NCBI RefSeq assembly: GCF_016652235.1
Contig: NZ_JAEPKU010000018.1
Span: 1 to 47,968 of the forward strand
Length of the DNA stretch: 47,968 nucleotides
Direction: 5' to 3'
From: Dysgonomonas sp. Marseille-P4677
GTDB taxonomy: Bacteria; Bacteroidota; Bacteroidia; Bacteroidales; Dysgonomonadaceae
The first letter of the stretch is position 1. Every line of letters begins with the position of its first letter. Position numbers and translations under genes: made by a program. Of this stretch, positions 1 to 47,968 are shown piece by piece. Under the pieces are notes generated by a model that was not told the origin of the DNA, did not search any database, and saw only the letters and a list, made by a program, of their open reading frames with translations.

Positions 1-98
1 CATATAACTTTTAATGTGGGTAGAACATGCTGTAGACACAAACACGCGAGGTTAATATATCACAGTTATATAGTCGTTAGCAAGTGATTCTGGCATAT

Positions 99-3000
99 TC
101 AAATTTCAGTCGGAGACTTATCAAAGTGCTTTTTGAAAGCCGTACTAAAATAGCCAACACTCGAGAAACCGCAAAATACACTTACTTCGGTTACACTATA
201 TTTTCTGGTCTGCAGCAATTCTAAAGCATGGTTTAGTCTAATACCCTTAATAAAATCAACTGGAGATTGATTGGTTAACGTCTTTATTTTTTTATATAGA
301 AGAGATGGACTCACATACATTTCATTAGCAAAATCATCTTTCCCAAATTTAGGATTATCCATATTTGCATGCACAACTTCTATTGCTTTTTTTACGAACT
401 GGTCATTAAACTCATTTGCAAAAACTTGCTCTTCCCCTCCTTTTGTTATAGCTTTCAGAGCCCTGTCTCTTACTGCATTTCGGTTCTGAATAATTGATAC
501 TATTTTTTGAAACAAAAGAACCATATCAAAAGGCTTAGTTATATAATCATCAGCCCCTATCGCCAGCCCTCGCAATTGCTCTTCTCTTTCGGTCAGAGCT
601 GTAAGTAAAATAACGGGTATATGTGATGTTTCGAAAGTAGATTTTATCATATTACACAGCTCATAACCATCCATTTCTGGCATCATTATATCAGAGACGA
701 CTAAATCGGGCATTGTTTTCTGAATAAGACTCCAAGCCTCATCCCCATTTTGAGCCACAGAAACATTTAATTTATAACTTAACGAGTGCTGAATAAAGTT
801 TCTTAAATCATCATTATCCTCAACTACCAGAATCTGCATATCTTTATCTATAGAATTATCTTTTATTGATAATCTTTGGCTAAAGCCCGTTTGCTTAAAA
901 TCTATATCCTCTCTGTTTAAAGTAAATACCTCATCATCCTCATTTATCGCTTTAATAGGCATGGTAATTTTAAACTTAGAGCCCTCGTTTTCCCTGCTAT
1001 CAAAACTTATCGAACCTCCATGTAATACAACATAATGTTTAACCAGTAGTAACCCTATTCCCGAACCTACAATCTTTGAATTAATAGCATTCTCGCTACG
1101 ATAAAATTCCTGAAAAAGCTTATTCTGCTCTTTTTTTGATATTCCTATTCCATAGTCCTGAACTTCCATAATCCAATCATTTTTATCGAAAGTCATAGTA
1201 ATCTCTACCTGACTGTTCGGATACGAATACTTTATAGCATTTGAGATTAAATTATCTACTATTTTAGTCATCATAACCTCGTCTACTTTAACATAAAAAT
1301 AAGGCCGATTATGGATTAAGATCAATTCAATATTCTTATTTTTAGCTAACGACTCGAACATTAGCTTACGATGTGATACAAATCTTACAATATCAATCAT
1401 GCTAAGCGACATTTGTTCCTTGCCTATATCAACTTTTTGAAAATCCAAAAGCTGGGTTGTTACAGAAGAAAGCCGTCTAATCTGTTCGATAGCTAAACAT
1501 AAAAAATATTTACCTCTTTCTGTTAAATTCGGCTCTTCACTGAGTTCTTCCACCGGAGCTTTTATTAGAGTTAAAGATGTTCGAATATCGTGAGCCATAT
1601 TTGTAAAAAATCGAACTTTATCTTCTGTATGTTGCTGTTTTAACCTATTTATATAAAATTTTAATGACGAATATACGATATATGATAATATCAGTATAAT
1701 TAGCAATCTAAACCACCATGTATTCCAAAACGGAGGAGCTATATATATAGATAATTGGCGCTCACTGATTATTTCAGACAAAGAACTGTCAAACATCCGA
1801 ATTTTCAACTCAAAGCTACCACTCGGTAGGTTCGTATAAGTAAGATTTCGATAATTAGTCGGTTCAGTCCAGTCACTATCTATTCCTTCCATTTTCCACG
1901 AAAATTTAGAGTCGGCAGTAGATGCCCCGATAAATAAAAATTCGAGTGTTAAGGTATTTTGAGTATAATCAAGCGATATTTTTTTTAAAGCATCAAGAGG
2001 TTCATCTAATGTAAATGCTGAATTTTTTCTTATAGATCTCCCGGAAACAATTAGATCTTGAAAGAAAATACGTCCCTCGGATGGGATTGGCTGTAAAGAT
2101 ATAGGATCGAACATTATTGCCCCATTATTAGTTCCCCATATTAGCTCACCACTTTTCAGCTTGAATCCTGAATTTGGATTAAAAGAAACATTTAATGTAG
2201 GAGATATCGAAGAATATACCGAAACATTATGATCATTTGGGTCAAATTTACATAATCCGTTTTCTGTACCTAACCATAGATAACCATTTATAAGAAGAAT
2301 GTTATTTATATAGTCTGATAACAACCCTGATTTTGTAGTAAACTTATTAACCGATTTACTTTCTAGATTAAAACATAATAAACCATCACCACTAGTTCCA
2401 AGCCATATATCGTCTCCCATAATTAGAATGTCCTGAACTATATGGCCATCTAGTATAATCTGGGTTGATTCTTCTTTTTTGTCTAATACACACAATCCGA
2501 AAGTACAACCCAATAATATTTTATCCGGAGACAATTCTGCGAATACATTAACTGGCTGATATGGATAAGCCTTAAATCTATTTTCAGAAGCCTTATAACA
2601 AAAAATATTACCTGGAGGGCCTCCTAGCCAAAGGTCTCCATCGCTATCTTTAAAAATATCAAAAATAAAGTTATTAGTAAGGGTTGAATTTTGCCGTTCT
2701 TTTGAATAATATGCTTTTTCTTCACCTGTTTTGCCATCAATTACATGAACTCCTGAAGAATAAGTTCCTGCCCATATATTACCATTATTATCTTCACAAA
2801 GGGATAAAAATACTTGAGCATTATCATTCTTACTATCAAAATAAGTTTTCCATTTATTCGTTTTCACATTCCAACAACTTACACCGTTGTTAGTTGCAAA
2901 CCAGATATTGCCCTTACTGTCTTCAATTATTCTATTTACATCGTTATTTTTCAGCGAGTTTTGATTATTTATATTATGAGAAATCTGAGTTACATTGTGT

Positions 3001-3974
3001 GTCTGCCTATCGAAGAATGATATTCCGCCACTATAAGTACATACCCACACTCGTTTATTACCCTCACTAAAAATATCATATACTCCATTTCCTTTCAAGG
3101 ATTGAGGATTATCTGCATTCTCTTTATAGATATTAAGGACTTTATCTCCAGCTCTGGTCAACTCCCAGACTCCTTGCCCATCGATTCCTATGAGTATAGT
3201 AGAATCGCTATTGACAGAAAAAGCCTGAACTGGCTGTTTTGGAAAATTTTTAACAGAAACTTGCTGTAATTTTTTATCAGAAATATCAAAAATAAAAGCA
3301 CCATCTGTACTACTTCCCAGCCACAGTTTTTTTATTTTTCTATCATAAAAAAGTTTGACGAACTGAATTGACTTATATGATGAATAATCGCAAAGCTTTT
3401 CACTTTTTTTGCTATTTGTATTCAAGAGCCAAATTCCACCATCACATATAACAAAGAATCTATGGTCCTCATACCATTCAATAGTGTGTATCTCTGTAGT
3501 GAATCCTTCAAAACGATGCAATTCTTTATTATGATATCTGTATAGGCCAACCGAAGATGCAATTATATACGACCCATCATTATTAACAACAACTTTACTT
3601 ATTCCTAAAAAATAATCATTTAGAGGCTTTCTAATATCTATTACCAGACTAAATTTATCAGACACTTCTTCATATTTAAATATCTGTCCATTATTGGTAT
3701 AAGCCAAAAGAGTCTGATTTTCGTAGGTCAGTTTAACAAAAATTACATTTGCTGTTTCATAGGGTAATTTGTAAATACGATAATCATCTCCGGAAAGCCT
3801 CAGTATGCCGGTTTTTGATGACCCCCAAATAAAACCATTATTATCTTTACATATAGATGCGACTTCTCGCATATTTATATTTAAAGTTTCATTGATATTA
3901 TAAAATTTAGTATTTGATGAATAACCGGTAAATATTGATAATATAATCAATAATGTGATCATTATAATTTTCAT
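99..3974 (-). CDS. Hybrid two-component system regulator (HTCS), about 1291 aa
   Basis: Single-chain sensor, kinase, receiver and DNA-binding protein that typically controls PULs in Bacteroidota. Numbering from the ATG at 3974: signal/TM near 1-20, periplasmic beta-propeller repeats (many IWxGT/LWLGT-like blades) to about 640, Y_Y_Y domain about 680-745, TM about 753-774. The kinase has an H-box AHDIRTSLTLI (His795), N-box DNLISNAIKYS and G-box GSGIGLLLVKH. The receiver spans about 1050-1160 with phospho-acceptor Asp1095 in VVSDIMMPEMDG, and an AraC-type HTH fills about 1190-1291. A longer in-frame reading starts at a TTG (4019), but the ATG here gives a clean signal peptide. It probably senses a glycan breakdown product in the periplasm and activates the adjacent hydrolase and SusCD genes; ligand unknown. 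The C-terminus ends right at SPTEI, a few residues shorter than usual. Confidence 0.95.
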   Translation of the reverse strand: MKIIMITLLIILSIFTGYSSNTKFYNINETLNINMREVASICKDNNGFIWGSSKTGILRLSGDDYRIYKLPYETANVIFVKLTYENQTLLAYTNNGQIFKYEEVSDKFSLVIDIRKPLNDYFLGISKVVVNNDGSYIIASSVGLYRYHNKELHRFEGFTTEIHTIEWYEDHRFFVICDGGIWLLNTNSKKSEKLCDYSSYKSIQFVKLFYDRKIKKLWLGSSTDGAFIFDISDKKLQQVSVKNFPKQPVQAFSVNSDSTILIGIDGQGVWELTRAGDKVLNIYKENADNPQSLKGNGVYDIFSEGNKRVWVCTYSGGISFFDRQTHNVTQISHNINNQNSLKNNDVNRIIEDSKGNIWFATNNGVSCWNVKTNKWKTYFDSKNDNAQVFLSLCEDNNGNIWAGTYSSGVHVIDGKTGEEKAYYSKERQNSTLTNNFIFDIFKDSDGDLWLGGPPGNIFCYKASENRFKAYPYQPVNVFAELSPDKILLGCTFGLCVLDKKEESTQIILDGHIVQDILIMGDDIWLGTSGDGLLCFNLESKSVNKFTTKSGLLSDYINNILLINGYLWLGTENGLCKFDPNDHNVSVYSSISPTLNVSFNPNSGFKLKSGELIWGTNNGAIMFDPISLQPIPSEGRIFFQDLIVSGRSIRKNSAFTLDEPLDALKKISLDYTQNTLTLEFLFIGASTADSKFSWKMEGIDSDWTEPTNYRNLTYTNLPSGSFELKIRMFDSSLSEIISERQLSIYIAPPFWNTWWFRLLIILILSYIVYSSLKFYINRLKQQHTEDKVRFFTNMAHDIRTSLTLIKAPVEELSEEPNLTERGKYFLCLAIEQIRRLSSVTTQLLDFQKVDIGKEQMSLSMIDIVRFVSHRKLMFESLAKNKNIELILIHNRPYFYVKVDEVMMTKIVDNLISNAIKYSYPNSQVEITMTFDKNDWIMEVQDYGIGISKKEQNKLFQEFYRSENAINSKIVGSGIGLLLVKHYVVLHGGSISFDSRENEGSKFKITMPIKAINEDDEVFTLNREDIDFKQTGFSQRLSIKDNSIDKDMQILVVEDNDDLRNFIQHSLSYKLNVSVAQNGDEAWSLIQKTMPDLVVSDIMMPEMDGYELCNMIKSTFETSHIPVILLTALTEREEQLRGLAIGADDYITKPFDMVLLFQKIVSIIQNRNAVRDRALKAITKGGEEQVFANEFNDQFVKKAIEVVHANMDNPKFGKDDFANEMYVSPSLLYKKIKTLTNQSPVDFIKGIRLNHALELLQTRKYSVTEVSVFCGFSSVGYFSTAFKKHFDKSPTEI

Positions 3975-4170
3975 AGTAACAAGATAAAGTTTAACTATAT
4001 CATATTTGTTGAGAGCCAATATTCAATATTACGTTAGATCTGAAACTTATCCTATTAGTACAAGGTTAACAAAATTCATACAAATAATTTTTTACTTACA
4101 TTTTCCTTCTTAAATAATCAATTATAATTCATTTATATATTTAGCCAGCTTACTATAATATACAGACGAA

Positions 4171-4201
4171 AGGTCTGAATAAAATATTCTATTCAAGACC
4201 T
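4171..4201. terminator. Inverted repeat in the HTCS/barrel-gene gap
   Basis: Arms AGGTCTGAATA (4171-4181) and TATTCAAGACCT (4190-4201) pair with one extra A in the right arm. There is no strong T-tract on either side, so it may be an extra terminator or only a leader hairpin of the HTCS transcript. Confidence 0.35.
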
Positions 4202-4212
4202 CTTAATAATTA

Positions 4213-4235
4213 AACAATACTGATAAAGTATTGTT
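4213..4235 (-). terminator. Intrinsic terminator after the barrel protein gene
   Basis: A perfect 9-bp stem (AACAATACT/AGTATTGTT) with a 5-nt loop lies 48 bp downstream of the stop of the minus-strand barrel gene. On that strand it is followed by TTTAATTATT. The rest of 4020-4282 shows no gene and should contain the HTCS promoter. Confidence 0.6.
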
Positions 4236-4282
4236 ACGAACAAAGAACGCTTAACTTACGTTATTCATCGTCGTGAAGCAAA

Positions 4283-5128
4283 TCATAAATTAAATGATAG
4301 TCTTATTTTTATTCCTGCAGCAATAGGTACAGCTTTACCTATAACCTTCGTATTAACAACACTATTGTTAACAAAGTTTTCAGATTCATCAATTTTATAT
4401 TCTATTAGCTTTTTACCCTTCTTACTTATATCATTAAGTCCAAAATCAAAATACCCTCCGGTATAGAAAGAAAAGGCTTTATCCAATTGCCACTTTATAC
4501 CGGTTTCAATAGATAAAAGACAAGCTATTTTTAGACTAATGTCATCCTTTATATTTTGTCGCTCGAAATTTCCAAATCCCATAAACTCTTGTGTATTTAG
4601 AATTAGGTCCTTTTCTCCACTCCAAATCGGATATAATCCAGAATTAGAAATGGAAGCATTCAGTATCTCATATTTACCTGAAACCGGTATACCAAATTTG
4701 AATCCACTCCCTACGAAAAAATGATGATTTTTAAGAATAGGAGTTAGATAGTGTACATGAATAGGAATGTTCAAGAATAATGCCTCTTGCTTTTCTTTAT
4801 AGTTTGTAACCACTGTTCTAAACTCAAAATCATATTCTCCATCATTACTACTATAAGAATCTGAATAGTCATCCAATGTTATTTGAGCATTATGTAGAGA
4901 TAGCTCTAGCCCTGTCCCAACACTCCATTGCTTCGATAAATAGTAATTATACCCTATTCCAAAAGAACCTCCTATACAATTCTTCATACTTCCAAAATCA
5001 CCACTGTATCTCAACGTCGATAAACCTCCAGAAATAGAGAATGATATTTCGTGCTTCGAAGGGCCTTGCGCTAATATATTTTTCTGTGGGAATATTACTA
5101 TTATTATCAATATTAATATTTTCTTCAT
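4283..5128 (-). CDS. Outer-membrane beta-barrel protein (PorT-like), 281 aa
   Basis: A signal peptide (residues 1-20, cleavage near ILAQ) is followed by alternating amphipathic strands rich in Gly and aromatic residues (GGSFGIGYNYYLSKQWSVGTGLEL, written here only as a motif type) and a C-terminal strand ending in IRLSFNL, as expected for a small outer-membrane barrel. It lies 18 bp downstream of the GH5-GH43 gene on the same strand and is probably cotranscribed with it. No enzymatic motif is visible. It could be an accessory porin or assembly factor for the locus, but a specific role cannot be read from the sequence. Confidence 0.7.
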   Translation of the reverse strand: MKKILILIIIVIFPQKNILAQGPSKHEISFSISGGLSTLRYSGDFGSMKNCIGGSFGIGYNYYLSKQWSVGTGLELSLHNAQITLDDYSDSYSSNDGEYDFEFRTVVTNYKEKQEALFLNIPIHVHYLTPILKNHHFFVGSGFKFGIPVSGKYEILNASISNSGLYPIWSGEKDLILNTQEFMGFGNFERQNIKDDISLKIACLLSIETGIKWQLDKAFSFYTGGYFDFGLNDISKKGKKLIEYKIDESENFVNNSVVNTKVIGKAVPIAAGIKIRLSFNL

Positions 5129-5146
5129 ATTCTTATAAATTCATTG

Positions 5147-8100
5147 TTACTTTACAATTAACCGCTCTTGCCCAGTCCATCCTTCCGACACAGCTTTTAA
5201 TATATAGATTCCGCTTGAAGAAGGCATAACAATGGTCGTCACATTTCCTGTTGCTTTAGTCGAACCCATTTTTATTCCGTTAATATTATATATCTCTATT
5301 GTTGTTTTGTCTAGGAGACCTTGGTCAACATCTAACAGAACTGAGACAGTCTCTCCATTCTTAATCGGATTAGGATATATCTTCATCAACATTGAATAGT
5401 CTATCTTGATTTCTTTGTCCCATGAACGAAGTACCTCGCCACCTTTAGTCGTAAGCTCTACATAATAATTTCCACTTAGTTTGTCTGTTTTATTAGGTCC
5501 TGCCGAATAATATTGACCTCTCGAAATTTCTTTTCCGTTATTGAACCACTTATACTGATCAAACTCAAATCCTCCGTTGGTGCTACTATTACCGTTTACA
5601 ATTAAAGTATTGTCCCATCGTGTAATAATAATGTCATCGAAGTTAAAGCGTTTTTCTAGTCTTAAGGTATAATTTTGACTATGTTTCCCATCCGGAGAAA
5701 CAATCTTAAAAGTCAAAGTCTGAATAGAAGGCTTAGATGTATTTACTACCATCTTTTTGCTAACCAACTCCTCATTGCCAATAAAAACTTTTGCATCTAA
5801 GGCAGTTTCAATTATAAATGAGTTTTCTGATAATGTATTATCCCGAGGAACAATATACCATTCATTTATATCAATATCTTTACCATCTTCAGTTATCAAT
5901 CGATGTAGAGAAGCGTCACTGTTCCATTCACCTTCTTCATCCAAATAAGGATATACATCTTCAAGATAGATAGGAATATTACCAAATGACCAGAAACCGA
6001 CTCTATATATTCGGGACAAATCTAAAGGTTTCGCCTCTCCATCTATATACTTAACTAAGGTTTTAAGCTCTATTTCAAGTAACTCTGTCCCATCTGCAAT
6101 ATTAATCATCGCAGGTTCTGTCCAATAACTACTTTCATCCCATATTCTGAAAGAGAAATTACCTCCTTGTACAGGCTTTGTGAATTTAACTATCAAATGT
6201 GAGTACTCCGACAGGTTTAGTCCGTTGTTAAACTCCCAACCTCCGAAGCCAAAAGGACCTGTTATCAATTTGCCATTACTCTCATCAAAGCTACCATCTG
6301 TCCATATTGAAGGGTTTAACAGTTCACTAATTAAAGGGAACATCTTCGAATTGACCTGAACTTCCAATGATCTAGGATCACCAAATGCAGACTTATAGTT
6401 TATTGTAAGATCTGCTGCCCCCTCCCTTAATCCAACTATTTGCCCATTAACATATCTTATAATATCAGGATTATTATTAATTACTGTCACCTTGGTAGTA
6501 ACATCCTCCTCACGCCCATCTGCAAATATGGCCGTCACCTTTAATGTTTTGCTCGTTCCAACAAGCATCGTTATATCATTTGATTCTGTTTTAAGATCAA
6601 CAAGTGTCAATTGTTCCTCAGAATATCCAACGAAGGAATCATCGTAAAATTTATCTTCGGTAAAAATCTCTTCCGTACTGAACCAATCTACATCCACATA
6701 ACCACCCAACTCTGAGGTTGCATAGTTGAATATACTAAATTTGACTCCGCAAAAAATGTCATAGTCGTAGACCATTGTCAACTCATCCCCCAACTGTTTA
6801 TAGCTCACATTGTCTAAGCTGTAATAAAATCGGGCTTTACTTGTTCCATAGTTTGTTATTGCTCTGAAATATATAATAGAATCATTAGTTACTTCCCCAA
6901 AACTATAATTCGTATTATTTTTAATAAAAAGTTTTCTCTCCCCACTCTCATACTTAACCCCAATCAAAGCATCAGGTTTTTGAAATATTCCTAGCCCAGC
7001 AACATCCCCCTCTTGCATATTTTGTATATGCATCTTGATTGTACCATACGAATCTATCTCATCCGAGTGATAACCGAATATTCTTTGAGTCAATGTATTT
7101 TTAGCATCTATAAATTCATTTGTAACTTTTGCTGTTTTCATTCTCAAAAAACCCGGACGTTCCGTCAACGACCATTTTGATCCATCGGCATTATGATTCC
7201 ATCCCCATTGTAGTCCCAATTTATAATCTCTAAAATTATCGTTCGTTGGTAATATTCTAATTGGGTAATCTCTCCCGACATTTGGTTTTTGATAGGTTTT
7301 AACACCTTTATTTACTCCATCAACTTTCACCCCTATTTCAGGCCAGTTATCGGCCCATTTTATCGGCTGCAGATTGGGTAACCGCCCATAAGGAAGCTTA
7401 TCATAGAATAATACAGTCCACCATTCTCCTGTCTGAGTTTCAACTAATGCCCCTTGATGAATATTATCATCGTCCAACAATATTTTTTCTTCATAAGGGC
7501 CAAATATGTTTTTTGATCGTAAGGCCGTTTGATAGGAAGGAAAACCTCCATACGTAGCATAAATATAGTAATACCCATTTATCTTATACAAGTGAGCACC
7601 TTCAAGCCCCTCCTTTGCTGTTCCTGTAAAAACAGATTCTTCTTTTATAAATTTAAATTCTTGATCCAACTCGGTTATTCTAAGTTTCGAAATACCATGT
7701 GCGATGTATATTTTTCCATCTTCATCAAAGAATAATCCCGGATCATAATAGCTATGAGATAACTTCCGAATACTCCATTTTTCAGAGGGATCTGTCGCTG
7801 TCATCAAATAACTACCTTCATTCAAGGTCGTAAAAAGTAGATAAAATTTACCATTGTTGAATTTTATACTTGTAGCCCATTGTCCACGTGCATACCTGTA
7901 TTTTCCGTCTTCTCTTTGGCAGTTAGAATCCATATTATAGCAATCATCGGATTCTATCATCTGTAAAGGATTACTACAATATTCCCAATTAACCAAATCA
8001 TATGATTTAAGAATTGTTGCCCCGGGGAAAATATGCATCGTTGTTGTTACCATGTAATATATATCACCTACACGGATAACATCCGGATCTGGAAAATCTG

Positions 8101-9343
8101 CATGAATTAGCGGATTGGTATATGTTCCATCCCCATTATCGCTATGAGATTGATTTAAGAAGTCAGGCCTTGGATAATTTGATTTAGCATACTCTTTGTA
8201 CCAATGATATGTAGGCCACGGACATGACTCAGGATCATTTAAAAATGTATATTCTTCTCCTTGTGCAGGTGGTATACCCGTAAATTTTGCTAGTTGGTCC
8301 GGAGATGTAAAGATAAGCCAACTAACATTTCCTGCATCATCTACAATTTTCTTAAAGTTGGCACCAAAACCGTCACCTCCAGCTGTTCCCGTATGCCCTT
8401 TCCCCCACGATGCCTGATATTTTTCATCAGCCCAATCCATCTCTGTAACAACTATTGGGGCAAAATCGGCAACAGGTTTTACATTTATGTCCCATTCTTT
8501 TTTGAATGTTTCATAACCGTTTGCGCTACCAAACCATCCCGGATATATATGAATTGCATAACCTATATTCTTTCCTTCTATCGGATTTAGTGCATACCCT
8601 TTATATAACGATTGATACCCTAATCCAGGAATCCAAAGGATATTGTCGCAACCCTGACTTCTCATGACATCTACTATCTTTTGAAAGTATTCTTTCAATT
8701 TATCGAAATGTCCCTGTGAACTTGCTCCATAATCACCTTCTGGACCTAATATATTTATTGGTTCATTAGCTAATTCGAACATAATATTAGGATGATTCTT
8801 TAGCTTAGGATGCTGAGCCACAATAGTCCATACCCGAAGAAGAAACAGGCTATAATCATCACCTACAGCTATTCTTTCGGGACACACTCCCGGCGGACGC
8901 ATTATAACATATAATCCTTTAGATATGGCATACTCTGCCATAGGAATAAACACTTCATCCAAGTATTTCTTAAAGCGGTTTTCATCAAAACAGTTTGGAG
9001 CTTCGTGATAATCTGGGATACATCCGGGAACATTACTCCAATGTGGATCCATATGTAAGCGAAGAAAATTCATCTCCCAACCCACTTCCATTATTTTATC
9101 GATAAGGCTTTTATTATATTTCAAACAGCCATCAACATCATAGCCATCCCAATATTTTCCCATTTCGTTAAACCACGGACTATATGTTTGGGCAAAGCCA
9201 TGTAAATTAACAATATTACCATGGGTATCCTTCAAATAGCGACCGTCTATATGAAGGCTAGGGAGCTTAGTTTGGGCACTTAATTGTAATGAAATAGCGG
9301 CAATAATTATAATAATTAATGCATTTGATTTTTTTTTCATCAA
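5147..9343 (-). CDS. Secreted GH5-GH43 bifunctional glycoside hydrolase with T9SS tail, 1398 aa
   Basis: Signal peptide at 1-24. A GH5-like (beta/alpha)8 domain spans about 28-395, with acid/base Glu194 in ELANEP and nucleophile Glu301 in VVTEMDWAD. A GH43 five-bladed propeller spans about 408-690: catalytic Asp419 in FPDPDVI, pKa modulator Asp534 in YYDPGLFFDEDG, general acid Glu581 in LEGAHLY. It is followed by the GH43-type beta-sandwich (about 700-895), a Big-like module (about 915-998), a carbohydrate-binding-like sandwich (about 1005-1135), a linker/cadherin-like part, and a C-terminal sorting domain (about 1319-1398, KIYPNP...GIYILKA) typical of type IX secretion. This predicts one exported protein that cleaves a backbone (GH5) and removes or cleaves arabinose/xylose units (GH43). 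Exact specificity is not readable. It is transcribed away from the AraC regulator at 9618. Confidence 0.92.
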   Translation of the reverse strand: MMKKKSNALIIIIIAAISLQLSAQTKLPSLHIDGRYLKDTHGNIVNLHGFAQTYSPWFNEMGKYWDGYDVDGCLKYNKSLIDKIMEVGWEMNFLRLHMDPHWSNVPGCIPDYHEAPNCFDENRFKKYLDEVFIPMAEYAISKGLYVIMRPPGVCPERIAVGDDYSLFLLRVWTIVAQHPKLKNHPNIMFELANEPINILGPEGDYGASSQGHFDKLKEYFQKIVDVMRSQGCDNILWIPGLGYQSLYKGYALNPIEGKNIGYAIHIYPGWFGSANGYETFKKEWDINVKPVADFAPIVVTEMDWADEKYQASWGKGHTGTAGGDGFGANFKKIVDDAGNVSWLIFTSPDQLAKFTGIPPAQGEEYTFLNDPESCPWPTYHWYKEYAKSNYPRPDFLNQSHSDNGDGTYTNPLIHADFPDPDVIRVGDIYYMVTTTMHIFPGATILKSYDLVNWEYCSNPLQMIESDDCYNMDSNCQREDGKYRYARGQWATSIKFNNGKFYLLFTTLNEGSYLMTATDPSEKWSIRKLSHSYYDPGLFFDEDGKIYIAHGISKLRITELDQEFKFIKEESVFTGTAKEGLEGAHLYKINGYYYIYATYGGFPSYQTALRSKNIFGPYEEKILLDDDNIHQGALVETQTGEWWTVLFYDKLPYGRLPNLQPIKWADNWPEIGVKVDGVNKGVKTYQKPNVGRDYPIRILPTNDNFRDYKLGLQWGWNHNADGSKWSLTERPGFLRMKTAKVTNEFIDAKNTLTQRIFGYHSDEIDSYGTIKMHIQNMQEGDVAGLGIFQKPDALIGVKYESGERKLFIKNNTNYSFGEVTNDSIIYFRAITNYGTSKARFYYSLDNVSYKQLGDELTMVYDYDIFCGVKFSIFNYATSELGGYVDVDWFSTEEIFTEDKFYDDSFVGYSEEQLTLVDLKTESNDITMLVGTSKTLKVTAIFADGREEDVTTKVTVINNNPDIIRYVNGQIVGLREGAADLTINYKSAFGDPRSLEVQVNSKMFPLISELLNPSIWTDGSFDESNGKLITGPFGFGGWEFNNGLNLSEYSHLIVKFTKPVQGGNFSFRIWDESSYWTEPAMINIADGTELLEIELKTLVKYIDGEAKPLDLSRIYRVGFWSFGNIPIYLEDVYPYLDEEGEWNSDASLHRLITEDGKDIDINEWYIVPRDNTLSENSFIIETALDAKVFIGNEELVSKKMVVNTSKPSIQTLTFKIVSPDGKHSQNYTLRLEKRFNFDDIIITRWDNTLIVNGNSSTNGGFEFDQYKWFNNGKEISRGQYYSAGPNKTDKLSGNYYVELTTKGGEVLRSWDKEIKIDYSMLMKIYPNPIKNGETVSVLLDVDQGLLDKTTIEIYNINGIKMGSTKATGNVTTIVMPSSSGIYILKAVSEGWTGQERLIVK

Positions 9344-9517
9344 TAAAAATTTACAATTTCTGTGTTTATATTCTTATAGTGTTTTTCAATTCCGACTCTT
9401 GGAGTCATCAAAATTTTTGATCCTGATATTTATTTTGCGTTTTTCATAATCAATTCGATATAAGTAAACCTCCCAATAGTTTACATAACACAAATCTAGA
9501 AACTGATTTATATACTG

Positions 9518-9556
9518 ATTTCCAGTTTTAGATAATATATTTCCAGTTTTAGATAA
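9518..9556 (+). promoter_or_regulatory. Tandem 18-bp direct repeat, probable PUL regulator site
   Basis: ATTTCCAGTTTTAGATAA occurs twice without mismatch (9518-9535 and 9539-9556), 21 bp apart, which is two helical turns. It lies in the 274-bp gap between the divergent GH5-GH43 gene and the AraC-type regulator. A related pair with the same period is upstream of the SusCD operon (26879-26915). Two tandem half-sites on one face of the helix suit AraC/HTCS binding; which of the two local regulators binds is inference. Confidence 0.6.
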
Positions 9557-9617
9557 ATAAGACTAGACTCAATGCTAACATGCCATTTTGTATTTCTAAA
9601 AGTTTTATCTTTAGAAT

Positions 9618-12218
9618 ATGAATTGGAAATTCAAAATAATAATAGTAATTATATTACATCTCTTAGCTATATATATTGTTAAGGCCAACGATTATGTATT
9701 TACTCCAGTAAATGTATCTCATGGTCTAAGCGATAACCAAGTACGATATATTTTACAGTTACCTGATGGACGAATGGTATTTACGACAAGTGGTAATGTA
9801 AACATATACAATGGAGCGCATTTCTCGTATATTCACCGCACATTCGGATCTACTTACAGACTGAGTACATACGATGGATTTTATCGTATCTATCAGGATT
9901 CAAATTCTCATCTTTGGATAAAAGAACTAAATAAATTATTTTGCATAGATTTAAAGACTGAGCAATATGTAAAAAATATAGGCAATTATTTCAAAGAGCT
10001 TGGAGTTGAAGAATCGGTAGAAGATATGTTCATCGATAGTGAACATAGAATGTGGTTACTTACGCTTCATGGATTACTGAGGCTAGATACGCAAGAATAT
10101 TTTGATTTATCTTCAAACAGTGGCAATTTACAGGACTTAGCTGTAGAAAAAGACAACTTATACTTATTCTATAATACTGGTGAAATTGTATGTTATAGTA
10201 TAAAAACGAAAAATCAACTATACAGTAAAGCGGCATACCCTGAAGCAGAACTTGAAAACTTTAAAAACACATCACTCGTAGTCAAAGGAAATGATGGATT
10301 GTACCAATTACGAAATGGAGTAAAAGGGGGCTTCTTCTTTTTTGATATAAACAGACAAATATGGGAGAAAATACTCGAAACAGACTACGTATTAAATACA
10401 TTGATTGTCGCCCCCGACGAAACAATTTATATTAGCTGTAAAAATGGAATTTGGATAATTAATCGTCGAACAGGCAAAAAAGAATATCTACCAATCTTAA
10501 AGACTATTGAAGGCGACATTATCAATACAGAAATAAGTACCATATTTTATGACAAGCAAGGCGGTTTATGGTTGGGAACCCTTAATCGTGGTTTGTTATA
10601 TTACCATCCATCACGCTATAAGTTTACATATATAGGACGTTCCTATTTCCCTGAACCCATCTCTCAAGACATTATGGTACAGTATTTTGCCGAAGATAAG
10701 AGTGGTAATATATATGTAAAATGCAATTTCAAGTTTTATCAATATAAATCATCTTCGTCCAACAATCGTTCTTTGATCCCTATTGAGCAATCAACTTTAT
10801 CTTCAAAAATCCAAGAAAAATTAAATGTCAGCCCACAAAATATTTTTCGAGATCAAGAGTATACATCCCTTTATACAGATTCAAGAGGTTGGACTTGGGC
10901 TGGAACACAAGATGGTTTAAAATTATTTACTTCTGATAAAGATAATGGACAAACCTTCTATACCGAGAATGGTTTAAGTAACAACTTTATACAAGGGATA
11001 TTAGAAGATTTTGAAAATAACATCTGGGTTACAACCAGTTATGGTATATCTCAAATAAAAGTTGATCCAACAACCAAGAAGTTTCATTTTGTGAATTTCA
11101 ATATTTACGATGGAACATTAGATGGCGAATATATCAGAGGATCTATTTTTCAGGCTAGTAACGGCACTCTCTACTTTGGTGGAATAGATGGCTTCAATAT
11201 GTTAAATCCATCCGTTTTATCTCCCTACAACCTGCCTTTTAAACCTATTCTTACAAATTTACGGTTACGTGGAGAGGATGTTATTATTGGAAAAAAATAT
11301 GATGATAGAATAATCCTTTCCGAATCAGCCTCTTTCACTGATGAGATACAACTATCTTATAATCAGAACTTTTTAACGTTCGAGCTCTCGGCAATCAATT
11401 ATATAAATCCAACACAAACCTTTTATCGCTATCAATTAGTAGGCATAGACAATAATTGGATCGACACTTATTCTAAAGGTCAAGAACAGAATGATGGTAT
11501 TCTACGAATCCCATATACAAATCTGCCTGCCGGCAACTATATACTACGAGTTATGGCCTCTGATAACAATGCAGAATGGAATGGAGACATTTACGAATTA
11601 AAAATAACGATTCACGCTCCTTGGTGGAAAACAACTACAGCTTATGTTCTTTACTTGTTATTCCTAATTCTTATAATATTTGTAGCTGTATATTTATATA
11701 CATATATTACAAAAAGAAAGCTTGAACGCCAACACAAAGAGGAAATATTATTACTAAGAATTCGCAGTTTAATAGACCAATGCAGTCAATACGAAGTTGA
11801 ACAAAAAAAATATACTGATCAAACAAAAGGTTTCCAAGAAAGGGTAAATAAGCAACAAACCGACAATTGGAATTTTTCCCCTACAGATAATGTATTTCTC
11901 GCACGTGCTATTGAATTTGTTGAAAAAAACATCAACAACCCCGATTATTCTGTAGAGCAGCTAAGCCGTGATCTATGTATGGATCGAACGGGCCTATACC
12001 GCAAGCTCATAGCTTTACTGGATAAGTCGCCATCGCTATTTATTCGAAATATACGTTTACAGAGAGCTGCACAACTTCTACTTGAAGGAGAGTTGAGCAT
12101 AGCCGAGATTACAGATATGATTGGATTCAGTAGTCCAAGCTATTTTAGCAAATGTTTTCAGGAAATGTACAATTGCCGACCTTCTGAATATGCTGAAAAA
12201 GTAAAGAAATCAACATAG
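9618..12218 (+). CDS. Membrane-tethered AraC-type regulator with propeller sensor, no kinase, 866 aa
   Basis: The N-terminal two thirds resemble an HTCS periplasmic sensor: signal/TM 1-23, propeller repeats to about 540 (for example GGLWLGTLNRGLLYY), Y_Y_Y domain about 575-668, one TM at about 673-696 after HAPWWKTT. A short charged linker (about 697-750) with coiled-coil character then leads directly to an AraC HTH (about 756-862, ending NCRPSEYAEK). There is no H-box, HATPase or receiver, so the signal must reach the DNA-binding domain through the membrane without phosphorelay, or the protein works with a partner. It is divergent from GH5-GH43 and precedes GH31 and GH43 on the same strand. 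It probably cooperates or competes with the complete HTCS at 99-3974. Confidence 0.88.
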   Translation: MNWKFKIIIVIILHLLAIYIVKANDYVFTPVNVSHGLSDNQVRYILQLPDGRMVFTTSGNVNIYNGAHFSYIHRTFGSTYRLSTYDGFYRIYQDSNSHLWIKELNKLFCIDLKTEQYVKNIGNYFKELGVEESVEDMFIDSEHRMWLLTLHGLLRLDTQEYFDLSSNSGNLQDLAVEKDNLYLFYNTGEIVCYSIKTKNQLYSKAAYPEAELENFKNTSLVVKGNDGLYQLRNGVKGGFFFFDINRQIWEKILETDYVLNTLIVAPDETIYISCKNGIWIINRRTGKKEYLPILKTIEGDIINTEISTIFYDKQGGLWLGTLNRGLLYYHPSRYKFTYIGRSYFPEPISQDIMVQYFAEDKSGNIYVKCNFKFYQYKSSSSNNRSLIPIEQSTLSSKIQEKLNVSPQNIFRDQEYTSLYTDSRGWTWAGTQDGLKLFTSDKDNGQTFYTENGLSNNFIQGILEDFENNIWVTTSYGISQIKVDPTTKKFHFVNFNIYDGTLDGEYIRGSIFQASNGTLYFGGIDGFNMLNPSVLSPYNLPFKPILTNLRLRGEDVIIGKKYDDRIILSESASFTDEIQLSYNQNFLTFELSAINYINPTQTFYRYQLVGIDNNWIDTYSKGQEQNDGILRIPYTNLPAGNYILRVMASDNNAEWNGDIYELKITIHAPWWKTTTAYVLYLLFLILIIFVAVYLYTYITKRKLERQHKEEILLLRIRSLIDQCSQYEVEQKKYTDQTKGFQERVNKQQTDNWNFSPTDNVFLARAIEFVEKNINNPDYSVEQLSRDLCMDRTGLYRKLIALLDKSPSLFIRNIRLQRAAQLLLEGELSIAEITDMIGFSSPSYFSKCFQEMYNCRPSEYAEKVKKST

Positions 12219-12316
12219 CTTCTATTTGTTTCAACATGGTTAGTATACCCTTGTGAATGTCTATAAATAACTTTAGACTCAATTTAATCAATTATTAACT
12301 AACGAGTTTAACTACC

Positions 12317-14764
12317 ATGAACATGAAATCTTTTAAGATATTAATGTTGCTACTTTTCGTCTGTAGTACCGCATTAATAGCACAGAGTTATGAAAAAACG
12401 AAATATGGACTTAAGACTACAACCAATTCGCTGGATCTGGAAATTCAGTTTATCAACCCATCTACTGTACGTATATTAAAATCTCCGCAAGGAAAGGTTT
12501 ACACCAAAGAGAGTTTATCTGTAATTGAAAAGCCTCAAGATGTTAAATATTCAATTGTCGAAAAAGACAATAATATAAGGATAAAAAGTGACATTATTGA
12601 GGTTACTCTGAATCTATCATCAGGATACATTTCATTTTACGATTCTAAAGGGAATAAGTTACTAGCCGAGAATAACACTCCATCATTCACAGACTTCAAT
12701 GATGCCGGAATAAAAACTTATAAGGTAAAACAGTCGTTCATACTCGATAAAGAAGAAGCTATTTATGGCCTAGGTATTCTTCAGAATGGAAAAATGTCTC
12801 AACGTAACCAAGTTCGTAATCTAATTCAGGGGAATACTGATGATGTTACAACGTTCATTCAATCAGTAAAAGGATATGGATTATTTTGGGATAATTATTC
12901 ACCTACAAAATTCACAGACAACCAGAATGAAACATCGTTCGATTCCGAAGTTGGTGATTGTATCGATTATTATTTTATGTATGGAGGAAATTCTGACGGA
13001 GTAATAGCTAAAATGCGATCATTGACAGGCGAAGTACCAATGTTTCCTCTATGGACATATGGTTTTTGGCAAAGTCGTGAACGTTATAAAAGTCAGAATG
13101 AGCTTTTGGAAGTAGTGCGTAAACATAGAGAACTCGGTGTTCCTTTGGATGGTATTATTCAGGATTGGCAATATTGGGGTAACAACTATTTGTGGAATGC
13201 AATGGATTTTTTAAATCCTGAATTTTCTAATCCCCAACAAATGATAGATGAAGTACATGCCAACAATGCGCATATAATCATTTCCATCTGGTCTTCATTT
13301 GGTCCTCACACGAAACCTTATCATGAACTTGATCAAAATGGAATGTTGTTCAACATCAGTACATGGCCTGAATCAGGACTTGAAGCTTGGCCCCCAAATA
13401 TGGATTATCCGTCGGGAGTTCGCGTTTATGATGCATACAATCCTAAAGCTCGCGATATTTATTGGAAATATCTTAACGAAGGTCTATTTAAACGAAAAAT
13501 AGATGGTTGGTGGATGGATTCTACAGAACCGGACCATTTAAGATGGAAAGCCGAAGATTTTGATACTCAAACCTATTTAGGTTCCTTTCGTAAAGTACGC
13601 AACGCATATCCTCTTATGACTGTAGGTGGAGTATATAAAAATCAACGTGCAATATCATCAGATAAACGTGTATTTATACTCACTCGATCAGGTTTTGCCG
13701 GCCAGCAACGTTATGGTGCTAATGTATGGTCGGGTGACATAGGCTCATCTTGGGAATCGCTTCGTAAACAGATCCCGGCAGGTTTGAACTTTACATTAAC
13801 AGGTAATCCTAATTTTAACTCAGATATAGGCGGTTTTTTTGCCGGAGAATATAATAAATCATGGAATGATGGTAGTGCATCTAAAAACCCTATGTATCAG
13901 GAATTATACGTTCGCTGGATGCAGCAAGGAGCTTTCACCCCGATGATGCGTTCGCATGGTACTGATCTTAAAAGAGAAATATACTATTTTGGTGAGAAAA
14001 GCGAACCTATTTATGATGCTATTGAAAAAGCAATCCATTTACGTTATTCTCTGTTGCCTTATATTTATTCTACATCATGGGAGGTGACCAATAAGCAATC
14101 GAGCTTCATGCGAGCATTGGTTATGGACTTTGCAAATGATAAAAATGTATGGGACATGAATGATCAATATATGTTTGGAAAAGCTATTCTTGTTGCTCCA
14201 ATAGTTGAGGCTCAGTATACACCTGAAAAGATAGTGAAAGTAAACGAAGAAAGTGGCTGGAATAAAAAAACGAGCAATACTGAAAAAGAAAAGGAAAAGA
14301 TAGACTTCACTCAGAAAAAACATACTCAAGTGTATTTGCCTGCAGGAACTACCTGGTATGACTATTGGACTAATGAAAAACATAATGGTGGTCAAGAAAT
14401 TACAAGGGAAACGAGCATTGACATGATACCTCTTTATGTGAAGGCCGGAAGTATAATTCCGATTGGGCCAAAGGTGCAATATGCAACTCAAACGAGCTGG
14501 GATAATCTAATATTGAAAGTATATGACGGAGCAAACGGAAGTTTTATTCTTTACGAAGATGAATTTGATAATTACAACTACGAAAACGGCGCATATACAG
14601 AAATACCTATAACGTGGGATAACTCGTCTCGCAAACTGGCTATCGGCCCAAGGAAAGGCTCATACGAAGGTATGCTGAACAATAGACAATTTACAATTAT
14701 TCTTCAAGACGGGGCAACTAAAAAGGTTAATTACGACGGAAAGAAAATTGATGTTAAGTTCTAA
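12317..14764 (+). CDS. GH31 family glycoside hydrolase (alpha-xylosidase/alpha-glucosidase type), 815 aa
   Basis: Signal peptide 1-22 (cleavage near LIAQS), N-terminal beta-sandwich to about 230, catalytic barrel about 240-570, then a proximal C-terminal domain and a DUF5110-like distal domain to 815. The nucleophile is Asp401 in GWWMDSTEPD and the acid/base is Asp474 in WSGDIGSSWE. Also typical are PLWTYGFWQSRERY and the RSHGTD motif. The family removes alpha-linked xylose, glucose or related units from non-reducing ends; specificity is uncertain, though GH43 partners favour a xylose/arabinose-containing substrate. Retention in the periplasm is likely, since there is no secretion tail and no lipobox. 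It is 98 bp behind the AraC regulator. Confidence 0.9.
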   Translation: MNMKSFKILMLLLFVCSTALIAQSYEKTKYGLKTTTNSLDLEIQFINPSTVRILKSPQGKVYTKESLSVIEKPQDVKYSIVEKDNNIRIKSDIIEVTLNLSSGYISFYDSKGNKLLAENNTPSFTDFNDAGIKTYKVKQSFILDKEEAIYGLGILQNGKMSQRNQVRNLIQGNTDDVTTFIQSVKGYGLFWDNYSPTKFTDNQNETSFDSEVGDCIDYYFMYGGNSDGVIAKMRSLTGEVPMFPLWTYGFWQSRERYKSQNELLEVVRKHRELGVPLDGIIQDWQYWGNNYLWNAMDFLNPEFSNPQQMIDEVHANNAHIIISIWSSFGPHTKPYHELDQNGMLFNISTWPESGLEAWPPNMDYPSGVRVYDAYNPKARDIYWKYLNEGLFKRKIDGWWMDSTEPDHLRWKAEDFDTQTYLGSFRKVRNAYPLMTVGGVYKNQRAISSDKRVFILTRSGFAGQQRYGANVWSGDIGSSWESLRKQIPAGLNFTLTGNPNFNSDIGGFFAGEYNKSWNDGSASKNPMYQELYVRWMQQGAFTPMMRSHGTDLKREIYYFGEKSEPIYDAIEKAIHLRYSLLPYIYSTSWEVTNKQSSFMRALVMDFANDKNVWDMNDQYMFGKAILVAPIVEAQYTPEKIVKVNEESGWNKKTSNTEKEKEKIDFTQKKHTQVYLPAGTTWYDYWTNEKHNGGQEITRETSIDMIPLYVKAGSIIPIGPKVQYATQTSWDNLILKVYDGANGSFILYEDEFDNYNYENGAYTEIPITWDNSSRKLAIGPRKGSYEGMLNNRQFTIILQDGATKKVNYDGKKIDVKF

Positions 14765-14879
14765 TTGATTTGACTACAAATGCATATTTATTTCAATTCT
14801 GGGATAACATTTAGCTGATCATACAAACAAAATACGGTATAATAGTTATGCGGAATGAAATTCAGTGTGCCGGAAAATA

Positions 14880-16262
14880 ATGAAACAACATATTATGAAC
14901 AGATTATATATAATAACAGTAATACTGTTTATTGGCACTCTTGCAAATATAATAAAAGCTCAAGAGCCAATTATCCAAACAAAATTTACAGCTGACGCAG
15001 CCCCAATAGTACATAATGGAACCGTATATCTTTATACTGGTCATGACGAAGATGATGCCCCTGAAGGGATGGCTGGATTTCGTATGAAAGAATGGCTTTG
15101 TTATACTAGTACCGATATGGTAAACTGGACTGAACGTGGCGTTATAGCAAACTTATATGATTTTAAATGGGCCGATGCAGCCATTTCAGGTTGGGGTGAA
15201 TTCGAAAACGGTGCTTGGGCATCTCAATGTATTGAACGTAATGGTAAATTCTATATGTATTGTCCAGTACAAGGCAGAGGTATTGGAGTATTAGTTGCAG
15301 ACAATCCGCTTGGGCCATTTAAGGACCCTATCGGTAAGCCTCTGATAAGCAACCAGTATGACAGTATAGACCCAACAGTACTCATCGATGATGATGGTCA
15401 GGCATATCTATATTGGGGTAACCCGAACCTTTGGTATGTAAAACTGAATGAAGATATGATTTCATATTCAGGAGAGATTACAAAAGATTCATCGATAGCT
15501 AAAGTAGATGGACAAAAAGACCCATATCATTATCAAGAAGGACCATGGGTATATAAACGAAATGGACATTATTATCTGGCATATGCCAGTACATGTTGTC
15601 CCGAAGGTATTGCCTACTCAATGAGCGATTCTCCTATTGGCCCGTGGCAATTCAAAGGTTATATAATGAAGCCCGATAGAAGATCGTCTGGTAATCATCC
15701 TGGAATTATAGATTATAAAGGTAAATCTTATCTTTTTGGGTTTAACTATCGATTAAATTTTATGATAACCGACAAGCATCACGAGCGTCGTTCTACTTGC
15801 GTTGCCGAGATAAAATATAATTCGGATGGTACAATACAAGAATTACCTTGGTGGTATGAAGGCACAGCAGTTCAAGCAGTAGGTTCTATAAATCCATACA
15901 AGAGAGTTGAAGCTGAAACTATGGCTTGGAGTGAGGGTCTTAAAACAAATAAGAATGATAAAAATGATATCTATATAACGTCCATAGACAATGGAGATTA
16001 CATTCAAATTAAGTCTGTTGACTTCCAAAAAGGAGCAACATATTTTCAAGCATATGCCGCCTCGATCAACGGTGGAAATATAGAAATCAGAATAGATAGT
16101 CTTGATGGTCCACTTATCGGTAATTGCCAAATTGATAATATCGGGGGTTGGAGATCTTATAATTCTGCTATAAATAAAACGAGTGGAATACATGATTTAT
16201 TCCTTGTGTTCAAAGGTGGTGAAGGACAATTGTTCAATATAGATTATTGGATTTTTAAATAA
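14880..16262 (+). CDS. GH43 family enzyme with C-terminal CBM6, about 460 aa
   Basis: Start placed at ATG 14880; a GTG at 14865 and an ATG at 14895 are alternatives, the last giving the tidiest signal peptide (MNRLYIITVILF...KAQ). Numbering from 14880: five-bladed propeller about 30-335 with catalytic Asp39 (FTADAAPIV), Asp164 (YDSIDPTVLIDDDG) and acid Glu220 (YQEGPWVY). CBM6-like beta-sandwich about 345-460 (RVEAETMAW ... GDYIQIKSVDF ... DYWIFK). GH43/CBM6 proteins of this layout are usually arabinofuranosidases or xylosidases on arabinoxylan-like chains. Periplasmic by its signal. Its transcript ends at the strong bidirectional hairpin 16289-16338. Confidence 0.9.
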   Translation: MKQHIMNRLYIITVILFIGTLANIIKAQEPIIQTKFTADAAPIVHNGTVYLYTGHDEDDAPEGMAGFRMKEWLCYTSTDMVNWTERGVIANLYDFKWADAAISGWGEFENGAWASQCIERNGKFYMYCPVQGRGIGVLVADNPLGPFKDPIGKPLISNQYDSIDPTVLIDDDGQAYLYWGNPNLWYVKLNEDMISYSGEITKDSSIAKVDGQKDPYHYQEGPWVYKRNGHYYLAYASTCCPEGIAYSMSDSPIGPWQFKGYIMKPDRRSSGNHPGIIDYKGKSYLFGFNYRLNFMITDKHHERRSTCVAEIKYNSDGTIQELPWWYEGTAVQAVGSINPYKRVEAETMAWSEGLKTNKNDKNDIYITSIDNGDYIQIKSVDFQKGATYFQAYAASINGGNIEIRIDSLDGPLIGNCQIDNIGGWRSYNSAINKTSGIHDLFLVFKGGEGQLFNIDYWIFK

Positions 16263-16288
16263 CCCTTTCTAAGGCTATTAATTTTAAT

Positions 16289-16338
16289 AAAATCACCTTC
16301 TATCTACGATGTACATTAACCAAATAGAAGGTGATTTT
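16289..16338. terminator. Bidirectional terminator between convergent genes
   Basis: AAAATCACCTTCTAT and its perfect 15-nt complement flank a 20-nt loop, with A/T runs on both edges. It separates GH43-CBM6 (plus) from the MG2-like gene (minus). Confidence 0.85.
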
Positions 16339-16355
16339 ACTCTTTCTGTTAAGTA

Positions 16356-18998
16356 TCAATTATCTTGTGTTACCGATATTTCATATTGCGAAGAATGAAT
16401 GAGATGGCCAAAACTACTCATGCCTTCGATAACAACTCGATATTGGGAAGGAGAATCTGCTGTATAGAAACTGAGAGTTGCCGATCCTGTACTATCAAGT
16501 TGTACATTCGGATTCCAATAAATAGTAGTTCGCAAATCCAAGGTTTTACTATCCTTCTCTTCTTTAGTTGAATAAGTTGGAGAATAGAATTCTACTACTT
16601 GTTTATAACCAATTGGTTTCATAATCTTTATATTATTATTAATCTTATTCTTTTCTACATAGCCTTTCTTAGTATTGATTATGATTGCTCCAGAAGCAGC
16701 ACGAGTTCCGAAGATAGGCATTACTGATATTGCAGGAGTAAAGAACACCTCTTTGATATCTCCGATATCCAAGTCCTCATAGTTAAAATTCTCTTCCGGA
16801 ATATTATCGATAATAGTCAAAGGGATACTATTTCTATGACGAACTTCATTACCAATTACAGATATACCAGGCAATCTCTGTAATAAAGAAAAAACAGATA
16901 AAATATTCGACTTATTTACGTCATCTTCAGTCAATACTCTAGATGAACTGATCGAATAATATGGCGATGTTGTCGATTCTCTCAACTTTCTTTTAGCACT
17001 TACAGTTACACTTGACAAATTATATATTCTAATGCCATTTTCTGTCATATATTTTTCACCCATCTTAGTTAGGTAGTTATCATTTACCAATTTATAATCC
17101 GCTCTGTCAAGTATAGGTACAGCCAAAGGTGGTAAGCCTTGGGCTTTGTCTATTTCTAAGAATACTCTATTCGAGCCCTTCTTATTTAACGCCTGTATCA
17201 TATAATTTGTACCCTCAGGATATTCTAGATCTTCAAATCTAAATCTACCTTTCTGATCTGGATGTGTTATTGACGTACCTAAGACCGAATCCTTAAAAGC
17301 AATTAGAGAAATACCGCCTTCTTTCAAAGCTGTAAATAATCCTTCTGCTTTACCCGTCACAACATCTCCCAGTTCTACAGGATATTGCAAATCTTTCTTT
17401 ATCTCACCTTTCAATATTTTAGGAACATCATAGCGCCTCCAACCTTGTGTCAGCATCAAAACATCTAAAGATTGTTCTGATTTCTTATTATCTCTCATTA
17501 AATAGCTCATTGGCGATTCAATATATCCTTTAAGCTCTGATGAAAGCAAGAGTGTAGATATAATTGTATTAGTTGTATCTATTTTTATGTCTTTTGTATC
17601 AACTATTGACATGGAGATATTTCCTGACAAAGGAACTTTATCTTCATCCAGTACTTGAATCTTCAGATTAACTTTGTCTCTAGTTACATAGTGTGCTTTA
17701 TCCGTAATTACATCTGTATTAGCATAGATACTACCCTGTGTTGAAAAGACAAGACGTTCACTAAGTATATTTCGCTCCTCGTCAATAAGTAATAAATGTA
17801 TTATTCCTGTAGGAAAAAAGTCTCGTTCGAATGTCAAATATTCTTTTTTGTCATCCCAAAGCTGTTCATAAATAACGGCCCCTTTTATGTGAGCTATCAA
17901 CTTTGTTTGCACTGGCAACCGATAGTCAGGAGATTTAGCTAATGTTATTCGTAAAAAATTATTATTCCAAAAAGTTTTTAGAGATACAGCTTTATCTAAA
18001 GCATCCGGTAATTCAAAACGTTTCGACACGTTATCCTTATTAGTACATATAGCATGATACTTTCTTCCGGGAGAATAATACATTCTGAAATGCCCCATCC
18101 CTAAATGGGAACTTTCGAAAGAAGTATAGGGCTGCCCCAGATCATCGAAAACCTGACCTTTAATATCCTCTGATAGCCCTTCGCTATTTATTGATTTAAA
18201 GGCCATCTTAATATCACTAGAGACAGGGGCATAACCTCCTTCCGGGAAGAAGGTAACATCGAAACTTTTATCTAAAGAAGGTATTTTTAAATAAAAGTTA
18301 TATACTCCATATTCAAAAACAGCTTGTAATAGAACTACTCTGTTTGCACGAATGTTTTTTTCATTAAATGTATAGTAGCTCATATCGTTTTCAAAAGTTA
18401 AGGGCAGCCCTTCCTTTTCGGTATCTCCATCATAAAAAATAAAACCTTGCTCTGGCATTTTTTTTTCATTGTCAGTCTTATCTATAAAAGATATCTCGGC
18501 CTTTATCTTTTTATTATCCTCAAAGAACCTTATTGAGGGTAACATTTTTTCTGTCATTAGGTCTGTAATATAGATAGATTTATGAAAAAAATAATCATTC
18601 CCCTGATTTTGCATAAACCTTGTATAGGCCCTTAAGGTGTAGTTTCCTTCCGCTAGATCAGCATCTAACTGGATACTACCATAAAAGCAGCCTGTGCTGT
18701 CAGGCCTGATTTTTACTCTTTGGATGATGCTATCCAAAGGATTAATAAATTCCACATAGATATATCGGCTAGCATTTGCCTGCTTTAGGAAGAGAGCATC
18801 CACCAAATGTGCCCGAAACCAGATAGTTTCTTCGGGAAGATATACATTACGGTCAGTCTGAACATATATTTTCTCCTGTGGAAAATAGGATATTTGTTCT
18901 AGAAATAGTTTTTCTATAGAAGTTGTGTCAAGACTTTGTGCTTGAATATCATTATTCAGAATGACTATTAAAGAAAATATAAAGAATAAGAATCGCAT
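16356..18998 (-). CDS. MG2-like protein with TonB-receptor plug domain, 880 aa
   Basis: Signal peptide 1-20 (NDIQAQ). Residues about 38-150 match the macroglobulin-type MG2 fold pattern seen in many Bacteroidota proteins (EKIYVQTDRNVYLPEETIWFRA, shown as a motif). More beta-sandwich modules follow. Near 690-780 there is a TonB-receptor plug-like segment (LLQRLPGISVIGNEV ... GTRAASGAIIINTKKG), but no outer-membrane barrel follows, only a final beta-sandwich to 880. Known relatives are surface or periplasmic proteins of unclear function, often beside SusCD genes. It lies downstream of the SusCD operon but behind a hairpin (19082-19112), so it may be expressed at a lower level or separately. Function is not assigned. 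Confidence 0.75.
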   Translation of the reverse strand: MRFLFFIFSLIVILNNDIQAQSLDTTSIEKLFLEQISYFPQEKIYVQTDRNVYLPEETIWFRAHLVDALFLKQANASRYIYVEFINPLDSIIQRVKIRPDSTGCFYGSIQLDADLAEGNYTLRAYTRFMQNQGNDYFFHKSIYITDLMTEKMLPSIRFFEDNKKIKAEISFIDKTDNEKKMPEQGFIFYDGDTEKEGLPLTFENDMSYYTFNEKNIRANRVVLLQAVFEYGVYNFYLKIPSLDKSFDVTFFPEGGYAPVSSDIKMAFKSINSEGLSEDIKGQVFDDLGQPYTSFESSHLGMGHFRMYYSPGRKYHAICTNKDNVSKRFELPDALDKAVSLKTFWNNNFLRITLAKSPDYRLPVQTKLIAHIKGAVIYEQLWDDKKEYLTFERDFFPTGIIHLLLIDEERNILSERLVFSTQGSIYANTDVITDKAHYVTRDKVNLKIQVLDEDKVPLSGNISMSIVDTKDIKIDTTNTIISTLLLSSELKGYIESPMSYLMRDNKKSEQSLDVLMLTQGWRRYDVPKILKGEIKKDLQYPVELGDVVTGKAEGLFTALKEGGISLIAFKDSVLGTSITHPDQKGRFRFEDLEYPEGTNYMIQALNKKGSNRVFLEIDKAQGLPPLAVPILDRADYKLVNDNYLTKMGEKYMTENGIRIYNLSSVTVSAKRKLRESTTSPYYSISSSRVLTEDDVNKSNILSVFSLLQRLPGISVIGNEVRHRNSIPLTIIDNIPEENFNYEDLDIGDIKEVFFTPAISVMPIFGTRAASGAIIINTKKGYVEKNKINNNIKIMKPIGYKQVVEFYSPTYSTKEEKDSKTLDLRTTIYWNPNVQLDSTGSATLSFYTADSPSQYRVVIEGMSSFGHLIHSSQYEISVTQDN

Positions 18999-19081
18999 AA
19001 GCTATATATTGTTTCTTATATTAAAATGGTGAGAAGATAAAGAAATTGTACTTAAGGGTTACTTATATTTTTCTAATGAAG

Positions 19082-19112
19082 ATAGGGGAATACAAGAAGA
19101 GTATCCCCCTAT
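19082..19112 (-). terminator. Hairpin after the SusCD operon
   Basis: ATAGGGGAATAC and GTATCCCCCTAT form a 12-bp stem with one mismatch and a 7-nt loop, 37 bp past the DUF1735 gene stop. The T-rich tail is weak, so it may be partial. Confidence 0.55.
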
Positions 19113-19148
19113 TAAATGTAATTACTGTTTTATGGAAAATAATCAGCC

Positions 19149-20075
19149 CTATTTTCTGTTTTCCTCCATCCAGTCATTTATAATTCGTTGTTCTTCATCA
19201 TTTTTACGTTCTTTGTATACAAATCCGCTAACTTTTTTAGTTACTCCGTCTTCTACAAATCTATACCACAAATCGTAGACTTTCAACTCAGGATAATAAG
19301 TTCCTCCTCCTTCAAGAATATTAAAATTCTGCCAAGTGGCTAAAGATAATGAGTTATCTGGATTTACAGAGATATTAAAGCAATAGTTCGGACGATAGTC
19401 TGTAGCACCTTTTGTCCACTCATTCTTCAGATGGTACATACGCACAGTATTTCCATCTACAACTGCTTGCAATGTTCTTGGAGATTTATAGATAATAGAG
19501 TCGTTCGGGTTTGCTTCTTCTTTAATGACGCCATCCATATAATATAAACCCGAGTAGTCATTCATTAGATTAAATCTCATCAAGACAACTGTATCTTGTT
19601 TTGCTAATTCAAAATCAGATGATGATTTTAGTCTCAATGCTATCATATATAACGAATCAATATGTAGGCTTGACGGTTCTACATAAATAGGATAGGTGCC
19701 ATACACTTCTCCTTTTTTCACTACGACATTCGGATTGGGAAAACTATAGATACCACTTGCTAGGTTTTGATATAGAACATCAGTTGTACCAAGTTCTTTA
19801 TCATTATAGTTTTTTATAGCAGAAGGGTCTTCTTCTATTTCAACCGTAACATCTCTGTCTATTTTTATTGAACTGCTTATTGCAACTGAAGCATGAACTG
19901 TATCTCTAAGGAAGCCAATATTCAAGTCCCTATCTATAATTCGGCCTTTTGCACCAACAAGATAAACAGATTCTGGATACATTAGTTTATCCATTGGTAG
20001 CTCATCATCACAACTGATAAACCACAAGGCTATAAGAGATAAAGATAATAATAATATTTTTTTCATCTTATTCAT
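19149..20075 (-). CDS. DUF1735/DUF4361 surface glycan-binding lipoprotein, about 308 aa
   Basis: Start placed at ATG 20075 (MNKMKKILL); the reading extended to 20144 would overlap the end of susD and lacks a signal. The signal ends in a lipobox at WFISC, followed by acidic residues (DDELP) that fit surface export. The N-terminal half looks like a DUF1735 (BT_3987-like) sandwich (YPESVYLVG ... DRDVTVEIEEDP). The C-terminal half matches the DUF4361 pattern (YSGLYYMDG ... DLWYRFVEDG). Such proteins sit after susD and bind glycan at the cell surface. Same operon as susC/susD, with a 22-bp gap. Confidence 0.8.
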   Translation of the reverse strand: MNKMKKILLLSLSLIALWFISCDDELPMDKLMYPESVYLVGAKGRIIDRDLNIGFLRDTVHASVAISSSIKIDRDVTVEIEEDPSAIKNYNDKELGTTDVLYQNLASGIYSFPNPNVVVKKGEVYGTYPIYVEPSSLHIDSLYMIALRLKSSSDFELAKQDTVVLMRFNLMNDYSGLYYMDGVIKEEANPNDSIIYKSPRTLQAVVDGNTVRMYHLKNEWTKGATDYRPNYCFNISVNPDNSLSLATWQNFNILEGGGTYYPELKVYDLWYRFVEDGVTKKVSGFVYKERKNDEEQRIINDWMEENRK

Positions 20076-20097
20076 TTTAAATGCATTAATAATTTGA

Positions 20098-22110
20098 TTA
20101 CCAGCCTGGATTTTGCTCCAGTCTACCATTTTTCTGAAGTACATTTCTGTCGATAGGCCAGAAATACATCTTGTTTTGGAACATACGCTTCATGTATCTC
20201 TCAGTATTCCAAATTCTTACTGTATAAAACTGCTGACGTTGCGACTGTCTTGCACTCACATCTAAACCTCTTATTGGTTTGTTATATGCATCATATGCGT
20301 CTTTCCAACGGCGTAAATCCCAGTAACGTTGATTTTCGAATGCAAATTCAATACGTCTTTCGCTTTTTATCAAATCCTTCATTGTCTGATAATTTGAAGC
20401 TATTTCAGTTGTTATACCAGGTTGTCCCGCTCTATATCGTATCTGGTTAAAATAGTATACCATTTGATTAACATCCCTTGATACTGTGATTCCAGAAGCC
20501 TCATCTTTATAAGAACCATCCATTTCATTCAAAGCTTCTACATAACCCAACAATACTTCAGCATATCGAAACAGAGGATAAGTTTTTGCCTTAACAGTTC
20601 CATCCCAAAATATACAATCATCTTGATGCACATATTTTTTAAAAGTATATCCTGTTCTATTTCTGTGATTATTATCATTCAAGTTAGTAGCATTTCCCCC
20701 CTGATAATATTCAACATCTAAATTCTTTACCGCAGCATCACTCCCTCTATAAGAAGTGGATGGCCAAATACAATGGTTAAATCCTATACTGGCATAATAG
20801 CGAGGCTCTCTATTGTCGTCCATAAAGGCTCTGGAAGCTGATAGCTGATAATCTGAAGAGAAAGTTCTACTTGTTCCAACGGCTTGCCATGATTTCTCAG
20901 CTTCTGTTGCTTCACTGAATTTTCGCCCATCAGCCATACGATATTCTTCGATCAAATCTTGTGTTACACTAAGAGTAGCATTACCACCCAATTTAGCCGG
21001 AAAAACAAGGCGACTATCACTATTACCTTGATATGCATTATTAACGGCATAATAAATATATTCTTTGATAATATAAGGCTGATAGGTGCCATCGAAAAGA
21101 GTTTTATAAGATTTGTAGGGATCAATATCTCCTGCTCCATCCGGGAAACTCGCATTTGAAACTGTCGAAGGAAGAGGTAAAGTTCCAGTTCCTTTGTCAT
21201 TAACTATTTTGCTTACTGTATGAATGCGGTATCTGTCCATATCGATAATTCTCTTAAACGTAGCAGCAGCCTTGCCCCATTTATTTTTATCTTCTGTTTG
21301 AGATATGAAATGAGAACCATCGGACCGGGTCCAATCCGAATAATATGTATTCCCATTAAATAAAGGACTTGCAGCATACAATTGCAAACGAGCTTTAAAT
21401 GCTAATGCAGCCCCTCTTGTAGGTAAGTATTGCTGAGATTCTATCCTGTCCAGAGGCAATAGCTTCGATGCTTCTTCAAAGTCAGCACATATTTTTTCGA
21501 CACACTGATCATATGTCGCACGCTCGATAGAAGCTGTTGCAACATCAGCATCTGTATCAAAAGCTAAATCTGGTAAAATAGGTACTGGTCCATATAAACG
21601 AACAAGGTAAAAATAAAAATAAGCACGAAGGAAATAGGCCCTCCCTCTAAAATCGCGGGATTCCATTTCAGTAATCTCTTGATTCTTACTAATATTAGCA
21701 AGTATAATATTAGCCTTTCGAATTCCTTTATAACAGTTTGGCCATGGGTTAAATCTGGTATTTGTTTCTGTTACTTCATCATATAATAGGCTATTACCGT
21801 TCAACATGAAGGGTATAATTGCTTCATCTGCAGATGCTCCACTAGCTGAAGCAACATTCCAGTTCCATTCGCTTCCAGTTTGTATTGCTTCATCAATTAA
21901 GAGCGCTGCCGCACCATTAATATATTGCTCCGTTCTTGCTTTTGACAAGAAAATGGAATCCAACGTTGTTTGATCGTATACATATTTGTCAATATCCAGA
22001 TAATCTTCACATGAGCTTAAAGTGAAAATAGTAATCAGAATGATAGCAAATCTCAGTAACTTGACATGTATAGCGACTATTGCTCTATTAACATTAAATA
22101 TTTTATTCAT
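20098..22110 (-). CDS. SusD/RagB-family outer-membrane lipoprotein, 670 aa
   Basis: Lipobox at FTLSSCEDYLD (Cys near residue 34) and the SusD pattern throughout: RGRAYFLRAYFYFYLVRLYGPVPI in the TPR region (motif only), a long insertion-rich middle, and the RRIEFAFENQRYWDLRRWKD block near the C-terminus. It forms the lid on the adjacent SusC, captures oligosaccharide and delivers it for TonB-dependent import. The gene follows susC by 11 bp. The protein is longer than the founding SusD (about 550 aa), which is common for branched-polysaccharide loci. Confidence 0.95.
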   Translation of the reverse strand: MNKIFNVNRAIVAIHVKLLRFAIILITIFTLSSCEDYLDIDKYVYDQTTLDSIFLSKARTEQYINGAAALLIDEAIQTGSEWNWNVASASGASADEAIIPFMLNGNSLLYDEVTETNTRFNPWPNCYKGIRKANIILANISKNQEITEMESRDFRGRAYFLRAYFYFYLVRLYGPVPILPDLAFDTDADVATASIERATYDQCVEKICADFEEASKLLPLDRIESQQYLPTRGAALAFKARLQLYAASPLFNGNTYYSDWTRSDGSHFISQTEDKNKWGKAAATFKRIIDMDRYRIHTVSKIVNDKGTGTLPLPSTVSNASFPDGAGDIDPYKSYKTLFDGTYQPYIIKEYIYYAVNNAYQGNSDSRLVFPAKLGGNATLSVTQDLIEEYRMADGRKFSEATEAEKSWQAVGTSRTFSSDYQLSASRAFMDDNREPRYYASIGFNHCIWPSTSYRGSDAAVKNLDVEYYQGGNATNLNDNNHRNRTGYTFKKYVHQDDCIFWDGTVKAKTYPLFRYAEVLLGYVEALNEMDGSYKDEASGITVSRDVNQMVYYFNQIRYRAGQPGITTEIASNYQTMKDLIKSERRIEFAFENQRYWDLRRWKDAYDAYNKPIRGLDVSARQSQRQQFYTVRIWNTERYMKRMFQNKMYFWPIDRNVLQKNGRLEQNPGW

Positions 22111-22121
22111 AATCTGTTGTA

Positions 22122-25100
22122 TTAAAATGAGAGATTCAATTGCAAAGTGTATACCCGCTGGATAGGATACTTAGTTCCATTTTCCTGAGCTTGTCCAGGA
22201 TCTAACATTTTTTCTTTAGACCAGACAGCTAAATTATCTCCAATAAGGCTGATCACGGCACTCTGAAGCCCAAACTTCCGTAGTGTCTTTATTTTTGCAG
22301 TGTATGATAACTGCACATTTTTGAGCCTTAGGTAGGCTCCATCCTGAAGCCAGAATGTTGAAGACATACTGTTATTCCAGCTACCGCCATACGAAAGTCT
22401 TGGATATTTTGCATTAGGATTTTCTGTTGCAGGATCTCCGGATATTTCTCTTGATATCCAACGATTTTGAGGATCTGCGAAATCTGTTATTACATTCCCA
22501 GTATTACTACCGGAGAATGGATTGTACATATTTCCTTGTCTAAAATAGGCAACCCGACTCGTACCTTCAAAAAGAACGCTCAAATTGAAATTTTTCCAAT
22601 TGAACTCAGTAGCAAATCCATACTGAATTTGAGGTATACCAGAATATTTTAAAGGTACAATATCATCATTATTAATGACTCCGTCTCCATTCACATCTTT
22701 GTATTTAATATCACCAGGAAGATAATTCCCAAACTCTTGCCGAGGGCTATTCTGAATGTCAAATTCGTCTTTAAATAGTCCTTCTGCAATAAGTCCTCGT
22801 CTTATACCATCCTGAAATCCGACAGCTGATTGATAAGGATATCTCTTTATATCCTCCTCAAATTCAACCACTTTATTCTTTGACTGCGTAAAATTAGTAC
22901 GAATCACAACATATTTACTTTTATCTCCGGGATCAAGAGGCTGGGTATAAGAAATATGTCCATCAACACCCCAACTTTCCATTTTCCCAACATTTGCCCA
23001 AGGTAAAGAAACTAATCCCATTTCTTCCGGAACGCTCTGGCGTAGTTGGTAAATGCCTGAACGAATATCTTTAAATATATCCACAACCATATCGAAGCGA
23101 TCCTTGAAGAAACGCGCATCCATACCTAAATTGTATTTTGTTGCTTTTTCCCATCTTAAGTTGCTCGAACCAACCTGTGTCTCGGTTATACCCTCGCCAT
23201 TATTCCACTGTCCAGAACCTGTCATACCAATCAATGTCAGATATGGGAATCGGACAGAGTCGTTCCAAGTAAGTTTGTCATTACCTACAATTCCATATGA
23301 GGCCCTAAATTTAAAATAATCTAAAAAAGGTATATGCTTACGCATAAAATCGTATTGAGTTGGAACCCAACCTAAAGAAACCGCAGGAAACCAACCAAAT
23401 TTCTTACCTCTCTCAAAAGCCTCCGACCCCGTATACCCAACATTAAACTCGGCCATATATGTATCGTTATAAGAGTATGTAAAACGGCTGGCATAGCTGT
23501 TATATCGTTTTGGAATGGCTGTCAAACCAGTATTAAATCGGGAAGATTCATAATCACTCCAATAAGCATGTATCAATCCACCAACTCGATGCGCCTTATT
23601 AAATATACGATCGTAATTGATCCGTCCCTCAAAGTAATATTTACGTTCAGTCTCTGTTGCATTTCCATAGTATGGTTCAATGGCTTCCTGCACTTTATCT
23701 AAATTCAGAGATCCATCGCGTTTCCGTCCACTTGCATAATATATTGCCGGAGATTTCTCTCTTATCTGCCATGTTTTACTACTGCTATCTAAATTTACAA
23801 GTCCCATAATTGATAAACCCTCAGTAACCATACCCAAATTTTGATTAAGTTGCATGGTTATCTTATTGTTGTTGAAAGAATACTTTCTGTAGCCAGTCAT
23901 ATTGAGTAGCACATAAGGACTTATGTTGTTTTTAGTATTACCGTACCCTGGAGCTTCTCCGGTTGAATATAGAAGTGGCACAGTAACAGGAGTCAGATTT
24001 GCTTGCGCTTCCCATAAAACATCAGCATTATCTCCATAACCCGGATAATTTTGATTTATGATTACACTTTCTTCATTCAGAGAGAGTGTAGTAGTAGGAG
24101 TTATATTTACATCTACATTTGCACGGAAATTAAACTTATTGTAGTTAACGTTGGTGTCGTACTTGTTTATATCCTTATCTTGTTTGAATATGGCTTCTTT
24201 ATTCATGAAACCGGCACTAATATAATAGCGTGCAATCTGTCCTCCACCTGAAGCACTTAAAAAGTATTGTTGATTCCATGTATAATCTTTCAATATAACA
24301 TCTCTCCAGTCTACATCAGGATGAAGGTCCGGGTCCATATGATTGGCATATAATGCAAGATCAACATCCGAATAAATAGGGATTCCTCCTCTTGTAACTG
24401 AAGCCTCATTGGCAAGAGATGCATAATCGGCTGCCCGAACATATTCAGGCATACGTGGAGAATAAGATATTCCCGTATTTGCCTTAACTCTGATATCTAA
24501 CTTTCCTGCTTTTCCTTTTTTAGTTGTCACAAGAACAACCCCATTTGCACCCCTTACTCCATATACAGCTGTAGATGAAGCATCTTTGAGTATAGAAAAG
24601 CTATCAATATCCTCAGGATCAAGTGTATTAAGATCCCCTTCTATCCCGTCAACGAGAACTAATGCTCCTTGACCGGCACCGAATGTACTTATTCCTCGTA
24701 TCCAGAATTCAGAAAAATCTTTTCCCGGCTCGCCACTTCTATTAACCGATATAATGCCGGGAACACGTCCACCAAGCATATTACTGATGGAAGTAGCGGG
24801 TGCTTTCAGATCCTTGGTTTCTATAGACGTAATCGCACCCGTAACATTAATTTTCTTTTGTACTTTACCCGAAGCTGTAACAACGACTTCATCCATCATG
24901 TTTACTGTCTCTTTTAAAACAATACGCATACGTTCATCGCTTTTTTCAACTTTAATTTCTTGTTTATCAAACCCAATATATGAAAAAGTTATAGTTTGAT
25001 TCGATTTTATACCAGTTAATTTGAAACGTCCATCTGTATCAGTCATCGTTCCATTAGTAGGATTTTCTTTTACTGAAACGGAAACTCCAATCAAAGGTTC

Positions 25101-25211
25101 TCCTGTTTCGTCCATTACAGATCCTCCGGCTGTCAAGTTTGACTGAGCAAACATAGCTCCGAGGGATGCTACCCATAATGTCAGCAGCAATAATATATTT
25201 TTTATCTTCAT
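22122..25211 (-). CDS. SusC/RagA-family TonB-dependent transporter, 1029 aa
   Basis: Signal peptide 1-22, carboxypeptidase-like regulatory domain about 27-105 (GEPLIGVSVSVKENP, SYIGFDKQEI), plug domain about 115-235 with the SusC signature SSTAVYGVRGANGVVLVTTKKG, then the 22-strand barrel to a C-terminal aromatic end (LQLNLSF). No STN domain, so it should not signal to an anti-sigma factor; this fits control by the HTCS/AraC proteins of the locus rather than by an ECF sigma. It imports the oligosaccharide held by SusD. Confidence 0.96.
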   Translation of the reverse strand: MKIKNILLLLTLWVASLGAMFAQSNLTAGGSVMDETGEPLIGVSVSVKENPTNGTMTDTDGRFKLTGIKSNQTITFSYIGFDKQEIKVEKSDERMRIVLKETVNMMDEVVVTASGKVQKKINVTGAITSIETKDLKAPATSISNMLGGRVPGIISVNRSGEPGKDFSEFWIRGISTFGAGQGALVLVDGIEGDLNTLDPEDIDSFSILKDASSTAVYGVRGANGVVLVTTKKGKAGKLDIRVKANTGISYSPRMPEYVRAADYASLANEASVTRGGIPIYSDVDLALYANHMDPDLHPDVDWRDVILKDYTWNQQYFLSASGGGQIARYYISAGFMNKEAIFKQDKDINKYDTNVNYNKFNFRANVDVNITPTTTLSLNEESVIINQNYPGYGDNADVLWEAQANLTPVTVPLLYSTGEAPGYGNTKNNISPYVLLNMTGYRKYSFNNNKITMQLNQNLGMVTEGLSIMGLVNLDSSSKTWQIREKSPAIYYASGRKRDGSLNLDKVQEAIEPYYGNATETERKYYFEGRINYDRIFNKAHRVGGLIHAYWSDYESSRFNTGLTAIPKRYNSYASRFTYSYNDTYMAEFNVGYTGSEAFERGKKFGWFPAVSLGWVPTQYDFMRKHIPFLDYFKFRASYGIVGNDKLTWNDSVRFPYLTLIGMTGSGQWNNGEGITETQVGSSNLRWEKATKYNLGMDARFFKDRFDMVVDIFKDIRSGIYQLRQSVPEEMGLVSLPWANVGKMESWGVDGHISYTQPLDPGDKSKYVVIRTNFTQSKNKVVEFEEDIKRYPYQSAVGFQDGIRRGLIAEGLFKDEFDIQNSPRQEFGNYLPGDIKYKDVNGDGVINNDDIVPLKYSGIPQIQYGFATEFNWKNFNLSVLFEGTSRVAYFRQGNMYNPFSGSNTGNVITDFADPQNRWISREISGDPATENPNAKYPRLSYGGSWNNSMSSTFWLQDGAYLRLKNVQLSYTAKIKTLRKFGLQSAVISLIGDNLAVWSKEKMLDPGQAQENGTKYPIQRVYTLQLNLSF

Positions 25212-25241
25212 ATTATAGTTGATTTGTATTTAATTAGGCTT

Positions 25242-26561
25242 TTATTCGATAGTAAGCTTCCTGACAACTCTTGATGCTCCTTCTCCCACATAAAAGTTAT
25301 CTTCTGAGTCTATAGCAATACTTTTAGGTTGATCAAAGTATGCATCAAGAGGATATCCATTAACTTTACCCCATTGGTCTGGATGACCAGCAACTAATGA
25401 TACAAGACTACCTCTGATTTTGACAATACAATGGCCATCCTTACAGCATACATAGATTTCGCCCTCACTATTCACAGCCATTCCACAAGGAGCTCTGAAT
25501 ACTGCATCAAGCAACTTATCTCCAAAGGCGGTACCTCCTGAATTGAATCCTGCATATTTTTCTACATGCCATACACCAGATCCATCCTTATAGACCTTAA
25601 ATATACCGTTTGCATCAGCGTAAGACACAAAGAAACATTTGTGATATTTACTATAAATCAGGTATTGCCACCATGAACCAAGGTTCACACCATTAAAAGC
25701 CGCATGGTCATTTTTTGTAAATAATTTTTTAACTTCTTTATTTACCAGATCCACTTCAACCATTGTACCTTCAGACATGAGATATAAATAGCGATCATCT
25801 TCGGCATAGGTCATTCCGCCATGCAAACTTCCGGGAAGCATATTACCATCTATTTCAATGCCAGTGGGATTTAATGTCCATCCATCTTCTCTTGTAGCAG
25901 TGTATAACATACGAGTACCATCTCTTCTTATTACACATGCCTTTTCCTTCGTATGATCAACAGCTATCGCTCCCATATAACTGATATTAGTGAGTCTCAT
26001 CATCATATTATCATCGAAAGAAACAAAACTGGTTCTATCGCCCCAGTCTCCTTCGACAAGAATAATATTATCGCCTTTTTGACCTTTAACAACTCCTATT
26101 CCTGTTACATTTTGAACACGAGCTTCATCCAGATTACCTTCTATATATCGATCATCTTCAAATTTACCTACAACAGTTTTAACAGATTGTGTTTGATAAT
26201 ATTTAAAACGAACATTATCAGGAACAATACTATCTTTGCCAACGACAAGTGACACTGAATTATATCCTGGTGCTTGTTTAGGAACCATTCCATAGAGTTC
26301 CCTTCCGTCACAATTTATAACAACTGCTCTTTTCTTATCAAAATATACTTTTATTTGAGCTGTGTCTTTAGGGAAATTTCCTTTGATAACAAATGTTTGA
26401 TCGATTCTCCCCCATGAAGGAAACATCGCTTCAAAAGCAATTGGTTTATTGGGTTCATAGTAATCACCGACTTCAGGTATTTTTTCTATTTCTTCTTTAC
26501 CACTACAGGCATAGAAGATTAGAGAAATTAGAAAAGCAAAAATTAAATACTTTTTTTTCAT
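25242..26561 (-). CDS. IPT/TIG and NHL-repeat surface lipoprotein, 439 aa
   Basis: Lipobox at IFYACSGKEE (Cys19). An IPT/TIG beta-sandwich spans about 35-130 (PIAFEAMFPSWGRIDQTFVIKG, motif only). A beta-propeller with NHL-like repeats fills the rest (PCGMAVNSEGEIYVCC, QPKSIAIDSEDNFYVGEG). IPT/NHL lipoproteins in SusCD loci act as surface glycan-binding proteins. It is the first gene of the minus-strand operon, 30 bp ahead of susC, which is an unusual position because such genes usually follow susD. Confidence 0.85.
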   Translation of the reverse strand: MKKKYLIFAFLISLIFYACSGKEEIEKIPEVGDYYEPNKPIAFEAMFPSWGRIDQTFVIKGNFPKDTAQIKVYFDKKRAVVINCDGRELYGMVPKQAPGYNSVSLVVGKDSIVPDNVRFKYYQTQSVKTVVGKFEDDRYIEGNLDEARVQNVTGIGVVKGQKGDNIILVEGDWGDRTSFVSFDDNMMMRLTNISYMGAIAVDHTKEKACVIRRDGTRMLYTATREDGWTLNPTGIEIDGNMLPGSLHGGMTYAEDDRYLYLMSEGTMVEVDLVNKEVKKLFTKNDHAAFNGVNLGSWWQYLIYSKYHKCFFVSYADANGIFKVYKDGSGVWHVEKYAGFNSGGTAFGDKLLDAVFRAPCGMAVNSEGEIYVCCKDGHCIVKIRGSLVSLVAGHPDQWGKVNGYPLDAYFDQPKSIAIDSEDNFYVGEGASRVVRKLTIE

Positions 26562-26938
26562 TTCGAATAGATTTAACAGGTTTAATATTTCAATTTACAT
26601 AGATACTATCTACTGGTAATGTCTGTATTACATTATTCACATGCAAATACCAGACTCATGTTGGCTCACATTGATTTATTTTTCATAATATTTTAATTTT
26701 AAGATTAATGTTTGTTATTCGTTAATATATGCCATCGTTCTACGGACACACAACTAACCACACCATTTCGCAAATACAACTACATAGACTTAAGATTATT
26801 AGCTAGTCTTTGGGACCTTTCACAATGATAGCTTAGTATATATCGAAAGTAAAATTATATTAGAACAATACTATCGTTGTTTAGTTTTAGATATTTGATT
26901 TCTATTTTTAGATAATAGAAGACAGATGTTACAGATGA
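26562..26938. promoter_or_regulatory. Leader/promoter region of the SusCD operon
   Basis: This 377-bp AT-rich stretch has no gene. It must hold the operon promoter (minus strand) and contains the tandem repeat at 26879-26915. I could not place a convincing -7 element. Confidence 0.5.
26879..26915 (+). promoter_or_regulatory. Second copy of the tandem direct repeat, upstream of SusCD operon
   Basis: AGTTTTAGATA (26883-26893) is followed 21 bp later by ATTTCTATTTTTAGATAA (26898-26915). The latter differs from the 9518-9556 repeat at only two of 18 positions, and the 21-bp period is the same. It lies about 320 bp before the IPT/NHL start codon, implying a long leader. This ties both halves of the locus to one regulator. 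Confidence 0.55.
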
Positions 26939-27163
26939 ACAGTACAGGCACACTCAATAAGTCCAATCAAAAGATATAAAAAGCCATCGGCTGGATTATG
27001 GGATGGACAGACTGATGAGGATGAACTGGGAATGACTTACGATCAAATTGATGCTTATATCCTAATTGGTACATCCAGGAATGCAGGCATAGATAAACTA
27101 ATTGCAAAACGTATAGCAATGTCAACACATAAATTTGCTAAAATTCCTATATTTAAGGGTTAA
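26939..27163 (+). pseudogene. nadE: 3' remnant of nadE (NAD synthetase)
   Basis: An open frame with no start encodes [20 protein letters not shown] and onward to a C-terminus ending [11 protein letters not shown] and a TAA at 27161. This is the conserved C-terminal region of ammonia-dependent NAD synthetase (K-PSA-L-GQTDEDE-G-TY-ID). In frame, a TGA stands at 26936-26938 and the synthetase core with its ATP motif is absent. About 70 codons remain. It is next to a nicotinamidase-like gene and an NrtR-like regulator, so an original NAD cluster seems to have lost its synthetase here, perhaps through insertion or rearrangement next to the SusCD operon. Confidence 0.8.
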
Positions 27164-27193
27164 TATTCTATCAATCACTAAATAACAAAATAC

Positions 27194-28108
27194 ATGAAAA
27201 CAAGATATGAGCAAATAGTTGATGTTGAAAAGATTGCATCGTTTAATAATAGAGTAGATATCGCTGAAGTTATTTCTTTAGCGAAGGAAGAGAGAATGGC
27301 CCCTATATCGCAGGACAATAAACAAATTCTACTCTTGGCTATCGATGTTCAGAACGACTTTATGGAGAATATTGGTAGTTTATCAGTGCAAGGCTCTAAA
27401 GGAGATGTCGAACGTCTTACAAGTTGGATTTATAACAATACGAAAAGTCTAACCCAGATTATATGTAGTCTGGATTCACATTCTATTACTCAGATATTTC
27501 ATGCAAACTGGTGGGTGGATAATAAGAGTAATAATCCTCCGCCATTCACAATCATTACCTATCAGGATGTTATTAATGGCAAATGGCAAGCTGCTAATGG
27601 AGAAAAAGACCGCTCGTTAGAATACCTTAAGAATTTGGAATTAACAAGTAAAAAACAACTTTGTATATGGCCTTATCATTGCTTGGAGGGAACAAATGGA
27701 GCGAAACTGGAAAATGAATTTACCAAAATGCTGTATTTCCACTCTGCGGCTCGTAGCAGCACTCCCATCTTTATCTACAAAGGACAAAATCCATATACGG
27801 AGATGTATGGGATAGTAAAAGCAGAATATGATCCTGAAAATTATGTAAATCAATTAGTTCTGGATGCTGTAGAAGAATATGATGAGATATACATTGCCGG
27901 AGAAGCTTCAAGCCATTGTGTGCTGGCATCAACAGTTCAGATCCTTGAATATTTCTCGGATCGTAAAGATATAATTACCCGTATCACTCTGTTAGAAGAT
28001 TGTATGTCTCCTATAGTAGGCTTTGAGGAATCAACCCGGCTACAATACCTAGAGTTGAAAGAAAGATATGGTATTCAGATTAAAAAGACAGTCGATGTAA
28101 TATTATAA
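27194..28108 (+). CDS. Nicotinamidase-like cysteine hydrolase, 304 aa
   Basis: Isochorismatase-fold hydrolase. Visible catalytic and metal residues: Asp in LLLAIDVQNDFME (about residue 53), a metal-binding Asp-x-His in CSLDSHSITQIFHANWW, WPYHCLEGTNGAKLE (matching the WP-HC--GT-GA nicotinamidase block), a Lys in IFIYKGQNPY, and the nucleophile Cys in GEASSHCVLAS. At 304 aa it is longer than classical PncA (about 210 aa), because of an N-terminal extension and a longer middle. Likely role: deamidation of nicotinamide to nicotinate in NAD salvage, supported by the nadE remnant upstream and the NrtR-like gene 6 bp downstream. A different amide substrate cannot be excluded. Confidence 0.8.
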   Translation: MKTRYEQIVDVEKIASFNNRVDIAEVISLAKEERMAPISQDNKQILLLAIDVQNDFMENIGSLSVQGSKGDVERLTSWIYNNTKSLTQIICSLDSHSITQIFHANWWVDNKSNNPPPFTIITYQDVINGKWQAANGEKDRSLEYLKNLELTSKKQLCIWPYHCLEGTNGAKLENEFTKMLYFHSAARSSTPIFIYKGQNPYTEMYGIVKAEYDPENYVNQLVLDAVEEYDEIYIAGEASSHCVLASTVQILEYFSDRKDIITRITLLEDCMSPIVGFEESTRLQYLELKERYGIQIKKTVDVIL

Positions 28109-28114
28109 CTAACG

Positions 28115-28822
28115 ATGGATAAGTCTAACGAATATACATATAAATATCCGCGTCCGGCAATTACAGTCGATTGTGTGATATTTGGATTTGATAAAGACCA
28201 GCTTCAACTTAAAGTATTATTGACAAAACGTGCCATTAATCCTTATATAGGTATGTGGCCCTTCCCCGGTGGTTTTATCAATATCGATGAAACATCAGAT
28301 GAATGCGCCCGACGAAAGTTGAAAGAAGAAGCAGGGCTGGAATCCATATTTTTGGAACAGTTATACACTTTTTCAAAAATTGAAAGAGACCCGAGAGAAC
28401 GTATTATAAGTATAGCATACTATGCATTGGTTAGATCTACGGATTATATCCTTAATATCGGACTGAATATCGAAGATGTACAATGGTTCTCTCTTGATGA
28501 AATACCACTATTAGCTTTCGACCACCAAGAAATACTAGATGTAGCAGTAGAACGCCTTAAAGGAAAAATCCGATATCAGCCGATAGGTTTTGAATTATTA
28601 CCGGAGAAATTTACATTGCCGGACCTACATCGATTATACGAAACCATACTGCAAAGAGATATAGACCGGGGCAATTTTAGAAAAAAGATACTAAGTATGA
28701 ACTTGTTAATAGATCATAGTGACAAACAAAAGAATCGACCTTCGCGAGGAGCTAAAATTTACAGTTTTGATAAGAACCGATACGAAAGCCTTACTAAGTC
28801 GGGATTCTATTTTGAGATATAA
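28115..28822 (+). CDS. nrtR: NrtR-like Nudix-domain transcriptional regulator, 235 aa
   Basis: The N-terminal Nudix domain (about 8-145) carries the box GFINIDETSDECARRK... with EEAGL; the canonical RE-UxEE reads RK-LKEE, so one catalytic Glu is replaced by Lys. The C-terminal winged-helix part is about 150-230 (TLPDLHRLYETILQRDIDRG, FRKKI). This is the layout of NrtR, a repressor of NAD genes that senses ADP-ribose with a catalytically weakened Nudix domain. It probably forms an operon with the nicotinamidase-like gene. A housekeeping Nudix hydrolase is less likely because of the C-terminal domain and the altered box. Confidence 0.82.
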   Translation: MDKSNEYTYKYPRPAITVDCVIFGFDKDQLQLKVLLTKRAINPYIGMWPFPGGFINIDETSDECARRKLKEEAGLESIFLEQLYTFSKIERDPRERIISIAYYALVRSTDYILNIGLNIEDVQWFSLDEIPLLAFDHQEILDVAVERLKGKIRYQPIGFELLPEKFTLPDLHRLYETILQRDIDRGNFRKKILSMNLLIDHSDKQKNRPSRGAKIYSFDKNRYESLTKSGFYFEI

Positions 28823-28830
28823 CACTACTA

Positions 28831-28862
28831 AAGCTCCTGTAAAATGTAATTTACAGGAGCTT
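28831..28862. terminator. Bidirectional terminator between nrtR-like and rtcB
   Basis: AAGCTCCTGTAAA and its perfect 13-nt complement enclose the 6-nt loop ATGTAA, between convergent stops at 28822 and 28878. Confidence 0.85.
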
Positions 28863-28877
28863 CCATTTCTCATACTT

Positions 28878-30188
28878 CTATTTGGCCTTAATATTCATTA
28901 TTGGCCTGATTGAATCTATAATTGTTGCCGTACCTTTTATAGCTACCATTATCAAATTCTTATCCTTATAAGCCATTGGCGATTCGTCAAGAGTCGATTG
29001 ACAAACTGAAGACGAATAAATACCCTCCATTTCTTTTGTAAATTCTTCCATATCCAAAGTCTTTAAAGCTTTGTTTCGAGCCAGTACACGCCCTGCACCA
29101 TGAGGAGCCGAACAGTTCCAGTCAGCATTGCTTTTTCCCTCACAGATAAGTATTCCGTCACGCATATTAAATGGGATTACCATTCTTTCTCCTTTATAAG
29201 AACGGATTGCTCCTTTTCTGATAATCCAGTCGGCGGTATCTATAAAGTTGTGCATAGAATATACAGAATCAACAGAATAATAATCTTCTCCTAAATCTTT
29301 GAATATAGCTTTCGACATTGCTTTATGATTGAATTGTGCATAAGTCTGGGCTATAACCATATCTACAAGATAATTATACATATCATCACCTTCGAGCATA
29401 TACTCCTTTTTATCCACCTTATATTTTTTTGCCAGCTCTTCCAGTTTTTGTGGTATATCAGATGTTGGTTGGGTATTTTTAGTTATTTGTTTAAATTCAT
29501 CGAAATATTCCTGAGTCAAACCTCTTTGCGACAACATCTTTTTAGCATGATAGTTACAAACTTTCAGTCCGAGATTTCGCGATCCGGAATGAATAGTCAG
29601 ATAATGCGAACCATCCTTTGCAGACTCTCCTATTTCAATAAAATGGTTTCCTCCGCCTAAAGTTCCAACTGAGTAATAAAATGTATCCTCATTGATTCCA
29701 AGCTTTTTCGCTAATCGGCTGATATATTCCCTATCGACTGTTTCCAATACTTTCTCTTCATCAAAACGCTTCGCCCATTCTTGTTGAAATGATTGAAGAT
29801 TCAGATTTACAGCTTCAATGTATGGGTCTACCCACCAATTATCGTAGGTCTTTTCTTTTCGAATATTCATCCCCATTGGTACAGAACGTCTGATTGCCAG
29901 ATCCAAAGTCGGTAAACGGTCTGCTTCAATACGCTTGTTTAACTTATGAGTTGTAACGGAACAACCGATATCAACGCCAATATAATTTGGATTTATCATT
30001 TTAGTCATTGGCATAGTAAATCCAATAACGATTCCTTTACCTACATGTGTATCGGGCATAATACGGACTTGCACTCCTTCAGATATTTCGTTGTTCAGTA
30101 TATTCTGTACCAGCTCAATAGCTTCTGTTTCCACATCGTCGATGAAGATTTTACAATCTTGGTTATATTTTCCTTTTAATTCTATCAT
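28878..30188 (-). CDS. rtcB: RtcB RNA ligase, 436 aa
   Basis: GTP-dependent ligase that joins 2',3'-cyclic phosphate or 3'-phosphate ends to 5'-OH ends, in tRNA splicing or RNA repair. Family signatures: NPNYIGVDIGCSV (metal-binding Asp and Cys), GTLGGGNHFIEIG, HSGSRNLGLKVCNYH, and the guanylated His in NCSAPHGAGRVLARNKA. Length fits the short RtcB family. It has no RtcA partner in this window. Its start codon is only 22 bp from the last element of the Y-RNA-like array, so both are probably on one transcript driven from near 30920. Linkage of rtcB with Ro60/Y RNA genes is known in Salmonella-type rsr-yrl-rtcBA loci. Confidence 0.96.
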   Translation of the reverse strand: MIELKGKYNQDCKIFIDDVETEAIELVQNILNNEISEGVQVRIMPDTHVGKGIVIGFTMPMTKMINPNYIGVDIGCSVTTHKLNKRIEADRLPTLDLAIRRSVPMGMNIRKEKTYDNWWVDPYIEAVNLNLQSFQQEWAKRFDEEKVLETVDREYISRLAKKLGINEDTFYYSVGTLGGGNHFIEIGESAKDGSHYLTIHSGSRNLGLKVCNYHAKKMLSQRGLTQEYFDEFKQITKNTQPTSDIPQKLEELAKKYKVDKKEYMLEGDDMYNYLVDMVIAQTYAQFNHKAMSKAIFKDLGEDYYSVDSVYSMHNFIDTADWIIRKGAIRSYKGERMVIPFNMRDGILICEGKSNADWNCSAPHGAGRVLARNKALKTLDMEEFTKEMEGIYSSSVCQSTLDESPMAYKDKNLIMVAIKGTATIIDSIRPIMNIKAK

Positions 30189-30210
30189 ACTCGTATATTT
30201 TCTAATAAAA

Positions 30211-30339
30211 AGTCAGGGTAATAAGTCGAAAAGGCCTTACATTCCGGTGTTTTACTCTCAACTACTAGCTTTCGCATGGCAGGAATTGCACCTGCGTCGC
30301 CGGATCACACGAAGAACTCCTTTTCTACGACACCTGACT
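30211..30339 (-). ncRNA. Y-RNA-like element R7 (last before rtcB)
   Basis: RNA read on minus from 30339 to 30211. The outer stem AGUCAGG/CCUGACU (30333-30339 with 30211-30217) is perfect. The internal loop is UGUCGUA (30326-30332) against GACUUAUUAC (30218-30227). The inner stem is GAAAAGG/CCUUUUC (30319-30325 with 30228-30234). The apical domain carries the conserved CUUCG, a closing helix UCCGG/CCGGA (30300-30304 with 30243-30247), a T-arm GCAGG-UGCAAUU-CCUGC (30279-30295) and a GAAA-capped GC hairpin at 30268-30275 in the acceptor position. It then has a shortened D-region. T-arm before acceptor is circularly permuted tRNA order. Downstream UUUUUAUU could end the RNA, but rtcB follows after 22 bp. 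Confidence 0.78.
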
Positions 30340-30354
30340 AGATTTTTAATTTTA

Positions 30355-30444
30355 AAACGAAGCTATAAGCGGAGAAAGCTCGTGCAGGATTCGAACCTAC
30401 GTTGGCCACTTAAACGAAGTAACTTTCTTCTACGGCATTCGTTT
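30355..30444 (-). ncRNA. Y-RNA-like element R6, T-arm-only module
   Basis: The shortest member of the array, 90 nt. Outer stem AAACGAA/UUCGUUU (30438-30444 with 30355-30361). Internal loop UGCCGUA (30431-30437) against GCUUAUAGC (30362-30370). Inner stem GAAGAAAG/CUUUCUCC (30423-30430 with 30371-30378, one A-C mismatch). The apical part has UUACUUCG, a helix UUCGU/ACGAG and a canonical T-arm GUAGG-UUCGAAU-CCUGC (30384-30400). Acceptor and D-arm equivalents are missing, so this copy keeps only the T-arm of the tRNA mimic. Confidence 0.78.
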
Positions 30445-30452
30445 ACAGGAAG

Positions 30453-30588
30453 AACAGAAGTAACAAACGAAAAGAGAAACGGGGCTTGACATTGCCGGAG
30501 TCGAACCGGATAGCCTTGTCGGTTTTACGACTTCGCTATTCCTCCCCTAAAGTGAGTCGAAGTAACTCTTTTCTACGACATTCTGTTT
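30453..30588 (-). ncRNA. Y-RNA-like element R5, T-arm plus long hairpin
   Basis: Outer stem AACAGAA/UUCUGUU (30581-30587 with 30453-30459). Internal loop UGUCGUA (30574-30580) against GUUUGUUAC (30460-30468). Inner stem GAAAAGAG/CUCUUUUC (30566-30573 with 30469-30476). The apical domain is a three-way junction: closing helix GGGG/CCCC (30544-30547 with 30481-30484), an extended hairpin AUAGC-GAA-GUCG...CGAC-AAG-GCUAU (30510-30539), and a T-arm CCGG-UUCGACU-CCGG (30495-30509). Here the order along the RNA is that of a normal tRNA, not permuted, unlike R3, R4 and R7. The outer stem differs from its neighbours on both strands, which supports pairing. Confidence 0.78.
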
Positions 30589-30598
30589 ATATCTCAAA

Positions 30599-30717
30599 AA
30601 CAAGGTAACAGACAATAAGAATTTATTTTGAGCTACATCCTTTCGAATGGAGGGATTTGAACCCACAACCAAGTAACACCTGCTCTACCGAAGTAACTCT
30701 TATTTACGACACTTATT
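30599..30717 (-). ncRNA. Y-RNA-like element R4, circularly permuted tRNA-like body
   Basis: Outer stem AAUAAG/CUUGUU (30712-30717 with 30599-30604). Internal loop UGUCGUA (30705-30711) against GUCUGUUAC (30605-30613). Inner stem AAUAAGAG/UUCUUAUU (30697-30704 with 30614-30621); both strands differ from the GAAAAGAG/CUCUUUUC of R5, a clear compensatory set. Apical body in RNA order: D-stem 3' strand GAGC (30682-30685), a minimal AGGU-GUU-ACUU hairpin in the anticodon position, a T-arm (30650-30666, one U-U), an acceptor stem CAUUC/GGAUG closed by a GAAA tetraloop (30636-30649), UAGCUC with the D-stem 5' strand (30630-30633). The Y stem therefore leaves from the D-loop position. Confidence 0.82.
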
Positions 30718-30728
30718 ATATCTTAAAG

Positions 30729-30883
30729 AAAACAAGGCTACAGACGAAAAGAGACTATATTCCTGCTCTACCCACTGAGCTACACTCCCATACTTAATTT
30801 TCGTTTTGTAGGAGTGGCGGGAGTCGAACCCGCGACCCGGGCATTAGAAGTGCGAAGTAACTCTCTTCTACGGCACTTGTTTT
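30729..30883 (-). ncRNA. Y-RNA-like element R3, permuted tRNA mimic, first of the main array
   Basis: The longest member, 155 nt. Outer stem AAAACAAG/CUUGUUUU (30876-30883 with 30729-30736). Internal loop UGCCGUA (30869-30875) against GUCUGUAGC (30737-30745). Inner stem GAAGAGAG/CUCUUUUC (30861-30868 with 30746-30753). Apical body in RNA order: GCA-CUUCUAA-UGC (30841-30853), which looks like a remnant of an Arg(UCU) anticodon arm; T-arm GCGGG-UUCGACU-CCCGC (30817-30833); acceptor CACUCC/GGAGUG (30811-30816 with 30783-30788) joined by a 22-nt loop; UA; D-arm GCUC-AGUGGGUA-GAGC (30765-30780). The 3' half of a tRNA thus precedes its 5' half. A promoter-like TAACTTTG and a palindrome lie upstream. 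Confidence 0.83.
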
Positions 30884-30919
30884 ATGCTATTATATCAATG
30901 ACCTCTTTCTTTAATAATA

Positions 30920-30927
30920 CAAAGTTA
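30920..30927 (-). promoter_or_regulatory. Promoter -7 element for the R3-R7/rtcB transcript
   Basis: TAACTTTG on the minus strand matches the Bacteroidota TAnnTTTG consensus. Transcription would start near 30910, about 30 nt before the R3 stem. It is placed 10 bp past the palindrome 30938-30954. Confidence 0.55.
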
Positions 30928-30935
30928 GAACAGCA

Positions 30936-30956
30936 GTACGCAGTCTTTTTGCGTGG
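30936..30956. promoter_or_regulatory. Palindromic operator-like site A, before the Y-RNA array
   Basis: ACGCA-N7-TGCGT at 30938-30954 matches 16 of 17 bases of the site before the TROVE gene (33539-33555). Both lie at the same distance, within one base, from a -7-like element. It overlaps the expected -33 region, so a bound protein could repress or activate. The divergent WYL regulator is the candidate; that assignment is inference. Confidence 0.65.
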
Positions 30957-30957
30957 A

Positions 30958-31605
30958 TTAATTTATTTTTAAAAATTCTATTATTTTCTCTGTACAAATA
31001 GAACTACTATTGTACGCTATATTGTCTGAACCACAATTTGAGCATGCGTAATATTGTATATTTCTGAATCGTTTCTTCTTTAAAACAGGTTCTTGTAAAG
31101 ATGAGCACTTCTTGCAATAGATATAATTTTTTACTTTTTCATATATCCCCTTTCTCTCTGCTTCATAAAAAATAAAGAACTCATTTTTTATTAATTCATC
31201 AATTTTATCTGTACTCAATTCTGGAAAATAATAAGGTGTACCCCCATGTTCAATAGAATATATATCATCAGAAATATATATAAACTCAATATATTTATTA
31301 AGATAATCAAGATTAGCTATTTTTACCATATTGGCTAATCCTTCATCCGGAGTCATTCTACAATCAATGACATCCCTGACCGTTTTAAGAGCAAATATGT
31401 TAATCAATTTCTCATTATCTGTTTCTGGGACAACATCCAGTTCCGAAAGCACCTTTTCGAAATATTTCTTTAAGACAAGACTATCCTCACAATCTAAACC
31501 TGCTAATATATATAATGATTCAGTATTATAGTTATTTTCGAGCAACTTGATAGCACACTCAATATATCTTGTATTATTAAAACCATTTACTATTTCGTCG
31601 GCCAA
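30958..31605 (-). CDS. Zinc-ribbon protein of unknown function, 215 aa
   Basis: No family recognised. Mainly helical, acidic N-terminal part (FNNTRYIECAIKLLENN, YILAGLDCEDS), then a C-terminal Cys4 ribbon: YCKKCSSLQ at about 163-166 and YACSNCGSDN about 20 residues later. No signal or TM. The only plausible start is TTG at 31605, because an in-frame TAA lies 9 codons upstream and no ATG is available; the start may be another rare codon or the 5' end may be lost. It is wedged between R1/R2 and the main RNA array, on the same strand as the TROVE gene, and could be translated from the TROVE transcript. It could be an RNA-binding accessory factor or an unrelated insertion; the sequence does not decide. 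Confidence 0.6.
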   Translation of the reverse strand: MADEIVNGFNNTRYIECAIKLLENNYNTESLYILAGLDCEDSLVLKKYFEKVLSELDVVPETDNEKLINIFALKTVRDVIDCRMTPDEGLANMVKIANLDYLNKYIEFIYISDDIYSIEHGGTPYYFPELSTDKIDELIKNEFFIFYEAERKGIYEKVKNYIYCKKCSSLQEPVLKKKRFRNIQYYACSNCGSDNIAYNSSSICTEKIIEFLKIN

Positions 31606-31674
31606 CAGTAAATTAATTTCTTCTTATAGATCAATTTTCATCTCGATTTCTTTCTTTTTATACCTTTCAAATCT

Positions 31675-31752
31675 GCTCTATTCAGTTGAACTCAAACCCA
31701 CAACCAGAGCATGCTTAATACGAAGACCTATGTTTTTACGACATTGTTATAT
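31675..31752 (-). ncRNA. Degenerate or truncated Y-RNA-like element R2
   Basis: It keeps the 23-nt conserved 5' segment (31721-31743) with UGUCGUA and CUUCG, preceded by AUAUAACAA. An apical helix GCUCU/AGAGC (31706-31710 with 31675-31679) encloses GGUUG...CAACU around a GGGUUUGAGUU loop that resembles a decayed T-arm. I found no 3' partner for the outer or inner stem before the zinc-ribbon ORF. It is either a relic truncated at its 3' side or a different RNA. Confidence 0.4.
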
Positions 31753-31766
31753 TTTCAAAGATGTTA

Positions 31767-31821
31767 AAAAAAGGTGACAAAAGTTACATGTTTTATACTA
31801 TTTTTCACTGTCTCCTTTTTT
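31767..31821 (-). terminator. Long hairpin between R1 and R2, probable terminator
   Basis: On the minus strand AAAAAAGGAGACA pairs with UGUCACCUUUUUU (13 positions, one mismatch) around a 29-nt loop, ending in U7. It could terminate the TROVE-R1 transcript, or be another Y-like stem that lost the UGUCGUA motif. Confidence 0.5.
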
Positions 31822-31846
31822 CTTATATCCGCCCCTGCTTTTCAAT

Positions 31847-31948
31847 ATAGATAAATAAACTTTGCGAAGTTACAAACGCATAGAGTCTTTAGGAATTTAC
31901 AGTTCGAAGTATCTCTATACTACGACATCCGCAAAGTTTCTTATCTAT
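31847..31948 (-). ncRNA. Y-RNA-like element R1, directly after the TROVE stop codon
   Basis: The strongest stem in the set. Core outer stem AAACUUUGCGGA/UUCGCAAAGUUU (31928-31939 with 31857-31868) is 12 bp with one G-U, extended by about 8 further pairs to 31948/31847. Internal loop UGUCGUA (31921-31927) against GUUUGUAAC (31869-31877). Inner stem GUAUAGAG/CUCUAUGC (31913-31920 with 31878-31885) is fully paired with one G-U. The apex is a 27-nt loop (31886-31912) that keeps AUACUUCGAA but has no tRNA-like arms. Being joined to the TROVE gene it resembles a minimal Y RNA made from the 3' end of the TROVE mRNA. Confidence 0.8.
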
Positions 31949-33462
31949 CATAATTCTATTTTCCGTATCTCATCTAAAGCATCGTCTCCACGATCTATAG
32001 CCGCTATTATATCAAATACCTTATCTGACCAACCTGCTATCAGGCATACATCCTCACGGGTGATATCCAAAGGTGTGGTTCCGTATCCCGATAGGTCAAA
32101 CAAATATAGCTTGCTTTCCGGTGATATCTTTTTGTATTTGTCCCACAAATCAGCTATTTTTTTATCGTTACGATTATTCCACAGCTGACAATCGGTAAAC
32201 ATCATCACTTTATCTATTCGTTGGTTGCTCTTCAGCAAATCATTTATTACCAGATAACCATTGGTCGCATAGCCGACTTCGCCTTCACGACGATAGAAAG
32301 CATCCACATTGGACAATATACCCTTGGTTGGAACGTTTATCACTTTCCACTTATCTCCGAACATACCTGTTATAGCATTTTTACAACGAGATTTCAGCAA
32401 CATGGCAAGCATCAAACCTATGTCATATGACAATATTTTGCTCTTTGGTGATATAGCTTGCTGCATAGAACCCGATACATCGGCGGCTATCAATACTTTA
32501 GTATCAGCATCAAAGCCGGATATGTTTTCTGCCGAAATAGCAACAGCCTGCTCCAACGCATTCATAATGCGACCGGCATAAGCCGATTTTACTTTCGATA
32601 TTTCACGATAAGCCGCAAGGAATCGGAATGGCAACTGCTTCGAACGGCGCACTGCTTCTGCATTCGACAAAGTCTCACATACACTCATTATATGCTGTTG
32701 CGATACCTCGGCCTCCAATATGTTACGCAAGTTACGCATCAATGCCATATAACCTACTTTACGGCTATCTATCAGTTCTTCCCACTTCATGCGAAAAGCA
32801 ATTTCTTTTTCTTTATCAAAAGTAAACTTAGTTTGTCCCAATGACGAAAGTTCAGTTTCCCACGTGTATGGAGTTTCCAACTCATTGTTTATTATCTTAT
32901 TGAACAATACTTGTTGTGCCTTGTCTTTCGCTTTTGGATGTACTAGGAACAAAGCATCTCTAAGTTTTACTTCAGTATCGCGATTGTATTTTGCAAACTG
33001 GTATTCATCGAATTTGTTGAAAGCATCTTGTAAGCCTGACTGAAGTTGTTTTGACAATCGGTTCAGTTTTTTGGTATCCTTGCGTTGGTTAGCCAATTGG
33101 TAGTATGCAAGCAATTCAGTTATCTCATCGGCACGCTGTACGATACCCGATACCATTTTACATACAGTAGAGTCTCCTCTATGTACCTTTGCCAACTCTA
33201 CAGCCAATACCAAAGATATGGAACGCATATTCATCTTCTGACGGGTATATATTGCCAACTGAGCTACAAATACTGGATCACATTGAGCTATCAGTTTACG
33301 CAATGTCTCTACCCTTGTTTCTGCTTTTTCGTAAAACTTGTCACTCAACGAAGAGGTTACGGCAGCAGTATACAATTGCCATTCTGGCGACAAGCGATAT
33401 GCTGATTCACCTTCGTGATTCATTGCCTTGTTTTTTCCTTTTGTTGTAAAATTAAATTTCAT
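31948..33462 (-). CDS. rsr: TROVE-domain Ro60/Rsr ortholog, 504 aa
   Basis: Start set at ATG 33462, one codon after a GTG at 33465. Residues about 15-330 are the helical-repeat TROVE ring (AYRLSPEWQLYTAAVTSS, QLAIYTRQKMNMRSISLVLA, MALMRNLRNILEAEVSQ, PFRFLAAYREI); the C-terminal third is a von Willebrand A domain with an intact MIDAS, DVSGS (VLIAADVSGSMQQAIS) and MMFTDCQLWN. Ro60/Rsr rings bind Y RNAs on the outside and misfolded or 3'-ended RNAs in the central cavity, and in Deinococcus tether PNPase. Same strand as the Y-RNA-like elements and rtcB. Its promoter carries the palindrome at 33537-33557 and its leader a UGUCGUA copy at 33492-33498. Confidence 0.95.
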   Translation of the reverse strand: MKFNFTTKGKNKAMNHEGESAYRLSPEWQLYTAAVTSSLSDKFYEKAETRVETLRKLIAQCDPVFVAQLAIYTRQKMNMRSISLVLAVELAKVHRGDSTVCKMVSGIVQRADEITELLAYYQLANQRKDTKKLNRLSKQLQSGLQDAFNKFDEYQFAKYNRDTEVKLRDALFLVHPKAKDKAQQVLFNKIINNELETPYTWETELSSLGQTKFTFDKEKEIAFRMKWEELIDSRKVGYMALMRNLRNILEAEVSQQHIMSVCETLSNAEAVRRSKQLPFRFLAAYREISKVKSAYAGRIMNALEQAVAISAENISGFDADTKVLIAADVSGSMQQAISPKSKILSYDIGLMLAMLLKSRCKNAITGMFGDKWKVINVPTKGILSNVDAFYRREGEVGYATNGYLVINDLLKSNQRIDKVMMFTDCQLWNNRNDKKIADLWDKYKKISPESKLYLFDLSGYGTTPLDITREDVCLIAGWSDKVFDIIAAIDRGDDALDEIRKIEL

Positions 33463-33491
33463 CACTGTAATTTTTAATTGTTAAGGTCTTT

Positions 33492-33498
33492 TACGACA
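33492..33498 (-). promoter_or_regulatory. UGUCGUA copy in the TROVE mRNA leader
   Basis: The heptamer shared by all R elements (TACGACA on plus) lies about 30 nt before the TROVE start codon, after AAAGAG. No partner strand was found, so this is not a complete Y stem. It could let the protein bind its own leader, be a relic, or be chance. Confidence 0.35.
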
Positions 33499-33519
33499 CT
33501 CTTTGTTTGCTTGACATCA

Positions 33520-33527
33520 CAAAGATT
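33520..33527 (-). promoter_or_regulatory. Promoter -7-like element for the TROVE gene
   Basis: AATCTTTG on the minus strand is close to TAnnTTTG and sits 11 bp past the palindrome, as TAACTTTG does before R3 (10 bp). The leader would be about 50 nt. Confidence 0.45.
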
Positions 33528-33536
33528 CAAATACAA

Positions 33537-33557
33537 TTACGCAATCTTTTTGCGTAA
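33537..33557. promoter_or_regulatory. Palindromic operator site B, TROVE/WYL divergent promoter region
   Basis: Perfect inverted repeat TTACGCAA-N5-TTGCGTAA. It lies between the TROVE gene and the divergent 33596/WYL pair, 39 bp from the plus-strand start codon, and is nearly identical to site A before the RNA array. A dimeric regulator bound here could control both directions. Confidence 0.7.
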
Positions 33558-33595
33558 ACAAAATTATTTTTCATATTTTTAAAAAAAAGTTTTTA

Positions 33596-34078
33596 ATGAA
33601 CTCTATAAAGGCTAAAATAGATAAAAGTGATTATCAAGAGGATTGGTTATATCCTAACTATTATATTGACAATTTTTGGCTTGATGAAAAACTGGATAAA
33701 TTATATCCAGACAATTTATATAAAGGATTAATTCCAACATTGCTCTACGGATTAATAAATCAAGAAGAAAAAATAGTGTGGGAAACAATTTTACCCAATA
33801 AAGGAGAGATTACAATATGTCCAATATTGATGTGTCCAGATGATTACGACTTTTCATGTACATTGATTGTAGCAGAAATTGAGAATCATGGATCTTTTAT
33901 TCAATGGAAGCAAATAGGTGTTGATAAACAAACTAAATGGTTCGATGATGAAATAAAATATGACATAGTTTGGTTCTCGAATTTTCAATCATTAAACTTT
34001 GAACTTGACGATTATCAGAATATGATACAACATTTTAGAAAGCATTATCAATTGGATAAATTAAAAGATAATATTTAG
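33596..34078 (+). CDS. Hypothetical protein, 160 aa, upstream of WYL regulator
   Basis: No family recognised. A small acidic, Trp/Tyr-rich soluble protein (YQEDWLYPNYYIDNFW, DIVWFSNFQSLNFELDDY) without signal or TM. The composition resembles polymorphic-toxin immunity proteins, but this is only a likeness. Its stop is 3 bp before the WYL start, so the two genes are almost certainly cotranscribed from the divergent region carrying operator site B. It may be a partner or modulator of the regulator or of the TROVE system. Confidence 0.7.
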   Translation: MNSIKAKIDKSDYQEDWLYPNYYIDNFWLDEKLDKLYPDNLYKGLIPTLLYGLINQEEKIVWETILPNKGEITICPILMCPDDYDFSCTLIVAEIENHGSFIQWKQIGVDKQTKWFDDEIKYDIVWFSNFQSLNFELDDYQNMIQHFRKHYQLDKLKDNI

Positions 34079-34081
34079 ACT

Positions 34082-35092
34082 ATGCCGGTAAACCGTAACG
34101 CCCTCATCCGCTATAAAACAATAGATACTTGCCTGCGCAACAAGTACAGACAGTGGACACTAGAGGATTTGATCGATGCCTGTTCCGATGCCCTTTATGA
34201 ATATGAAGGCATAGACAAAGGTATTAGCAAACGTACTGTGCAGATGGATATTCAGATGATGCGTAGCGAAAAGCTTGGATATAATGCTCCTATTGTAGTT
34301 TACGATAGTAAATATTACAAGTACGAAGATGAGGATTATAGTATCACTAATACACCGCTATCGGAGCAAGACCTAAAAACCATGTCGGAAGCGGTAGAAG
34401 TTCTTCGCCAGTTTAAAGGCTTTTCTTACTTTTCAGAGATGCAGGACATTGTCAGTCGTTTGGAAGACCATGTTACTTCTGCCAAACAAAAGACTATTCC
34501 TGTTATAGATTTCGAAAAGAATGAAAGTCTTAAAGGACTGAATTACTTAGATATTATCTACAATGCTATCGTCAATAAGCAGGTATTGAATATTAAATAT
34601 CGATCTTTTAAGGCTCGCTCGGCTAATACTTTTATATTTTACCCTTATTTACTGAAAGAATATCGTAATCGTTGGTTTGTATTTGGACGCCGAAAAGGGA
34701 GCTTAATCAATCTGGCATTAGATCGTATACATGATATTAAAATAGCCGAAAAGGAGAAATTTATCGAAAATGATCTTTTCGACCCTCAAACTTTCTTTAA
34801 TGATTTGGTTGGTGTAACAAAAAACATCGGTATGAAAGCCCAAACCGTTCGCTTCTCAGTAAATAAAGAAAATGCACCTTATGTGCAAACTAAGCCTTTT
34901 CATAAAAGTCAGAAAATTGTAGAAGAGTATAAAGATGGCTCCACAGTTTTTGAAATTCATGTTGTAATCAATCAGGAATTGCAGAGGGAGTTTCTCGGAT
35001 ATGCAGATACAATACGTATCCTTTCTCCTCAATCGCTCGTTGACTTCATGGCCTGGAAGTTTAGATTAGCTAAAGAATTATATATAGAATAA
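34082..35092 (+). CDS. WYL-domain transcriptional regulator, 336 aa
   Basis: N-terminal winged HTH about 1-90 (RTVQMDIQMMRSEKLGYNAPI is the recognition-helix/wing region), linker, WYL domain about 150-235 (NIKYRSFKARSANTFIFYPY, LLKEYRNRWFVFGRRKGS, IHDI) and a C-terminal WCX-like extension to 336. WYL proteins bind ligands, in several cases nucleic acids or nucleotides, and regulate phage defence, DNA damage or RNA-repair genes. Divergent from the TROVE gene. In Salmonella-type loci the rsr-yrl-rtcBA genes are controlled by RtcR with sigma54; here a WYL protein seems to take that place and to bind sites A and B. That role is inference. Confidence 0.92.
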   Translation: MPVNRNALIRYKTIDTCLRNKYRQWTLEDLIDACSDALYEYEGIDKGISKRTVQMDIQMMRSEKLGYNAPIVVYDSKYYKYEDEDYSITNTPLSEQDLKTMSEAVEVLRQFKGFSYFSEMQDIVSRLEDHVTSAKQKTIPVIDFEKNESLKGLNYLDIIYNAIVNKQVLNIKYRSFKARSANTFIFYPYLLKEYRNRWFVFGRRKGSLINLALDRIHDIKIAEKEKFIENDLFDPQTFFNDLVGVTKNIGMKAQTVRFSVNKENAPYVQTKPFHKSQKIVEEYKDGSTVFEIHVVINQELQREFLGYADTIRILSPQSLVDFMAWKFRLAKELYIE

Positions 35093-35128
35093 GAAGCTAT
35101 TATAAAGGCTAAAACTCATATCACATTT

Positions 35129-36388
35129 TTAGTTTTTATATCTTTTATTCGGAGATAGATAAATTTGTTTTGTGAGCAAATCGATTGTAAAATTAAATTG
35201 TTTTATCAACTGTATTCCTATTGATCCTAAAGCGGCTGTAATTTGCCCACGTCCGGTCGAAGCCTGAAGTGCTATCGGCATATTCTCGAACGTATATTTG
35301 TTAGCAAAAGTAAATGAATGTGCCTTACCGTTAAATACGGGAGAAACCAGCCCTAAACTGACTGTAGTCCCCTGAGATTCGGGTTTAAATCCGGATAATA
35401 AAAGCCTATTCTTTCGGACATAGTTTTCAAAAGCAATAAGATGGTAATTAGCCCCGGTATCGAAAGCAAATCTACCCGGAGCATCCTTTTTACCAACGAT
35501 ATTTACACTTCCATCGATCATCATAATACTACCCTCAGAAGCATGTATATTTATTCTATCATAATTTTGTGCCGGCTGATAATCTCCGAAGCTATAAAAA
35601 TTCATCACTTTATTATCTAAGTCAACTTCTATTATGTATTCTTTAGCAATATTGAGTCCTATTATTCCATCGGTTTGTTTGTCGGAAGTATTTTCAAGAA
35701 CTATAAAACCCTGATTTTTTAGAGATATTTGATCTGATAAATAAAATACATTTCCTGAAGATTTTTTCACTTGTATACTTCCCCCAACAACCTCAGTTTT
35801 ATGATCTTTATACACAATAGAGGTTAGTTTAGAGGCTGCCTCTTTTGTCAATGCCGTTCCATCAGCCCCTGTATCGAATAGAAGTCTTAGGGATTGGTCT
35901 GAATCATTAACTTTGATTGTCAAAACTATTATATTATCATCAACTTCAATAGGTATAGAACCTCTAAACTCAGACTTATTATATCTGCTAACTCCGAAAA
36001 GCCGATCTAACACGTCTGCGAACACTATTTTACAGTTAGAATCGAGAGCAATAATCCCTTCGATGTTTTTTTTGTTCTTAAGCTTTGCAATAACATTTAC
36101 AGTTGTAAGTTCATTTTCTGTATTCTTGACAGATACAAATTCAATATCTGTCACTTCATTATTTTCTATAATTGGTTTTAAATAGTGCTGAATTGAAGGA
36201 AAAGAACTCATCCCAAGAGAAAAGCACGAACTTAATTCTTTGTTTATAAGCGCTGTATCTCCACTTTGAAGTCCTATGGAAAACCGGTTAATTGTAGCAC
36301 ATATTTTATCCTTATTTATTTGTGCTGTTATATTATCAATTATTACCGAAAATAAGATAAGAACACATAATAAGAATTGCTTTTTCAT
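35129..36388 (-). CDS. Secreted two-domain aspartyl protease-like protein, 419 aa
   Basis: Signal peptide 1-22 (ITAQ). Two retropepsin-like half-domains each carry a catalytic motif: FDTGADGTAL (Asp172) and FDTGANYHLI (Asp310), with GIIGLNI and a matching LGSIGIQLI glycine turn after each. One chain can therefore form the two-Asp active site, as in pepsins. The N-terminal 150 residues are unassigned. No lipobox, so probably periplasmic. It lies 77 bp past the TlpA gene, behind a strong hairpin, so it may have its own promoter. As part of this locus it could process an imported peptide or protein substrate. Confidence 0.82.
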   Translation of the reverse strand: MKKQFLLCVLILFSVIIDNITAQINKDKICATINRFSIGLQSGDTALINKELSSCFSLGMSSFPSIQHYLKPIIENNEVTDIEFVSVKNTENELTTVNVIAKLKNKKNIEGIIALDSNCKIVFADVLDRLFGVSRYNKSEFRGSIPIEVDDNIIVLTIKVNDSDQSLRLLFDTGADGTALTKEAASKLTSIVYKDHKTEVVGGSIQVKKSSGNVFYLSDQISLKNQGFIVLENTSDKQTDGIIGLNIAKEYIIEVDLDNKVMNFYSFGDYQPAQNYDRINIHASEGSIMMIDGSVNIVGKKDAPGRFAFDTGANYHLIAFENYVRKNRLLLSGFKPESQGTTVSLGLVSPVFNGKAHSFTFANKYTFENMPIALQASTGRGQITAALGSIGIQLIKQFNFTIDLLTKQIYLSPNKRYKN

Positions 36389-36422
36389 AAAATACTTTTT
36401 TAATTAAACTGAGATAAAATAA

Positions 36423-36453
36423 AAATCCAGCATAAATACCTTATGCTGGATTT
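36423..36453 (-). terminator. Terminator at the end of the second SusCD operon
   Basis: A perfect 13-bp stem (AAATCCAGCATAA and complement) with a 5-nt loop, followed on the minus strand by TTTATTTTATC, 13 bp past the TlpA gene stop. Confidence 0.8.
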
Positions 36454-36465
36454 ATCGTACAATCA

Positions 36466-37848
36466 TTATTTCTTTAATAAGGTACTATTAAGTAATAGTT
36501 TTATTTCCGGACTCGAAGGCCTTGGAGCATCACTAGAGACAATCTTACCATCTTTATCGATTAACATAAAACGAGGTATTCCTTTTATTTTATACGGCTT
36601 TGATATATCTCCGGCTTTATCTCCGGCAAAAAGCTGAATTCCTTTCATCTTATTGTCTATTAAAAATTTCTGCCATTTAGGATGATCTTTCTGAACATCG
36701 ATCGAAACTCCTAGAAATACAACATTTTTACCCTTATATTCTTCTTCGAGCATTTTTAAATGAGGAATTTCCTTTTTGCATGGGCCACACCATGTCGCCC
36801 AGATATCGATATAAACGACTTTACCTTTAAAATCAGACAAAGCGACTTCTTTCCCTTCTGAATTCTGAAACTTAAAATCTACAGCAGGGTCTCCTTTTGC
36901 ATTTTTCGCCTTAAGATTAAGAAGTTCTTTAAAACGCTCTTTTTGGCTATCAGTTCCCAAATATTTTGAAAACTCTTTTCCAAAATCTATCATACCTTCA
37001 ACCGTTTGTATAGCTTTAGCATATATCAATACAAGTTCTCCCTTCAAAACATCATTGGAGGTACTTTCAAGGTTCTCTTTCAGTAAAGCTTGATCTCTAG
37101 AACTTAATGTATCGTCAGCCTTTCTTCGTTCAAGGTATACGCGCATATTCATATTCGAAAGCAGTCGATTTCCATAAGGGTAATCCATTAATGCTTCCGA
37201 TTTACACATCTTGTCGAATGATATGTCTTGATAGTATTCAGGGAAATCTTCATCTTGAGGATGAGCTGAGTTAGGTAAAAAGAGAAAATACAACGCATTA
37301 GCAGCAATATCCCATTCTTTGAACCCCTCAATAGAGTCATCAAATTTTTTATTGCCTGTTATACTCGATTTCTTAACTATATTTTCTTCTATCACCTCTT
37401 CCAAAGCCGGGAAAAATTCTACGTATGTGGGGCTACTGGCTATCCTTGAATTCATGGACATTTGATTGACTGGCTTTATAATATCAAACCATTCTTTCAT
37501 CACCTTGTTTTCTGCAGTATTCTCCCCTATTAATTCATATCCATTAGCGGTTACATTTACATTCAGGTTATCATCGGGTTTCAAATAAAATATATGTTTG
37601 CCCATAGGAGATTGATTATTTTCAGTACCAATGACATAATAACCTTCCTTTTCAAGATGTATAGCAAATCCGAATTTTTTATCTTTTCCCAGAATATATC
37701 TGGCCTTTTCTTTTATCTGTCCATTTTCTACTTCGTAAAAACAAACAGCGTTTCCGACATTATTCCAGCTACCTGATATAATAGAGATCGCAACCATATG
37801 GTTAAAGTAACCAAGAAGCAATAACGATAAAATTAAAACTTTCCTCAT
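36466..37848 (-). CDS. TlpA-family thioredoxin-like protein, 460 aa
   Basis: Signal peptide 1-20. The N-terminal part (about 22-115) looks like a DUF4369-type sandwich, followed by a helical middle (about 115-310). The C-terminal thioredoxin fold (about 318-455) has active site WCGPC (Cys354, Cys357) and cis-Pro in GIPRFML. This three-part layout is common in Bacteroidota periplasmic or outer-membrane disulfide reductases found beside SusCD pairs. Its start is 2 bp from the PKD-like gene stop, so the operon is tight. It might reduce disulfides in a protein or peptide ligand; no lipobox is seen. Confidence 0.88.
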   Translation of the reverse strand: MRKVLILSLLLLGYFNHMVAISIISGSWNNVGNAVCFYEVENGQIKEKARYILGKDKKFGFAIHLEKEGYYVIGTENNQSPMGKHIFYLKPDDNLNVNVTANGYELIGENTAENKVMKEWFDIIKPVNQMSMNSRIASSPTYVEFFPALEEVIEENIVKKSSITGNKKFDDSIEGFKEWDIAANALYFLFLPNSAHPQDEDFPEYYQDISFDKMCKSEALMDYPYGNRLLSNMNMRVYLERRKADDTLSSRDQALLKENLESTSNDVLKGELVLIYAKAIQTVEGMIDFGKEFSKYLGTDSQKERFKELLNLKAKNAKGDPAVDFKFQNSEGKEVALSDFKGKVVYIDIWATWCGPCKKEIPHLKMLEEEYKGKNVVFLGVSIDVQKDHPKWQKFLIDNKMKGIQLFAGDKAGDISKPYKIKGIPRFMLIDKDGKIVSSDAPRPSSPEIKLLLNSTLLKK

Positions 37849-37850
37849 TA

Positions 37851-39527
37851 TTATTTTTCTTTATAGTCTATGTCTATGATTTTTCCAAAATCACCCCATT
37901 TCATATCAATCTGAGAAACACCTTCTGCCGCTTTTTCAGGATGCTTAGCTAATGTAATATTACCAGTAGTAATATTCATCTCAAAAAAGTGTAATGCACC
38001 TGATGTATCCAAATCTCCATTTGGATCATATGTAGCGACAGTAAGTAAGTTTCTTTGTGACGATTTGAAAGACTTTAGATTTTTTATGCAAGAGATTTTA
38101 TGTCCTGCCGGAAGTTGAAGTTGGTCTGTAATTTCTTTTACGCTCATATTTGCCCCACTCGCCAAACCTATATATAATTTATCATCTGTAGCCATATAGA
38201 TGATAGGTTCACTCGGATTGAATGCATATCGCTTAATTGTAGACATATCAACACTCTGAGGAATTACTTTCCGTATTCTACTACCAGGAGTTACCATACC
38301 ACTCCTCATACCGAACAAAAGCAACTCATAGTCAGAAGTCTCCTTGTTCCGTACTATAACAAATATTTCATTTGTTGATTTAGAATCCATATATATCAGC
38401 TCATAATTCTTGTTATTAAAGCTGAAAGCATCTCCCTCATTATCTATAATCTTAGTCGTTCCCCATAAGTTAGTGGTATTTATCACATATAAATCGTCGA
38501 ACGAATCATATGTCTGTATCATAAAACAATTCTCATCCTCATTGAAAAGCACTGCCCCGGAAGCATTAACACCAATATATGGCGCAGCTTTATAAAGAGT
38601 AGATGTACCTTTATATCTATTTATAGGATGCATAAAATTTAATATCGACATGTATCTGGAAGCAAAATACCAATGCCCGCTAATGTATCCATAATATTGT
38701 GTGGCTGTTGCACTAGCTGTGATACCTCTCATTTTTTTGGCTACCAACCCTTCTGTCAAAAGATTATCTGAAATATATGATATCTTCGACAGATTATATG
38801 CGTCTTTAAAAGAATAGTCTATCGCATTTACTCTATCGGTTGATTGGTCTGTTAACAAGAAAACCGAATAAAGAATTTTTCCTATACTTAAATCATTAGG
38901 TTCTGGAGCTGTAGCATCATTACAAGTATATATGCCTAAAGGTTTACGCCCGTCTTTTAGATATGTAGATCCACTAAAGTCTAATATACTTCTGTAAGGC
39001 ATCAGAATAGTTACACCATCTTCGATGAATGATGAAACCAACTCTAACTCTACACCGGCTTTCTTTTCAGATATTGCCAAATAACCTGTTTGTATCTTAT
39101 TCTTTACTCGGAATAAATATTTTTTTTGATAAATAATTCCTGTCTCGTTATTCTCTATTTGCAGGTATACATCATAATTATTTGTAATTCTTAGATCCAG
39201 AGGCAACTGTTCTAAATCTAATACTGCCGTTTCATCTGAACTCGACATAATAGGGTACGATACATTATTACTTACCCTTTTCTGGTATCTCCAACGATAA
39301 GTATAACTACCCTTTCCAACTCCATCACTATAAGTTACTTTCGGATCAATAAAAATGGGTGAATTTGGTTCTATATCGATTGTATCTGTTACTTTAGAGT
39401 TCTCAATTTCTGCTTCAGATATATCGCGATAAGTATAATTCCCTTTATCTTCATTACATGACACTATATAAAGGCAGACAAGGAGGCTGGTAATTATATA
39501 ATAAACAGTATTTATTTTCTTCTTCAT
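37851..39527 (-). CDS. PKD-like surface lipoprotein, 558 aa
   Basis: Lipobox at LYIVSCNEDKGNYTYRD (Cys24); the DKGNYTYRD start is characteristic of the Bacteroidota PKD-like lipoprotein family. An N-terminal Ig/PKD-type sandwich (TDTIDIEPNSPIFIDPKVTY, YRWRYQKR) to about 140 is followed by a large beta-rich, propeller-like C-terminal part. Located between the DUF4843 and TlpA genes, as in many ECF-sigma-controlled SusCD loci. Presumed surface ligand-binding partner of SusD; ligand unknown. Confidence 0.82.
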   Translation of the reverse strand: MKKKINTVYYIITSLLVCLYIVSCNEDKGNYTYRDISEAEIENSKVTDTIDIEPNSPIFIDPKVTYSDGVGKGSYTYRWRYQKRVSNNVSYPIMSSSDETAVLDLEQLPLDLRITNNYDVYLQIENNETGIIYQKKYLFRVKNKIQTGYLAISEKKAGVELELVSSFIEDGVTILMPYRSILDFSGSTYLKDGRKPLGIYTCNDATAPEPNDLSIGKILYSVFLLTDQSTDRVNAIDYSFKDAYNLSKISYISDNLLTEGLVAKKMRGITASATATQYYGYISGHWYFASRYMSILNFMHPINRYKGTSTLYKAAPYIGVNASGAVLFNEDENCFMIQTYDSFDDLYVINTTNLWGTTKIIDNEGDAFSFNNKNYELIYMDSKSTNEIFVIVRNKETSDYELLLFGMRSGMVTPGSRIRKVIPQSVDMSTIKRYAFNPSEPIIYMATDDKLYIGLASGANMSVKEITDQLQLPAGHKISCIKNLKSFKSSQRNLLTVATYDPNGDLDTSGALHFFEMNITTGNITLAKHPEKAAEGVSQIDMKWGDFGKIIDIDYKEK

Positions 39528-39575
39528 ATTTCTTTTATATCAACATTAATAATATAACATTAAAAGATATCTATC

Positions 39576-40433
39576 CTATGGTTTAAAACCACCTATTATA
39601 ATATATTCTCCATTCTCATCTTTCAATGCTTCTCCATTCTCATCTTTATACTTTTGCAGAGCTTCTTCAAGTATCAGTTTCCAACCGTTAGTTAATGCTA
39701 GAGGGAAACGTTGAGAAAAGATAGCTGATGCTACCTCCCCTGCACTCGGATTGTATGTAAAATACTCATAGTTAAGATCTAGTACATCGCATATAAAATT
39801 AAACTTCACAATTGAATAAGTTCCAAAAGCTCTCTTAAAATCGCCTTCACGCGCAGCCCATAATATTGGCATCCCATTCTTTGCATCATAAAATATACGG
39901 AAGATATTGGACTTCATTTTATCTTCAACATTATATTTACTAGCCTCTTCTATTTTATCGTAATTCGCTAGGAAATGGTCATTCGGAGCAGTTTTTATAA
40001 CAGCAGTAATCGCCCGTTCTTTTATCTTTTCTGTATTTATCAGTTTCACAAAAATATACCCGTCCCTACTGTTAGCATCCATATACGACATATCATGCAA
40101 CAGCTCTATATCTTCGCCCAATTTAGCCGTTGAAGATGTATCCAATACAAAATTTATAGGGCGGTTATAATTTACATAAGTGCCTAACAACCTCATTTTA
40201 ATTTTGATAATAGAGTCTTTTTTTACCGGATTATCATACCCAAAACGTATCGATACTGAGTCAATGACCTCAGTGCGACCTTGTCCATTATCAAAAGATG
40301 ACGATTTCGATAAAGAATATTCAAAAAACACATCATCTTTTCCCGAATAGGATTCCAATTCTGAGTTTTCACATGATATGAAAACAGACGATGCAAAAAG
40401 AAGTAATAATAATTTAATATATATATTTTTCAT
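39576..40433 (-). CDS. DUF4843-family lipoprotein, about 285 aa
   Basis: Start set at ATG 40433 (MKNIYIKLLLLLF), which gives a lipoprotein signal with lipobox SSVFISCENSE; the longer frame to 40517 would overlap susD. Beta-rich (DVFFEYSLSKSSSFDN, RTEVIDSVSIRFGYDNPVKKD, IKMRLLGTYVNYNRPINF), matching the DUF4843 pattern found next to susD in ECF-controlled loci. Follows susD by 7 bp. Presumed surface-exposed accessory binding protein. Confidence 0.8.
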   Translation of the reverse strand: MKNIYIKLLLLLFASSVFISCENSELESYSGKDDVFFEYSLSKSSSFDNGQGRTEVIDSVSIRFGYDNPVKKDSIIKIKMRLLGTYVNYNRPINFVLDTSSTAKLGEDIELLHDMSYMDANSRDGYIFVKLINTEKIKERAITAVIKTAPNDHFLANYDKIEEASKYNVEDKMKSNIFRIFYDAKNGMPILWAAREGDFKRAFGTYSIVKFNFICDVLDLNYEYFTYNPSAGEVASAIFSQRFPLALTNGWKLILEEALQKYKDENGEALKDENGEYIIIGGFKP

Positions 40434-40440
40434 AATCTTC

Positions 40441-41991
40441 TTAATTATATTTTTCAGTGTCAGGTAATGGTACCACATAGTCGTACAGATCCATGTCCAT
40501 GTATCCTTTTGTACCATTCGAATTCAATATAACATCTGATTCTATGCGTTTTAAGTAAAAGAAAGCTTGTCCTTCCGCATAAAATTCTCTATAATATTCT
40601 TTAAGGAGAAATTCTCTCAATGCCAACTCGGATGCGGTAGTTTTATACAGTTCATTATCTTTATAACCTCGTCGTATCATTAACAAGTCTGCCAGTTCTG
40701 TGGCTGAATCTAATTTCCCTTTATTAATTTCATCTTCAAGAATTAAATAAAATAATTCGGTCATCCTCATCAATGGCTGCATGTATCTTATTGAGTTTTT
40801 AGCCTCTATATTTCCAAATTTTTTATATCTGATCGAAACATATTGGTTTGCACCTAATTCTATAGCGGCAGACCATTGTTTAATCCTGAGATCGGACGAT
40901 TCTCCTATACTAGTGGCTTTTTCCTCACCAAATATATTTGATATAATATTTGTAATATGTACTGAGTAAGTTTTACCATTTGTAGCACTCTCCGTAAATT
41001 CTGTCCAGTTCGAGTACAAATCAATATTATGAATACTAAATAGTACTTCTGTCTTAAAAATGTAATCTTTTTCTTTGTCTGCTGTTATGTTATCCGATTT
41101 TACCCATGTAAATATAGCGTTACTATTTACCCTATCTACAGGCTCTATCAATCCCGGTAAATTGATAAGGTCTCGTGCAATATCTGCAGCTTCACTCAAT
41201 CTGTCGGCAACAACTAGAACTCTGGCATGTAAAGCTCTGACAGCAATTAAATTTAATCTCTTATTCCGTGCATATTTTTCAAACTTATCAACACTTGACA
41301 ATCCTTCTTCATCATTAGGATTCAAAATACCCTCCTTCAAGATAGGATCATTTTCCAATAATCTTTCAGCTGTTTCTATATCCGAAAGAACCCTATCCAT
41401 AAAAGCCGCCGCTGTTAAGACAGGATAAGTTTCAGCCTGACTTTTATCATTATACGGCAATGATTTTTTTTCTGAATTTCCTCTGTAAATAGGACCGTAT
41501 AGTCTGAAAAGATCTAAATGTAAAAAAGCTCTTAACGCATAGGCTTCACCTAACAATATATCTCTTTTTTCAGGTGTGACAACTGTTGTATTTTCAACAT
41601 TGGCGATAAAATTATTTATACGGAATATCAATGCATATGCGTCAGTCCAGATTTCCTTAAAAGTATCCTTTATAACATCATTATTATAATCATAGCTTTG
41701 ATACACATAAAATTTTGAATAATTGGTGTTTGTAACACCTATATCAGTACTTGGCACATAATAGTAATGTGCTAAATGCTCTATTGTCGTCTGAGACATG
41801 TTTCCTCCATATAGCTTTTTTGAACTCATACCGATATAAATCCCGTTCAAAACATTGTTAATCCCTATTTCGCTGGAAAATTGCTTCCCTTCCAAATTCT
41901 TGTCTTTGGGTTCCACATCTAACCAATCCGAACAGCTACTTCCCAGGATAACAGCTATTACAAGACTAATATTTATTATATATTTCTTCAT
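40441..41991 (-). CDS. SusD/RagB-family lipoprotein of the second locus, 516 aa
   Basis: Lipobox at VILGSSCSDWLDVEPKDK (Cys20); the SDWLDVEP start is typical of SusD/RagB. It includes the helical block GEAYALRAFLHLDLFRLYGPIY (motif only) and the C-terminal REFLLKEYYREFYAEGQAFFYLKR region. Lid and ligand-capture protein for the SusC 10 bp upstream. The acidic, non-aromatic middle gives no clue to its ligand. Confidence 0.95.
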   Translation of the reverse strand: MKKYIINISLVIAVILGSSCSDWLDVEPKDKNLEGKQFSSEIGINNVLNGIYIGMSSKKLYGGNMSQTTIEHLAHYYYVPSTDIGVTNTNYSKFYVYQSYDYNNDVIKDTFKEIWTDAYALIFRINNFIANVENTTVVTPEKRDILLGEAYALRAFLHLDLFRLYGPIYRGNSEKKSLPYNDKSQAETYPVLTAAAFMDRVLSDIETAERLLENDPILKEGILNPNDEEGLSSVDKFEKYARNKRLNLIAVRALHARVLVVADRLSEAADIARDLINLPGLIEPVDRVNSNAIFTWVKSDNITADKEKDYIFKTEVLFSIHNIDLYSNWTEFTESATNGKTYSVHITNIISNIFGEEKATSIGESSDLRIKQWSAAIELGANQYVSIRYKKFGNIEAKNSIRYMQPLMRMTELFYLILEDEINKGKLDSATELADLLMIRRGYKDNELYKTTASELALREFLLKEYYREFYAEGQAFFYLKRIESDVILNSNGTKGYMDMDLYDYVVPLPDTEKYN

Positions 41992-42001
41992 ATTATTTTA
42001 T

Positions 42002-45000
42002 TTAAAATCGGGCATTTAAACTTAACGACACTGTTCGGGAGAAAGGATAGTCAATACCTCGTTCCTGTTTGACTCTATAAATATTAAATATATCTGCCAT
42101 TGCAAAACCAGCATACAAATTTCTAAGGCCAATTTTTTGTATCCACTGGTCACCAGTGAAATCCCATGTAATTTTAGCCGATTCACCTCTCAGATAATCA
42201 TTTCTTTGTACAAACCGTGAACTCAACTGAAATGTATTATTTAACGAATTTATTCTTTTGAAAGAAGTTATATCCCCAGGCTTTTGCCACCTGTCAAACA
42301 ATGCCCTTTTATCTTGATTATAAAGAACAGTGGTAGCAGTAACATTTTCAACTTTATCGAACAATGCCCTATTAAGAATATCACCTCCCAGACTATATCG
42401 CAAAACAAAGTTTAATTGTACTTTTTTATATATAAAATTCAGTTTTATTGCACCGTACAAAGTCGGTTGTGTATTTCCAACGATAACTTTATCTTCCGCA
42501 TCAAATACAAAAGTTTGTGTACCATCTTTCTTTATGAATATTTCATCCCCAGACGCAGGGTCAATCCCAGCAGAACGAACAGCCCAAATATCATCAGGAC
42601 TTGCCCCATCTTGATAATGAATCGTCGAATTCAGACTAGTAAAATCTTGGTTGTATGCTTCATTCAGGGTACTTAATGCATCTCTCATATTATTATATTG
42701 GGACTCTACATGAGAACCTTGGACTCCAATACTCAACATGATGTTTTCTTTCATATTATATATTGGGAAAAAAGTAGTATTAAACTCTACCCCTTTTGTA
42801 TCCATATCCCCAAGATTTGTATAGAATTTTTCTATACCGGAAGATGGGCGCATAACCAAGTCAATCACCATTGGATCTGCTTTGTGATAATAATAACTAC
42901 CACTTAAAAGAAACCGTTTATTAAACATTTCTAAATCAAAGTTCAATGATGTTTTTCTCACTTTGGTCCATCTCAGATCAGGATTTCCCAGCTGAGATAT
43001 ATACACTCCCTGCCCGAAGATACTATTACCTTTTTGAAGGGCATAGATAGATGAAACCGAGGCGCTATTAGAAGTTTTCTTTGAGTTAGTCCCTGTAGAA
43101 CCACTCAATTTCATTAACGATAACCATCCCCAATTTTTCGCAAAACTTTCACGATGAATATTCCAACCCAGCCCAACGGACCAAAATTCATCAAACTTTT
43201 TATTTTTTCCGAAAGAATTAGAACCTTCCTCATTAAATGATACATCAAAAAGATATTTATAATCATAATTATAATTTAATGCACCTATTAACGAAACTTC
43301 CCGATCAATCCTCTCCTCATAAGGAGGTGTTCCATCTTCAAGGTAACTTCCTGAGGATGGTAATCCGGTAGACCCCTCGGCAAAGCCTTCTAATTCATAT
43401 CCCTTGTTTCTATAATTAATTTCTTTTAATTTACTATAGCCGCTAAAGGTTATATTTTGTTTGTCTAAGAACGTTTTTTTATATGAAATTCTAAAATCAC
43501 CGGTTACAGACCATTCATTAGAATTCTTTGAAGATCTTGTTCCCTTCTTATCATATGCATCAGAATAAAATTCCGTATTTGTTGGATCTACGAACCTATC
43601 ATAGTCAACAAAATATCTCTCAAGGCTAAGTCCCCCACTCAAACGAAGATCATTGTTTACGTTCCAATCTATTTTAGTATTATTAGTCACGATAAAAGTT
43701 CTCTCAGTTGAATATGAATTCAATGAAGCATTATATAAAGGATTGAACAGAATATAACTTCGGCTCTCTCCATTCTCCCTTTTAACTATTTCATCGAGTC
43801 GCGGTGCAAGCTCTCCATTCTCAAGGCTTTTTTCAAAATATGGATTTGCTTCTGCAAATTTCCTAAAACTATTGCCTGTAGTCCATGCTCCATTATTCCC
43901 ATTTCTGCCCCAAACCTTTATATCATTGCTTATATTCAAACTATTAAATCCTCTATAAATCAACTTAACATTCGATCCATAAGTTTCTCGGTCTGACCCC
44001 TTCATCACACCTTGATATTTTTCATAATTCGCACCTACAGAATATAAGATATTATTTCTGTCACCTCCCTGTATCAATAGTGAATGATTATGAGTATATG
44101 CTGTGCGTATTGGTTCTTTAATCCAGTATGTATCTACACCTCGTTGAACATTTTTGAGCCTTGCATAATATTCTTTATTAGCTTCTTCGTTTGCCACACC
44201 AATATTCCAACGTCCGGCTAATCTTTCAAACTCAAGTTTCTCAGCAGCATTCATTAAATTATACTGACTTAGGTCTGCAAACCCTACTTTATAATCTCCG
44301 TTATAATCTATCATAATCTGACCAGGTTTAGGTTTTACTGTCTCTACAATAATAACCCCATTTGCACCCCTAGCCCCATATATGGCTGTAGAACCAGCAT
44401 CTTTTAATATTGTAATACTTTCTATTCTATTGATATCCATTCCGTCTACCTCTTGCATAGTTGCTTCAAATCCATCGACAATAAATAAAGGTCTGTTTTC
44501 GGAAGAATTGGTAGTCTGATCGCGTGTCGCGGATATATCCATTGTACTTTTTCCGCGAACTTCAATATTTGCCAACATATTAGGATCAGATCCAAACTGC
44601 ATATTATCGTTGATGACAAATCCGGGATCAAAAGACCTTAAGCTTTCCAAAACATTGGTTGTTCCTATCGATTTAAGCTCTTTTTGTGAAACACTAGTAT
44701 AAGAACCCGTAAACCCCAGTTTATTATGTTGCATGATACCAGCCTCTACAACTATATCTTTCAACTGAGTATCTCCATCTTTTAATACTATATCAATCTT
44801 TGTTTGTCCTGTATACTTGACTTCTACAGATTCCATGCCTAAGAATGAAAAAACAATAACAGGGTCTTTAAAGTCTTTTGGTATAGCGAGTGTGAATGCT
44901 CCATCAATGTTTGTACTAGTCCCTACAACTGTTCCTTTTATCACAACGTTGCTCCCAGCCAAGGCTTCTCCGCTACTATCTTTCACTGTACCTGTAACTT

Positions 45001-45379
45001 TAATTGGATTATCAGGTTGCTGTTTTAATAGTTGGCCACGTTCACTTAAAGAATTGATGACAATAACATTATCATCAATTGTATAACCTAACCCTATGGG
45101 GGTCAATACTTCAGAAAGCACCTGTGTCAACAACTTATCTTTTACGTTGATATTCACTTTTTCTTTCCCTTTGACTGCCTCATTTTTATAGAGAAATACA
45201 TAGTTCGTCTTTTCCTCTAGTTTACGGAACACCTCTTCTACGGAGGCATTGTTAATGCTTATTGAGACCCTGGTTGATTGAGGATAGGCACTCGCACAAA
45301 TACACGGAATACCTATCAGCATAAACATTAAAAGGGTCTTGAAGCGCAGTTTAAATTTACACTGTCGTTTTTTGTTCAT
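42002..45379 (-). CDS. SusC/RagA TonB-dependent transporter with STN signalling domain, 1125 aa
   Basis: Signal region 1-33. Secretin/TonB short N-terminal (STN) domain about 35-110 (VSISINNASVEEVFRKLEEK, YTIDDNVIVI), regulatory sandwich about 125-210 (DSSGEALAGSNVVIKGT), plug about 220-350 with GSTAIYGARGANGVIIVETVKP, then the barrel to VSLSLNARF. The STN domain contacts the periplasmic part of FecR, so substrate loading can be signalled to the ECF sigma factor encoded upstream. Follows fecR by 27 bp. It differs from the STN-less SusC at 22122-25211, so the two loci use different control logics. Confidence 0.96.
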   Translation of the reverse strand: MNKKRQCKFKLRFKTLLMFMLIGIPCICASAYPQSTRVSISINNASVEEVFRKLEEKTNYVFLYKNEAVKGKEKVNINVKDKLLTQVLSEVLTPIGLGYTIDDNVIVINSLSERGQLLKQQPDNPIKVTGTVKDSSGEALAGSNVVIKGTVVGTSTNIDGAFTLAIPKDFKDPVIVFSFLGMESVEVKYTGQTKIDIVLKDGDTQLKDIVVEAGIMQHNKLGFTGSYTSVSQKELKSIGTTNVLESLRSFDPGFVINDNMQFGSDPNMLANIEVRGKSTMDISATRDQTTNSSENRPLFIVDGFEATMQEVDGMDINRIESITILKDAGSTAIYGARGANGVIIVETVKPKPGQIMIDYNGDYKVGFADLSQYNLMNAAEKLEFERLAGRWNIGVANEEANKEYYARLKNVQRGVDTYWIKEPIRTAYTHNHSLLIQGGDRNNILYSVGANYEKYQGVMKGSDRETYGSNVKLIYRGFNSLNISNDIKVWGRNGNNGAWTTGNSFRKFAEANPYFEKSLENGELAPRLDEIVKRENGESRSYILFNPLYNASLNSYSTERTFIVTNNTKIDWNVNNDLRLSGGLSLERYFVDYDRFVDPTNTEFYSDAYDKKGTRSSKNSNEWSVTGDFRISYKKTFLDKQNITFSGYSKLKEINYRNKGYELEGFAEGSTGLPSSGSYLEDGTPPYEERIDREVSLIGALNYNYDYKYLFDVSFNEEGSNSFGKNKKFDEFWSVGLGWNIHRESFAKNWGWLSLMKLSGSTGTNSKKTSNSASVSSIYALQKGNSIFGQGVYISQLGNPDLRWTKVRKTSLNFDLEMFNKRFLLSGSYYYHKADPMVIDLVMRPSSGIEKFYTNLGDMDTKGVEFNTTFFPIYNMKENIMLSIGVQGSHVESQYNNMRDALSTLNEAYNQDFTSLNSTIHYQDGASPDDIWAVRSAGIDPASGDEIFIKKDGTQTFVFDAEDKVIVGNTQPTLYGAIKLNFIYKKVQLNFVLRYSLGGDILNRALFDKVENVTATTVLYNQDKRALFDRWQKPGDITSFKRINSLNNTFQLSSRFVQRNDYLRGESAKITWDFTGDQWIQKIGLRNLYAGFAMADIFNIYRVKQERGIDYPFSRTVSLSLNARF

Positions 45380-45406
45380 AGACTTCTTTATAAAAGGTTG
45401 TTAGTT

Positions 45407-46555
45407 TTATTTCTTAGAAATAGTTATAGTGTTTTTTCTTAATTCAAATTTTAGTTCTCCAGCCTTTTCAAACTTTCTTAATACATCTTCAGGATGAGTG
45501 TACATCTTTATTTTACCACTGTATGTAACGTTTCTTATATCAGGATTGTCATCCAAATATTTTATCTTAAGGTCATACCATCTGCTCAGTTGTCTCATTA
45601 TCTCATCGAGAGGTGTATTATCGAAATAAAATATATTGTCGGCCCAAGCTACAATAGGTTCTACATTAACTTCTTTTACATCTAACAGATGAGTTCTTTT
45701 ATCAAATACGACTTGTTCTCCCGGTAATACCCGATGCTCTTTATTATTGTCTAACAATTCTATTTTACCTTCTATCAATGTGGTATAAGAATTGGGATCG
45801 TTATCATATGATTTTACATTAAATTTAGTTCCGAGAACCTTTATGGATATATTCTCTGTTTTAACTATAAAAGGTTTTCCTTCCGATTTTGTTACTTCAA
45901 AAAAAGCTTCCCCATTTAATGTAACAATTCGCTCATCTAAATAATAATCATCTGAGAACGAAAGAGTCGAGCCTGAATTTAAATGAACTTTTGTCCCATC
46001 CGGTAATTTTACAGTATACATACCTTTATATGGTACATCGATAATATTAGGTTTATTATTGATCTTCCTTTTTACCGGTATTTCATTGATTACTAAGAGA
46101 CCTCTCTCGTTTTGGAGAAACAGATTATTTGATAATGTAGTATTAATAAGGGTGTCGAGGTTAACAATACTCCCATCGGATGTTTTAAACAGAGTTGTCC
46201 CACTACCGATGAGCTTACTATTATATGGTGTATCATAAGTCAACCAATATATAGTAAATATAGTAATGATAAGTGCAGCTATAGCAGCAACCCGAACAAA
46301 AAGATAATTGTATCTTCTTGTCTTATGATTATATTTCTTATTTATTTTATTATATGCGGAATCTACATCAAATGATGTAATTATAGATAATTGACGATCT
46401 ATCTCTTCTTTATTTTGCAACTCTTTATACAGTTCTTGTACAGAAGGGTTTTCATTCATAACATCAATGATAGACTTTTCTATATCAGATGGTAAATCTT
46501 CTTTCTGTAAGTATCTTAATAACGATTTTGCGAATACAAATGGATTAACTTTCAT
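45407..46555 (-). CDS. FecR-family anti-sigma factor, 382 aa
   Basis: Cytoplasmic N-terminal helices about 1-80, TM about 86-106 (VAAIAALIITIFTIYWL), periplasmic FecR beta domain about 165-275 (VKLPDGTKVHLNSGSTLSF, RIVTLNGEAFFEV, GTKFNVKSY) and a C-terminal DUF4974/STN-like module about 310-380 (IFYFDNTPLDEIMRQLSRWYDL). Holds the ECF sigma factor until the STN domain of the ligand-loaded SusC signals. Separated from the sigma gene by 165 bp with two hairpins, so stoichiometry is likely tuned there. Confidence 0.94.
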   Translation of the reverse strand: MKVNPFVFAKSLLRYLQKEDLPSDIEKSIIDVMNENPSVQELYKELQNKEEIDRQLSIITSFDVDSAYNKINKKYNHKTRRYNYLFVRVAAIAALIITIFTIYWLTYDTPYNSKLIGSGTTLFKTSDGSIVNLDTLINTTLSNNLFLQNERGLLVINEIPVKRKINNKPNIIDVPYKGMYTVKLPDGTKVHLNSGSTLSFSDDYYLDERIVTLNGEAFFEVTKSEGKPFIVKTENISIKVLGTKFNVKSYDNDPNSYTTLIEGKIELLDNNKEHRVLPGEQVVFDKRTHLLDVKEVNVEPIVAWADNIFYFDNTPLDEIMRQLSRWYDLKIKYLDDNPDIRNVTYSGKIKMYTHPEDVLRKFEKAGELKFELRKNTITISKK

Positions 46556-46578
46556 ATTAAATTAGGTTTATTTCTACA

Positions 46579-46612
46579 TTTCTAAAGAAACCGAAATAAG
46601 TTTCTTCAGAAA
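46579..46612 (-). other. Hairpin in the fecR leader
   Basis: TTTCTAAAGAAAC and GTTTCTTCAGAAA pair over 13 positions with one mismatch, 24 bp before the fecR start. No U-tract follows, so it is more likely a leader structure than a terminator. Confidence 0.35.
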
Positions 46613-46659
46613 AAAATGTTCCTTGTTAATGAATACAAGCGAAGGAAATAAAAGGATTA

Positions 46660-46686
46660 GATAAAATGTGATTTTAACATTTTATC
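46660..46686 (-). terminator. Terminator after the ECF sigma gene
   Basis: A perfect 10-bp stem GATAAAATGT/ACATTTTATC with a 7-nt loop, 34 bp past the sigma stop, followed on the minus strand by TAATCCTTTTATTTCC. It would uncouple sigma from fecR-susCD transcription. Confidence 0.5.
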
Positions 46687-46720
46687 CTAGTGATTTATAG
46701 TATGTACAGATTACTATTCG

Positions 46721-47302
46721 CTACAAGTGAAAAATAAAGACAGCGATAGGGTATAGATGTTTTAGATATTCTCGTAATTGTTTTTTAGCGTTATTCTTTT
46801 GTACTTTCACCGTATTGACACTTATAGACAATTTTTCGGAAATTTCATTATTGTCCATATGTTCAATATATGCAAGTTTAAATATTATGCCACACTTCTC
46901 GGGTAAACTATTTATCGCACTAATAATTTCCTGATATATTTCGGCCCGAACAATCGAACCCAGCATATCAGTCTCATCATCAATAAATAGTGCACCTATT
47001 TTATCTAAAATCTTCGAATGTACTTCGTTTTTCTTCAATTCATTGATACATTCATTTCTTATCGCTTTGTATAGAAAAAATTTCAAATGATCTTCACTTG
47101 CATATAACTCTGATTCATTTAGCGTTTTTATGAAAATATTTTGTACAACGTCCTCAGAGAGATCTTTATTTTTCAAGAAAGAAAAAGCAAAATAACATAG
47201 TGTCTGATAATTCCTTCGAAAGAAGCTATCAAAGAATACTTCATCTTTTAATGAAATATTTTCGGAAGGATGCATTTCCAGATATTTAGTCATTGCACTC
47301 AT
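46721..47302 (-). CDS. ECF-type sigma-70 factor, 193 aa
   Basis: Region 2 about 28-95 (FDSFFRRNYQTLCYFAFSFL, DLSEDVVQNIFIKTL), region 4 about 130-185 (INSLPEKCGIIFKLAYIEHMDNNEISEKLSISVNTVKVQ, a helix-turn-helix, motif only). Size and layout fit the FecI-like ECF sigmas that drive SusCD loci together with FecR. It is placed first in the locus and should activate the fecR-susCD operon when released. ATG at 47302; a second Met (47293) is possible. Confidence 0.93.
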   Translation of the reverse strand: MSAMTKYLEMHPSENISLKDEVFFDSFFRRNYQTLCYFAFSFLKNKDLSEDVVQNIFIKTLNESELYASEDHLKFFLYKAIRNECINELKKNEVHSKILDKIGALFIDDETDMLGSIVRAEIYQEIISAINSLPEKCGIIFKLAYIEHMDNNEISEKLSISVNTVKVQKNNAKKQLREYLKHLYPIAVFIFHL

Positions 47303-47968
47303 CTTGGCCCTTTGTTTTTTATTCTCTTTTAGAAGCTGTATGAATGTAGTCTAATAAAACCACTGCAATCAGAGAAGTCTAATATATATCTAATTTATTA
47401 CTAAAAAGTTTAATAACAGACTTTCGCTAATAAGATACTTCATCAAATATTATAAATTCATTATCACTCTACTTCTTGGGTTATAGCTTATTTGATATTA
47501 CTCAACATCAAAACGCTTGCTTATAAACCTCTTGGAATATAAGCTTATTCTATATCTATAAAAACCTTTCGGTGGAAATACTTACTCTCTCTAAAGTTAG
47601 AAACAAATATCTAAACAATCTTCCAACTATAGCATAGATCATAACAACAACTACATAGCATGAAGTGATGGTCATCAAAGATAACTATTAATTACAAAAC
47701 CAGATATGACTTGTTACTTTAACAACGCTCTACAAATCAAGACTGCCTCATTATTTGTCTATTGGGACAAAAATACAAAAAAGTAAATCATCAAACACTA
47801 TTACCTACTACTTTCTTTTTGCAGGCATCTCGTTCTGAAGCTGCTACAAACAAAGTGAAATTAAACTCTGATTCATCCAGAGACTCCACCTCGTATACTT
47901 TACATATCACACTGCCACATAATTACATATATATGACTCATAAACAATCACATACATCATAACAAAAG
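47303..47968. other. Gene-free stretch upstream of the ECF sigma gene
   Basis: About 666 bp, very AT-rich, with no convincing ORF or RNA gene. It should include the sigma promoter. Nothing else was identified. Confidence 0.6.

Follow-up and report, generated by a model that had tools for sequence, protein, structure and literature searches.

A probable tandem set of Y RNA genes with varied tops between the Ro60 and rtcB genes of a Dysgonomonas strain

Between the genes of a Ro60-like protein and the RNA ligase RtcB, Dysgonomonas sp. Marseille-P4677 carries a row of six RNA elements, probably Y RNA genes in tandem that belong to the adjoining Ro60. In such a set, the tops of the RNAs would choose the partners, and a WYL-domain regulator would switch them together with RtcB. 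The window, meaning the whole stretch of DNA that was analysed, spans 47,968 nt. By sequence comparison, the elements appear to be a variant of the known bacterial Y RNAs. Their identity as Y RNAs, as claimed in the original prediction, is supported by where they lie, by covariation in the basal stem, by the match of one top to YrlA and by their absence from genomes that lack TROVE.

A repeat search of the whole window returned a family of seven 23-nt copies starting at 30310, 30415, 30558, 30689, 30853, 31721 and 31905, exactly the starts first reported. The copies are equal in length but not identical, with 70-83% identity to the reference copy, and on the minus strand each reads UGYCGUA, 11 variable letters and CUUCG. 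For six of the seven, a scan located a 3′ half that closes a 6-bp outer stem, 53-133 nt past the start of the copy, and all six elements were matched by our model R2 at E 3.1e-10 or better. For the copy at 31721-31743 (minus strand), neither a 3′ half in the scan nor an R2 match at E 0.001 was obtained. This copy is a remnant of the 23-nt 5′ core, one of seven having decayed, and the predicted six or seven elements are thereby narrowed to six. The TROVE gene, rtcB and the six full elements all lie on the minus strand, as had been proposed, and neighbours in the five-element part of the array are spaced by 6-13 nt.

The flanking genes were annotated from their domains. The Ro60/Rsr-like protein (31948..33465, minus) contains a TROVE domain (PF05731, 116.8 bits; cut-off 23) and a putative vWA part that scored 27.5 bits against the Pfam family vWA_Ro60, just short of the cut-off of 27.7. 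In this part DVSGS, which we take to be the MIDAS, is invariant across five sequences. Relatives of the protein in the PDB are 9l5y, 9kop, 1yvp and 2nvo. RtcB (28878..30188, minus) matched PF01139 with 197.1 bits (cut-off 27). Divergent from TROVE, a gene at 34082..35092 (plus) encodes a WYL/WCX-domain regulator (PF13280, 47.2 bits; PF25583, 46.5 bits) and occupies the same place in locus L006. Directly ahead of it lies a small ORF of 160 aa (33596..34078, plus), of which an 84% identical copy lies beside a second WYL gene on contig C234. A 215-aa ORF with a TTG start (30958..31605, minus), between elements 1 and 2 and outside the array, matched no Pfam family over cut-off.

The six elements share a basal module comprising an outer stem, a single bulged U, a G-C pair, a Y-R pair, an internal loop with CGUA on its 5′ side, and an inner stem. 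In an alignment of 27 elements from the genus, 92.4% of cells were paired, changes on both sides occurred in 15 of 18 pairs, and the covariation score was 0.616 versus 0.264 in shuffles; the outer stem had been used in picking the 3′ partners of these elements, the inner stem and pair 11-51 had not. Across Bacteroidota, 128 elements fitted to the model yielded 91.9% paired cells and a covariation score of 0.761 versus 0.257. The compensatory changes in both alignments bear out the predicted plan of outer stem, internal loop and inner stem, and such changes occur inside species as well as from one species to another. When folded singly, the six sequences had unremarkable energies (z -0.29 to -1.72), and no match in the window reached the Rfam gathering level. 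The case therefore stands on comparison, not energy, as does the identification.

The apices, all said to differ, do so among the five long elements. The exception is element 1 (31861..31935, minus; R2, 67.6 bits), next to TROVE, which starts 12 nt past the TROVE stop codon and is a plain hairpin with no tRNA-like part. Its cluster contains plain elements in eight other loci, and plain hairpins account for 90 of 381 elements, apex classes having been assigned by simple patterns that mislabelled one 74-nt plain element (L007 6054) as T only. Element 2 (30729..30883, minus; class I; R2, 68.4 bits) has a circularly permuted tRNA-like top made of T arm, closed acceptor and D arm, with the Y stem in the place of the anticodon arm. 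The class I cluster comprises 97 elements in 67 loci, and its consensus fold, from 52 of the 97 sequences, contains the T stem, acceptor and D stem, with double changes in 30 of 36 pairs. In element 3 (30597..30719, minus; class VI; R2, 65.5 bits), which has relatives in L006 (4142) and L027 (11318), the tRNA-like top is opened in the D loop and has, in order, GGUAGAGC, the T arm, an acceptor with a GAAA loop and UAGCUCA. Element 4 (30452..30588, minus; class II; R2, 72.7 bits) has, in order, GGGGAGGAAUAG, a two-part arm, a T arm and CCCC. Class II has 40 elements in 40 loci, one copy per locus, and its consensus fold (38 elements) shows double changes in 20 of 36 pairs. Element 5 (30354..30445, minus; class VII, nine elements in nine loci; R2, 64.5 bits) has a T arm only. 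Element 6 (30210..30340, minus; R2, 52.1 bits), one of five in the class V cluster, has a T-arm-like stem with the loop UGCAAUU and ends 21 nt ahead of the rtcB start.

Some of these tops reproduce portions of tRNA, circularly permuted in different ways. In alignments to host tRNAs, element 2 scored 21.5 against doubled tRNA-Gly (null maximum 13.5), element 3 scored 15.0 (null maximum 13.5) and element 5 scored 14.0 (null maximum 12.5). Element 4 scored 12.0, equal to the null maximum, and element 6 was not above null; with element 1, three of six tops (30452, 30210 and 31861) were not above null for tRNA similarity. The proposed tRNA mimicry is thus clear for element 2 and fair for elements 3 and 5, but does not exceed the null in alignment for elements 4 and 6 and is wrong for element 1. 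ARAGORN found no tRNA genes over the whole window; 10 of 77 loci do have tRNA genes, interspersed with the elements or next to them. The search with the Rfam YrlA model (RF02553) suggested at the outset gave element 2 as its best match in the window, with 38.5 bits (E 1.9e-6) against a gathering score of 69. Matches of 40.2 bits were obtained in L006, L009 and L010, and no element tested in the window, these three loci or seven further loci reached 69. Rfam matches to tmRNA and microRNA families were judged to be due to the T arm and chance.

To survey relatives, we used two models. R1 was made from genus elements only, contributed by the five genus members with TROVE; it missed the element at 30729 and misaligned that at 30597, and R2 was therefore built. 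At E 1e-4, R1 found 110 elements in 55 Ro60 loci outside the genus. R2 found 382 elements in 86 sources, 255 of 381 distinct ones being outside its training set, with a median of five elements per locus over 79 loci, a count that omits the fragmented loci L007, L008, L010 and L105 as well as L025, which had no match. At least one element was present in 76 of 77 loci; R2 found none at the TROVE locus L025. The named loci together hold 348 elements, every one on the TROVE strand and 324 of them at most 2 kb downstream of TROVE. Rows of Y RNA elements are usual in the sampled Bacteroidota Ro60 loci, and the expanded repertoire originally proposed is upheld by this median and by the six intact elements here.

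The elements also co-occurred with TROVE. The gene is present in 5 of 25 genus members, and the 20 genomes without it gave zero R1 matches at E 0.01 (150 candidates scored per genome). Among 295 genomes of the order, R2 found the RNA only in the three with TROVE, the other 292 giving zero matches at E 0.001 (12 candidates scored per genome, with strict filters). The positive side of this co-occurrence is partly built in, because R1 was derived from those five TROVE-carrying members and R2 had been fed by two of the three positives in the order (G000 and G227, the latter with match positions equal to those of L027). Linkage to TROVE is not strict: G018 has seven elements on the strand opposite TROVE, ∼6 and 18 kb off, and G015 and G092 have matches on a contig other than that of TROVE. 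An rtcB gene was present in 38 of 77 loci, some of which are truncated at contig ends. Viral contigs scanned with the TROVE alignment contained zero relatives, and a phage origin was rejected.

A putative palindromic operator, ACGCA-N7-TGCGT, lies upstream of TROVE (33539..33555, minus) and is followed by a TTTG box. A second putative copy (30938..30954, minus) lies 54 nt ahead of element 2, and at 30920..30927 (minus) we predict a promoter box, TAACTTTG, which we take to be of the Bacteroidetes type (consensus TAnnTTTG). The 4.73-Mb genome holds three copies of the operator, one ahead of TROVE, one ahead of the array and one ahead of a second, tRNA-like array that is accompanied by an SPFH gene. 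At this third locus the RNA core is different, R2 gave no match on the array, and the 9-kb stretch read lacks a TROVE gene; one ORF there is presumably NAD-kinase-like. In the genus, 10 of 19 operator sites were placed, at five TROVE genes, three arrays, one SPFH locus and one rtcB. A palindrome of the operator form lies ahead of TROVE in 54 of 76 loci versus 79 of 4000 random windows, which include true sites. An element of ∼210 nt was found in the relatives G018, G012 and G015 and had no match in G000. In three ∼210-nt relatives, the outer stem is preceded at 6-9 nt by a TAnnTTTG box. Of the first 18 letters of the top in G018, 17 equal the 23S rRNA of G003, and 5 of 300 shuffles scored equally. 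Beyond the start of the top, 7-mers shared with 23S rRNA were at chance (66 versus a mean of 57.5; 59 of 300 shuffles had as many), and the broader idea of a ribosome mimic was rejected.

In the mechanism that we propose, the row would be transcribed from the promoter behind the palindromic operator and then cut apart. The basal module would be the Ro60 dock, each RNA would take its turn on one Ro60 ring, and its top would decide what meets the ring. The tRNA-like tops may recruit or repel binders of the tRNA elbow, namely the exonuclease PNPase (as in Deinococcus), tRNA-modifying enzymes and RtcB, and the plain hairpin would be a gate only. The WYL regulator would turn on Ro60, the RNAs and RtcB jointly upon RNA damage, above all damage to tRNA. 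We infer that the RNAs bind this Ro60 and act as its gates or adaptors. Similar rows beside Ro60 in many relatives suggest one protein ring with a whole kit of RNA adaptors. A fuller version is possible but doubtful: in Bacteroidota, one Ro60 ring may be equipped with exchangeable tRNA mimics whose docking stem enters at varied points of the tRNA (the place of the anticodon arm, the D loop, the acceptor end), giving permuted surfaces. Damaged or misfolded tRNAs would be sorted against this panel of reference shapes within a WYL-controlled RNA-damage regulon that includes RtcB, the second array at the SPFH gene and, for some species, spare tRNA genes.

It is unlikely that the RNAs are not nuclease adaptors but Ro60-bound decoys, whose likeness to tRNA would keep tRNA-cutting toxins or tRNA-binding enzymes busy. 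The diverse tRNA mimics, RtcB and the tRNA genes that share these sites in 10 of 77 loci would fit decoys, an idea that Hughes et al. raise for YrlA. However, class I and the T-arm-only class have no anticodon arm, the usual toxin target, and plain hairpins would serve no decoy role. In Salmonella, moreover, cleavage of tRNAs was not accompanied by detectable YrlA fragments.

We consider it quite improbable that the elements act in cis, as hairpins of the rtcB leader and of the 3′ end of the TROVE mRNA that steer processing, stability or attenuation, and are not separate RNAs. The close spacing between two same-strand genes and the short distance from the last element to rtcB are compatible with such a role, as is the recurrence of the core segment GAGUGUCGU in the leader of TROVE in each of the five genus members that carry this gene. 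By contrast, the displaced arrays of G015 (other contig) and G018 (opposite strand), the finding of rtcB in only 38 of 77 loci and the promoter-like boxes of the three ∼210-nt relatives argue against it, and it is not obvious what tRNA-like tops would do in cis. That the row is debris, consisting of duplicated, functionless tRNA-derived repeats, was already disfavoured and is scarcely credible: one of seven copies has decayed, single-element folding energies are ordinary and TROVE is in only 5 of 25 genus members, but compensatory changes within and between species, tops kept across loci (e.g. class II) and absence from TROVE-less genomes speak against it.

If the row is a Y RNA set of its Ro60, the ∼5 elements per sampled locus, with tops showing different tRNA parts, would form a natural series for top function. 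The analysis supplies a covariance model for elements that Rfam captures insufficiently and a concrete basal consensus for Ro60-binding work. Through the operator, Ro60, the Y RNAs and the second tRNA-like array would be linked in a single candidate regulon.

In a given species, at least one Y RNA reportedly has a tRNA-like domain (Chen et al., 2014). Here, element 2 has one according to its YrlA match, its permuted tRNA-Gly alignment and the class consensus. Like YrlA-type Y RNAs (RF02553; Salmonella yrlA and yrlB), the elements adjoin Ro60/Rsr and often rtcB, form the basal stem from both ends and, in class I, have tRNA-like D, T and acceptor arms. They differ in falling below the Rfam gathering score where tested, in their larger sets, and in adding the D-loop-opened permutation, T-arm-only tops and non-tRNA tops. 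In 2016, Burroughs and Aravind reportedly described an RNA-repair module of the SPFH/Band-7 kind that includes a tRNA-like RNA. It is at such a locus that the third operator copy lies, and the RNA core there is unlike that of the Y RNA array.

The published frame for Ro60 and Y RNA is given in PMC8394870 and PMC7790460; the role of bacterial Y RNAs appears to have been worked out in very few species. As described in PMC4726728, vertebrate Y RNAs have a similar outer helix, one bulged pyrimidine in the 5′ strand and unpaired bases in the opposite strand. Their tops are unlike those found here and the bulge is C there and U here; the likeness is claimed for layout only, not for sequence homology. 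The Salmonella rsr-yrlBA-rtcBA RNA repair operon, as presented in PMC7790460, likewise brings Ro60, Y RNAs and RtcB together, whereas here a WYL gene and a putative palindromic operator appear to stand in place of RtcR, and the RNAs are more numerous.

The original prediction had placed seven copies of a 23-nt segment on the strand of both flanking genes, TROVE (the Ro60 gene; 31948–33465, minus strand) and rtcB (28878–30188, minus strand). A repeat search of the window recovered all seven at the predicted starts and of equal length, 70–83% identical to the reference copy, and the shared strand was confirmed. Read on the minus strand, the copies comprise UGYCGUA, 11 variable letters and then CUUCG. 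In a scan for pairing partners, a 3′ half closed the outer stem in six of the seven copies; the same scan found no such half for the copy at 31721–31743. The six Y RNA elements are named below by their lowest coordinates: 30210, 30354, 30452, 30597, 30729 and 31861. A 215-aa ORF (30958–31605) lies between TROVE and the array. In another TROVE locus, L006, a DUF4172-Fic protein gene (4687–5841), differing from this ORF, occupies the gap, which looks as if it were a site taking in cargo genes. Convergent with rtcB are an NrtR/NUDIX-type regulator gene and a 304-aa ORF, both within 27194–28822; the latter had no Pfam match and is presumably nicotinamidase-type hydrolase-like.

To describe the basal module, we took 27 elements, found in the window and in four relatives of the genus, and joined the 5′ 32 letters of each to its 3′ 28 letters. 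From the outside inwards, the module runs from an outer helix of 8 bp through a bulged U, pairs 10–52 and 11–51 and an internal loop to an inner helix of 8 bp. Pair 10–52 is G–C in every element; pair 11–51 is U–A in 17, C–G in eight, U–G in one and mismatched in one. Overall, 92.4% of the cells are paired and both sides change at 15 of the 18 pairs. The covariation score was 0.616, versus 0.264 in shuffles and 0.10–0.21 when slid, with the share of the outer stem favoured because that stem served to choose the 3′ partners. The inner helix and pair 11–51 played no part in this choice, and the inner helix has double changes at six of eight pairs. The covariation supports the predicted common plan of outer stem, internal loop and inner stem in the six elements. 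In PMC4726728, the vertebrate Ro site is described as a helix of seven pairs that carries a single bulged C and, on the facing strand, a bulge of three bases.

A model of the basal module, R1, built from genus elements alone, gave 244 matches in 88 loci at E up to 5. At E 1e-4, there were 128 matches in 68 of 89 sources, 110 of them in 55 loci outside the genus. These 128 constitute alignment A3 (91.9% paired; covariation 0.761 versus 0.257, the alignment being fitted to the model), from which a second model, R2, was made. Searched at E up to 0.001 against 86 sources, R2 yielded 74 + 127 + 181 = 382 elements, including one duplicate; 255 of the 381 distinct elements are absent from A3. Among 79 loci, those in pieces being left out, the median is five elements per locus and the maximum ten; 75 loci have at least two, 70 at least three and 45 at least five. 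One locus outside the 79, L025, had no R2 element. From at least 462 relatives, the top 80 became the named loci, a sample of Bacteroidota: we take 79 of the titles to name Bacteroidota lineages, and one says Limnohabitans. With duplicates set aside, 77 named loci hold 348 elements, every one of them on the same strand as TROVE; 330 are downstream of TROVE and 324 within 2 kb. Two genus members are exceptions: G018 has seven elements on the strand opposite TROVE, about 6 and 18 kb away, and G015 has an array of five on a contig other than that of TROVE. With six elements in the window and the median of five over the 79 loci, the predicted expanded tandem repertoire held, and comparison of orthologous loci found the basal pairings kept, with covariation, in the genus and across A3. 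Because 243 of 338 gaps between neighbours are ≤15 nt, the spacing suggests that an array is one transcript, later cut apart. Genes for tRNAs occur among or beside the elements in 10 of the 77 loci. L066 has nine (region 11767–13073); the other loci are L037, L054, L058, L061, L071, L073, L074, L082 and L084. In many cases just a few bases separate a tRNA gene from a Y RNA element.

TROVE is present in five of 25 genus genomes. R1 matches at E ≤0.01 are confined to these five (next best, 0.0296), from which R1 was made, so the informative part of this test is 0/20: the 20 genus genomes without TROVE had no R1 match at E 0.01 or better. At the level of the order, TROVE occurs in three of 295 genomes and R2 matches (E 0.001) in the same three, two of which, the window's genome (G000) and G227 (positions the same as those of L027), fed R2. 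The independent positive, G092, has a TROVE 36% identical and one R2 match (E 1e-6) on another contig. The 292 order genomes without TROVE had no R2 match at E 0.001.

Pattern sorting of the 381 tops, the apical parts above the inner stem, gave 142 with a T arm only, 100 with a T then a D arm, 90 plain, 45 other, three with a D arm only and one with a D then a T arm. By clustering, class I contains 97 elements in 67 loci, including window element 30729. Its consensus inside the Y stem (52 of 97 sequences) has a T stem of 5, an acceptor of 7 and a D stem of 4, with double changes at 30 of 36 pairs and 95% paired. Aligned in permuted order to a doubled tRNA-Gly from its own genome, element 30729 scored 21.5, versus a null maximum of 13.5 from plain letter shuffles; the comparison set was 39 tRNA genes, from 30 of 39 matched loci. 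Class II, with window element 30452, comprises 40 elements in 40 loci. Class VI, with window element 30597, has the D arm split between its two ends, the 3′ half coming first and the 5′ half last, with an anticodon-like stretch, a T arm and a closed acceptor in between; this layout is that of a tRNA opened within its D loop. Its consensus (10 sequences) has double changes at 24 of 33 pairs and is 88% paired. Element 30354 has a T arm only and element 30210 a T-like stem with the loop UGCAAUU. The claim that the tops mimic tRNAs stood for 30729 and was wrong for 31861, whose top is plain; for 30210 and 30452, the likeness in alignment to host tRNAs was not above the null.

The palindrome ACGCA-N7-TGCGT occurs at two sites in the window and at none in 100 shuffles. 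These operators precede TROVE and the array, with a TTTG box after each. With at most one mismatch, ACGCAAAAAGAYTGCGT has three occurrences in the whole genome. Downstream of the third, on contig C234, are tRNA-like sequences in a row, genes for a 745-aa protein and an SPFH protein, and an ORF of 306 aa with no Pfam match, which we take to be NAD-kinase-like; the WYL copy there is 93% identical to the window's. This row, a second array, lies at 2213–2780 of L127 (contig C234), with genes on to 7201. By eye, it has five copies of a core resembling GGUCAA...GG..UACUNC, each flanked by D and T arms, and it stands behind the same operator and WYL copy, ahead of the 745-aa protein and SPFH genes. 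C234:2565–2686 scored 53.6 bits with the Rfam tRNA model; in this array, ARAGORN found no tRNA and R2 no match. A relaxed operator pattern gave 19 sites, 10 of them placed, in eight of 25 genus members (reversed control, 0). It precedes TROVE in all five TROVE genomes of the genus and is also present at the SPFH locus; in G000, G014 and G018 it lies 51–54 nt upstream of the element that opens the array. In G004, without TROVE, an operator (C37:6228) stands some 50 nt upstream of a match to rtcB. Other genus members without TROVE carry operators at G016:C11, G011:C15 and G011:C23, the first and last near WYL copies. Outside the genus, 54 of 76 loci have such a palindrome no more than 260 nt upstream of TROVE, versus 79 of 4000 random windows, and a WYL relative was detected in 53 of 77 loci. 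We infer that the WYL protein binds the palindrome.

A Y-type element of ~210 nt with a large top occurs on the minus strand in three relatives (L010 14420–14630, L009 761–973 and L008 8517–8730), 88–93% alike, with a TAnnTTTG box 6–9 nt upstream; G000 had no match to it. An 18-nt stretch of the L010 element is 17/18 like 23S rRNA, and 5 of 300 shuffles were equally good. The TROVE leader contains UGUCGUA of the Y core (33492–33498, minus strand). GAGUGUCGU in this leader is kept in five of five genus members and, among those listed, in L014, L015, L016 and L021; self-regulation by Ro60 is possible.

In the proposed mechanism, the basal module would be the docking site for Ro60, and the tops would select partners of the Ro60–Y RNA complex. 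The module very probably serves as this dock in the present elements, and the tops may well act as adaptors choosing partners. Chen 2014 reportedly identified probable Y RNAs close to Ro60 in over 250 species, each species having one or more that were tRNA-like; the arrays therefore fall within bacterial Y RNAs, already known as a class. In the literature covered on Y RNA, Ro60, RtcB, WYL and SPFH, which did not include Chen 2014, Sim 2018, Sim 2020, Wang 2018 and Burroughs 2016, we found no account of such arrays. According to PMC7790460, PMC8394870 and PMC8058203, a Y RNA tethers Ro60 to PNPase in Deinococcus, DusA and TruB act on YrlA as a substrate, and the Salmonella rsr-yrlBA-rtcBA operon is turned on by tRNA damage.
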